From: a virus
Virus record (IMG/VR): IMGVR_UViG_3300044858_005054
Location: 1 to 40,587 of that record
DNA length: 40,587 nucleotides
Direction: 5' to 3' (one strand)
Shown: one piece after another, positions 1 to 40,587 of the stretch
Layout: each line of letters starts with the position of its first letter
Position numbering within the stretch: the stretch's first letter is position 1
The notes under the pieces: generated by a model
The model's database searches: none
Seen by the model: only the letters and a program-made list of their open reading frames with translations
Told to the model about the DNA's origin: nothing
Made by a program: the position numbers and the translations under genes

Positions 1-68
1 GTTATGACACAGACCCAATCCAGGGAATTACAGCTGGATACTGGGGTATTCAGGCCCTTGTCAGCTGA
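1..68 (+). CDS. C-terminal end of an upstream tail/fibre gene (partial)
   Basis: The third plus-strand frame is open from the window edge and stops with TGA at 66-68, giving about 21 residues that end in WGIQALVS. The next gene starts 23 nt later on the same strand after an AGGAG ribosome-binding site at 82-86. A second frame is open to a TAA at 76-78 and cannot be excluded. The end reads like that of a virion protein, but too little is present to name it. Confidence 0.45.
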   Translation, partial: YDTDPIQGITAGYWGIQALVS

Positions 69-91
69 TATGGGGTAAACTAGGAGTAATC

Positions 92-724
92 ATGGCAGCA
101 TATACACGCAAACAATATTCGGGCGCGGCTCGCAATACGTTAACGACGACACTCTTGACGAATGTTGGAACAACTGTTGACATTGCGGCGACCACTGGGT
201 GGCCATCCGTTGCTGGCATCCCTTTTTACGTCGTAATTCAGCCGGCTTCAATCCATGAAGAAAAGTGCCTTGCAACCATCTCTGATTCAACACTTACCTT
301 AACAAGAGCCCAAGATGACACGACTGCATCTGAGCACCCAATTGGTTCGGTCATTTACCCGGTATTTACTGCAAATGATGCTGACGAAGCTAATGAACTC
401 GTAAGCAAACTTACTACTAAAGGCGACCTGCTCACTACTGATGGAACAAATCTCCTGCGACTTGGAGTTGGTCCAAACGGATACTTTCTAAAAGCAAGCA
501 CTTCGGCATCTGCCGGCGTTGAGTGGGCATCGATACCGACAATCAACAGCCTTAATGACATTGGTGATGTAATCCTTGTCAGTGCCAGCATTGGGCAGGT
601 TTTGACATATGACGGAACAAACTGGGTTAATCAAAACTCCAGTATTGGTAGTGGTAATCTTGATGGTGGTAGTGCCGTGTCTAACTACGGAACAATTACC
701 GCGCTAGACGGAGGTTCGGCATAA
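92..724 (+). CDS. Small phage tail-fibre / structural protein
   Basis: A 210-residue protein with no catalytic motif. It has a Thr/Ser/Gly-rich, beta-type composition usual for virion fibre proteins. Around residues 108-132 it carries the module TKGDLLTTDGTNLLRLGVG, which is widespread in phage tail proteins. Next comes an IGDV-type module (near residue 150) that recurs in the following large fibre gene, then a C-terminus with two LDGGSA motifs. The start is supported by AGGAG at 82-86. Its stop overlaps the next start by one base (TAATG), indicating translational coupling and co-assembly. The most likely role is a short fibre or connector between the baseplate and the large fibre. The exact role is inferred from context. 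Confidence 0.75.
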   Translation: MAAYTRKQYSGAARNTLTTTLLTNVGTTVDIAATTGWPSVAGIPFYVVIQPASIHEEKCLATISDSTLTLTRAQDDTTASEHPIGSVIYPVFTANDADEANELVSKLTTKGDLLTTDGTNLLRLGVGPNGYFLKASTSASAGVEWASIPTINSLNDIGDVILVSASIGQVLTYDGTNWVNQNSSIGSGNLDGGSAVSNYGTITALDGGSA

Positions 725-3700
725 TGGCTGTGAGAATTCAGATAAGACGCGATACGGCCAGCAACTGGACCTCTACTAATACCGTTCTTGCTGATGGTGA
801 AATTGGTCTCGAAACAAACACCAGCAAAATCAAAATTGGTAATGGCTCTACTGCTTGGAACTCTCTTTCCTACTTTGTCGGCCATCTGCCCGGAGCAACA
901 CTCGATGCGCTCGGCGACGTAAATATAACGAGTGTTTCGAATGGCGATTTTCTTCGTTACAGCAGTTCTGCTTCAGCCTGGATTAATGACCCAGTAAACC
1001 TTTCAACCGACACGGTCGGAGACTATGTCCAGAGTCTGGTTGCTGGAACTGGCGTCACCGTAACAAACAACTCTGGGGAAGGAACAACGCCGACAGTTGC
1101 TATCGGTCAGGCTGTTGGAACTTCTGCTTCTGTAACTTTTGCAAATGTAACAGCAGACCTTGTCGGAGATGTTACTGGAAATTCCTCTACGGCAACGACA
1201 CTTGAGACATCGCGAACAATCTCGCTTACTGGCGATGTGTCTGGTTCCGTATCATTCAACGGCTCTTCTGACGCAAGCATTACTGCAACGATTCAGCCAA
1301 ACTCTGTCACCCTCGGCACCGACACAACAGGGAACTATGTAAACGATGTAACCGCTGGAACTGGCGTTTCGGTTACACACACCCCTGGTGAGGGTTCAAG
1401 CCCAACCATCGCAATTGGTCAGGCAGTTGGAACTTCATCATCAGTGCAATTTGCTGCAGTTACTGCGCCGTTGGTTGGTAATGCCTCTACCGCAACCACC
1501 CTGGAAAATGCACGAACAATCTCTTTGGGTGGAGATGTCAGCGGCTCTGTTTCATTCAATGGCTCTTCCGATGTGACGATTAACGCAACCGTACAGCCAA
1601 ACGCTGTCACTCTCGGTACAGACACCACTGGAGATTATGTTTCATCCCTGGTTGCAGGAACTGGCGTAGCCCTCACCAATAATACTGGAGAGTCAGCAAC
1701 CCCTACCGTCGCAATTGGTCAGGATGTTGGGACTTCTGCTTCGGTCACATTTGCCCATGTCTCTGCTCCAATCACTGGAAATGTAACTGGAAATGTTACT
1801 GGAAGTTCAGGTTCTACCACTGGAAACGCTGCGACTGCAACCGCCCTACAAAACGCACGCACCATATCACTTTCTGGTGATGTATCAGGTTCGGTTTCGT
1901 TTGACGGAACCAGCAACGTTTCAATTAGCGCAACAGTTGAGCCAAACTCGGTTGCGCTCGGTACCGATACAACTGGAAACTATGTCAATGACCTGACAGC
2001 CGGTACTGGTGTTTCGATAACCCACACACCCTCAGAGGGCTCAAGCCCAACCGTAGCCATTGGTCAATCGGTAGCAACTAGCGCATCTGTAACTTTTGCA
2101 AAAGTTGATACAACTGGCGACATTACCGTTGGCGGAAACCTGACAGTAAACGGAACCACAACCACTCTTAACACAGAGACGCTGGCGATTGAGGACAACA
2201 TTGTTGTTCTGAACAGCAATGTCACTGGCTCACCAGCAACCAATGCTGGTATCGAAGTAGAGCGAGGCGACTCTGCAAATGTTGTTCTGCGCTGGAACGA
2301 GTCGACCGATAAGTGGGAAACCACCAATGATGGTTCTGCATATTCCGTAATTGCAACGAACGGAAACATTGCTCTAGGAACAGACACGACTGGCAACTAT
2401 GTTAATGATTTGACCGCTGGAACGGGCGTTACTGTAACGCACACTCCTGGCGAAGGTTCTTCTCCAACGGTAGCAATCGGACAGGCTGTAGGAACCTCAT
2501 CGTCGGTACAATTCGCTGCAGTTACCGCTCCATTAATTGGCAATGCCTCTACGGCTACAACTCTTGCTACTTCACGAACAATTGAACTAACTGGCGATGT
2601 GTCTGGCTCTGTATCGTTTAACGGTTCCGCAGATGCAAGCATCTCGGCGACAATTCAACCGAATTCGGTATCACTTGGCACCGACACAACTGGCAACTAT
2701 GTTAATGATTTGACCGCTGGAACCGGCGTCACCGTAACTCATACACCTGGGGAAGGCTCAAGTCCGACCGTAGCAATTGGTCAGGATGTATCAGCATCGG
2801 TTGCTCCAACATTTGCTGGTTTGAATCTAAACGGAAGCATTGTTTTTGAAGGAGCAACTGCCAACGAGTTTGAAACAACTCTTTCAGTCACTGACCCAAC
2901 CGCAGACAGAACTATTACCTTGCCTGATGCATCAACGACTTTGGTTGGAACAGACACCACTCAAACTCTTTCTAATAAAACACTTACTACTCCAACCATA
3001 AATGGACCAGAAATCACGGCTACTGGTGGGACTCCGAGAATTCATGGTATCTATCTTCCAGAACCACATTTCATTACATTTGAGGGTGCAACAACAGATG
3101 AGTTTGAAACAGTACTCACCGTTGTTAACCCAACTGCCGATAGAACCGTAAGCCTTCCCGATGCAAGCGGAACAGTTGCACTGAGTGGAACTATTGCTCT
3201 TGGAACGGACACCACTGGAAACTATGTAAACGACCTGACAGCGGGCACGGGCGTTACCGTAACGCACACACCAGGAGAAGGCTCCAGCCCGACCGTGGCT
3301 ATTGGTCAGTCGGTAGCCACGAGCGCGTCCGTAACATTCGCTCATGTTTCGGCACCAGTAACTGGAAACGTTACCGGTGATGTTTCTGGAAATGCAGGAA
3401 CCGCTACAGCACTACAAAACCCACGCGCGATTAGTCTTGGTGGTGACCTCAGTGGGTCAGTATCATTCAATGGAACATCCGATGTAACTATCACCGCAAC
3501 AGTTCAACCAAATTCAGTAGCACTTGGGACCGACACATCTGGAGATTACGTTCAGTCGCTTGTCGCTGGTACTGGCGTAACACTTACCAACAACTCTGGT
3601 GAAACTTCTACCCCAACGGTAGCCATTGGACAAGCCGTTGGGACAAGCGCCTCGGTTACATTTGCCAAAGTTGATACAACTGGCGATGTAGTTGTCGGTG

Positions 3701-5541
3701 GAAACCTTACGGTGAACGGAACAACGACCACGCTCAATACAGAAACACTCGCCGTTGAGGACAACATCATTGTTCTTAATAACGGCGTTACTGGCTCGCC
3801 GACAACAAATGCTGGGATTGAAGTTGAGCGCGGAACATCTGCAAATGTCGCTCTTCGCTGGAATGAGACATCGGATAAGTGGGAACTCACTGAAGATGGA
3901 GCCACATACAATGAAATCGCAACCAACGATGAGGTAAGTGCAATAACCATCTCCATACTTGATGACATTGGTGATGTGTCTGCATCAGCAGCGGCTTCTG
4001 GCGACTTCCTCAAGTACAATGGCGCTGCGTGGGTCAACGACCCAATCAACCTAGGAACAGACACTGTTGGAAACTATGTCGCTGATGTTGTTTCAGGTAC
4101 GGGAATCACCATCTCGCACACCCCTGGAGAAGGTTCATCGGCATCTGTTGCCCTTAACGCGACGCTGGATGACCTCAGCAATGTCACTGCTCCATCACCA
4201 TCTGACGGAAACTTCCTCAAGTATGTTTCTGCTTCATCTGCATGGGTTCCTGCATCAATTCCGACCATCAACGCTCTTGACGATATTGGCGATGTCTCTG
4301 CTGCAGCGCCGACAACTGGACACTTCTTGCAGTGGAACGGTACTGCATGGATTCCTGCTGCTGCTGGTGGGGCACTTACTACGACATCTATTACGACAAC
4401 TTCTGCAACTGAAATTTTTTCATTCGACCCAACTTTACATGGAACCGCAGAAGTAACATTACAAATTAAACAAGGTGCTAAAAAAACTTCATCTCGTGCA
4501 TTGGTGAATCATGACGGTTCATCAACCGCCCTATTGACACAGTATGCAAAATTGGAACATGGTTCTCCAGTAATTCCAGTAACGCTTGCGGCAAATTACG
4601 ATACACAAGGGTCTTGGACTACACGTACCTCAAACTTTGGCAATACACACATCGACTCCGTGGCTTACGGCAACAACCTCTGGGTTGCCGGTGGAAACTA
4701 TGGTCAACTTCGCACCTCCACTAACGCAACAACTTGGACTACAAGAACGTCAAACTTTGGTAATACAGACATCAACTCCATCGCGTACGGCAACAACCTG
4801 TGGGTTGCTGCTGGAGACGCTGGTCAACTCCGTACATCCACAGACGCAATTACGTGGACCACACGCACATCAGACTTTACGAATCAGTACGGTCCTACGA
4901 ACATCTTCGCCGTTGCCTACGGAAACAGCCTTTGGGTCGCTGGTGGAGATTATGGTAAACTTCGCACTTCAACCGACGCTATTACTTGGGATGAGCAAAC
5001 CTCAAACTTTGGTAATACAGCCATCTTATCCGTCGCCTACGGGAACAATCTTTGGGTTGCTGGTGGCAATGATGGTCAACTTCGCACCTCGACCGACGCT
5101 ATTACTTGGGTAACACGAACCTCAAACTTTGGCGTTTATACAATTACGTCCGTCGGTTACGACAGCAACCTCTGGGTTGCTGGTGGTACTGCTGGTCTAA
5201 TTCGTACCTCAACAGACGGTACAACTTGGACAACCAGAACATCTAACTTCCTTTTTAGCATCAAATCTATTGACTACGGCAACAACCTTTGGGTGGCTGC
5301 GGGGTATTACGGAGACATGCGTACCTCAACAGATGCAATAACTTGGGTAACACAAACTTCAAACTTTACTTCAACAATCCGCTCCGTCGCCTACGGCAAC
5401 AGCCTCTGGGTTGCTGCTGGATATAGCGGTCAACTCAGAACATCTGTAGATTCAGATAAAGTTATAGTTACTGCAACTATTACAGACGCAAACGTAACTA
5501 CTGCAACAAGTAAAGCAACTATCGTGTTGACGGAGGAATAG
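724..5541 (+). CDS. Large repeat-rich tail fibre ending in a seven-bladed propeller
   Basis: A 1605-residue predicted tail fibre. Residues 1-55 (RIQIRRDTASNW, then GEIGLE and KIKIGNG) resemble the N-terminal domain of phage tropism/fibre proteins. Residues about 90-1130 are tandem shaft modules: nine LGTDT-type motifs, five GD(V/L)SGSVSF motifs, two copies of a block with VGGNLTVNGTTTTLNTETLA (near 468 and 990) and two LPDAS modules. From about 1221 comes a compact terminal domain (TSATEIF, IKQGAKK, VNHDGSS) that also occurs in the five following propeller proteins. Seven 40-45-residue repeats (W-T-T-R-T-S-N-F, then VAYGNNLWVAGG, then GQLRTSTDA) occupy about 1298-1575. The last strand of the terminal domain follows (ATITDAN). 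Its long shaft makes it the probable main adhesin. Confidence 0.85.
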   Translation: MAVRIQIRRDTASNWTSTNTVLADGEIGLETNTSKIKIGNGSTAWNSLSYFVGHLPGATLDALGDVNITSVSNGDFLRYSSSASAWINDPVNLSTDTVGDYVQSLVAGTGVTVTNNSGEGTTPTVAIGQAVGTSASVTFANVTADLVGDVTGNSSTATTLETSRTISLTGDVSGSVSFNGSSDASITATIQPNSVTLGTDTTGNYVNDVTAGTGVSVTHTPGEGSSPTIAIGQAVGTSSSVQFAAVTAPLVGNASTATTLENARTISLGGDVSGSVSFNGSSDVTINATVQPNAVTLGTDTTGDYVSSLVAGTGVALTNNTGESATPTVAIGQDVGTSASVTFAHVSAPITGNVTGNVTGSSGSTTGNAATATALQNARTISLSGDVSGSVSFDGTSNVSISATVEPNSVALGTDTTGNYVNDLTAGTGVSITHTPSEGSSPTVAIGQSVATSASVTFAKVDTTGDITVGGNLTVNGTTTTLNTETLAIEDNIVVLNSNVTGSPATNAGIEVERGDSANVVLRWNESTDKWETTNDGSAYSVIATNGNIALGTDTTGNYVNDLTAGTGVTVTHTPGEGSSPTVAIGQAVGTSSSVQFAAVTAPLIGNASTATTLATSRTIELTGDVSGSVSFNGSADASISATIQPNSVSLGTDTTGNYVNDLTAGTGVTVTHTPGEGSSPTVAIGQDVSASVAPTFAGLNLNGSIVFEGATANEFETTLSVTDPTADRTITLPDASTTLVGTDTTQTLSNKTLTTPTINGPEITATGGTPRIHGIYLPEPHFITFEGATTDEFETVLTVVNPTADRTVSLPDASGTVALSGTIALGTDTTGNYVNDLTAGTGVTVTHTPGEGSSPTVAIGQSVATSASVTFAHVSAPVTGNVTGDVSGNAGTATALQNPRAISLGGDLSGSVSFNGTSDVTITATVQPNSVALGTDTSGDYVQSLVAGTGVTLTNNSGETSTPTVAIGQAVGTSASVTFAKVDTTGDVVVGGNLTVNGTTTTLNTETLAVEDNIIVLNNGVTGSPTTNAGIEVERGTSANVALRWNETSDKWELTEDGATYNEIATNDEVSAITISILDDIGDVSASAAASGDFLKYNGAAWVNDPINLGTDTVGNYVADVVSGTGITISHTPGEGSSASVALNATLDDLSNVTAPSPSDGNFLKYVSASSAWVPASIPTINALDDIGDVSAAAPTTGHFLQWNGTAWIPAAAGGALTTTSITTTSATEIFSFDPTLHGTAEVTLQIKQGAKKTSSRALVNHDGSSTALLTQYAKLEHGSPVIPVTLAANYDTQGSWTTRTSNFGNTHIDSVAYGNNLWVAGGNYGQLRTSTNATTWTTRTSNFGNTDINSIAYGNNLWVAAGDAGQLRTSTDAITWTTRTSDFTNQYGPTNIFAVAYGNSLWVAGGDYGKLRTSTDAITWDEQTSNFGNTAILSVAYGNNLWVAGGNDGQLRTSTDAITWVTRTSNFGVYTITSVGYDSNLWVAGGTAGLIRTSTDGTTWTTRTSNFLFSIKSIDYGNNLWVAAGYYGDMRTSTDAITWVTQTSNFTSTIRSVAYGNSLWVAAGYSGQLRTSVDSDKVIVTATITDANVTTATSKATIVLTEE

Positions 5542-5543
5542 AC

Positions 5544-6770
5544 ATGGCCTTATCAAATTTTGTAGTTAGTGAAAATGTTATTGCGGACAATTTGCCCTCA
5601 TTTGACGAGGTCGCAGTTTCGGCATCTACAGTAACAACCATTTCATCTTTTAATAAAGATGTTGCAGACAATGTTGAATTCACCGTAAAAGTCACACAGG
5701 GTATCCGCAGGTATTCATCGAAGTCCCTTGCGCTGCACGATGGTTCAACTGTTGATTTGGCTCAGTATGGGGAACTGTCGATTGCTGGCTATAATCCACC
5801 TAGCACTTGGACCACCCGAACTTCAAACTTTGGTAATACGACCATCCGCTCCGTCGCATACGGAAATAACCTGTGGGTCGCTGCAGGTGGATATAGTCCC
5901 GTACTCGCCACATCCACAGACGCGGTCACATGGACCACACGAACATCAAACTTTGGTTCCTACAACATCAACTCTGTCGCCTACGGAAACTTATGGGTCG
6001 CTGGTGGGAACGAAGGTAGACTGCGCACCTCAACGGACGGAACAACTTGGACTACAAGAACTTCAAACTTTGGTAATACACACATCAAATCCGTCGCTTT
6101 TGGCAATAATCTATGGGTTGCGGGTGGATACTATGGTCAACTTCGTACATCAACAGACGCAGTAACTTGGACAACCAGAACATCAAACTTTGGTAATACA
6201 CACATCCTCGCCGTCGCTTATGGCAACAACCTCTGGGTCGCTTCTGGATACTCTGGACAAATTCGTACCTCTACAGACGGAACAACCTGGACGACCAGAA
6301 CATCCAACTTTGGTAATTCACGCATCCTCTCCGTTGCCTACGGAAACAACCTTTGGGTCGCTGGTGGGGATGGTAGTGAAGTAAGAACCTCAACCGATGC
6401 AGTAACTTGGACAACCAGAACATCAACCTTTTCTAGTAACAACAGTATTAAGTCCATTGCTTTTGGCGCCAGTTTCTGGGTTGCTGCTGGGTACAACAAC
6501 GGTCAACTGTCTACCTCAAGCGATGCCATTACCTGGACCACACAAACCTCAAACTTTGGTAATACAAACATCCACTCACTCGCTTACGGCAATAATCTTT
6601 GGGTGCTTGGTGGTGGCTACGGTCAAATCCGCACATCAGCCGTAGCATCGATAGCAATACCACTGACACTCTCCGCTGACATTTCTGGTTCAGATGTTCG
6701 ACTGCGTGCAACTATTACAGACGCGAATACATATGGTGCCACGGTAAAGGTGCTTAAGACAGTCCTCTAG
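5544..6770 (+). CDS. Propeller adhesin, one seven-blade array
   Basis: A 408-residue paralogue of the C-terminus of the preceding fibre, starting 2 nt after its stop behind a strong GGAGG site. Residues 1-88 are an N-terminal segment (MALSNFVVSENV) followed by the first half of the shared terminal domain (KVTQGIRRYSSKSLALHDGS, QYGELS). Seven repeats run from residue 89 to about 366. The domain resumes with LTLSADISGSDVRLRATITD. The propeller is therefore inserted before the LTLSAD strand, a different loop from that used in the large fibre. There is no signal peptide or membrane segment. It is probably a virion tip protein displayed on a fibre. Ligand and virion location are inferred. Confidence 0.8.
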   Translation: MALSNFVVSENVIADNLPSFDEVAVSASTVTTISSFNKDVADNVEFTVKVTQGIRRYSSKSLALHDGSTVDLAQYGELSIAGYNPPSTWTTRTSNFGNTTIRSVAYGNNLWVAAGGYSPVLATSTDAVTWTTRTSNFGSYNINSVAYGNLWVAGGNEGRLRTSTDGTTWTTRTSNFGNTHIKSVAFGNNLWVAGGYYGQLRTSTDAVTWTTRTSNFGNTHILAVAYGNNLWVASGYSGQIRTSTDGTTWTTRTSNFGNSRILSVAYGNNLWVAGGDGSEVRTSTDAVTWTTRTSTFSSNNSIKSIAFGASFWVAAGYNNGQLSTSSDAITWTTQTSNFGNTNIHSLAYGNNLWVLGGGYGQIRTSAVASIAIPLTLSADISGSDVRLRATITDANTYGATVKVLKTVL

Positions 6771-6823
6771 TATTAAGTAGTATTATTTATTAAAACCATA
6801 CACCTCGGGGAGAATGAACTGAG

Positions 6824-8131
6824 ATGGCTGATAAAAACTTCAAGGTAAAAAACGGCTTAGACATTGGCGACAGTAGGATAGAACCTACGACCACTTCGGT
6901 TACTACAAATAACGAAACAACTATTGCGACATTTGATAAATCAACAGCAAAATCCGCAGAGTTTATTGTCGAGGTCGGTCAAGGCGAACGAGCATATTCT
7001 GCAAAGGTTTTTACACTGCACAACGGAACGACTGCTGATTTTACAAAATACGGAGATTTATCATTTTCTGCTGTTGAATTAGACTTTACCACTGTTGGGA
7101 TAACATGGACTACGCAACAATCAAACTTTGGAAGCAGCAACATCCGCTCCGTTGCTCACGCCAACAACCTCTGGGTTGCTGCTGGAGATAGTGGCGCACT
7201 CGGCACATCAACCGATGCAATCACCTGGACCACAAGAACATCAAACTTTGAACCTAATGTTATGGGCAACATCTTCTCCGTGGCATACGGCAACAGCCTT
7301 TGGGTTGCTGGTGGATACGGAGGTCAAATCCGTACCTCAACTGATGCAATCACCTGGACGACGCAAACATCGAACTTTGGTAATACAACCATCCGCTCCG
7401 TTGCCTACGGAAATAATCTCTGGGTTGCGGGTGGACGCAGTGGTCAACTCAGAACTTCAACTGATGCAATTACTTGGACAACAAGAACCTCTAACTTCCC
7501 ATCCAATTTTACTGGAGATATTTTCACCGTCTCATACGGTAACAACCTGTGGGTCGCTGGCGGATATTACGGTCAACTTCGTACCTCAACTGACGCAATA
7601 ACCTGGACCACAAGAACATCAAACTTTGGTAATTACAACGTCCGCTCCGTTGCCTACGGAAATAATCTCTGGGTTGCTGGTGGAGAGGTTGGTGAACTCC
7701 GTACATCCACCGATGCAATCACTTGGACAACACGGACTTCCACCTTTGGTTATAGAAGAATTATTTCTGTCGCCTACGGCAATAACCTTTGGGTGGCTGC
7801 TGGCTACGATGGTCAAATCCGCACCTCAACCGACGCAATCACCTGGACTACTAGAACTTCAAACTTTGAAACTGATTCTATGGGCAACATCTTCTCCGTC
7901 GCCTATGGCAACAACCTTTTTGTTGCTGGTGGGAGATTTGGAAACCTCCGCACCTCTCTTCCAGGTAGTTCCTCGCGTTATGTCGGCGGTTTAACATCAT
8001 CTGCATCAGCAACATTCAACGCCGATATATCAGGTTCCGATGTGCGTCTTCGTATTACAATTCCTGATGCTGCAACAATGAACGCAACTGTTAATGTTTT
8101 GACAACAACCGTAGGAGAATCGCAATCATGA
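6824..8131 (+). CDS. Propeller adhesin, one seven-blade array
   Basis: A 435-residue paralogue. The N-terminus MADKNFKVKNGLDIGD is nearly identical to those of the two double-propeller proteins downstream. The first half of the terminal domain (GQGERAYSAKVFTLHNGT, KYGDLSF) precedes seven blades at about 95-379. Blades 2, 4 and 7 have longer first loops (for example EPNVMGN and ETDSMGN) than the usual GNT. The second half is NADISGSDVRLRITIPDA. A GGGGAG-like ribosome-binding site lies about 9 nt before the ATG. The 53-nt AT-rich gap before it is the only sizeable break in this gene run and could hold a promoter, though none is clear. The last four bases overlap the next gene (ATGA). Confidence 0.8.
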   Translation: MADKNFKVKNGLDIGDSRIEPTTTSVTTNNETTIATFDKSTAKSAEFIVEVGQGERAYSAKVFTLHNGTTADFTKYGDLSFSAVELDFTTVGITWTTQQSNFGSSNIRSVAHANNLWVAAGDSGALGTSTDAITWTTRTSNFEPNVMGNIFSVAYGNSLWVAGGYGGQIRTSTDAITWTTQTSNFGNTTIRSVAYGNNLWVAGGRSGQLRTSTDAITWTTRTSNFPSNFTGDIFTVSYGNNLWVAGGYYGQLRTSTDAITWTTRTSNFGNYNVRSVAYGNNLWVAGGEVGELRTSTDAITWTTRTSTFGYRRIISVAYGNNLWVAAGYDGQIRTSTDAITWTTRTSNFETDSMGNIFSVAYGNNLFVAGGRFGNLRTSLPGSSSRYVGGLTSSASATFNADISGSDVRLRITIPDAATMNATVNVLTTTVGESQS

Positions 8132-9387
8132 CCGAAAAAAACTTTGTTGTTTCTAAAAACATTGTGGCGCAGAACACCCCCGTCTTTAACCAAACCACTA
8201 TCTCAACAGTATCAGAAACAACTATCGCCACATTCAATAGCACTGCCGCGGAATCTGCGGATTGTATTGTAAAAGTAGAACAAGGCAACCGCCGATTCTC
8301 TGGTAAATTACTTGTTGTTCATAATGGAACTACAGCAAATGCTACAAAGTACGGTGACTCGTCTATTGCTGAAACAGCAGCGGGCTTGACAATTTGGACT
8401 ACTAGAACCTCAAACTTTGGCGATACACAGCACCGCGCTGTCGCCTTTGGCAACAATCTCTGGGTTGCTGGTGGGTACTCGGGTCAAATCCGTACTTCTA
8501 CCGACTCAATTACTTGGACAACCCGTACCTCAAACTTTGGGTTTGACATTATCCGCTCCGTTGCCTACGGCAATAACCTTTGGGTTGCTGGAGGTGGTTA
8601 CGGTCAAATACGTACCTCAACCGACGCAACAACCTGGACTACCAGAACATCAAACTTTGGTAATACACGCACCCGCACCGTAGCCTTTGGCAACAATCTC
8701 TGGGTTGCTGGTGGGTACTCGGGTCAACTCCGTACTTCGACAGATGGCACCACTTGGACAACACGGACCTCAAACTTTGGAGCCACAGCCATCCTTTCCG
8801 TCGCCTTTGGCAACAACCTGTGGGTTGCTGGTGGTAGTGCTGGTCAACTCCGAACCTCTACAGACGCTGTAACTTGGACCACAAGGACTTCGAACTTTGG
8901 TAATTATGGCATCAACGTCGTAGCCTACGGAAACAATCTTTGGGTTGCTGGTGCTGGTGGTGGTCGACTTCGGACATCGACTGACGGTACAACTTGGACC
9001 ACAAGGACTTCGAACTTTGGTAATTATTCCATCGTCTCCGTTGCCTACGGAAACAACATTTGGACGGCTGGCGGCAGCAACAATGAAATCCGCACCTCTA
9101 CCGATGCAATAACTTGGACCACGAGAAACTTCAACGTTACTGGGTCAAATATAATCTGGTCCATCGCCTACGGCAACGGAGTTTGGGTCGCTGTATCTGG
9201 CAATGATATGCGCACCTCTCTTGGAGATAGTGCCGCATATTATGTCGGCGGTTTGACATCTGCTCCATCGGTGACATTCAACGCCGATATATCAGGTTCC
9301 GATGTGCGCATTCGTATGGCAATTCCCGATGCCGACTCAAACAACGCAACTGTTAATGTTTTGACAACAACGGTAGCAGAATCGTAA
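8128..9387 (+). CDS. Propeller adhesin, one seven-blade array
   Basis: A 419-residue paralogue, translationally coupled to the preceding gene by an ATGA overlap, with an AGGAGA site 8-9 nt upstream. The N-terminus MTEKNFVVSKNIVAQ pairs with that of the 408-residue paralogue. The terminal-domain first half (VEQGNRRFSGK, VVHNGTTAN, KYGDSS) is followed by seven blades at about 90-366 and the second half NADISGSDVRIRMAIPDA. Blade 7 is the most divergent (WTTRNFNVTGS and an altered inner motif), as expected for a blade that closes a ring. The C-terminal half is very close to that of the 435-residue paralogue, suggesting a recent duplication of the pair. It ends the first plus-strand fibre block. 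Confidence 0.8.
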   Translation: MTEKNFVVSKNIVAQNTPVFNQTTISTVSETTIATFNSTAAESADCIVKVEQGNRRFSGKLLVVHNGTTANATKYGDSSIAETAAGLTIWTTRTSNFGDTQHRAVAFGNNLWVAGGYSGQIRTSTDSITWTTRTSNFGFDIIRSVAYGNNLWVAGGGYGQIRTSTDATTWTTRTSNFGNTRTRTVAFGNNLWVAGGYSGQLRTSTDGTTWTTRTSNFGATAILSVAFGNNLWVAGGSAGQLRTSTDAVTWTTRTSNFGNYGINVVAYGNNLWVAGAGGGRLRTSTDGTTWTTRTSNFGNYSIVSVAYGNNIWTAGGSNNEIRTSTDAITWTTRNFNVTGSNIIWSIAYGNGVWVAVSGNDMRTSLGDSAAYYVGGLTSAPSVTFNADISGSDVRIRMAIPDADSNNATVNVLTTTVAES

Positions 9388-9443
9388 TCACTACTAAAAA
9401 AATAAAGGTATCTTGCCTAGATTTGGAATCAACAGCAATTATG

Positions 9444-9476
9444 AAAAAAGAAACAATATTCCAATAGGTTCTTTTT
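9444..9476. terminator. Possible bidirectional terminator between convergent genes
   Basis: In the 87-nt gap between a plus gene ending at 9387 and a minus gene ending at 9475, AAAAAGAA (9445-9452) can pair with TTCTTTTT (9469-9476) around a loop of about 16 nt. Each strand has a U-run on its 3' side. The stem is AT-rich and weak, so the call rests mainly on position. Confidence 0.35.
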
Positions 9477-10395
9477 AGATATTCTTAATAACCTGTTCCC
9501 ACTGGTCTACAATTCTGTCCCATGAGTAAAAGTGATTAAAGTATCGTGACTGCTGTTTAAGCATGGGTTCATAATCCCAGTAGTTATCAATGGCTTGGTT
9601 TAGTGCAGAAGCGTATTTTTCTGCAATGCTTTTTTTATCAATCTGAATAGGAACCAGTGTCGCAAACTCTGCTCCAGTTTCAGCCAACGCCCCAAGATTC
9701 TGCCCGATAATTTTGCAACCAGCCGCACCAGCCTCAATCATCGCTAGGCAACAAGTTTCTTCAAACATGCTTGGGTAGGCAAAGATGTGTGCTTGCTGGA
9801 GAGCGGCAGTAACTTCGGTGTTTGGCGCGTACCCCATATAAAACACATTCTTCATGTTCTTTGCTCGCTCAAAAAGCGCCGTGTATTCACTGCCATGCTT
9901 TAGGTCGTAATCGGTGCCATAGACAATGGTTGATGAATAGACATAGAGTTCTACATCGTCACGGTCAAGCAACTCAAACGAGTCAAGCAATACATCTAGT
10001 CCACGGAAAGGCGCAGATGTATAGATGAGGCGAATCTTCTCGCCCTTCTTGCGCTGTTGGTATTCAACTGGCTCAATGGCGTTCTTAATTACATGTGCAT
10101 TATCGACTGGGATATGGTACACATAGCGGAACTTCTCGTGCTGCCAGTGAGATACATAGACATAAGCATCGATGCAGCGGGTGAAGAATTTGTTGGTCAT
10201 TCCCTGTGTTAGCGGCTCGTTGTAGTTGAGGTGCTGCCAAAGGATGTTCTTTTTGCTCATGTCAATCTGGTCTTCAGTGCACCGTGAAAGAATAAGGTTG
10301 ACATTGTAGTCATCAAAGTTAATCCTCTTACGGAGTCCATCTTCCATGATGTCCGAACCTCCCCGTGGAGGAAGTTTGGCGCTCAACTCGGCCAT
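9475..10395 (-). CDS. GT4-like (GT-B fold) glycosyltransferase
   Basis: A 306-residue cytoplasmic glycosyltransferase that probably transfers a sugar from a nucleotide-sugar donor. The C-terminal Rossmann-like half shows the family pattern: an IKNAIEP stretch, then RLIYTSAPFRGLDVLLDSF, then the donor-site segment FEETCCLAMIEAGAAG with the conserved acidic pair. At 306 residues it is shorter than typical GT4 enzymes (about 350-400), with a reduced N-terminal acceptor domain. It overlaps the upstream glycosyltransferase gene by 13 nt, so the two probably form one operon transcribed away from the methyltransferase gene. Acceptor and product are unknown: the candidates are host surface glycan or the phage's own fibre proteins. 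Confidence 0.8.
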   Translation of the reverse strand: MAELSAKLPPRGGSDIMEDGLRKRINFDDYNVNLILSRCTEDQIDMSKKNILWQHLNYNEPLTQGMTNKFFTRCIDAYVYVSHWQHEKFRYVYHIPVDNAHVIKNAIEPVEYQQRKKGEKIRLIYTSAPFRGLDVLLDSFELLDRDDVELYVYSSTIVYGTDYDLKHGSEYTALFERAKNMKNVFYMGYAPNTEVTAALQQAHIFAYPSMFEETCCLAMIEAGAAGCKIIGQNLGALAETGAEFATLVPIQIDKKSIAEKYASALNQAIDNYWDYEPMLKQQSRYFNHFYSWDRIVDQWEQVIKNI

Positions 10396-11054
10396 CGCAA
10401 CTTCACTGTCTTTTGATGACCAACACGAACAAGTGGGTCAACCCAGATATCAATTCCCATCTGGTGAACCTTTTCGCACCACGACAAGTCTTCTCCCATG
10501 AGCGGGAACTTGTACTCATCTTGACCAGTCTCTGGGTTCTGAACTGTCACATGTGTTGACGAGAACCATGGGCGCGGAAGGCTCTCAAATACGCCAGAAG
10601 CAACTGCCAAGAAACCGAATCCAACTCCACGAGTGGTAAACGGCGCTTTGAGTTTTAAGATGTCATCTCGATGTAGAGGTGGTCCGAGTGGTACTGGGTA
10701 AACAGTGACCTCTTCGCTTTCCATCATGTAGCACCCAGAAATAACTTGCTTGTCTGAATTCAGGAGCCTAAAGAAGTCATCTGGCTCCCACTCAATGTCG
10801 GAGTCAATCCAGAACAACTTGTCGTATGTCCATTCCCCATTGGCAGGCTTTTGGCATGTCTTGTCATTGAAGGCACTTCCACCCAGCGTGCGCTCTCTGG
10901 CGTCAGCGACATGCGAAGAATACTCCGTCATGAAGTTCCAGGTGATGTTGTTCTGGTTCATGTAATAGGTGACCTTTAGCAGGCTCCGTACATAAGACGG
11001 GGTCATGCTTGAGCCTGGTGTGCAGATAACTACATTGAAGTGTGGGATTGTCAT
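10383..11054 (-). CDS. GT-A-like glycosyltransferase, paralogue of 17457-18137
   Basis: About 223 residues from ATG at 11054. GTG at 11093 and ATG at 11063 are alternative starts. I prefer 11054 because a TAGAAT hexamer lies exactly 7 nt upstream and the conserved part (FNVVICTPGSSM) begins at once. A central LFWIDSDIEW gives the acidic DxD-type motif that binds metal and nucleotide sugar in GT-A enzymes. The later GVGFGFLAV, LPRPWF and GEDLSWCEK segments are shared with the paralogue at 17457-18137. No transmembrane helix is visible. The acceptor is unknown. It heads a two-gene operon with the GT4-like gene and is divergent from the methyltransferase gene across about 60 nt. Confidence 0.75.
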   Translation of the reverse strand: MTIPHFNVVICTPGSSMTPSYVRSLLKVTYYMNQNNITWNFMTEYSSHVADARERTLGGSAFNDKTCQKPANGEWTYDKLFWIDSDIEWEPDDFFRLLNSDKQVISGCYMMESEEVTVYPVPLGPPLHRDDILKLKAPFTTRGVGFGFLAVASGVFESLPRPWFSSTHVTVQNPETGQDEYKFPLMGEDLSWCEKVHQMGIDIWVDPLVRVGHQKTVKLRWPS

Positions 11055-11061
11055 AAAAGCC

Positions 11062-11067
11062 ATTCTA
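11062..11067 (-). promoter_or_regulatory. -10-like hexamer for a leaderless start
   Basis: TAGAAT on the minus strand, followed by 7 nt and then ATG at 11054. There is no Shine-Dalgarno sequence and no good -35. The same geometry is seen at 11104, 18989 and 37561. Transcription starting at the A of the ATG is inferred. Confidence 0.45.
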
Positions 11068-11103
11068 TACAGGATATATTGCAATACGGGCACCGATTTG
11101 TGT

Positions 11104-11109
11104 TACAAT
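11104..11109 (+). promoter_or_regulatory. -10-like hexamer for a leaderless start
   Basis: TACAAT followed by TTGGTCT and the ATG at 11117, a 7-nt spacing without a Shine-Dalgarno sequence. A weak -35-like TTGCAA lies at 11079-11084 with a long 19-nt spacer. It shares a 62-nt divergent intergenic region with the minus-strand promoter at 11062. Confidence 0.5.
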
Positions 11110-11116
11110 TTGGTCT

Positions 11117-11767
11117 ATGAAACTCCACGGAACTTACGCCTTTGATGAGGCTTTCGCAGCAACAATCTCCACAGCCCTGAATGCTTCGTATTCAGACAAG
11201 GCATCTGGTCATGGGTACGACAAGGTATTCGCCCACCTGTTTGAGGGTAAGACTGTGGATAACTTTCTTGAAATTGGTTTATTTTTAAACGAACTTCAGC
11301 ACACCGACCTCAATGCATGGGCTTCGGTATTCCCATCTGCGAACATCTACGGAGCAGACAAGAAAGAGTCGCAATTGTTTAATTCTGGGAAAATCAGCAC
11401 GCATGTTATTGACCAGGAAGTTGCAGCATCATTTGATGCCCTAAAGGCAGCCTTCGCTGTTGAATTTGATGTAGTCCTTGACGACGCATCGCACATCTAC
11501 GCCAATACGGTCACTACATTTGAAGCGCTTTTCCCAGCGGTTAAGACTGGCGGAATGTATCTGATTGAAGACATTCAAGACGCTGGCGCACACGCTAACG
11601 ATTGGCAGCAAACGCTTGTCCAACTAGAAGCGTACATGACCGCAGAAGGACACACATATGAGGTGTTTCAGTCGGCTGTTCCTCGAAAAGTCATGGACCG
11701 CGAAACTATGGAACCAACAGAAGAAGATGCGGTTTCTGATAGTTACATCCTCTGCGTTTATAAGTAA
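11117..11767 (+). CDS. Class I SAM-dependent methyltransferase-like protein
   Basis: 216 residues resembling the small-molecule/sugar O-methyltransferase group related to macrocin and rhamnosyl methyltransferases. Visible features in order are FLEIG (strand 1, motif I), FPSANIYGADK (strand 2 with an acidic ribose-contacting residue), FDVVLDDASH (motif with the DD pair that can bind metal) and LFPAVKTGGMYLIEDI. Motif I continues as LFLNE, not the usual Gly-x-Gly, so the cofactor loop is atypical and activity is not certain. It lies alone just upstream of two double-propeller genes on the same strand. It may modify a sugar added by the neighbouring glycosyltransferases. That target is inferred. 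Confidence 0.7.
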   Translation: MKLHGTYAFDEAFAATISTALNASYSDKASGHGYDKVFAHLFEGKTVDNFLEIGLFLNELQHTDLNAWASVFPSANIYGADKKESQLFNSGKISTHVIDQEVAASFDALKAAFAVEFDVVLDDASHIYANTVTTFEALFPAVKTGGMYLIEDIQDAGAHANDWQQTLVQLEAYMTAEGHTYEVFQSAVPRKVMDRETMEPTEEDAVSDSYILCVYK

Positions 11768-11835
11768 AAAGAGAGTTTTACTATGTTGCTAATTTTAGGC
11801 GCGCGATTCAGTCTAGGTGAACGGAGTACCCGTTC

Positions 11836-13950
11836 ATGGCTGATAAAAACTTCAAGGTAAAAAACGGACTGAGCATTGGCGACAATGTCGCTACCTATGT
11901 CACAAAAGTTACAATTAACTCCAATAGCGAAACAACCCTTGACTCCGTTCTGACTGGGACTGTAGAGTCAGTGGACTATTCATTGACCCTGTATCAGGGT
12001 GATGGAGCGATATTAAAGAAGTACCTATCAGTAGAAAACGGCTCTTCTGTTTCGGCACATGAATACGCATCTGGCAGTGTTAACAGAAGTGAATACTCTG
12101 GTGCATGGAACTGGACTACTCGCACCTCAAACTTTGGCAACACACACATCCGCTCCCTTGCCTACGGAAATAATTTATGGTCCGCTGGTGGGGAGTATGG
12201 CCAACTCCGCACATCCACCGACGGCACAACATGGACTACACAGACCTCAAACTTTGGCAACGCACCCATTTTGACCCTCGCCTATGGTAATAACCTTTGG
12301 GTTGCTGCTGCTACGTCGGGTGGACTCCGCACCTCTACCGATGCCGTTACTTGGACTACGAGAACATCAAACTTTGGTGCATCGGGTGTTATTTGGTCAG
12401 TTGCAAACGGAAACAGTTTATGGGTTGCTGTTGGTCGATATGGAAATATCCGCACCTCGACTGATGGAATAACCTGGGTTACACGAACATCGAACTTTTC
12501 TAACACTGAAATCTACACCGTAGCCTTCGGAAACAGCCTTTGGGTCGCTGCTGGAAGTGGTGGCCAACTTCGTTCCTCGACAGATGCAGTAACGTGGACT
12601 ACAAGAACATCAAACTTTGGTGATACACACATTATGTCCGTCGCATACGGCAACAGCCTTTGGGTTGCTGGTGGAGAGGCTGGGCAACTCCGCACATCCA
12701 CCGACGGTACCACTTGGACCACAAGGACTTCAAACTTCGATACTGTAGGGCCTTCACGCATCCGCTCAATCGCCTACGGAAACAACCTTTGGGTTGCGGG
12801 TGGATACTATGGTGAACTCCGAACCTCTACCGATGCAATTGCCTGGACCACAAGCAAGACCAACTTTGGAAATACACGAATCCGCGCCGTTGCTTACGGA
12901 AATAGCCTTTGGGTCGCTGCTGGGTACTCTGGTCAAATCCGCACCGCTGTCGATTTGAACCCATCTGCGGCCGTTCCAGCAACAGTGTCAATAAGCCTGC
13001 AACAAACCTGGACAACCCGTACCTCAAACTTTGTTCATAATGTTTTTGGTATACAAAACATCCGTTCGGTTGCCTACGGCAGTAACTTTTGGGTCGCTGT
13101 TGGAAATTATGGAACACTTCGTACATCAACTGATGCTGTTAGTTGGATTACACGTACATCAGGATTTGGCAACACAGCCATTCACTCCGTCGCCTTCGGA
13201 AACAATCTTTGGGTTGTTGCTGGCACCAATGGTCTGCTCCGCACCTCGACCGACGAAACTAGTTGGACCGCCCGCACATCAAACTTTGGTGCCACAACCC
13301 ATATCAATTCAGTTGCCTTCGGAAATAGTTTGTGGGTCGCAGGTGGTCAGACTGGCCAACTCCGTACATCCACAGATGCAATAACTTGGACCACTCGAAC
13401 CTCGAACTTTGGTACTACACATATTAACTCCGTAGCCTTCGGAAACAGCCTTTGGGTCGCTGCTGGCTACAACGGTGAACTAAGAACTTCAACAGATGCT
13501 ACAACCTGGACTACTAGAACCTCCAATTTTGGCACCACGCGCATCCAGTCCGTAGCCTTTGGCAACAGTCTGTGGGTTGCTGGTGGATATAATGGTCAAC
13601 TGCGAACCTCAACGGATGGAACCACCTGGACCACTCGAACTTCAAACTTTGTTTCAACAATCCTCTCAGTCACCTACGGCAACAACCTTTGGGTTGCTGG
13701 TGGTCGATATGGAAATATCCGTACCTCCACCGATGCAATTACCTGGGTTACACAAACATCCAACCTTACAACAACCATCCGCTCCGTCGCCTACGGAAAC
13801 AGCCTTTGGGTCGCTGCTGGGTACAACGGTCAAATCCGCACCGAAAACCCAGCAGAAAGAACGCTCAAATTAACGGCAACCGTTACTAGCGCAGGAGTAA
13901 TTGGTTCTGAAGCAACAGCCATTTTAATTAAGGAAACTGTTGTGGCATAA
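11836..13950 (+). CDS. Double-propeller adhesin (7 + 7 blades)
   Basis: 704 residues. It has the N-terminal tag MADKNFKVKNGLSIGD, then the first half of the shared terminal domain (LYQGDGAILKKYLSVENGS). A first array of seven repeats runs from residue 93 to about 372. A 19-residue link that corresponds to one domain strand follows (PSAAVPATVSISLQQ). The second array of seven is at 392 to about 672, then the last strand (TLKLTATVTSAG). Both loops used singly in the paralogues are thus occupied here. The start has GGAG at 11823-11826, 9 nt before the ATG. Blade 7 of array 1 (WTTSKTNF) and of array 2 (WVTQTSNL) are the divergent ones. It is probably a virion receptor-binding protein. The next gene overlaps by one base. 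Confidence 0.8.
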   Translation: MADKNFKVKNGLSIGDNVATYVTKVTINSNSETTLDSVLTGTVESVDYSLTLYQGDGAILKKYLSVENGSSVSAHEYASGSVNRSEYSGAWNWTTRTSNFGNTHIRSLAYGNNLWSAGGEYGQLRTSTDGTTWTTQTSNFGNAPILTLAYGNNLWVAAATSGGLRTSTDAVTWTTRTSNFGASGVIWSVANGNSLWVAVGRYGNIRTSTDGITWVTRTSNFSNTEIYTVAFGNSLWVAAGSGGQLRSSTDAVTWTTRTSNFGDTHIMSVAYGNSLWVAGGEAGQLRTSTDGTTWTTRTSNFDTVGPSRIRSIAYGNNLWVAGGYYGELRTSTDAIAWTTSKTNFGNTRIRAVAYGNSLWVAAGYSGQIRTAVDLNPSAAVPATVSISLQQTWTTRTSNFVHNVFGIQNIRSVAYGSNFWVAVGNYGTLRTSTDAVSWITRTSGFGNTAIHSVAFGNNLWVVAGTNGLLRTSTDETSWTARTSNFGATTHINSVAFGNSLWVAGGQTGQLRTSTDAITWTTRTSNFGTTHINSVAFGNSLWVAAGYNGELRTSTDATTWTTRTSNFGTTRIQSVAFGNSLWVAGGYNGQLRTSTDGTTWTTRTSNFVSTILSVTYGNNLWVAGGRYGNIRTSTDAITWVTQTSNLTTTIRSVAYGNSLWVAAGYNGQIRTENPAERTLKLTATVTSAGVIGSEATAILIKETVVA

Positions 13951-16082
13951 TGGCTGATAAAAACTTTAAAGTAAAAAACGGACTGAGCATTGGCGACAAC
14001 GTCTCTACATACGTGACCAGTGTTGTAATCAACACTGGCGAAGAAACGACACTTGATTCTGTACTGACTGGCACAACGGAGTCTAATGATTATTCATTGA
14101 CGATTTACCAGGGTGCTGGGGTTATCTCAAAAAAGATACTTGCAACGGAAAACGGCGCAGGAGCATCAACCCATGAGTATGGCTCGGTTTCTGTAAACAG
14201 AAGTGAATACTCTGGTGCATGGAACTGGACTACTCGCACCTCAAACTTTGGCATGACAGAAATCGCTGTACTCGCCTACGGTAACAACCTCTGGGTTGCT
14301 GGTGGATATGGCGGTCAACTCCGCACCTCTACCGATGCTACAACCTGGACGACCAGAACCTCAAACTTTGGTAATACAGTTATTTACACTATTGCGTTCG
14401 GCAACAACCTCTGGGTTGCTGGTGGGTATCAAGGTTTTATTCGAACCTCAACTGATGCAATAACCTGGACGACACGAACATCGAACTTTATTGACGATGG
14501 TGGCAATACCGCCTATGCACGAGTACGCTCACTGGCTTATGCCAATGGCATATGGGTCGCTGGGGGTTACTACGGTCAACTTCGCACATCGACCGACGGT
14601 ACCACTTGGACAACAAGAACTTCAAACTTTGGCAATCAACACATAAAATCCGTTGCCTTTGGCAATAATTTATGGGTTGCTGGTGGAGGTTACTCTCCTG
14701 GGCAAATCCGAACCTCCACCGACGGAACCACCTGGACAACACAAACTTCAAACTTCGGTTCAGGTTTAGCCATTGATACAGTCGCCTACGGTAATAACTT
14801 ATGGGTTGCTGGTGGGTATGGTGGAGGAATTCGAACCTCAACTGATGCAATAACCTGGACGACACGAACATCAAACTTTGGCACTACATTCATCCGCTCC
14901 ATCTCCTACGGGAATGGTTTGTGGTTCGCAGTTGGAAGCGCTGGTCAAATCCGTAATTCGACTGACGGAATTACATGGACCACGCGCACCTCAAACTTTG
15001 GTGTTACAAACATCAACTCCATTGCTTACGGTAACAGTCTTTGGGTTTCTGGTGGTATAACTGGCCAAATCCGTACCGCCAGTGAAATTAATACACCAGC
15101 GGCCATCCCAGTGACAACCTCAATTGTTCTAGGGCAAACCTGGACAACCCGCACCTCAAACTTTGGCAATACGTCAATTGAATCCGTGGCCTTCGGAAAC
15201 AACCTCTGGGTTGCTGGTGGGTACACGGGCCAAATAAGAACTTCAACCGACGCAGTCACCTGGACAACCAGAACCTCAAACTTTGGGAATACCCAAATCA
15301 AATCCGTCGCCTACGGCAACAACCTTTGGGTTGGTGTTGGTGGTGCTTTTGGGACTTCTGGTGAAATTCGTACATCAACTGATGCCGTCACTTGGACCAC
15401 AAGAACATCCAACTTTGGAACTACGCGCATCCAGTCAGTAGCCTACGGGAACAGCCTTTGGGTGGCTGGAGGGGACACTGGTCAACTCCGTACTTCAACT
15501 GACGGTACAACCTGGACTACAAGAACATCAAACTTTGGTAACAGCGCCATATTCTCCGTCGCTTACGGCAATAACCTCTGGGTCGCTGGCGGAGACAGTG
15601 GTCAACTACGCACCTCAACCGACGGTACAACTTGGACGACACGAACATCAAACTTTGGCACTACATTCATCCGCTCCATCGCCTATGGCAATAACCTTTG
15701 GGTTGCTGGTGGCCATTATGGTCAACTCCGCACCTCCACCGACGGAACCACCTGGACAACACAAACTTCAAACTTTGGTGGTACTACTCATATCATCTCC
15801 ATTGCATACGGAAACAGTTTGTGGGTTGCTGCTGGTAATACTGGTCAACTTCGTACCTCAACAGACGCAATCACTTGGAACACCACCACTTCAAACTTTA
15901 CAACAAGTATTCTCTCCGTCGCCTTTGGCAACAGCCTTTGGGTTGCTGCTGGACGAACTGGTCAACTCCGCACAGAAAATCCAGCAGAGCGACAACTAAG
16001 ACTCGCAGCAACCGTTACCAACGGCAATGTGGCTGGTTCGGAAGCAACAGCGATTCTAAAGAAAAAAACGGTTGTTGCATAA
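13950..16082 (+). CDS. Double-propeller adhesin (7 + 7 blades)
   Basis: 710 residues, the closest relative of the preceding gene and coupled to it (TAATG overlap). It has the same N-terminal tag, the same terminal-domain half (IYQGAGVISKKILATENGA) and an identical stretch of more than 50 nt at the entry to blade 1 (from about 14197; compare about 12083). Array 1 spans residues 93 to about 379, the linking strand (AAIPVTTSIVLGQ) follows, array 2 spans 398 to about 676, and the final strand is LRLAATVTNG. Array 1 blade 3 has a long insertion (IDDGGNTAYA). Exact 44- and 48-nt segments are shared between the two arrays in reversed order, suggesting blade shuffling. The stop lies 2 nt from the end of a convergent glycosyltransferase gene. 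Confidence 0.8.
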   Translation: MADKNFKVKNGLSIGDNVSTYVTSVVINTGEETTLDSVLTGTTESNDYSLTIYQGAGVISKKILATENGAGASTHEYGSVSVNRSEYSGAWNWTTRTSNFGMTEIAVLAYGNNLWVAGGYGGQLRTSTDATTWTTRTSNFGNTVIYTIAFGNNLWVAGGYQGFIRTSTDAITWTTRTSNFIDDGGNTAYARVRSLAYANGIWVAGGYYGQLRTSTDGTTWTTRTSNFGNQHIKSVAFGNNLWVAGGGYSPGQIRTSTDGTTWTTQTSNFGSGLAIDTVAYGNNLWVAGGYGGGIRTSTDAITWTTRTSNFGTTFIRSISYGNGLWFAVGSAGQIRNSTDGITWTTRTSNFGVTNINSIAYGNSLWVSGGITGQIRTASEINTPAAIPVTTSIVLGQTWTTRTSNFGNTSIESVAFGNNLWVAGGYTGQIRTSTDAVTWTTRTSNFGNTQIKSVAYGNNLWVGVGGAFGTSGEIRTSTDAVTWTTRTSNFGTTRIQSVAYGNSLWVAGGDTGQLRTSTDGTTWTTRTSNFGNSAIFSVAYGNNLWVAGGDSGQLRTSTDGTTWTTRTSNFGTTFIRSIAYGNNLWVAGGHYGQLRTSTDGTTWTTQTSNFGGTTHIISIAYGNSLWVAAGNTGQLRTSTDAITWNTTTSNFTTSILSVAFGNSLWVAAGRTGQLRTENPAERQLRLAATVTNGNVAGSEATAILKKKTVVA
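14712..14755 (+). repeat. 44-nt exact repeat between propeller arrays (copy at 15732-15775)
   Basis: This stretch of array 1 of the 710-residue adhesin is identical over 44 nt to 15732-15775 in array 2. Most blades encode the same residues with different synonymous codons, so exact identity points to recent copying. Confidence 0.8.
14856..14903 (+). repeat. 48-nt exact repeat between propeller arrays (copy at 15633-15680)
   Basis: Identical over 48 nt to 15633-15680 in array 2 and covering the variable loop GTTFIRS. It follows the 44-nt repeat in array 1 but precedes it in array 2. Confidence 0.8.
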
Positions 16083-16084
16083 TT

Positions 16085-16741
16085 TTAGTTAAATAAATCG
16101 TTGTCAATTCTTCGCTGCAGGCTGTATTGGCCAGCATCTTTTGCTCCAGGAGAATTAAACTTTTCCTGCCAGTATTTATAGTTTGACTCGTTTGTCGAAA
16201 TATTGCGGCTAAACAGTTCTTGAGTATCCTGAATAGTAGTTGCTGCACCATACGCAATGACATTGATGTCTGCGCTTACCGATGAGCCTCTCAATCCGAG
16301 CCTGTCCATCCGAGCCTCGTAGTCGTTGTCTTCATAGTATGCAGGGTGGTAGTTCTCATCAAAGAGTCCAACGGTTTTTACAATGTTTCTACCGATAGAG
16401 AAAGAAGACCACGCCTGAGATGTCTTAATAAGAACATCTGGACTTGATTTATCCGCAAGTTTTTGTAGTTCTCCTGGAGCGTACTTTATGTCGTTTGAAG
16501 CAACAACCCAATATGGCGCAAAAGGGAATGACTTAATCCCGAGGTTCCACGAGCCAGCAACACCTAGATTCGCTGGCATATTGAGAACAGTTGCCTTGCC
16601 GCCGTATAGACCAGAAGGCATCGAGTATTGCCCGCTGTTATCGATTACAAGCAAATGCTCAACCGCGCAATCAATTGACGAGATGCACTCTTCAAGCAAA
16701 TCAAACCTATTGAGTACTGGGATTATTACTGCTGGAATCAC
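16085..16741 (-). CDS. GT2-family glycosyltransferase
   Basis: 218 residues with a GT-A (family 2) pattern. The start is VIIPVLNRFDLLEECISSI, then LLVIDNSG (donor-binding Asp), NLGVAGSWNLGI, and WVVASNDI, in which SND takes the DxD position. YYEDNDYEARM fits the catalytic-base region near the C-terminal part. It resembles rhamnosyl/galactosyl-transferase-like proteins, but donor and acceptor cannot be read. The start overlaps the upstream gene by 4 nt (ATGA), so it is the last gene of a four-gene minus-strand operon (18981 to 16085). It converges with the double-propeller gene across 2 nt. Confidence 0.8.
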   Translation of the reverse strand: MIPAVIIPVLNRFDLLEECISSIDCAVEHLLVIDNSGQYSMPSGLYGGKATVLNMPANLGVAGSWNLGIKSFPFAPYWVVASNDIKYAPGELQKLADKSSPDVLIKTSQAWSSFSIGRNIVKTVGLFDENYHPAYYEDNDYEARMDRLGLRGSSVSADINVIAYGAATTIQDTQELFSRNISTNESNYKYWQEKFNSPGAKDAGQYSLQRRIDNDLFN

Positions 16742-17460
16742 TTGTAGGACTTCTTCTTCCAGAACTGTAGTTGATATGAGCGGATAATTTTAGACTTTAA
16801 GGCAAAGCCATTCTTCTTGTTTGCTTCTTCATCAAATTCAACGGTTGAACTTGTCCAGTCATCTCGGCGGAATGGAATCACCTGACAAATCGGTGTTCCC
16901 TTTTCCAGAATGACAACATCCTTTTTGGTGTCAAGAAGCCTAAAAGGAAACTCAACTCCGAGTTTGTAGGAGTCTGTATCAACAACGCCAGACAGTGTCG
17001 CAAACGGCAAGTCAAAGTGGTTGAGCGGGTGTGTGTACAGGCAACTGTACCCAGGAGGAGTGATTACCCTCCAGCCTGGACTCCACTTGAGAATGCTTGG
17101 GCTTGCACCAAATGGCATAGGAAGTCCTGGTGCTTGGTCTGGACCGTGCTGTCCTACAAAGTTGATGTTGGTTGCCCAACGAAGACCAATCATTCCCTTT
17201 TCATTCCTGCGCAACTCCATATCAAATGGGAGAACAAACATGTATCCAGATGTCATTGCATCAAGAAACGGCATGCATCCTTTTAGCGTTAGGTTGCTGA
17301 CTGCAACTCCGTCTGGGCTTAGTCCTGTTGTTTTTTCTCCAGGTAGGTGAAGCGGCATATCTCGGTACCATGTCGGAAGGTATTCCGCTGCAGGGCGAGG
17401 CTGTTCAAAAAGACTCTGCGCTTCATCTGATGTTGGTTCAAACTGGAGTTTCTTGGTCAT
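16738..17460 (-). CDS. Conserved phage-type protein of unknown function
   Basis: 240 residues. Motif-like segments are PAAEYLPTWYRDMP (near 24-37), LKGCMPFLDAMTSGY (near 59-73), ITPPGYSCLYTHPLNHFDLP, LSGVVDTDSY and GTPICQVIPFRRDDW near the C-terminus. The dense short motifs and beta-rich pattern look like a compact conserved enzyme or cupin-like barrel, but I do not recognise a defined catalytic site. Overlaps of 4 nt with both neighbours place it firmly in the glycosyltransferase/sulfotransferase operon. A role in surface modification is suggested by context only. Confidence 0.6.
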   Translation of the reverse strand: MTKKLQFEPTSDEAQSLFEQPRPAAEYLPTWYRDMPLHLPGEKTTGLSPDGVAVSNLTLKGCMPFLDAMTSGYMFVLPFDMELRRNEKGMIGLRWATNINFVGQHGPDQAPGLPMPFGASPSILKWSPGWRVITPPGYSCLYTHPLNHFDLPFATLSGVVDTDSYKLGVEFPFRLLDTKKDVVILEKGTPICQVIPFRRDDWTSSTVEFDEEANKKNGFALKSKIIRSYQLQFWKKKSYK

Positions 17461-18137
17461 GGCTTTATTACAACTTTCTTATGGTGAGACACATTTACGG
17501 TTGGGTCAATATAAATAGAAAAGCCACACTCTCTGGCAGATATGCACCAAGAGAAGTCTTCTCCGTATGGAACAAACATATCCTTGCCAGTCTGTTCGTC
17601 AACAACCTTTTCAAACTTTTCAACAAACCACGGCCTTGGCATATCCTCAAATACGCCCTGCTTCACACATACAAACCCAAAGCCAACAGCGCCGACTTCT
17701 ACTGGGTCAAACGTATTCAGCAGTTTTTTGGGGTCTGAACTCTTGTCCAGCGCCGCGAACATATGTACGCCCCTATCGCTTAGATATACGCCAGACACAA
17801 TATTCTTGTCAGATTCATACAGCGCTAGAAAGTCTGATGGAGTCCAAGAGATGTCTGAATCTATCCAGAAAATCTTTCCGTACTCAACTTCTCCACGGAG
17901 CGGAGCGCGGTTAAATGCATCAAGGTAATCGGAATCCATTGTTGTTGCTTCACGGGCAGACGCAACTCTTGGAGAGTACCTATTTGAGAATTTCCAAGTA
18001 ATGCCCTTTTGTTCTAGAACATGGATTGTCTCAACAAGACTCCGCACATAGGCCGCTTCCATTGAGCGACCTGGAGTAGCAATAACTACATCAACTTTAT
18101 TAGATTCCACGGTTTCTCCAGAATTCCATATTTGCAT
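17457..18137 (-). CDS. GT-A-like glycosyltransferase, paralogue of 10383-11054
   Basis: 226 residues. It shares an ordered set of motifs with the gene at 10383-11054: VVIATPGRSM, AYVRSL, IFWIDSDISW (DxD-type acidic motif), AVGFGFVCVKQGVFEDMPRP and GEDFSWC, then a terminal VNVSHHKK. The two lie in different operons on the same strand and have diverged outside these motifs. The probable role is transfer of a sugar in the cytoplasm. The gene overlaps the sulfotransferase by 38 nt and the next gene by 4 nt. Function is assigned at fold level only. Confidence 0.75.
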   Translation of the reverse strand: MQIWNSGETVESNKVDVVIATPGRSMEAAYVRSLVETIHVLEQKGITWKFSNRYSPRVASAREATTMDSDYLDAFNRAPLRGEVEYGKIFWIDSDISWTPSDFLALYESDKNIVSGVYLSDRGVHMFAALDKSSDPKKLLNTFDPVEVGAVGFGFVCVKQGVFEDMPRPWFVEKFEKVVDEQTGKDMFVPYGEDFSWCISARECGFSIYIDPTVNVSHHKKVVIKP

Positions 18138-18981
18138 ATTGGAATATTACCGATTGAGGTAAAACCTTTGCGATGTCTACATTGCTGCGAGAAATATTCT
18201 GACCGACATCATGCATTCCCTTGAGGCCATAGATGGCGTCATTTTCATGAAACTTATTATGGATTGAAGAAAGGTCATGCTCAAACCTATCCATCTCCAG
18301 GAAGTCATAAATCCCATTCATCACTTCTTCTGTGTTGGATACCAGACTGTCGTACTCAACGAAATGGAAGAACCTTCTGTTCTCTGGCTGACAGGCAAAC
18401 ATCACGCCATAAAGAGCGTTGTCGATTGGTCCCTGTGGGCGCATCAGGCTTGAACAGCGCACCTCGTCTGGGTGCTTGTAGAAATGAGCGCTTTTGTGCG
18501 CTTCAATTTCTTTGTCAATAAAAGAAACTCTGCCCTCATTCTCATGGACAAGATTAATGAAGGATGCAAGTATCTCGACTATTGACCTAACCGTCACGAT
18601 GATTCGTGGCTCGTATGGCATGTTCCTCTGAAGGAGTTCAAAGTTCTGAGGCATTGCCCATTCACGATTTTTGTCTATGACGAGTTTGCAGTCGGTGTCT
18701 GCGTAGAATGCTTCAAGCACACCTCGCACCACGCCTGGCAGGACATCTGGTTTCGGATACGCGGTCCACGGCTCGCTGACAATGATGCTTTGTTCCAAGT
18801 GCCACATCATTCCGCAAATGGGTGAATTAGGACCAGAGTGAACCTCTGGGTTTTGATTAAGGAGCGACCCTAGTAGGGTGCTTCCAGAGCGTGGCAATCC
18901 AGATAGAAATGCATACCGTTTTCCGGCTGTATTTTGTTTTTGGATGGGATTTGGTGTGCTTCCAGATACGATTATTTCCAT
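18100..18981 (-). CDS. Sulfotransferase-family protein
   Basis: 293 residues predicted to transfer sulfate from PAPS to an acceptor. Near residue 27, SGLPRSGSTLLGSLLNQNP is the phosphosulfate-binding loop of the family. Near the middle, IIVTVRSIVEILASF fits the 3'-phosphate-binding Arg/Ser motif. Phages of aquatic bacteria are known to carry such genes. The natural acceptor could be a sugar placed by the three downstream operon members or by adjacent glycosyltransferases. ATG at 18981 has TATACT 7 nt upstream and no Shine-Dalgarno sequence, so it heads the operon as a leaderless message. It is divergent from the gene at 19009. Confidence 0.85.
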   Translation of the reverse strand: MEIIVSGSTPNPIQKQNTAGKRYAFLSGLPRSGSTLLGSLLNQNPEVHSGPNSPICGMMWHLEQSIIVSEPWTAYPKPDVLPGVVRGVLEAFYADTDCKLVIDKNREWAMPQNFELLQRNMPYEPRIIVTVRSIVEILASFINLVHENEGRVSFIDKEIEAHKSAHFYKHPDEVRCSSLMRPQGPIDNALYGVMFACQPENRRFFHFVEYDSLVSNTEEVMNGIYDFLEMDRFEHDLSSIHNKFHENDAIYGLKGMHDVGQNISRSNVDIAKVLPQSVIFQYANMEFWRNRGI

Positions 18982-18988
18982 GCCTGGT

Positions 18989-18994
18989 AGTATA
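18989..18994 (-). promoter_or_regulatory. -10-like hexamer for a leaderless start
   Basis: TATACT on the minus strand, then ACCAGGC, then ATG at 18981. The 7-nt spacing is the same as at 11062, 11104 and 37561. No convincing -35 is seen. Confidence 0.55.
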
Positions 18995-18996
18995 GT
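18991..18996 (+). promoter_or_regulatory. -10-like hexamer for the divergent gene
   Basis: TATAGT on the plus strand, 12 nt before ATG at 19009. This predicts a very short leader of about 5-6 nt. It overlaps the minus-strand -10, so the two divergent promoters would compete. Confidence 0.4.
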
Positions 18997-19008
18997 CGCA
19001 TTACGCTT

Positions 19009-20121
19009 ATGGGCGCGTCCAAGTTTTCAGTCGGTTTTGTCTCCCAGGACTGGTCTCGTGTCAATGAGGTCAATATCCCAAACGGGTGCACGTGGTACCG
19101 CTGTGCAGTACCGGCATCAATCCTCAATTCCGCTGGTTACTCTGCGCATGTCGGAATGGCTTCTTCTACCGAACAGGGCCGTCTTGCCATATATCTAACC
19201 CCACCGTTTTACAAGCAACAGGGAATGATTTCTGGACATGACATCATCGTTTTAAAAGTTGTCATGAACCGTAAAACAAAAGAAATTGTCGAAGCAGAAA
19301 TGCGGGCTGGTAAAAAAATAGTTGTTGACATTGATGACTGGTTTGACGACCTTCCTGATACAAATAGGGCAAAACAGACGACTGACCCCGAAAAAAACCC
19401 CGACAATAACCGAGATATTTATTTTGAAATAATCGACATGGCTCATGCCATTATTTGCTCAACCCAATTTCTATATGACCAGTATTCAGCGCGGTACCCA
19501 TCAAAGCCCGTCTTTATGGTCAGGAATTCAATCGATATTGCTCGCTGGCCGCAGCGGAAAATGCAGCCCAAACTCCCAGTCATCGGGTGGTGCGGTGCCA
19601 CACCGTGGAGAGCAAATGACCTTGAGCAATTGGCGCCATTCATGAATGACTACCTAAAGTCGCGGCATCTCACATTCCATCATGCAGGGCACATCCAGAA
19701 CGCGCACAGCGTAGCAGAATTGATGCAGGTTGACCCAAGTATTGTGTGTCTTGAGCCAATGCAACCAATAACCAATCTTCCACAAATGTTGCAAAAGATA
19801 GACATCGGAATCGTCCCACTGAATGACCTACCATTCAATCACGCCAAGTCGTATCTAAAGGGTCTTGAATACGCTGCAGCGGGTATCCCTTTTGTTGCTT
19901 CTGACCTACCGGAATACAGGTTGCTTGCAAAAAACGGAGTGGGACGAATCGCAACTACAGCAGAAGAATGGATTAAACATCTTGATGAACTTCAGGAATA
20001 CAAATTGCGCTTTGAAGAAGCACAAAATAACTACGGCATTGTTAAAGATAAATACTCAATGACTTCAATGAGCAATAAATGGCTTTCTGTATTTCGTGAA
20101 ATTATGGACATGAAGGTTTAG
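19009..20121 (+). CDS. GT-B-fold glycosyltransferase
   Basis: 370 residues. The N-terminal half has VVDIDDWFDDLP, a segment common in phage GT-B glycosyltransferases, and VFMVRNSIDIARWP. The C-terminal half begins with IGWCGATPWRANDL and holds the donor-site helix KSYLKGLEYAAAGIPFVASD, typical of GT4-like enzymes. No membrane anchor is visible. It stands alone between the divergent sulfotransferase operon and the convergent tail module. Acceptor unknown; with four other glycosyltransferases in the window, a multi-sugar decoration is plausible. There is no Shine-Dalgarno sequence, and a near-leaderless start is likely. Confidence 0.82.
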   Translation: MGASKFSVGFVSQDWSRVNEVNIPNGCTWYRCAVPASILNSAGYSAHVGMASSTEQGRLAIYLTPPFYKQQGMISGHDIIVLKVVMNRKTKEIVEAEMRAGKKIVVDIDDWFDDLPDTNRAKQTTDPEKNPDNNRDIYFEIIDMAHAIICSTQFLYDQYSARYPSKPVFMVRNSIDIARWPQRKMQPKLPVIGWCGATPWRANDLEQLAPFMNDYLKSRHLTFHHAGHIQNAHSVAELMQVDPSIVCLEPMQPITNLPQMLQKIDIGIVPLNDLPFNHAKSYLKGLEYAAAGIPFVASDLPEYRLLAKNGVGRIATTAEEWIKHLDELQEYKLRFEEAQNNYGIVKDKYSMTSMSNKWLSVFREIMDMKV

Positions 20122-20284
20122 GGGCCAAAAACCGTGGCACTGCGCTACGACGCTTATTTCAAAAAACTTCTCACCCTTTGGGGTGATGGCTGGCATTCGG
20201 TTTAAAACATTACATCTAAGAAAAAAACAATGCCACACTCTGCAGAAACAAACGCAGACAGGCAAGCCCCCAGAATTGATAAAT
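20122..20284. other. Convergent intergenic region, no gene seen
   Basis: 163 nt between convergent stops. It holds a short hairpin CACCC-TTTG-GGGTG at 20172-20185 without a T-run, and an inverted repeat TGGCATT (20191-20197) / AATGCCA (20229-20235). One or both may help end transcription. No coding signal is visible. Confidence 0.4.
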
Positions 20285-20893
20285 TCAGCCGACTACTGGG
20301 GCCTCTTCTTGACCAAATTCAATAACATAATCCTCCAATTTTTTAAGCCTCTCGTCTAGTTCTCCGGTTAATGGCTTATTTGTCCATCCGGAGATAATTG
20401 AATAACGTGTTGAGCCAGAAACAGGACTCACGCCATGTGAATGCTCGTTTTCCGTTTTAGCCACATAAATTGAGCCGGTTTTGGGCGTTACAATTTTTCC
20501 AAAATCTGGATACAAGGCCTCACCACCATCAAAATCGTCATTCAAAAAAACTACGCTTTCTGCAACTCGGCCAATTTCTGTTGCGAAATATTTAAACATA
20601 GGCTGTTGAGCTCCTGGTTCAATACGCAGAATCGCCATGAATTCTACATTTACATCATGGCCAATAAATTTAGAAACATAATCCTGCATTTTACGAAAAA
20701 TCTGCAAACATAGTCTATGTGATTGAACGGAAGAACAGCGGCGATGTTGAAGCGTGGTAAAAAAATCTATAATTCTTTCATCAAGAAATGAACCAGGATA
20801 ATTGTCCCAATCATTTTGGCATTCGGCCATCAAAATTAATAGGTCGCACTCATCAGGGCTCAGAAAATCTTCTTTTTGTGCAATTGTTTTCAT
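20285..20893 (-). CDS. 2OG-Fe(II) oxygenase-like protein lacking the HxD motif
   Basis: 202 residues with the prolyl-4-hydroxylase-like layout of its four upstream neighbours: an initial LSPDECDLLI segment, VVFLNDDFDGGEALYP, KTGSIYVAKTENEHSHGVSP with the distal His, and TRYSIISGW with the 2OG-binding Arg. Where the others have HxD (for example YHSD, YHTD) this one reads PMFKYFAT, so the first His and the Asp ligand are missing. It may be inactive, a partner subunit, or bind metal differently. Last gene of the minus-strand operon, 7 nt after the previous stop. Confidence 0.75.
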   Translation of the reverse strand: MKTIAQKEDFLSPDECDLLILMAECQNDWDNYPGSFLDERIIDFFTTLQHRRCSSVQSHRLCLQIFRKMQDYVSKFIGHDVNVEFMAILRIEPGAQQPMFKYFATEIGRVAESVVFLNDDFDGGEALYPDFGKIVTPKTGSIYVAKTENEHSHGVSPVSGSTRYSIISGWTNKPLTGELDERLKKLEDYVIEFGQEEAPVVG

Positions 20894-20900
20894 TTTATTG

Positions 20901-21545
20901 TTAACCCCGATTAATTATTTGACCCTTTAGGAGACTTCTCCTAAAGCTGCTGTATTCATTATTGTAATCAAACATGGTTACCGCAGCATACTTGGTTCCC
21001 GTAATCACTGGCAGGCTTGCGTGGGAATAAATAAATGTTGACGGGAAAACAATAACATCCCCAGCGGTTGGCTTGAGTTTGAGGTTCAACTTATCGAAAG
21101 ATAATTCTCCACCTTCGTAATTATCGTTGTAATAAGCGATTGTTGAGATGGTGCACACATAATGATGCGCATGGTCTGAGTGGTAAGAAAAATGAGTTCC
21201 CTGTTTGTATTTTACAAAATTTACTGCTTCCATATAATTCATACTTATGCCGTATGACCGAGAATAATCTTCAACGCAACCTCTAACTTGACTAATTGTT
21301 TCTTCATAAACTGAGACAATTTTGTCCTGCACATATGGGATTTCATTTGTTCCCATTTTAAAATCTTGACAATTTCTGTAACTTTCGTCTGGTACCTGCT
21401 CGTATCCAACAAGCGCAAGCGACCATTTATTGCACGACTGCTCATCGGTAAGGCACTGATTTAGTAGTTCTGATGAGTCTGGGCCGAGTGTGGATTTATA
21501 AATTCTTATCCCCAGTTCTGGTGGTCCTAGGTTAACAAAGTCCAT
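20901..21545 (-). CDS. 2OG-Fe(II) oxygenase (prolyl-hydroxylase-like)
   Basis: About 214 residues from ATG at 21545. The start overlaps the previous stop in TGATG; a GTG one codon earlier is also possible. HFSYHSDHAH supplies HxD, AYYNDNYEGGELSFDKL is the family turn, KPTAGDVIVFPS precedes the distal His (IYSHASLP), and GTKYAAVTMF has Lys at the 2OG-carboxylate position, as in prolyl-4-hydroxylases. All active-site positions are therefore filled. The expected reaction is O2- and 2OG-dependent hydroxylation, with the substrate unknown. Confidence 0.85.
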   Translation of the reverse strand: MDFVNLGPPELGIRIYKSTLGPDSSELLNQCLTDEQSCNKWSLALVGYEQVPDESYRNCQDFKMGTNEIPYVQDKIVSVYEETISQVRGCVEDYSRSYGISMNYMEAVNFVKYKQGTHFSYHSDHAHHYVCTISTIAYYNDNYEGGELSFDKLNLKLKPTAGDVIVFPSTFIYSHASLPVITGTKYAAVTMFDYNNEYSSFRRSLLKGQIINRG

Positions 21546-22366
21546 CACATATTCCAGTTCGGGATTAAATTTCCAGTTTCTTCAACTGCGCCCATCATCC
21601 ATTTTGATTCTTTGAATTCGCGAGCAAGCCTGTCCTTCTCCATTTCGCCCCAAATATCTTTGCCGTATTTGGTTTCGTTTGCTTTCCAACTATCGCTACC
21701 GTCATACTCGTATCCCCAGAACATGCGTATGAATAACTTACGGCTAGAGAGTGTTTTGCATACACCGTGGTAATACGGGTGATGTGCCGGGAGAATCAGC
21801 ATATCGCCTGCCCGAGGTTTGTATTTAAAATGGACAAATGGGTCATTTTCAGAAATGTTATTTTCATCTGCGAATACCTTAAAAGCTATTTCTCCACCCT
21901 GGTAATCATCATTTACATAAAGTAGGCAGGTTATCCAAAATTTATAACCTGGGTTGTGTGTTTCGGCCATTTTGAAATCCGTGTGATACTGCATAGCAAG
22001 CGTTCCGTCTATTGGTTTTGCAGAATGAGTCAGCAAGAATGGGCCATAGTGCGACCAATTGGGAATTTCAATTCCATATTTGGATACATACTGATTAGTA
22101 GTTTCATAAAAAATTGATGCAGTTTCCATTGCTACTGGGTTATTTGATATTATTGAATAATTTGATTCCCATTCGTGTTTTGTTGGAAATGATGTAGAAA
22201 AGAAATTTGGATATCCGATAAAGTGGGTTTCTTTGCCGAGATTGTACCAATCGGTCCAGGGGTGAACATGCGGGGAACCGTCCGCTAATAGCGATTCAAA
22301 ATTTTTCGAGTCCCCAATTGTGTCACGGAAGACAACTATTTTTGGATAAAGCTCTTCTTGATTCAC
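21545..22366 (-). CDS. 2OG-Fe(II) oxygenase
   Basis: 273 residues, the largest of the five. QYHTDF gives HxD, LLYVNDDYQGGEIAFK the typical turn, KPRAGDMLILPAHHPYYHGV the distal His, and a following SSRKLFIRMFWG the Arg/Lys for 2OG. Start is GTG at 22366 in a GTGA overlap with the previous stop. No closer in-frame ATG lies before the conserved part. About 70 extra N-terminal residues compared with its neighbours suggest a distinct substrate-recognition segment. Predicted soluble hydroxylase. Confidence 0.82.
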   Translation of the reverse strand: MNQEELYPKIVVFRDTIGDSKNFESLLADGSPHVHPWTDWYNLGKETHFIGYPNFFSTSFPTKHEWESNYSIISNNPVAMETASIFYETTNQYVSKYGIEIPNWSHYGPFLLTHSAKPIDGTLAMQYHTDFKMAETHNPGYKFWITCLLYVNDDYQGGEIAFKVFADENNISENDPFVHFKYKPRAGDMLILPAHHPYYHGVCKTLSSRKLFIRMFWGYEYDGSDSWKANETKYGKDIWGEMEKDRLAREFKESKWMMGAVEETGNLIPNWNM

Positions 22367-22956
22367 AAAACACTCCGAATTCCTGTCACTGTCCAGAACG
22401 TGGACACTGTGTATCTTATCCCATCGGTAACCGTATTGACTCCATGGATAAAGTTTATGTCGCCGGGGAAAATTATCAGCATGTTTCTGACTGGTTTTGC
22501 TGTGAATGATTGAATCGGGAAAAATATTTCTCCTCCTTTGAAATCATTATTGAGATAAAATACTGACGATAGGTCGTATGTTGGACAACAGTTTTTGCTT
22601 CCATCAAGTTCCTGTTTATCGGCATGTGGTGCTTGCTCATCACCAACTTGCCATCTATTTAGCTGAGCTCCAGTTGAGTCGGCCAAAATGTCAAACGTAG
22701 TTTGAAGTATGTTTTTCGTTTTGATATATAGATTTTCGTAAATGTTCTTCGCTATAGGCTCAGTAAAATCTCTATGTACCCTGTCGGACCATTGATGATG
22801 GCCGTATACGGCAGACCAATCGTCATTACACTTTGCATAGCGAAGCAATTCTGCGAGCTCATCGGTCGGTAGTAAATTTTCAAAAATGTGTATATTGTCC
22901 ACAGAATCACCCCAATACCCAGAGGGGGTTAGCTCAATTCTGGTGCTGTAATTCAT
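22363..22956 (-). CDS. 2OG-Fe(II) oxygenase
   Basis: About 197 residues from ATG at 22956; ATG 22989 and TTG 22995 are in-frame alternatives. I chose 22956 because the others overlap the upstream gene by 56 nt or more. The N-terminal HIFENLLPTDELAEL matches the family entry helix. APHADKQ gives HxD, FYLNNDFKGGEIFFP the turn, INFIHGV the distal His, and GIRYTVSTFW the Arg. The substrate is unknown. Overlaps on both sides show tight co-translation with the other oxygenases. Confidence 0.8.
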   Translation of the reverse strand: MNYSTRIELTPSGYWGDSVDNIHIFENLLPTDELAELLRYAKCNDDWSAVYGHHQWSDRVHRDFTEPIAKNIYENLYIKTKNILQTTFDILADSTGAQLNRWQVGDEQAPHADKQELDGSKNCCPTYDLSSVFYLNNDFKGGEIFFPIQSFTAKPVRNMLIIFPGDINFIHGVNTVTDGIRYTVSTFWTVTGIRSVL

Positions 22957-23449
22957 AATTAACTGATGGGTTTTTTGTTTCGCTGCCATAAACAAAACAT
23001 GTCAACATATACCTAGTTCCACTAGAAACAGTGCTGACCAGGTGTGGCTCATCACCGGCATGAACAACCAATTGTGATGCAGATGGTCGCCAAACAGTGT
23101 TAAGACGCGGGTACACGAGGTCCCCACCCTCAAAGTTATCATTCAGATATACAACGCATCCGAATCTGCATGTCTTCTGATAGTTGTCAGTGTGTTCTCC
23201 CATTCCACCACCCTGGGAGATTCTTTGTATTCCACAAAATGGGCTTATAAAATCATAATCATCAAAATATAATTTAATTCGCTCATTTAACAAATCAAAT
23301 ATTGGTGATTGAAATGGGAATCTATTGCCAACCCAATATTCCCCACCACCATTTTGTATTGACCAATCACTGCTACTCGCAGAATATGCGGTGCAGAGCA
23401 ACTCAAGTCTTTCGTCTTCAGTTAGAAAAGAGTCGATGTGTAAAAGCAT
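22934..23449 (-). CDS. 2OG-Fe(II) oxygenase (small)
   Basis: 171 residues, the shortest of the five. MLLHIDSFLTEDERLEL is the entry helix; GEHTDNY gives HxD, VVYLNDNFEGGDLVYP the turn, DEPHLVSTV the distal His and GTRYMLTCF the Arg. Essentially only the catalytic double-stranded beta-helix core is present. It is the first of the run, 21 nt after the stop of the small Cys-rich gene. No Shine-Dalgarno sequence is obvious. Confidence 0.82.
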   Translation of the reverse strand: MLLHIDSFLTEDERLELLCTAYSASSSDWSIQNGGGEYWVGNRFPFQSPIFDLLNERIKLYFDDYDFISPFCGIQRISQGGGMGEHTDNYQKTCRFGCVVYLNDNFEGGDLVYPRLNTVWRPSASQLVVHAGDEPHLVSTVSSGTRYMLTCFVYGSETKNPSVNYELQHQN

Positions 23450-23470
23450 GTATGGAACCGCATTCCACTA

Positions 23471-23716
23471 TCACCACTTGTTTAGTGGGCAAACTGCAGT
23501 ATTGAGTTTTGTCTTTAATGACATGAAGCAGCCACACTCTTTGCATTGTTTTGTCAACTTAATTAATTTTGGGCACGCTTCGCAAATCTGCATTCTAGTA
23601 CTGGCAATTTCGTCTGTTGTGTAATTTGACTTATCCAACAAGTCGGTTGGCAATACCTTTGCCCCATTTTGTAATTGCATTTGTCTTCTTTTTTTGAATT
23701 CCTCGTAGGCGGTCAT
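23471..23716 (-). CDS. Small Cys-rich, probably zinc-binding protein
   Basis: 81 residues. The C-terminal half has six cysteines in the order CEAC, then CKECGC, then a last C before PLNKW, a zinc-ribbon-like arrangement seen in small phage proteins near tail genes. The N-terminal half is a basic helix (EEFKKRRQMQLQ). It starts inside TAATG at the end of the acetyltransferase gene. The role is unknown; metal binding is inferred from Cys spacing. Confidence 0.7.
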   Translation of the reverse strand: MTAYEEFKKRRQMQLQNGAKVLPTDLLDKSNYTTDEIASTRMQICEACPKLIKLTKQCKECGCFMSLKTKLNTAVCPLNKW

Positions 23717-24183
23717 TATGTCACTGCTCCTGGTTCGTTGAATTTTTTAACATATTTATTCGCAAAATTAGCGCTTGCCAGTGTCACAGTAGTGTCTGAC
23801 CATGATTTTTTGTAGTCAAAGTCTTCTGTTTCTTCGTTTTCAAGAATGTAGTCAGCAACTTTTGTTCCTATTCCTTGTCGTTGGTGGTCTGGGTGAACAT
23901 CAAAAATAAAGGGTTTATATATATTTTGTTCTTCGTTATAGTATCTAGCTACTACACAAAGAAGTTGTCCATCTTCTCCTCGATACAGGAAGGTTTCTAC
24001 ATTTATTTCATTATTGTGACCGAAAATATTGGGGAATCTTGCTGGAAGTATTTGTTTAGAGAAGCCTGGGGTGCCAAATTCCCCAAATTTTGCTTCAAAG
24101 AAAGACCATGTAGTGAAAAAACTTTCCTCTGTTCTTTCTATAGTTGGCAGCAAATCTTGCCATGATGCATTTTTTTTAATCAT
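23716..24183 (-). CDS. GNAT-family N-acetyltransferase
   Basis: 155 residues. FIFDVHPDHQRQGIGTKVAD contains the acetyl-CoA pyrophosphate-binding loop (Q-x-x-G-I-G) after the beta-4 strand, the hallmark of GNAT enzymes. A following SANFANKYVKKFNEPG fits the usual C-terminal helix and strand. It probably acetylates an amine on a small molecule, sugar or protein; the acceptor is not readable. It is separated from the Pro/Cys-rich gene upstream by 57 nt with no clear promoter, and is coupled to the zinc-type gene downstream. Confidence 0.8.
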   Translation of the reverse strand: MIKKNASWQDLLPTIERTEESFFTTWSFFEAKFGEFGTPGFSKQILPARFPNIFGHNNEINVETFLYRGEDGQLLCVVARYYNEEQNIYKPFIFDVHPDHQRQGIGTKVADYILENEETEDFDYKKSWSDTTVTLASANFANKYVKKFNEPGAVT

Positions 24184-24240
24184 AAGTCAATCATTCGCTC
24201 CCATCTTTTTTGTGTCGTATATTTTTATTCACCGACCACA

Positions 24241-24942
24241 TTATAGGCATCCTTCCTCGCCATTTCCCTTGATGTCAATGCATCCTGAACCGCTGCCACC
24301 GCCACAGGAGGCACAGTTGCCGGTCGGTGGAAAACTGGGCGTTGGAAAACTGGGCGTTGGAAAACTGGGGGTTGGAAAACTGGGGGTTGGTGCCACATAG
24401 CCACAGCAACCATTTCTAAGCGCTCCGTAATACCCACCCTCATAACCCGGACAACCTTGACACCAGTATTCATATGAAGTCTCGCCGGAGCAAGTATATC
24501 CGCAGCCATCGCCGTCAACACACCCGGCGTTACCGCCGCAACTCCTCGAGCAGTTGCTGGATGGCGGGTCTCCGGTTGGATACCCAGGGGGTGGACAGCT
24601 TGCTGGCGGGAAGGAAGGCGCTGGCGGGAAAGAAGGAGCTGGCGCCGCCGGTGTGGCCGAGTTGGATGCAGTTGATACAGCGCTCACCCCGTATCCAGTA
24701 ACCGTGGTGACCGTAAATGTGTAAGCAGTTCCATTGCTTAAACCAGTCACCGTTATGGGCGAACTAGAACCACTTCCCGTAAAACCTCCGGGGGATGAAG
24801 TTGCCACATAGGTTGCAACACCTTTACCGTCGTATGCTGGAAGAGTAAAAGAAACAGTTGCTTGACCGTTGCCCGCACTAGCCGAAACAGATGTCGGCGC
24901 ATCAGAGAACTTTCCCTGACTAGAAGTATTTCCCGGTATCAT
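24241..24942 (-). CDS. Fibronectin III plus Pro/Cys-rich virion-type protein
   Basis: 233 residues. Residues about 14-95 form a fibronectin type III domain (DAPTSVSASAGNGQATVSF, then ITVTGLSNGTAYTFTV). Next come proline-rich PAPSFPP units, then a domain with many Cys (SCGGNAGCVDGDGCGYTC and on), four TPSFP repeats, and a final Cys-rich tail. I count 14 cysteines, unusual for a phage structural protein and suggestive of disulfides or metal sites. It overlaps the fibre-like gene upstream by 4 nt (ATGA). It is probably a surface-exposed tail decoration. The proline repeats make it a candidate substrate of the oxygenases encoded downstream. Confidence 0.7.
   Translation of the reverse strand: MIPGNTSSQGKFSDAPTSVSASAGNGQATVSFTLPAYDGKGVATYVATSSPGGFTGSGSSSPITVTGLSNGTAYTFTVTTVTGYGVSAVSTASNSATPAAPAPSFPPAPSFPPASCPPPGYPTGDPPSSNCSRSCGGNAGCVDGDGCGYTCSGETSYEYWCQGCPGYEGGYYGALRNGCCGYVAPTPSFPTPSFPTPSFPTPSFPPTGNCASCGGGSGSGCIDIKGNGEEGCL
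24330..24389 (-). repeat. Four 15-nt tandem repeats encoding TPSFP
   Basis: Four consecutive 15-nt units. The first two and last two are pairwise identical and differ from each other at one base. They encode Thr-Pro-Ser-Phe-Pro. Copy number could vary by slippage without breaking the frame. Confidence 0.9.
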
Positions 24943-26000
24943 GAAGCACTCAAGTCACCCATCAACATCCAGGTGTTCGCCGCGGCGCACTTCAGCAAAG
25001 TTGCCGATGAATATTGTGCACGTAAGTAGGCGCCAGGAGTTGAATAAAGTATTACTGACCCCGAGGCACCAACAATTTGCGTCTTGCCTGTTCCGTATTG
25101 AATAATATGAATCTGTGCGCCTTCAGGGAAGGTAACTGTTGAGTCAAGAGGAACGGTAACAGTATTTGCGGTGCTTGTTATGTTCATTTTAATGAACTTG
25201 TTCTTGTCTGTGAGTTGAAGTGTGTAGTTTCCTGTTTTGATGTCAATAGTCGCATCAGCCAATTTACCTAAGCCAATTGCAGCGGTTGTGCTGATGTCTG
25301 CATCGACAATGGTTTGATTAGCAATCATTGTTGATGTAACAGTTCCGCTATCTCCAGCAGTAATTGCTGTTCCAGAAATCTTGGTCTTGTCAATCGCTGC
25401 AGATGCATTTATATCTGCGTCGACTATTTTACCTGGCCCAATCTCAACGACGCCAGAAGAGTCGATTGTCACATCTCCAGAAATTGTTGTATAGGTAGGG
25501 GTTCCAGAACTGTTGGCTATTACAACCTGTGCTGCGGTTCCGGAAGCAATCTTACTTAATGCTATCGCTGCATTGTTTGCAACGTCAGCATTGGTAATCG
25601 TTGAATCAAGAATTGCCACAGAAGTAATTCCAGTTAAAACCCAGTTGTTTGTTTCGCGCTTAACCAACTGTGCTTTTTGCCATGCAGAAGTCAAAGAGGT
25701 TATTCCTCCAGTTGCTTCGATTGTCACTCCAGTGTCACCAAAAATCTGCACCGTTGCAGAAGAACTGCTAATTATCTCAAGCACATCGCCAAGACTGAAG
25801 GCAACGGATGAGTTGGTCGGTATCGTTACGGTCGTTCCACCAGCATTTTGGAACTCAAGAAGCTGACCACGGTCTTCAAGAACGGCCGTGTATGTCGCCG
25901 CGGTAACTATTTTTCTCGTATAGTTAAAATCGCTTGCCTGCAGCGCATTCATTGCGCCGGCCGTCAACGTCTGTCCAGCTGTAAATTGTTGAATAGCCAT
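24939..26000 (-). CDS. Phage tail fibre / adhesin-like protein
   Basis: 353 residues. The N-terminal FTAGQTLTAGAMNALQASDF is typical of phage fibre and collar proteins. Two similar beta-rich domains flank a shaft: one with YTAVLEDRGQLLEFQN and VTIPTNSSVAF, the other with YTLQLTDKNKFIKMN and VTVPLDSTVTF. The shaft between has repeated short motifs (ITNADVANNAAIALSKI, IVDADINASAAIDKTKI). No enzyme motif. An AGGTGA site precedes the ATG. It is probably a short fibre attached to the baseplate. A weak -10 (TACAAT) lies about 37 nt upstream of the start. Confidence 0.75.
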   Translation of the reverse strand: MAIQQFTAGQTLTAGAMNALQASDFNYTRKIVTAATYTAVLEDRGQLLEFQNAGGTTVTIPTNSSVAFSLGDVLEIISSSSATVQIFGDTGVTIEATGGITSLTSAWQKAQLVKRETNNWVLTGITSVAILDSTITNADVANNAAIALSKIASGTAAQVVIANSSGTPTYTTISGDVTIDSSGVVEIGPGKIVDADINASAAIDKTKISGTAITAGDSGTVTSTMIANQTIVDADISTTAAIGLGKLADATIDIKTGNYTLQLTDKNKFIKMNITSTANTVTVPLDSTVTFPEGAQIHIIQYGTGKTQIVGASGSVILYSTPGAYLRAQYSSATLLKCAAANTWMLMGDLSAS

Positions 26001-26054
26001 AAATCACCTGCCAAATATCGTTGATTTAATATTGTACTTCATATAACGCCTTTA

Positions 26055-26303
26055 CTAATTTTCCAAATCTTCGTCTTCTGAGCGGTTAAAGTCTCCGGCC
26101 ATCATCATTTGTTGTGCATACCTTAGCATTCCATCTGCAGCCCACGGAGAAAGACCCTCTGAAACAGAAACTGAAAGCTCGCTTGTCTCTTCGTCTGCGA
26201 CCTCGGCAACGATAATAAAATTAGTGACAAGTCTTGACGGCATAATATTTTTCATAATCGAATTAAACAAGTTTTGCAGTGTCTGGTCTTCATCTTCCTG
26301 CAT
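26055..26303 (-). CDS. Small acidic hypothetical protein
   Basis: 82 residues, acidic at both ends (MQEDEDQ; SEDEDLEN), with a central amphipathic stretch. Spacing of 2 nt after the gpI-like gene and a run of 54 nt before the fibre gene mark it as part of the tail operon. I do not recognise a family. A small baseplate accessory or chaperone is possible. Confidence 0.6.
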   Translation of the reverse strand: MQEDEDQTLQNLFNSIMKNIMPSRLVTNFIIVAEVADEETSELSVSVSEGLSPWAADGMLRYAQQMMMAGDFNRSEDEDLEN

Positions 26304-26305
26304 GT

Positions 26306-27550
26306 CTACTCCACGTACTCATGGGTTATTTTCGTGCCAAGTGGTCTTGCGGGTTCGATAGATTCAAGAATTATTACCGAAGATTGCCCAATCACCTCAG
26401 GACCGATGGCCCCAATGGTCTCGGACCATTTTGTTTGTATATTTATTTCATAAGGCGCAGTGTCGTAGTCATATGTGACATATACCGTCTTGGTGTTGAT
26501 TAACTGAAGTTTGGCCGCTTCAGTTAATGCATTTAGAGTTCCCGCATTCTTTCCGTAGTATCCAGTTTCGAGCTGCCATCTGAGCAACGTCTCTTGAGCA
26601 TCGATGTCGAGAAGTGGCGGATTAAGCTCGGTAAAACTGGTTAAACGTAATTGGTCTTCTGAATTCAAGTCGCTACTCCCCAGAATAAATGCATCGGAAA
26701 CTATCTCTGGAGAAAAATCAAATCTGGTTATCGGCTGTGTTCCGCTAAATTTGCATAGCCAAATCAATGTTTCGAGTTCCGCGACCGAAGAATCCACAAG
26801 GGTGCTTTTTGTCAGCGAGTCAGAAAAAGAAAATCCCTCTTCTGTATCGACATACGCAAATTCACGTGTTAACTCCAATGATTCCCCAAGACCCAAGGTT
26901 GCTATGTCTATTAGTCGCAACATTGCCCTGTCTGGAGTTGTTTCTGCATCCAAATCTGCTTGAAACATAACGTCCGGCAAGAAAGAAGCAACTAAAGCTA
27001 CTGACTCGTTCGCCGAAGAAAATTCGTAGGCGGGGTAAACCGCTGGGGTTGTAAAATAAAATGTTTCGTCAGGGTTGTTCGGCTCAAATATTATATCAAT
27101 ATTTATTGCGGGGAGTTGTTGGTTGCTTTCAAGTTGGAACATGTTGCTTCTAAAGATGTTCCATTGTGGTGAGAGTATTCCTGGAGCATTAATTACCGCA
27201 TCCGATTGACTCAAATTCAATGCTGTTGTTGTTGTTGTTCCACTAACTAGGTCAACGTCGGAAATACTGCAAGTAACCAGTCCCCCAGATGGCATTTTTA
27301 CAGCAAACAAAAAAACAATATCCTGATTAAAATCTCCCACTTCGAGTTGAATGTCTTCGTGGAAGAGTGTTCCAGATTGATTGCCGGCTGAAACTTTTAG
27401 CGATATTTGTTTGAATTCGGAAAAGCCATCAAACAATTCAGACGAACCGCCTTGCCCAATTTCGAGATTTGAAACACTCCAAAAATCTTCATCATAAATA
27501 TTTTGGAGTTTTGCCAGGGAATTGGTAAGTCGGTTACGAACTCCAACCAT
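26306..27550 (-). CDS. Baseplate / tail protein (gpI-like C-terminus)
   Basis: 414 residues, directly after baseplate J without any gap, the usual place of P2 gpI-type proteins. The C-terminal part has LLRWQLETGYYGKNAGTLNA and a final ARPLGTKITHEYV, both in keeping with gpI-like proteins that link baseplate to fibres. The N-terminal half is a beta-rich extension (ISLKVSAGNQSG, then VGDFNQDIVF) that may form a carbohydrate-binding-like jelly-roll. It would sit at the edge of the baseplate, where the fibre N-terminus docks. Assigned mainly by order. Confidence 0.65.
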   Translation of the reverse strand: MVGVRNRLTNSLAKLQNIYDEDFWSVSNLEIGQGGSSELFDGFSEFKQISLKVSAGNQSGTLFHEDIQLEVGDFNQDIVFLFAVKMPSGGLVTCSISDVDLVSGTTTTTALNLSQSDAVINAPGILSPQWNIFRSNMFQLESNQQLPAINIDIIFEPNNPDETFYFTTPAVYPAYEFSSANESVALVASFLPDVMFQADLDAETTPDRAMLRLIDIATLGLGESLELTREFAYVDTEEGFSFSDSLTKSTLVDSSVAELETLIWLCKFSGTQPITRFDFSPEIVSDAFILGSSDLNSEDQLRLTSFTELNPPLLDIDAQETLLRWQLETGYYGKNAGTLNALTEAAKLQLINTKTVYVTYDYDTAPYEINIQTKWSETIGAIGPEVIGQSSVIILESIEPARPLGTKITHEYVE

Positions 27551-29041
27551 TTAGAGCACTACCACTTCTACCGTGGCTCGAGGGAGTACGCCGTAATACC
27601 CAATCTCATAGCCAATTATGCTTCCAGCAAGATTAACTTCTGTTCCCAGAAGCTCATTTCCTGGATACTCCGCCGCAGGATAAGTTGGAACACTGGTTCC
27701 AACACTGTAAACATAATCAACGCCGGCAACTTTGCTAGCAGCCACAACAATGTCAAATATTCTTACTGTGGTATTCCAGTTTGGCCATTCTGCGAGAGAA
27801 AGCAATGTTTCTATTTCTGACGCTACGGCAGTTGCAACGGAGTTGGCTCCAAACTCTGGATTGATAGAAATTGTCGCTGTCACCGCTATGTCAAACGGGT
27901 AGGCGTCGAGGAGCGAAAATTCTAGACCCGCAGGTATGCGCTCGGCTACCGCTTCAACAATCTCTGCTTTTAGGGTGGATGTTAATGGTGAGCCCCCAGA
28001 GTCGCACGCATATATCACGAAGTATCCCGGGGAGTCACCTTCGAAGGCATGTTCGATTGAGTTCATTGAAACAACCGATATTGGTCCAGCGACGCCGCTT
28101 GCCGCAGTATTTATATTCGTGAACTCAACACTTGAGCTACCAGAAGATGCACCCTGATAAACACCTGTTTTAATTATTGATTGATACGTGGTGTCCCCGT
28201 AGTAGTCGGGCGCCAACACCATAAAAAGGTCGGTATTAAAGTCATTGCACAGGTCAATGAAATCAGCACTGGTTGAAACGGTGGCCACATCAGATTCGCT
28301 GTTGAAACCATTTAAAAATCCCGCGGAAGCAGAGAAATTAACGGCTTTCGAGACGTCATAGACCTTGCATCTATACACATCAACAAAGTTGGTAAGAATG
28401 TATTTTTCTACTTGGGAACCAGTTGCAAGCACTGAGCTAAGGCTTTCCAAGTGAGACGTTCCCCTACTGAAATACTCAGTTGTTGTCTCGGCTAGCGAGC
28501 CCTGCGAAACATTGCCACTGGTGTGAACATCCAGGATTGCTGCACTTGGTTGAGCCAGGACAAGCTGTGTCCCAGAAGCAATTGTCGGCAGGACTCCAGC
28601 AGTCAGCGACGTTGCGTTGACGGTCACCGTTGTAGAGGCTGAATTAGCAACTACGGTGCTATCGGTTGAAAATGGATACTGAATAACATCGTCACCACTA
28701 ACTATTTCATATACCGCCAACGTTTCGGCTGGAACAATACCACCAGCTTCAGACAAGGTAAATTCCAGCCCGACAGAGCCAAAAGTTGCTTCTTTGCGCA
28801 AAATGTCCAGGTACCTAAGAACGCCCTCCATAATTCCATCAGGCAGACGATTTATGTTTCCAAGATTCAACGAACCTATATAGGCACCCGCCTGAAGTAT
28901 GGCATCTTCGATTGTCCCTGGTCTTGGCGAAAATTCAGGCATTGCAAGGCGCGCATAATCAACAGCCTCGTCATATATGTCACCGGGCTGTTTGTCGTTA
29001 ATCGTGAGGTCGATGTAGTCTGAAAAATCTGGTGATGGCAT
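27551..29041 (-). CDS. Baseplate wedge protein, baseplate J-like
   Basis: 496 residues of the gpJ/gp6 wedge family. The N-terminal helical part (DAILQAGAYIGSLNLGNINR, then EGVLRYLDILRKEATFGSV) is followed by the insertion beta domain with ETLAVYEIVSG. A central ILTNFVDVYRCKVYDVS is typical of baseplate J, and the C-terminal part has EIVEAVAERIPAGLEF and VTATISINPEFG. It would form the ring of wedges around the hub. It follows the gp25-like gene by one base, as in many contractile-tail systems. Confidence 0.85.
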   Translation of the reverse strand: MPSPDFSDYIDLTINDKQPGDIYDEAVDYARLAMPEFSPRPGTIEDAILQAGAYIGSLNLGNINRLPDGIMEGVLRYLDILRKEATFGSVGLEFTLSEAGGIVPAETLAVYEIVSGDDVIQYPFSTDSTVVANSASTTVTVNATSLTAGVLPTIASGTQLVLAQPSAAILDVHTSGNVSQGSLAETTTEYFSRGTSHLESLSSVLATGSQVEKYILTNFVDVYRCKVYDVSKAVNFSASAGFLNGFNSESDVATVSTSADFIDLCNDFNTDLFMVLAPDYYGDTTYQSIIKTGVYQGASSGSSSVEFTNINTAASGVAGPISVVSMNSIEHAFEGDSPGYFVIYACDSGGSPLTSTLKAEIVEAVAERIPAGLEFSLLDAYPFDIAVTATISINPEFGANSVATAVASEIETLLSLAEWPNWNTTVRIFDIVVAASKVAGVDYVYSVGTSVPTYPAAEYPGNELLGTEVNLAGSIIGYEIGYYGVLPRATVEVVVL

Positions 29042-29042
29042 A

Positions 29043-29342
29043 TTAGTTACCTACCACAAAGTCGATGAGGATTCTTTGCTCGCCAGTATTTTTCGGTTTA
29101 TCCCTAGCAATAAGGGTAAGCTGTATTTCTGGCCAAAATTGACTAATCGTGTACCTTATTTCTGATTCTCTGAGCTGTGCAAAAGTTGGGTCTTTCGTTC
29201 CGTAGGTTCTCTCAAGCGGCAATTCCCCACGCTCAATTCTGCAAGCAAGAGCAATTATCTGCGAATAGTAAGGACGCGTTCCTTCAGACAGGGTCGCAGC
29301 CGTGCCTCGCTCAAATGTCATTGGTAGTTTTAATGTGTCCAT
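29043..29342 (-). CDS. gp25/gpW-like baseplate wedge protein
   Basis: 99 residues, the size of this family. The sequence begins LKLPMTFERGTAATLSEGTR and has the conserved central acidic/Arg segment ERGELPLERTYGTKDP. A final strand pair (IQLTLIARDK, RILIDFVVG) completes the fold. The protein binds the sheath initiator end of the wedge in contractile tails. Adjacent to baseplate J and the OB-fold spike. Confidence 0.85.
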   Translation of the reverse strand: MDTLKLPMTFERGTAATLSEGTRPYYSQIIALACRIERGELPLERTYGTKDPTFAQLRESEIRYTISQFWPEIQLTLIARDKPKNTGEQRILIDFVVGN

Positions 29343-29345
29343 AAA

Positions 29346-29723
29346 TCAGTCAAAATTCTGGTCGACGTAGTTTTTAAGATTTTGTATCACTAGGTCAACA
29401 TAGCTTTTATTTGCTGCGTCGCTAGATGCCATTGGCGTGTCGACCTCCTTAATAATTTTACTAGTAGTTTCCCTTCCAAGAATGACGACTTCTTCAAATC
29501 TGTTGTCAAGGAATCCACATAACACTTTTTGCCCAGCAATTGGATACGCAGAAAACACAGTGCACGGGCCAAATACCGTTTGAGCTGCGACTTTAGGGAT
29601 ACTTACAAAAACGCCCTGAGCCCCAGCCCTAACAACCGTGCCCAGGTACAGTCCACCTGGCACGGGTTTTCGAGAAGAGGCTTTTTTTGAATTAGAAAAC
29701 CTTGAGGTTGGGTCGTAAAGCAT
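29346..29723 (-). CDS. Baseplate spike protein with OB fold
   Basis: 125 residues. Residues about 22-84 look like the OB-fold of tail-spike proteins (GLYLGTVVRAGAQGVFVSIP, then GQKVLCGFLDN, VVILGR). The C-terminal TPMASSDAANKSYVD is a linker common in phage fibre proteins, followed by a short helix. No long beta-helix needle is present, so this would be a short cap or a spike collar that sits under the hub. The lysozyme domain of T4 gp5 is absent; peptidase activity may instead be in the tape measure. Confidence 0.7.
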   Translation of the reverse strand: MLYDPTSRFSNSKKASSRKPVPGGLYLGTVVRAGAQGVFVSIPKVAAQTVFGPCTVFSAYPIAGQKVLCGFLDNRFEEVVILGRETTSKIIKEVDTPMASSDAANKSYVDLVIQNLKNYVDQNFD

Positions 29724-29725
29724 GA

Positions 29726-31117
29726 CTAAAAGATACCAGGGCTCGAGCCGACCCTAGGCTTGATTGGTTTGCCTTTTTGGTCTTTGGGTTCTTCCGGAGT
29801 ACGAAATGATATTCGAGCAGATTCTGGAGAACCCTCACTAAAACTAACCTCCGTTATTAGGTAGCCCCCAAAAAAATAATTAGGCAAGGGTCCACAAACA
29901 GCAGTATGTCCTGGTCTTAAAGCTCCACCCTGTGGCATTAGAACGCTGCAGCTTCCGGTTGCGGCAAGCGGTTCGTTATCTGATGAATTGAAATCATGCC
30001 AAGTTTCTAGTTGAAATAATTCACTAGAGTCTCCGAGCATTGCATTTGCAAATAAATCTTTTGGGTCTCTGTTCGGATAGAAAAGCAATGGAACAAATTT
30101 ACGAACACCATTTGCCGGACTGGTCCAGCTAGAACTGCCAAATTTCCACATCAACCATTCTTGCGATGCGTAGACCAAAACGCCATCAACCTCAAACACG
30201 ACAAACTGATTGTCTCCAGCAGTCCTGGTGAGGACGTCCCAGACCGACTCTTCACCGTCACCGGTTCGAGCTTTAAAAGTTGACTTTGTTTTAGCTGATT
30301 TTTGCCCGACAAACTCCAGGCCGAACTTCTTGGCCGCGTTTCCGGCATACTCGTAACCAGAGCCACCAGTAACCGAATTCGGAAACTTATCGCGTCTCAT
30401 CTGTTGAAGAGCCTTGTTGCGAGCTTTGATTACTACGGTGGGCGAACCTCCCGGTCCTGGCTTGGCCGAAACATCGGCTATCTCGTATCTTCTTCCCCTG
30501 TATGTAACATCTCGTCTAATAATGAAATAATTTGAATCGAACATTTTGTAATCTTCATCAACTATTTCAATAGATATTTCAGGGTTTAGGTCCATGGAAT
30601 AATTAACCGAAACCGATACAAGATTATTTTTAAAATCTTCAGTAGCAGCACCAAAAAGGTCTGTTATTTGCAAAATCCCGCCAAGGTTTCTATTCGACGG
30701 CTCAATAATCTGGTCAATTGGATACCAGGTCTTTTCGCCAACTAGGTAATCAGGATTATTCTTTATTTGTTCTTTGTAACGTTTATTTTCTTGTGCAGAC
30801 AGGGCCTTGGCATAAGTATTGGCAATTCTCAGAGTGGCAAATTTGCCGAGATGCCTTCCACTTTTGTTATAAATTAATCTTGCTTCTTTTTCCGGCACAA
30901 CCACGCCGTCATCGCTAATCGTTGGTATTAAAGAAAAACATAGTTTTCCAGAAATTGTGTCCTGAATTGTTATTGAGACAAGTGTGGCGATTTGACCATT
31001 TTTCAACTTAACAATAGGTCGAAGATTTAAATTTATGTTGCCATATTCAAACACATCGGCCTCGGACATGCTCAAAGACTGCATGGATGGATATTCTGGC
31101 CGTTTTTGTAATGACAT
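29726..31117 (-). CDS. Baseplate hub protein (gp27/gpD-like) with an extra N-terminal module
   Basis: 463 residues from ATG at 31117. A TTG at 31159 would overlap the previous gene by 20 nt and is less likely. The C-terminal 300 residues fit a tail hub: a repeated beta pattern, ETWHDFNSSDNEP, PGHTAVCGPLP and FGGYLITEVSFSE. The first 100 residues carry an additional module with VKLKNGQIATLVSITI, then EARLIYNKSGRHLGKFAT and ANTYAKALSAQE. That signature occurs on its own in many phage virion and internal proteins. A fusion is therefore proposed. The hub forms the trimer-like centre between tube and spike. Confidence 0.75.
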   Translation of the reverse strand: MSLQKRPEYPSMQSLSMSEADVFEYGNINLNLRPIVKLKNGQIATLVSITIQDTISGKLCFSLIPTISDDGVVVPEKEARLIYNKSGRHLGKFATLRIANTYAKALSAQENKRYKEQIKNNPDYLVGEKTWYPIDQIIEPSNRNLGGILQITDLFGAATEDFKNNLVSVSVNYSMDLNPEISIEIVDEDYKMFDSNYFIIRRDVTYRGRRYEIADVSAKPGPGGSPTVVIKARNKALQQMRRDKFPNSVTGGSGYEYAGNAAKKFGLEFVGQKSAKTKSTFKARTGDGEESVWDVLTRTAGDNQFVVFEVDGVLVYASQEWLMWKFGSSSWTSPANGVRKFVPLLFYPNRDPKDLFANAMLGDSSELFQLETWHDFNSSDNEPLAATGSCSVLMPQGGALRPGHTAVCGPLPNYFFGGYLITEVSFSEGSPESARISFRTPEEPKDQKGKPIKPRVGSSPGIF

Positions 31118-31139
31118 AATTTCTGCGTTTCTATTATTA

Positions 31140-31889
31140 CTACTTTGAAGCTTCGGCAAGCTCTAATGCGTAATACTCTATGGCCTTGACATTACCAGCA
31201 GCTCTAGCTGCATTTAGCTTTGCTGTAAGCGCCTTGATGTGGTCCGCCCCACCATTCTCATCATTGCCGGTTGATTTTTTGTTTGCAGGCACAAATTTCC
31301 CATGCTTAAAACGCGGCAATAGAATCATCGTTTTCCTACGTGGTATAAACTCGATAAGCGATAAGCTGACCGTAGCGCTCGTGGTGTTTGCTTGAAGGTT
31401 CTGCCTACCATGATTTATCGTGCACTCGTCTATGTACCATTTGGGAATAGCGAGAGCTGGATGAACATTTATGAACTCAACTGGAATAGCAAAATCTGCA
31501 ATTGATTGAATAAACCTAAGCTGGTCATCGATTGATTCATAGAAGTCTTGATAAGTCTGCGAAGAAGGCTTACCGTCTTCCCCTGTAAGGGTGTTAATTC
31601 TTTTTGGTGGCGCAACAAGGAACTCGAAAGAACACCGCTCCGCCTTGCCGCTTGTTATATCCACAATCGGCGTCGAATAGGGGCGATTGATTTCGTTGAA
31701 TGTTGGCCCGTATCCACTGTGGCTAAAAGTCGTCGGAGGAAAATAGAATTCATAAGCAAGTTCAGGGCCTGCAACTTGGCGCATTTCCCTAATGTCGGAG
31801 GTATTACGCAGAACAGTAGCTGATTTTTGAAACTGAAACTTGCCCGAAATTTGACTCGGTATTTGTTTGCCGATTATTGAAATTGCCAT
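31140..31889 (-). CDS. Tail protein between tape measure and hub
   Basis: 249 residues in the position of XkdP/gp53-type proteins that join tube to hub. Beta-rich core (YEFYFPPTTFSHSGYGPTF, RCSFEFLVAPPKRI, SATVSLSLIEFIPRRK) and a Lys/Ala-rich C-terminal helix (IKALTAKLNAARAAGNVKAI). No LysM motif is evident, unlike many family members. Start overlaps the stop of the tape measure (TAATG). Function assigned by context. Confidence 0.6.
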   Translation of the reverse strand: MAISIIGKQIPSQISGKFQFQKSATVLRNTSDIREMRQVAGPELAYEFYFPPTTFSHSGYGPTFNEINRPYSTPIVDITSGKAERCSFEFLVAPPKRINTLTGEDGKPSSQTYQDFYESIDDQLRFIQSIADFAIPVEFINVHPALAIPKWYIDECTINHGRQNLQANTTSATVSLSLIEFIPRRKTMILLPRFKHGKFVPANKKSTGNDENGGADHIKALTAKLNAARAAGNVKAIEYYALELAEASK

Positions 31890-34800
31890 TATATTCTCTG
31901 TTTCACATTTCTTTGAATCTGAAGAATTTCGTTAGCAACTGCACGCGCCGTAACCTGAGGTGTTGACGATTCATTGACCGTGATGTTAAAAGTGTCCCCG
32001 CCACTAGAGCCTCCAGATGGGATTGAGCCCGTCATCTTCGCAAGGATACTCGTGGAGGTATCTCCCATTGGACCAACAGGGGGAACTACGTGCAAGTGGC
32101 GCGCACCACCAGTTCCGTGGAATTCAGCAAACCCGCCAGATGCATTGACTAGTGATGAATATTTGCCAAGGTTGTCACCAACCAGGTCGTAAGCATGTCC
32201 GGTTGCGTGGTCTGAATTATTTGAACCAAGTGCAAAGTTCCTTAGTGAACTTGTTACCGTGCGCTTACCGGGAACAGCGCCATCAAACATGCCATGCTTG
32301 CCCATTGTCTTACCTAAAACCTTGGGCGTATCGGTGTCACCCATTGGGACAAGTTTGTCAATTACGCCGTTTTTGAGTTGAACCTCAAATCCATTAGTCC
32401 ACCAGCTTGGTGCATCATTCCACCACTTAGGTGTGTCTGTTGATTCAAAGAATTCTTGGCGAACAGCGTTCGTGAACTCCTCTCTCATCAATGCGGCTTC
32501 TGCGGTCAGAATATCTTTGTATGGGTCTAGTTCTCCTGACATCTCGGGCTTTAATTTTGTTCCAAACAGATTATTTCCCAGAGCCCCACTACCTAAAAGT
32601 TTTGAACCAATAATTGAAGCTATGGCATCTTGTCCTTTGCCTTGAAACGCGACACCCCTAGAAAGCATTCCTTCAAGGTCTCTTATCTGAGCGGTTGCGG
32701 CCTCATCGCCACCCATTGCCTTTGTTATCAGGGCGTTTATTTGTGTTTGTGCTCCGCTAAATGCTTTTTCTCCATCCTCAAAGACAAAACCGGCTTCTCC
32801 GGCCATAGCCAGAAGTTGTTTTGTCATTTCAGTTGCTGAGCCTGAAGCAGTCTGTTTTTGCGCCTGACCGATGAGCCCCTTAGCTTCGTCCCCCATAACG
32901 ACGCCCGAAAGAGGACCTCCTGGACCAAACGCGGAACCTGCGCCCACATTCGCACCAGTGCCAAAGGCTTGGGCTTGAGCTATCGAATTGAGAAGGGGTG
33001 AGTCCGGGGAGATGTAGTTTGAATAATCGAGATATTTTGTGTAGTAATCGAGGAATGCTTCCGTTGATGTATCTCCACCAGTCAAGTTATCCCCAGAAGC
33101 CTGAAGGGCGTCTTTCATGGCTTTGTTTTCGGAGAATCTCTTAAACACGTCCATGGCTCTAATTTGCACATCCCTAAGAGCATCCGAGAATTGTTTTGAA
33201 GTCTTGGTCATCCCGACGCCGAGAGCTTTGGTTGCATCATTGAGTTTAAGAGTGGTGCTGTAGAGGTCTACATTGCGCTCCATGGCGAGTTTATATATTT
33301 CCTCGGAAGTCATTCCTGTTGTTTGTTTCAGGGAATTCATGATTGAATCAAATTGATTAAAAGCCGGAGTCAATGCCTGGTCCATGTTTTTGGATGTTTT
33401 TGCAAGAGCTTTTTGGGCGTCTTCAGCATTGTCTCCAAGCGCAAGGCTGAGTTCATTCCCGCCAATCACTCCAGCGTCAATGAAAGGTTGCAAAACCTTT
33501 TTTCTATCTTCCTTTGTTTCGGCCTTCGTAAAATCGCGAGTCATGTTTCGAGATGCCGCAAGTACGGCGCGAGCCTCGGTAGTGCTTCCTGCTTGACCAC
33601 CTTTTGCCGCCGCCGCAGCTATTCCGGATATCTGAGCAAGACCCACCTTGCCCATTGCCCCTTCTGCCATCTTCTTTTGGTTGCGTTTTGCTGCCAGGAA
33701 GCCGAGACCAGCACCAAGCACGCCACCAACTGCTGCTCCAAGTGGACCAGCAATCATTGCGCCGACTGCTGCACCACTGACTGCACCAGCAATCGCCCCA
33801 CCTTTTTTGGTCTTGGATGAAAACGCTGTCAAACCAGCACCTACCGCAAGACCAAGCATTGGGTTAATGGCCATCAGAGACGCGCCCATTTGCATTCCGC
33901 CCTGTGCTTCTTCTGTGCCATATCTGCTAGCCAACGCGCTGGCCCCCATGCCAGCAATCATGCCTGCGCCGCTCAAGCTATACTTTGCACCAGCTTTCAT
34001 CCCTTGAAGCCTGCTGAACTTTGCGTTTGCAGGAATTTGTCCAGCCTTCTTGGCTTCATTAAAATTCAATCTTGCGTTTCTGTATCCCTGACCAAAGTTC
34101 CCACCCTTTGCGGAATTGTAGGCTCTACCCAATAAGCCATTACCGGGTCCCAACTGCCCCATTCCGCTTTGGTTTCTGATTGTATCCCTGAATCCTCTAT
34201 AGCCACCTTCGTTATAAGACTGGCCAAGCAGTGTTCTTCCAGCAAAACCACGAAGACCACCTCTTCTGGCGGTGTTGTTGTAATTGTTTGTTCCGGTTCC
34301 GGCAGCCTGTTGTCCGGTTATGCCACCCATCCCGCCCATCGCGCCAGAAACAGTTGGGGTGCCGTTGAGCAAAAAACTGCCATAGCTTTTTGCTCTACCA
34401 AGCAATTTTTTCTCAAGTTCAACTACGCCGGGCAGTGCATCAATGCGGCTAGGGATTGCCGCAAGACGCCCCCTAATGCCTTGTCGAATCGGCCTGCCAG
34501 GAAAAAACCCAGACGCCTGGAGGGACTGGTCTGTTCTGTACCTAAACGCAGAATTGTCCATCAGATTACTATGCGGTCCCTGTGGGGCATTCGGCCTAAG
34601 CTTCATCCTCCTCATACGCTCGGAAGCCTGGTATTGCTCACGCGTCATCATTCTCTGACCTATGTTTTCATAGTCTGGTGTGACGCCACGTCGTCTACCA
34701 AAAATGTTTGTAGAATCTTGGTCTTTGCGGCCGAGAAGGTCTTTTGCTGACCGATTCATGCCTAAACTCGGAGCCTTATACCCTCTTTGCTCTAGGGGTA

Positions 34801-36835
34801 AGTCGGTTACACCTCGATTCCTCGTGACGAATGCATTGACATCGCGCTGGTAGTCTGCATTTGATTGTCCTGGTTTTCTCGCCGGCAATCTTGTGTATCT
34901 TCCGGTTGCTCTGTCAACCGCCCCACCACCCATTCCACCACGGAGGGTTCCTCCCATTGCCGCGCCGGTAATGGCAGCCGCAGCACCCTGAAGAGATGCG
35001 CCGGCGGCAGTCAACGCGCTTGCCCCTGGCGCTATAGCAGCACTTGCTGCTGTCCCTGCTGCCTGTCCGGCGCTAGACATCGCTCCAGCTATCGAGCCGA
35101 GCTGGCCTTGATTGGCGGCCCCACCTCCACCAACATTCGTTCCCATTGTTGAGAATTTATGGCCAGAGTAGATTGCTTGCTTCGAAGAAAGACCCACGTT
35201 GCCAAATTCATCACCCATGCCCCTGCTGCGCTGAAACCTTGCTGCACGACGTCCTTTAAATGCAAACATTCCCAGTAGCGCAACAATTGCCGAAGAGCCA
35301 CCGCTTCCAGTCTTGCCGCTAAGCGTATTAATGATGGTTGCAAGAGTTGACATGAGCTTGCCGAGCGCAGCGACGACCGGGTTTATTATCGGTAGCGCTC
35401 TGGCGAACACCTCTCGAAGTGCTCGCATAATTTCGAAAAATCCGACAACTACGCTCTTCATTGAGTCACCAAATGCAAGGAATAACGGTTCATATTTAAC
35501 CGCTTGTGCAGCAAGCGCTTGTACGCCAAGCCCAATTTGCTTAAATATTTCAACAATCGGTTTTCCGAAAGTCTTAATCACTATGGAGCCACCCTCGCGC
35601 AGGGGGTCCAAGGCGTCACGAACTTCTCTAAAATAAATTGCAAAGCCCTTAAAAAAATCGGTTGTTCTTCTCCAAAAACCCTCTGTCGCAGGAAGAAATT
35701 TTCTAAACAAAACGACAGTAAAATCTTCTAGTTTCTCTGTGAACTTCACCAACGAGGACAAAAACGGACCCTGTCCAAATGTGACGAGGTCCCCAGAAAT
35801 TCTTCTAAATGTTCGTTCTAGGCCGAAGTAAATGTCAGACATTGCCTTCTTGATTGGCTCGAGTACACGAACACCAACATCAGACATTTCTACCAACGCC
35901 GAACTCAGATAAGTTCTGAATTGACCAACCAAGGTCCGAGCCATAGTCCCAGATTGCCCAGAGACTCCAGCGTCTAGGGCTAGCTTCCCGCTTTGAAGGT
36001 CTTCCAAGAACTTTCTGTAGTCCTTGTAATTTCCTTTTTTAAATGCTTTTTCAAACTCCGGACTAATTGCTTTTACTGCTTGAAGAGCTTCGGCAGTAAA
36101 CTTCTTTTCTTTTTGCAATATTCCCACCAAAGAACCAGCCGCCTGTAGAGCATTTTGGGGGTCGCCGCTTGATTGCACAAAGTCAGCCATGGCTTTTAGG
36201 GCCGCCTTAGAGGCCGGAGTGAAAGCGGAATGCTTATTCACAGCAGCAAAAGCACCAGCAAGTGCTTGCACACCCATTGAGGCCAACGTGGCATCCTTGT
36301 ATAAACTTCTTAGCCCAGAGCCAGACTGGTCAAGAGCGGAGCCGAGCTCTTTTGAATCTTTGTATCTAAATGCATACTGGGCTGCTTGGAATTCCTTAAA
36401 CGCTGCAGCTGCACCAATCGCCGCAACTCCAACCGCAGCAACGGTCCCAGCCAGGGCTTGCATTAAATAGTTATATGCCTGCGCAACAATTTTCCCAACA
36501 GCAAAAGCAGCGTTAACGCTTGCCAACGCAAGGGCTGAAATACCGAATTCAATTCCCAAGGCTATGACGCTAAACATGAGTAGGCGGGCCATTTTCAAAA
36601 ATTTGGCACCAATTTTTTCGACGAGATTCAGCTGCTTGGAAAACTTTGTGACGCCTTTGCTTGTGGTCGTCATCTGCAGGTTCAGCCTGCCCATAGCACC
36701 AGTAAGTCGATTGGTTCTGTTCTCTAAGCGTTTTGATGCAGCATCGAGGGCCGTAAGTTTTGCCGCGGTAGTAAGTAGCTTATTATCACCTTTGACGTCA
36801 ACGTCAACATTTAAATTTACGATTTCGTCAGCCAT
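31889..36835 (-). CDS. Tail tape measure protein with C-terminal peptidase-like domain
   Basis: 1648 residues, the longest gene. The N-terminal part is helical (KLTALDAASKRLENRTNRL), followed by a hydrophobic stretch at about 85-150. A Gly/Ala-rich zipper region (GAVSGAAVGAMIAGPLGAAV) lies at about 960-1055. Near 1505-1600 a module has SDHATGHAYDLVG and GGARHLHVV. The H-x(6)-D and H-x-H spacing resembles M15-type DD-peptidases, which cut peptidoglycan. It would determine tail length and, on ejection, help breach the cell wall. Located just after the chaperone frameshift gene, as usual. Contact with host membrane is inferred. Confidence 0.88.
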   Translation of the reverse strand: MADEIVNLNVDVDVKGDNKLLTTAAKLTALDAASKRLENRTNRLTGAMGRLNLQMTTTSKGVTKFSKQLNLVEKIGAKFLKMARLLMFSVIALGIEFGISALALASVNAAFAVGKIVAQAYNYLMQALAGTVAAVGVAAIGAAAAFKEFQAAQYAFRYKDSKELGSALDQSGSGLRSLYKDATLASMGVQALAGAFAAVNKHSAFTPASKAALKAMADFVQSSGDPQNALQAAGSLVGILQKEKKFTAEALQAVKAISPEFEKAFKKGNYKDYRKFLEDLQSGKLALDAGVSGQSGTMARTLVGQFRTYLSSALVEMSDVGVRVLEPIKKAMSDIYFGLERTFRRISGDLVTFGQGPFLSSLVKFTEKLEDFTVVLFRKFLPATEGFWRRTTDFFKGFAIYFREVRDALDPLREGGSIVIKTFGKPIVEIFKQIGLGVQALAAQAVKYEPLFLAFGDSMKSVVVGFFEIMRALREVFARALPIINPVVAALGKLMSTLATIINTLSGKTGSGGSSAIVALLGMFAFKGRRAARFQRSRGMGDEFGNVGLSSKQAIYSGHKFSTMGTNVGGGGAANQGQLGSIAGAMSSAGQAAGTAASAAIAPGASALTAAGASLQGAAAAITGAAMGGTLRGGMGGGAVDRATGRYTRLPARKPGQSNADYQRDVNAFVTRNRGVTDLPLEQRGYKAPSLGMNRSAKDLLGRKDQDSTNIFGRRRGVTPDYENIGQRMMTREQYQASERMRRMKLRPNAPQGPHSNLMDNSAFRYRTDQSLQASGFFPGRPIRQGIRGRLAAIPSRIDALPGVVELEKKLLGRAKSYGSFLLNGTPTVSGAMGGMGGITGQQAAGTGTNNYNNTARRGGLRGFAGRTLLGQSYNEGGYRGFRDTIRNQSGMGQLGPGNGLLGRAYNSAKGGNFGQGYRNARLNFNEAKKAGQIPANAKFSRLQGMKAGAKYSLSGAGMIAGMGASALASRYGTEEAQGGMQMGASLMAINPMLGLAVGAGLTAFSSKTKKGGAIAGAVSGAAVGAMIAGPLGAAVGGVLGAGLGFLAAKRNQKKMAEGAMGKVGLAQISGIAAAAAKGGQAGSTTEARAVLAASRNMTRDFTKAETKEDRKKVLQPFIDAGVIGGNELSLALGDNAEDAQKALAKTSKNMDQALTPAFNQFDSIMNSLKQTTGMTSEEIYKLAMERNVDLYSTTLKLNDATKALGVGMTKTSKQFSDALRDVQIRAMDVFKRFSENKAMKDALQASGDNLTGGDTSTEAFLDYYTKYLDYSNYISPDSPLLNSIAQAQAFGTGANVGAGSAFGPGGPLSGVVMGDEAKGLIGQAQKQTASGSATEMTKQLLAMAGEAGFVFEDGEKAFSGAQTQINALITKAMGGDEAATAQIRDLEGMLSRGVAFQGKGQDAIASIIGSKLLGSGALGNNLFGTKLKPEMSGELDPYKDILTAEAALMREEFTNAVRQEFFESTDTPKWWNDAPSWWTNGFEVQLKNGVIDKLVPMGDTDTPKVLGKTMGKHGMFDGAVPGKRTVTSSLRNFALGSNNSDHATGHAYDLVGDNLGKYSSLVNASGGFAEFHGTGGARHLHVVPPVGPMGDTSTSILAKMTGSIPSGGSSGGDTFNITVNESSTPQVTARAVANEILQIQRNVKQRI

Positions 36836-36864
36836 GACCCTACCTAGGTAATAAATCTCATTCG

Positions 36865-37553
36865 CTAATACCCCTGAGACTTACGCTCAGCTGCCTCACG
36901 GTCTGCCTCAATAACTTTAGCACACGCAAGGCGTATTATCCATTCTTCGAATGAGCAATCTAGAATTCTTATTGGGTCCGTCCCAAACACCTCCCCTAGT
37001 CGGGCGGCTGTAACTATTCGACTATCGTCGGTTAATTCGTTGAGGACGGATTCGTAGGGTTTTCTTGCTGTTCAACCGTATCACCGAAGCCCGCTGCATC
37101 AATAATTGTTAACGCTGCTGCCTCTACGTGTGGGTCAAGTCCAAAAAACTTCTGAACTGCATCCGGTAGTGCTCGCGCTGCACCGGTCATTTTAAGAATT
37201 GCCGGAGAAGCAAATCCAAGAGATTTCCCATTCTCTAGAACCTCTTCACTGTTGAAGTAAATTCCTCTTGTGGTGTGACCAATGACTTGACATGCAAATC
37301 TTGTTGCGTCAAGACCAGTCTTTGAATCAGAACCAGCATTCTTTTGCCATGCTTTAACTTGCTGCTGCGTGATGTTTGGGCTGATGAGCAGAGTTACGCC
37401 TGGTCGCTCTGGGACATTGATGAATACATCAGGTCGCGAAACCTTCTTGCTAATCACGGCTGTGAGTTGCTCCAGAACGTTGTCTGAATCTTCACCAGAC
37501 ACGCCAGAATCTAAAGAGGAATTTGAGTCTTCTGAGTAAAATGAGTTTGTCAT
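36865..37553 (-). CDS. Tail assembly chaperone, -1 frameshift product (gpGT-like)
   Basis: Reading from ATG 37553 through codon CCT at 37058-37056, then slipping back one base, gives 166 + 63 = 229 residues ending at TAG 36867-36865. The extension (YESVLNELTD..., EVFGTDPIRILDCSFEEWI, then an acidic/basic helix EADREAAERK) is clearly coding-like and lacks its own plausible start. It fills the otherwise empty gap before the tape measure. In phages such a fusion binds the tape measure during tail assembly. The slip site is canonical in form (A AAC CCT). Confidence 0.8.
37032..37553 (-). CDS. Tail assembly chaperone, short form (gpG-like)
   Basis: 173 residues without slippage, ending in TAA at 37034-37032, 22 nt after the slip site. 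The N-terminus is Ser/Asp/Glu-rich and probably disordered (SNSSLDSGVSGEDSDN). The middle contains a helical domain (ITQQQVKAWQKN, then DATRFACQVIGHTTRG) and a C-terminal helix (ALPDAVQKFFGLDPHVEAAA). It would coat the tape measure in excess over the long form. The start at 37553 has TAGTGT 7 nt upstream and no Shine-Dalgarno sequence, suggesting a leaderless internal transcript. Confidence 0.8.
   Translation of the reverse strand: MTNSFYSEDSNSSLDSGVSGEDSDNVLEQLTAVISKKVSRPDVFINVPERPGVTLLISPNITQQQVKAWQKNAGSDSKTGLDATRFACQVIGHTTRGIYFNSEEVLENGKSLGFASPAILKMTGAARALPDAVQKFFGLDPHVEAAALTIIDAAGFGDTVEQQENPTNPSSTN
37056..37062 (-). other. -1 programmed frameshift slippery heptamer
   Basis: AAACCCT on the minus strand, read in the zero frame as A-AAC-CCT, so it fits X-XXY-YYZ. 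P-site AAC re-pairs on AAA and A-site CCT on CCC. The zero frame ends 22 nt later, and the -1 frame stays open for 63 codons. No strong downstream stem is obvious by eye. Confidence 0.75.
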
Positions 37554-37560
37554 GTGGCAA

Positions 37561-37566
37561 ACACTA
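37561..37566 (-). promoter_or_regulatory. -10-like hexamer for a leaderless start
   Basis: TAGTGT then TTGCCAC then ATG at 37553, in a 57-nt gap that also contains tandem CTAGTG units and an isolated TTGACA about 25 nt further up. The 7-nt spacing equals that of three other unit heads. Confidence 0.4.
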
Positions 37567-37610
37567 GCACTAGCACTAGGCCAGTAGTGGATGTCAATTG
37601 GATATTTTGA

Positions 37611-38060
37611 TTATGCCTGAGCGGGAACACCGGAGATTGCAAACGTAAGAGCAATCGTCGCTGGTGCACCAGATGAGGCATCGCCTTCTGGCTCCGATAG
37701 ACCAACAAGCAAGGCACCTGCATAAACACGCTCCGACTGAAGATTCTTCAGGTCGCAGTCAGTGTCGTAAATCTTGATGTCATAGTAAGCACGACCAACA
37801 ACAGGACGAACCTGGTTGATTAGGACACGCATGTCGGCATCATAATGCTTGGTTAGCGTGACGTCGCCTACTTCTGATGGGGCGCAAAGAACTTCCGGGA
37901 AAGCCTGCCCACCGATGTAAATTTTTTCTACAGCGGCTGTGATTTCTCCACCGGACACCTGAGCGAAATACCCAGAAAGGGTCGGCCCAGTAACCGCGCC
38001 GCTAACTGGCGTGATTTCTGCGATGATTTGTCGCTGTGCCAATTTTGTGGAAATTGCCAT
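37611..38060 (-). CDS. Tail tube protein
   Basis: 149 residues directly after the sheath gene, the usual place and size of contractile-tail tube proteins. The sequence is beta-rich with GYFAQVSGGEITAAVEKIYI, then PSEVGDVTLTKHYDAD and VGRAYYDIKIYDTDCD. The final strand pair ends TIALTFAISGVP. It has a strong GGAGG site a few nt before ATG, in line with a highly made structural protein. It would stack as hexamers under the sheath and guide DNA. Confidence 0.85.
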   Translation of the reverse strand: MAISTKLAQRQIIAEITPVSGAVTGPTLSGYFAQVSGGEITAAVEKIYIGGQAFPEVLCAPSEVGDVTLTKHYDADMRVLINQVRPVVGRAYYDIKIYDTDCDLKNLQSERVYAGALLVGLSEPEGDASSGAPATIALTFAISGVPAQA

Positions 38061-38088
38061 AATTCCTCCGTGTCTTTACTTTATTTTC

Positions 38089-39546
38089 TTAGACCAATGT
38101 TGAAGTCAGGTTTGACTTTGTAATCTCGACCTCAATCGTGTCACCGATTGAAGAAACTCGAGCGCCAACCTTGGCCTTGATTACGCCAGTTGCCAACTGA
38201 GTAAGCGGGTTGTTTGCATTGTTCACCTGAACTGTGTAGCCAGGGTCAAGCTGCTTACCGTTTGCATCAAACGCCTCGTACAGACCGCCAGCCAAACGGA
38301 TTCTTTCCATGATGGCTGTCAGTGTTGCGCGAACTCGTGAGAATGTCGACTGTCTTCCGTCGATTGGCAAGAAGAGGAGAGCCTCAAGTGCGCTCTCTGC
38401 CTCATAGACAATCTGATTCAGAACCTCGCGAGAGATGATGAATCTAAAGTTTGCTGTGTCGTCAGAGGCGGAACGAGCTCCGTAGATTCTCGCACTGCCA
38501 TTGATGATTTTAATCGCGTTGATAAAGTTCTCATCAAGGTTGTCTGAATCTGTCTTTGAGAGCGATGTCTCAAGGCCAGTCACAAATGTAGCTTCTGTTC
38601 TTTCACCTGCATAAGGGTTCCACGGACCGTAAAGATTATGTACGCGTGCTCTCTTGGCAGCAACATAACCTTCTGGTGGAACCATCATTGTGAGTGTTCC
38701 GTTTGGAATCTTTACCCATGGGTAGAAAAACGCACCATATGGCGCATTATCGTCGCCAGTGTGATTTGCAGCCTCGGAGATTGCTGTAGCAACAGACGTG
38801 CCCTCATCGAATGATGTCAAAGCGATTCTGTTATTGGAAGCTGCGTGAGCAAATACCAAATCTCTCATTGCCTCTGCGTAGAAGCCCGGAGCAGCAACTG
38901 CACCTGGTCCAAGATTGTTGGTGAATGTGTCCAACGCATCTTCTAGGTCTGCTGCAACTAACGAGCTTCCATTTGTGCCACCAGTAAAGTTTGTTGCGGC
39001 AACAACAGCAGGAATATTCGTTGATGCACCAGTCGTGGCCGTTAAGTACAGGGCAGCTGTTGCGCTGTTATTGATTTCATTAACAGCATTTGCTGGGCTT
39101 GTGTGATTTTCTGTCGTGTAAACCAGGGTTCCGTTAACGCGAACTTTAATTCTGAAATTCACGCTCGCAGTTGGTTGCTCAACCTGAGCAGTCAATCCAC
39201 CGCTGTTAGCCCAAGTGCCAGTTCCGGAGGCAAGAAGGTTTATGCATGTTGCAGCAGAGGAATCGGCAAGAGCAAGGCTTGCCTCATTGGCCGATTCATC
39301 AACGACGCGCGAAACATAAGCACGTGCGCCGCCTTCTTCGAAAAATGTTTCAATCGTCTGGTGTGTGTAACCGGATGATGTGTACCCGCCAAAAATATCT
39401 TCGAAATCCGAAAGGCTGGTAACGAGGTGCGAGGTGCCATCTGGCCCCCTCTCCGTTACTCCAGCAACAAACAACGTCGCTGTTGGCGCGGTTTGCGTAT
39501 TGGTTGGACCAGTGCGGACCGCCGTTGTAACAACTATACCTGGCAT
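38089..39546 (-). CDS. Contractile tail sheath protein
   Basis: 485 residues. The N-terminal PTATLFVAGVTERGPDGTSH, then FEDIFGGYTSSG and FFEEGGARAYVSRVVD, is the classical sheath start. The C-terminal domain has KIINGSARIYGARSAS, FRFIISREVLNQIVYEAESA and FLPIDGRQSTFSRVRATLTA, the conserved core of contractile sheaths. A variable insertion lies in between. This gene makes the phage a myovirus-type. A strong GGAGG site precedes ATG, and a TATAAT lies about 50 nt upstream. Confidence 0.92.
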   Translation of the reverse strand: MPGIVVTTAVRTGPTNTQTAPTATLFVAGVTERGPDGTSHLVTSLSDFEDIFGGYTSSGYTHQTIETFFEEGGARAYVSRVVDESANEASLALADSSAATCINLLASGTGTWANSGGLTAQVEQPTASVNFRIKVRVNGTLVYTTENHTSPANAVNEINNSATAALYLTATTGASTNIPAVVAATNFTGGTNGSSLVAADLEDALDTFTNNLGPGAVAAPGFYAEAMRDLVFAHAASNNRIALTSFDEGTSVATAISEAANHTGDDNAPYGAFFYPWVKIPNGTLTMMVPPEGYVAAKRARVHNLYGPWNPYAGERTEATFVTGLETSLSKTDSDNLDENFINAIKIINGSARIYGARSASDDTANFRFIISREVLNQIVYEAESALEALLFLPIDGRQSTFSRVRATLTAIMERIRLAGGLYEAFDANGKQLDPGYTVQVNNANNPLTQLATGVIKAKVGARVSSIGDTIEVEITKSNLTSTLV

Positions 39547-39597
39547 TTTTCCTCCGTCCCATTTCTTTCAGGAACTATTTCGTATGAGACTACTGAA

Positions 39598-39603
39598 ATT
39601 ATA
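39598..39603 (-). promoter_or_regulatory. -10 box upstream of the sheath gene
   Basis: A consensus TATAAT on the minus strand in the 66-nt gap before the sheath. A good -35 is not visible at 16-18 nt. It predicts a leader of about 45 nt carrying the GGAGG site, unlike the leaderless starts elsewhere. Confidence 0.45.
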
Positions 39604-39612
39604 GGTGGTTAC

Positions 39613-39975
39613 TCAAGGTGTTTGGCGTACGTTTTTGTCTGGACCCTCAAAAAGATGACTTAAGTTTTCAAGTACGTGGTCTTGGTGCGCTTCTATTTCT
39701 TTTTTGACTTTTTTGCGAGATTTTGGTTTCTCGACATGTTTTACTGCTTTTGCAGCTGGGGTTTCAACCAGGAGAACCAAACCTTTGTCAATTAAAATTA
39801 ATACTTTTTCGTTGTCGGCTTTCACCAAAGCAGACGCCCGGCTTAGCAAATAGGCGTCGTTGGTTACTTTGAGCATTTTTGGGGAAAGGTTTTGAATTTG
39901 CATAAATCCTGCATATTCAACAGGTATTTCGTTTATTTTTTCCCCAAGACCAACAAAGTCGATTTCACCACTCAT
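39613..39975 (-). CDS. Hypothetical protein upstream of the sheath
   Basis: 120 residues. The N-terminal two thirds look like a small alpha/beta domain (YAGFMQIQNLSPKMLKVTND, then EKVLILIDKGLVLLVE). The C-terminal third is very basic then mixed (KHVEKPKSRKKVKKEIEA). It lies 4 nt after the preceding gene and 66 nt before the sheath. I do not recognise a family. A small structural or tail-attachment protein is possible. Confidence 0.55.
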   Translation of the reverse strand: MSGEIDFVGLGEKINEIPVEYAGFMQIQNLSPKMLKVTNDAYLLSRASALVKADNEKVLILIDKGLVLLVETPAAKAVKHVEKPKSRKKVKKEIEAHQDHVLENLSHLFEGPDKNVRQTP

Positions 39976-39979
39976 GATT

Positions 39980-40587
39980 TTACTCGCCTATTGAAATGCT
40001 TGCCGCGTTTGTAAAATTAGAAATAAGTGCAGTTAGTGGGTTTTGACCAACAGTTAAGCCGAATTCAATAACCTCATCAGCAATATTGTCGCGAGCTATA
40101 ACTTCGTCAATAGATAAGTCATACCCTATGTAGGCTCCAGCAAGAACTCGGTCGCCCTTCAACATCGTAAGGTCGGAGAACTCTTCAACCACGGTAGTTT
40201 CCTCTATGCGAGCCTCCCTCTCTGCGCCCTCCCGCTGCAGACATGGGTAATCCAAAAGAGCAGAGCGGACGACGGTGGTGAGTCTGTCTCGCATCTCGGT
40301 GGTTTCTTTTGAGCCATCGGTTCTTACCCAAATATATGTTCTCATTGAGTAATTCACTTTATATACCGGGTCAGCCCCTATACCATACCCGACGCGATTA
40401 AACGAGCGCGTAGATATGGCAACAGTAATTATCGTTGGCCAAGAGTCGAGAGCAACTGGCTCATATGTTAGATACTCTGCCGGGTCTGGAAGTTCATCCT
40501 CGGATAGATTCCAACCATTTCTATATCTAATTAATCTGCGCGGAATGTCGTCGGTTAAATAGTCGTTTACGAATGACTTTGCAAATT
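39980..40587 (-). CDS. Tail-completion / neck-type protein (N-terminus outside window)
   Basis: The frame is open from the stop at 39980 to the window edge, giving at least 201 residues. A GTG at 40357 could be mistaken for the start, but the frame upstream is coding in character (NDYLTDDIPRRLIRYRNGW, then DELPDPAEYLTY, WPTIITVAISTRSFNRVGYG). The central MRTYIWVRTDGSKETTEMRD and the position before sheath and tube fit a head-tail completion or tail-terminator protein, though I cannot name it. It is probably coupled to the small gene that follows. Confidence 0.65.
   Translation of the reverse strand, partial: FAKSFVNDYLTDDIPRRLIRYRNGWNLSEDELPDPAEYLTYEPVALDSWPTIITVAISTRSFNRVGYGIGADPVYKVNYSMRTYIWVRTDGSKETTEMRDRLTTVVRSALLDYPCLQREGAEREARIEETTVVEEFSDLTMLKGDRVLAGAYIGYDLSIDEVIARDNIADEVIEFGLTVGQNPLTALISNFTNAASISIGE

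Follow-up and report, generated by a model that had tools for sequence, protein, structure and literature searches.

The window analyzed here is a stretch of 40,587 nucleotides of viral DNA (IMG/VR record IMGVR_UViG_3300044858_005054, positions 1 to 40,587). Six of its genes, here named g1 to g6, carry tandem repeats in arrays of exactly seven units. With a probability of roughly 70%, these genes encode tail-fibre or tail-tip proteins with seven-bladed s-Asp-box propellers placed in the loops of a carrier domain, exposing one variable, host-binding face that would be renewed by mutation and recombination. The carrier is a predicted beta-sandwich of which propeller-free ("empty") homologues are found in other phages. 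The features of the region are the following; carrier values are E-values of the joined propeller flanks against an HMM of empty carriers.

724..5541, + strand: g1 (ORF call), 1605 aa, tail-fibre-like; N-terminal Mtd_N, then a long repeat shaft and a C-terminal carrier sandwich with one propeller in loop site 2
4306..4614, + strand: N-terminal part of the g1 carrier sandwich, ending ...IPVTLAANYDTQGS, by alignment (joined-flank HMM 2.5e-14 to empty carriers)
4615..5451, + strand: g1 propeller array, 7 blades (repeat profile)
5452..5538, + strand: C-terminal part of the g1 carrier sandwich, DKVIVTATITDA... (empty-carrier HMM on joined flanks)
5544..6770, + strand: g2, 408 aa; putative anchor and carrier with one propeller in site 1 (carrier HMM 1.1e-18)
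5808..6638, + strand: g2 propeller array, 7 blades (repeat profile; AlphaFold2 model)
6824..8131, + strand: g3, 435 aa; putative anchor (MADKNFKVKNGL) and carrier with one propeller in site 1 (carrier HMM 1.4e-19)
7106..7957, + strand: g3 propeller array, 7 blades (repeat profile)
8128..9387, + strand: g4, 419 aa; putative anchor and carrier with one propeller in site 1 (carrier HMM 7.4e-18)
8395..9219, + strand: g4 propeller array, 7 blades (repeat profile)
9475..11767: genes for a glycosyltransferase (- strand), phrog_1574 (- strand) and a methyltransferase (+ strand) between g4 and g5
11836..13950, + strand: g5, 704 aa; putative anchor and carrier with propellers in both sites (carrier HMM 3.8e-6)
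12112..12954, + strand: first g5 propeller, 7 blades, site 1 (repeat profile)
12955..13008, + strand: carrier strand separating the two g5 propellers (NPSAAVPATVSISLQQT; carrier alignment)
13009..13842, + strand: second g5 propeller, 7 blades, site 2 (repeat profile)
13950..16082, + strand: g6, 710 aa; putative anchor and carrier with propellers in both sites (carrier HMM 1.2e-5; DUF6242 2e-10)
14226..15086, + strand: first g6 propeller, 7 blades, site 1 (repeat profile; AlphaFold2)
15141..15974, + strand: second g6 propeller, 7 blades, site 2 (repeat profile; AlphaFold2)

The profile-based count gave 7, 7, 7, 7, 14 and 14 repeats for the six ORFs, in total 56 units from 4615 to 15974. Blade length was mostly 40 aa and ranged from 39 to 47 aa among these 56 repeats. 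Both 14-blade genes were composed of 7 + 7 blades with a linker of about 18 aa in between. The sequence-only reading had arrived at the same eight arrays and 56 blades from motif starts, and its statement that six or eight blades never occur is correct within the window (8/8 arrays). It had further described a family of paralogues. This understates the arrangement, in which the propeller is a cassette in two carrier loops and blades are shuffled between arrays. Assembly collapse of repeats is an unlikely source of the count, because the 56 blades are pairwise at most 83% identical in DNA and the whole propeller region was found again at 100% identity in a separate viral contig of 160 kb (G001), of which the window forms a part.

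Structure prediction supports a closed ring of seven four-stranded blades, as had been proposed from the fixed count. The AlphaFold2 model of g2, computed together with seven relatives, reached a mean pLDDT of 82 and a pTM of 0.77 and showed four strands in each of seven blades (in a typical blade A 181-187, B 190-195, C 200-203 and D 210-212 according to DSSP). No open solenoid was seen in the predicted structure. In the g2 array a first W-strand precedes blade 1, and the last blade has no strand beyond C; such an arrangement is expected of a ring in which the first strand completes the last blade. When the model was compared with the PDB by Foldseek, the seven-bladed designer protein 7big_A was matched with a TM of 0.80 by target (rmsd 3.2) and Ycf48 with a TM of 0.74. 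The eight-bladed Tako8 had the lowest E-value, yet its TM was just 0.61. Among viral models the top TM was that of a DUF6242 phage protein (0.84, rmsd 2.0). For g6 two propellers were predicted with a pLDDT of 70; one out of five models was good and the carrier region was of low confidence. Its top PDB match was 2ymu, a highly repetitive propeller structure, and the low Foldseek TM of this model is probably due to the free placement of the two rings.

The motif STDGTTW, initially read as an Asp-box one residue short, exactly matches the published s-Asp-box consensus S/t-X-D/n-X-X-X-W (PMC2716378). The residues S, D and W occupy columns 35, 37 and 41 (column 1 of the next blade) in nearly all 56 blades, and in the g2 model (DSSP) the motif forms the turn between strands 3 and 4, i.e. 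the C-D turn. s-Asp-boxes were described in one or two copies in 5-bladed GH32/GH43 propellers (Quistgaard & Thirup 2009, PMC2716378); nothing besides this defining paper was found in the literature on them. Against the Pfam family DUF6242 (PF19755), for which no paper was found, g6 scored above the gathering cut-off of 29 bits (41.3 bits) and g5 below it (27.6 bits), and the other four genes gave no match. A sequence search for a solved relative of the propellers returned none that was convincing. Kelch repeats were rejected, since summed scores passed the Kelch models in Pfam whereas almost no single stretch did.

The residues flanking the propeller in the g2 model form nine strands, six before and three after it. 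Propeller-free homologues of this carrier are located at the C-terminal end of the annotated tail fibre of cyanophage S-TIM66 and of the fibres of loci L013 and L015, which share a g1-like start; further empty carriers are present in L014, L053 and L134. An HMM built from these six empty domains matched the joined flanks in the order g3, g2, g4, g1, g5, g6 (E 1.4e-19 to 1.2e-5), and none of the shuffled or reversed controls fell below 2.8. The joined flanks of g1-g4 matched at the 1e-14 level or better, those of g5 and g6 only weakly (3.8e-6 and 1.2e-5). Both propeller flanks are homologous to the C-terminal domain of annotated fibres, i.e. to a phage tail-fibre carrier domain of the S-TIM5 type. 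Two insertion points could be read from the alignment relative to the strand IPLTLSADIS: propellers are located before it in g2, g3 and g4, after it in g1, and on both sides in g5 and g6. Insertion into a loop needs a closed ring whose ends meet, which fits propellers in carrier loops.

The first 10-15 residues (MADKNFKVKNGL and variants) also begin unrelated fibre-like proteins in L013, L014 and L015, which suggests that they may act as a shared virion anchor. The start of g1 matched Mtd_N in Pfam (1.3e-13), and the protein matched the PHROG families minor tail and tail fibre (1e-45 and 1e-38). An adhesin role is plausible because of the tail-fibre carrier, the Mtd_N start of g1 and the one hypervariable face described below. 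The propellers could instead be Hoc-like decorations on the head or tail sheath that bind carbohydrates or mucus and particles, and thus mediate adhesion to surfaces without host choice. Several tandem genes of the same kind do suggest a high display, the PHROG of the upstream gene is just "virion structural protein", and a stand-alone propeller of the Actinomycetia phage DSL-LC01 has collagen-like neighbours. We nevertheless consider general decoration rather unlikely. The carrier and the Mtd_N start indicate fibres, and the variable face has lost all positional identity when related genomes are compared, which is more in line with a moving target than with general stickiness. For g2-g6, which are linked to the tail by homology and position, a head-decoration role is possible.

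A role as Ycf48-like photosystem II assembly factor, encoded as an auxiliary metabolic gene, is hardly credible. It would account for the structural match to Ycf48 and for the annotation of the DSL-LC01 relative as "photosynthesis system II assembly factor", but only the fold matches: no PSII_BNR match was found in Pfam at E 0.1. Moreover, the propellers are inserted in fibre carriers, and the closest tail sheaths are from phages of actinobacteria, which have no photosystem II.

The highest-entropy columns over the 56 blades are, in order, 12, 14, 29, 28, 10, 11 and 31. These seven columns carry different 7-tuples in 55/56 blades, compared with 13 combinations at seven frame columns. At the other columns the protein is near-fixed or varies conservatively, and the codon differences are silent; they often affect about half of the blade pairs. 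The same columns were the most variable ones over 54 arrays from many phages. In the g2 model (DSSP), columns 10-12 and 14 fall within the D-A loop and the beginning of strand A, and columns 28, 29 and 31 within the B-C loop. Judged from the strand order of the model, the seven columns would share one face, which amounts to about 49 residues in each ring. On the opposite face are two conserved turns, A-B and C-D, the latter with the s-Asp-box. In Asp-box propellers the corresponding face is the variable and functional one (PMC2716378).

Asp-box propellers are common among glycosidases (PMC2716378), and a xyloglucan-degrading enzyme of Cellvibrio was among the Foldseek matches. However, such enzymes keep invariant catalytic residues on the top face, whereas no part of the present propellers varies more than this face, and no glycosidase family in Pfam or NCBIfam scored above its cut-off. 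That g1-g6 are tail-spike glycoside hydrolases or sialidases is thus very improbable. Neutral variation has to be considered as well: the seven columns might belong to weakly constrained surface loops with no role in ligand choice, and at saturated divergence their nonsynonymous share is indeed near that of unconstrained codons. This explanation appears improbable, since variability is limited to one face and the A-B and C-D turns opposite, although also loops, are conserved. Furthermore, T, N, Y, Q, R and S are abundant among the variable residues, and the same pattern of pairs around a fixed residue has been reported under positive selection in fungal HNWD propellers (PMC1805685). A ligand-binding role of the variable face remains our preferred reading.

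Blade order is largely lost between the arrays of the window. Blades at the same position shared a base identity of 0.695 compared with 0.687 for other pairs, and the nearest neighbour of a blade was usually found in another gene at another position. Duplication of whole arrays with the blade order kept was rejected on these values for most pairs, with the exception of g1 and the first g5 array, which retain a weak order (0.73 vs 0.66). Recent amplification of one blade was rejected as well, since silent sites differ in about half of the blade pairs at many columns. Between genomes the residues at the variable columns were not retained. When this genome was compared with the related G002, the match at variable columns was 0.18 at the same position and likewise 0.18 at other positions, as opposed to 0.77 for the frame. 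The glycosyltransferase adjoining the propeller genes is 93% identical in G002 and the propeller count is still seven.

The near-identical giants L027 and L036 differ throughout one seven-blade array (nucleotide identity 0.77-0.88, remainder 0.93-1.00), and the count remains seven. This difference is most simply explained as replacement of a whole array. Within the replaced array 22 nonsynonymous and 6 synonymous differences were found at variable columns and 25 and 34 at frame columns (p=0.0025). A second comparison gave 7:0 and 17:27, respectively (p=0.003). The contrast shows differing constraint on variable and frame columns and may reflect positive selection; the ratio of 22:6 is close to the expectation under no selection, and relaxed constraint could account for part of it. 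A diversity-generating retroelement was rejected as the source of variation. No reverse transcriptase (RVT_1) was found in G001 or G002, contigs which may be incomplete, and the codon spectra at variable columns are not adenine-only.

The survey of relatives covered about 120 viral loci (many sharing contigs), isolate-phage stretches and four bacterial genome contigs. Distinct, untruncated arrays of at least three blades were counted, with all blades at 20 bits or more. Exactly seven blades were present in 54/65 arrays, 46 of them outside this genome. Among the eleven remaining arrays two are runs of 14 and about 21 blades, three reach seven if degenerate blades recognized by eye are included, one runs into a contig end and one is a weak match (L128). 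A single irregular giant ORF (L045/L092) accounts for two more, and the other two appear to hold five blades each (L053 and the last array of L049). Longer runs were found with 14 blades in L025, L040 and L043, 21 in one ORF of L099 and about 21 in L052; L025 carries 14 blades in the slot that holds seven in its relative L027. Where apparent counts of 4-6 were obtained (L038, L113, L114, L120, L121 and L126), degenerate extra blades are present by eye. Between the blades of the two five-blade arrays (L053, L049) identity reaches up to 88-93%, and assembly collapse is possible for both.

Freely varying blade numbers, which would argue against a closed ring, were not seen in this tabulated profile search, the exceptions being the two arrays of five and the one irregular giant. 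The seven-blade rule is strong but not absolute. The L053 gene (5935-7416) is intact and has a similar anchor motif and just five very similar blades, a number that is either real or the product of assembly collapse. Some giant ORFs (L027:3745, L043:4360 and L045:1126; 1,362-2,058 aa) consist almost entirely of propeller arrays, with degenerate blades between conserved sevens. The DSL-LC01 propeller has seven blades and no other domain. Among viral models, BFVD A0A1V0SF56 and M1PQ47 are propellers at 34-35% identity, one of them annotated as a collagen-repeat protein of Hokovirus, a giant virus; collagen-like genes also adjoin the propeller of DSL-LC01.

Contractile tail genes for sheath and tube are located at 37611-39546. 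The sheath is closest to its counterparts in Gordonia and Arthrobacter phages (about 36%), and actinobacterial metagenome bins are among the bacterial relatives of the propellers; on the basis of both, an actinobacterial host is possible. The tail gene region also encodes a 1648-aa protein (31889-36835, - strand), perhaps the tape measure, without a tblastn match among phage isolates. Three closely spaced 2OG-Fe(II) oxygenase-like genes are present at 20285-23449 (- strand).

Genes for glycosyltransferase, phrog_1574, DUF6065 and sulfotransferase repeatedly adjoin propeller genes in many contigs, and the glycosyltransferase, phrog_1574 and methyltransferase of the g4-g5 interval recur near propeller genes in many related contigs. 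In the window, glycosyltransferases, two copies of phrog_1574, DUF6065 and a methyltransferase surround the propeller genes at 9475-11093 and 16085-20121. The sulfotransferase gene (Sulfotransfer_3, phrog_27463; 18100-18981, - strand) likewise recurs near propeller genes in related contigs. The module appears to move between phages, because the adjoining glycosyltransferase is 93% identical between G001 and G002 whose terminases are just 47% identical, and because a methyltransferase of 93% identity is encoded in G006, in which the sheath had no match.

Taken together, each of g1-g6 would end in, or consist of, a short virion anchor followed by the nine-stranded beta-sandwich carrier of a contractile-tailed phage. 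One or two closed propellers would be inserted into one or both of the two sandwich loops. The conserved blade frame would build the ring, and seven residues per blade would form the variable face, which may bind host-surface structures, most likely glycans or envelope proteins. Specificity could be renewed by mutation of the face, blade shuffling and whole-array replacement through homologous recombination among near-uniform repeats, with ring closure selecting for seven blades. The counts, the fold as a model, the insertion sites, the variable columns with their place in the blade, the scrambling and one whole-array replacement are results of this analysis; the location in the virion, the ligand and a selection for new specificities are what we infer.

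It is an open question by what means phages that lack a dedicated mutator alter their host recognition. Because scaffold, variable positions and copy-number rule can in this case be read from the sequence, diversification through blade shuffling and array replacement becomes directly testable. The scrambled composition at a held count also represents a natural experiment on why there are seven blades. More tentatively, the system might be an independently evolved, antibody-like phage repertoire on a fixed ring, with eight rings per genome and about 49 variable positions on each. Renewal would proceed without reverse transcriptase, some 56 interchangeable blades recombining with each other and closure holding the count at seven; such a system would be for bacterial viruses what HNWD allorecognition is for fungi.

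Propellers in phage structural proteins were already known. What is new is the use of two insertion sites in the carrier, the restriction of hypervariability to one face while the frame is frozen, and blade scrambling under a constant count. Related blades occur in phage structural proteins, namely DUF6242 (PF19755) and phage "BNR repeat" proteins (e.g. S-CBWM1 gp119 and the insertion in S-CAM9 gp7). Those examined have one degenerate propeller, without the two-site carrier insertion or uniform blades. With the Asp-box and s-Asp-box propellers (e.g. Ycf48, sialidases, GH74; PMC2716378) the arrays share the C-D turn S-T-D-x-x-T-W, which is an s-Asp-box, and in that superfamily seven blades occur and a variable, functional top face is combined with a conserved bottom face. 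Here, in contrast, the s-Asp-box is present in nearly every blade of a seven-bladed ring, and the blades are near-uniform and not irregular.

Propellers that arose by amplification of single blades and are highly repetitive (PMC9218822; solved example 2ymu) are known in all kingdoms including viruses and resemble the arrays in internal repeat similarity and double rings. They are viewed as recently amplified, whereas the phage blades are far diverged at silent sites, fixed in the protein frame and without order. The receptor-binding protein Mtd of Bordetella phage BPP-1, which is varied by a diversity-generating retroelement, shares its N-terminal domain with g1, and a variable binding face is suggested in both. 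There, however, a C-type lectin fold is varied by a reverse transcriptase, of which no RVT_1 counterpart was found in G001 and G002.

In the way of varying, the propellers resemble the HNWD genes of Podospora anserina (HET-D, HET-E), for which renewal of this kind has been proposed. In these genes selected codons flank a fixed codon pairwise; they map to the D-A loop and to the B-C turn at the top of a WD40 propeller (PMC1805685), and AlphaFold models show two seven-bladed rings (PMC12222747). Both systems have highly similar tandem blades, exchange repeats among family genes and vary on the top face, at residue pairs that flank a conserved residue in the D-A loop and in the B-C turn. The fungal proteins are NLR receptors of the WD40 lineage whose repeat number varies between alleles, whereas the phage propellers belong to the s-Asp-box lineage, are carried by fibres and keep seven blades per ring; neither NACHT nor WD40 was found by Pfam. 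The likeness is one of working and varying and not of descent. As a second, unrelated instance of paired variable residues flanking a fixed one on a top face, the phage propellers suggest a general design for repeat-based recognition.
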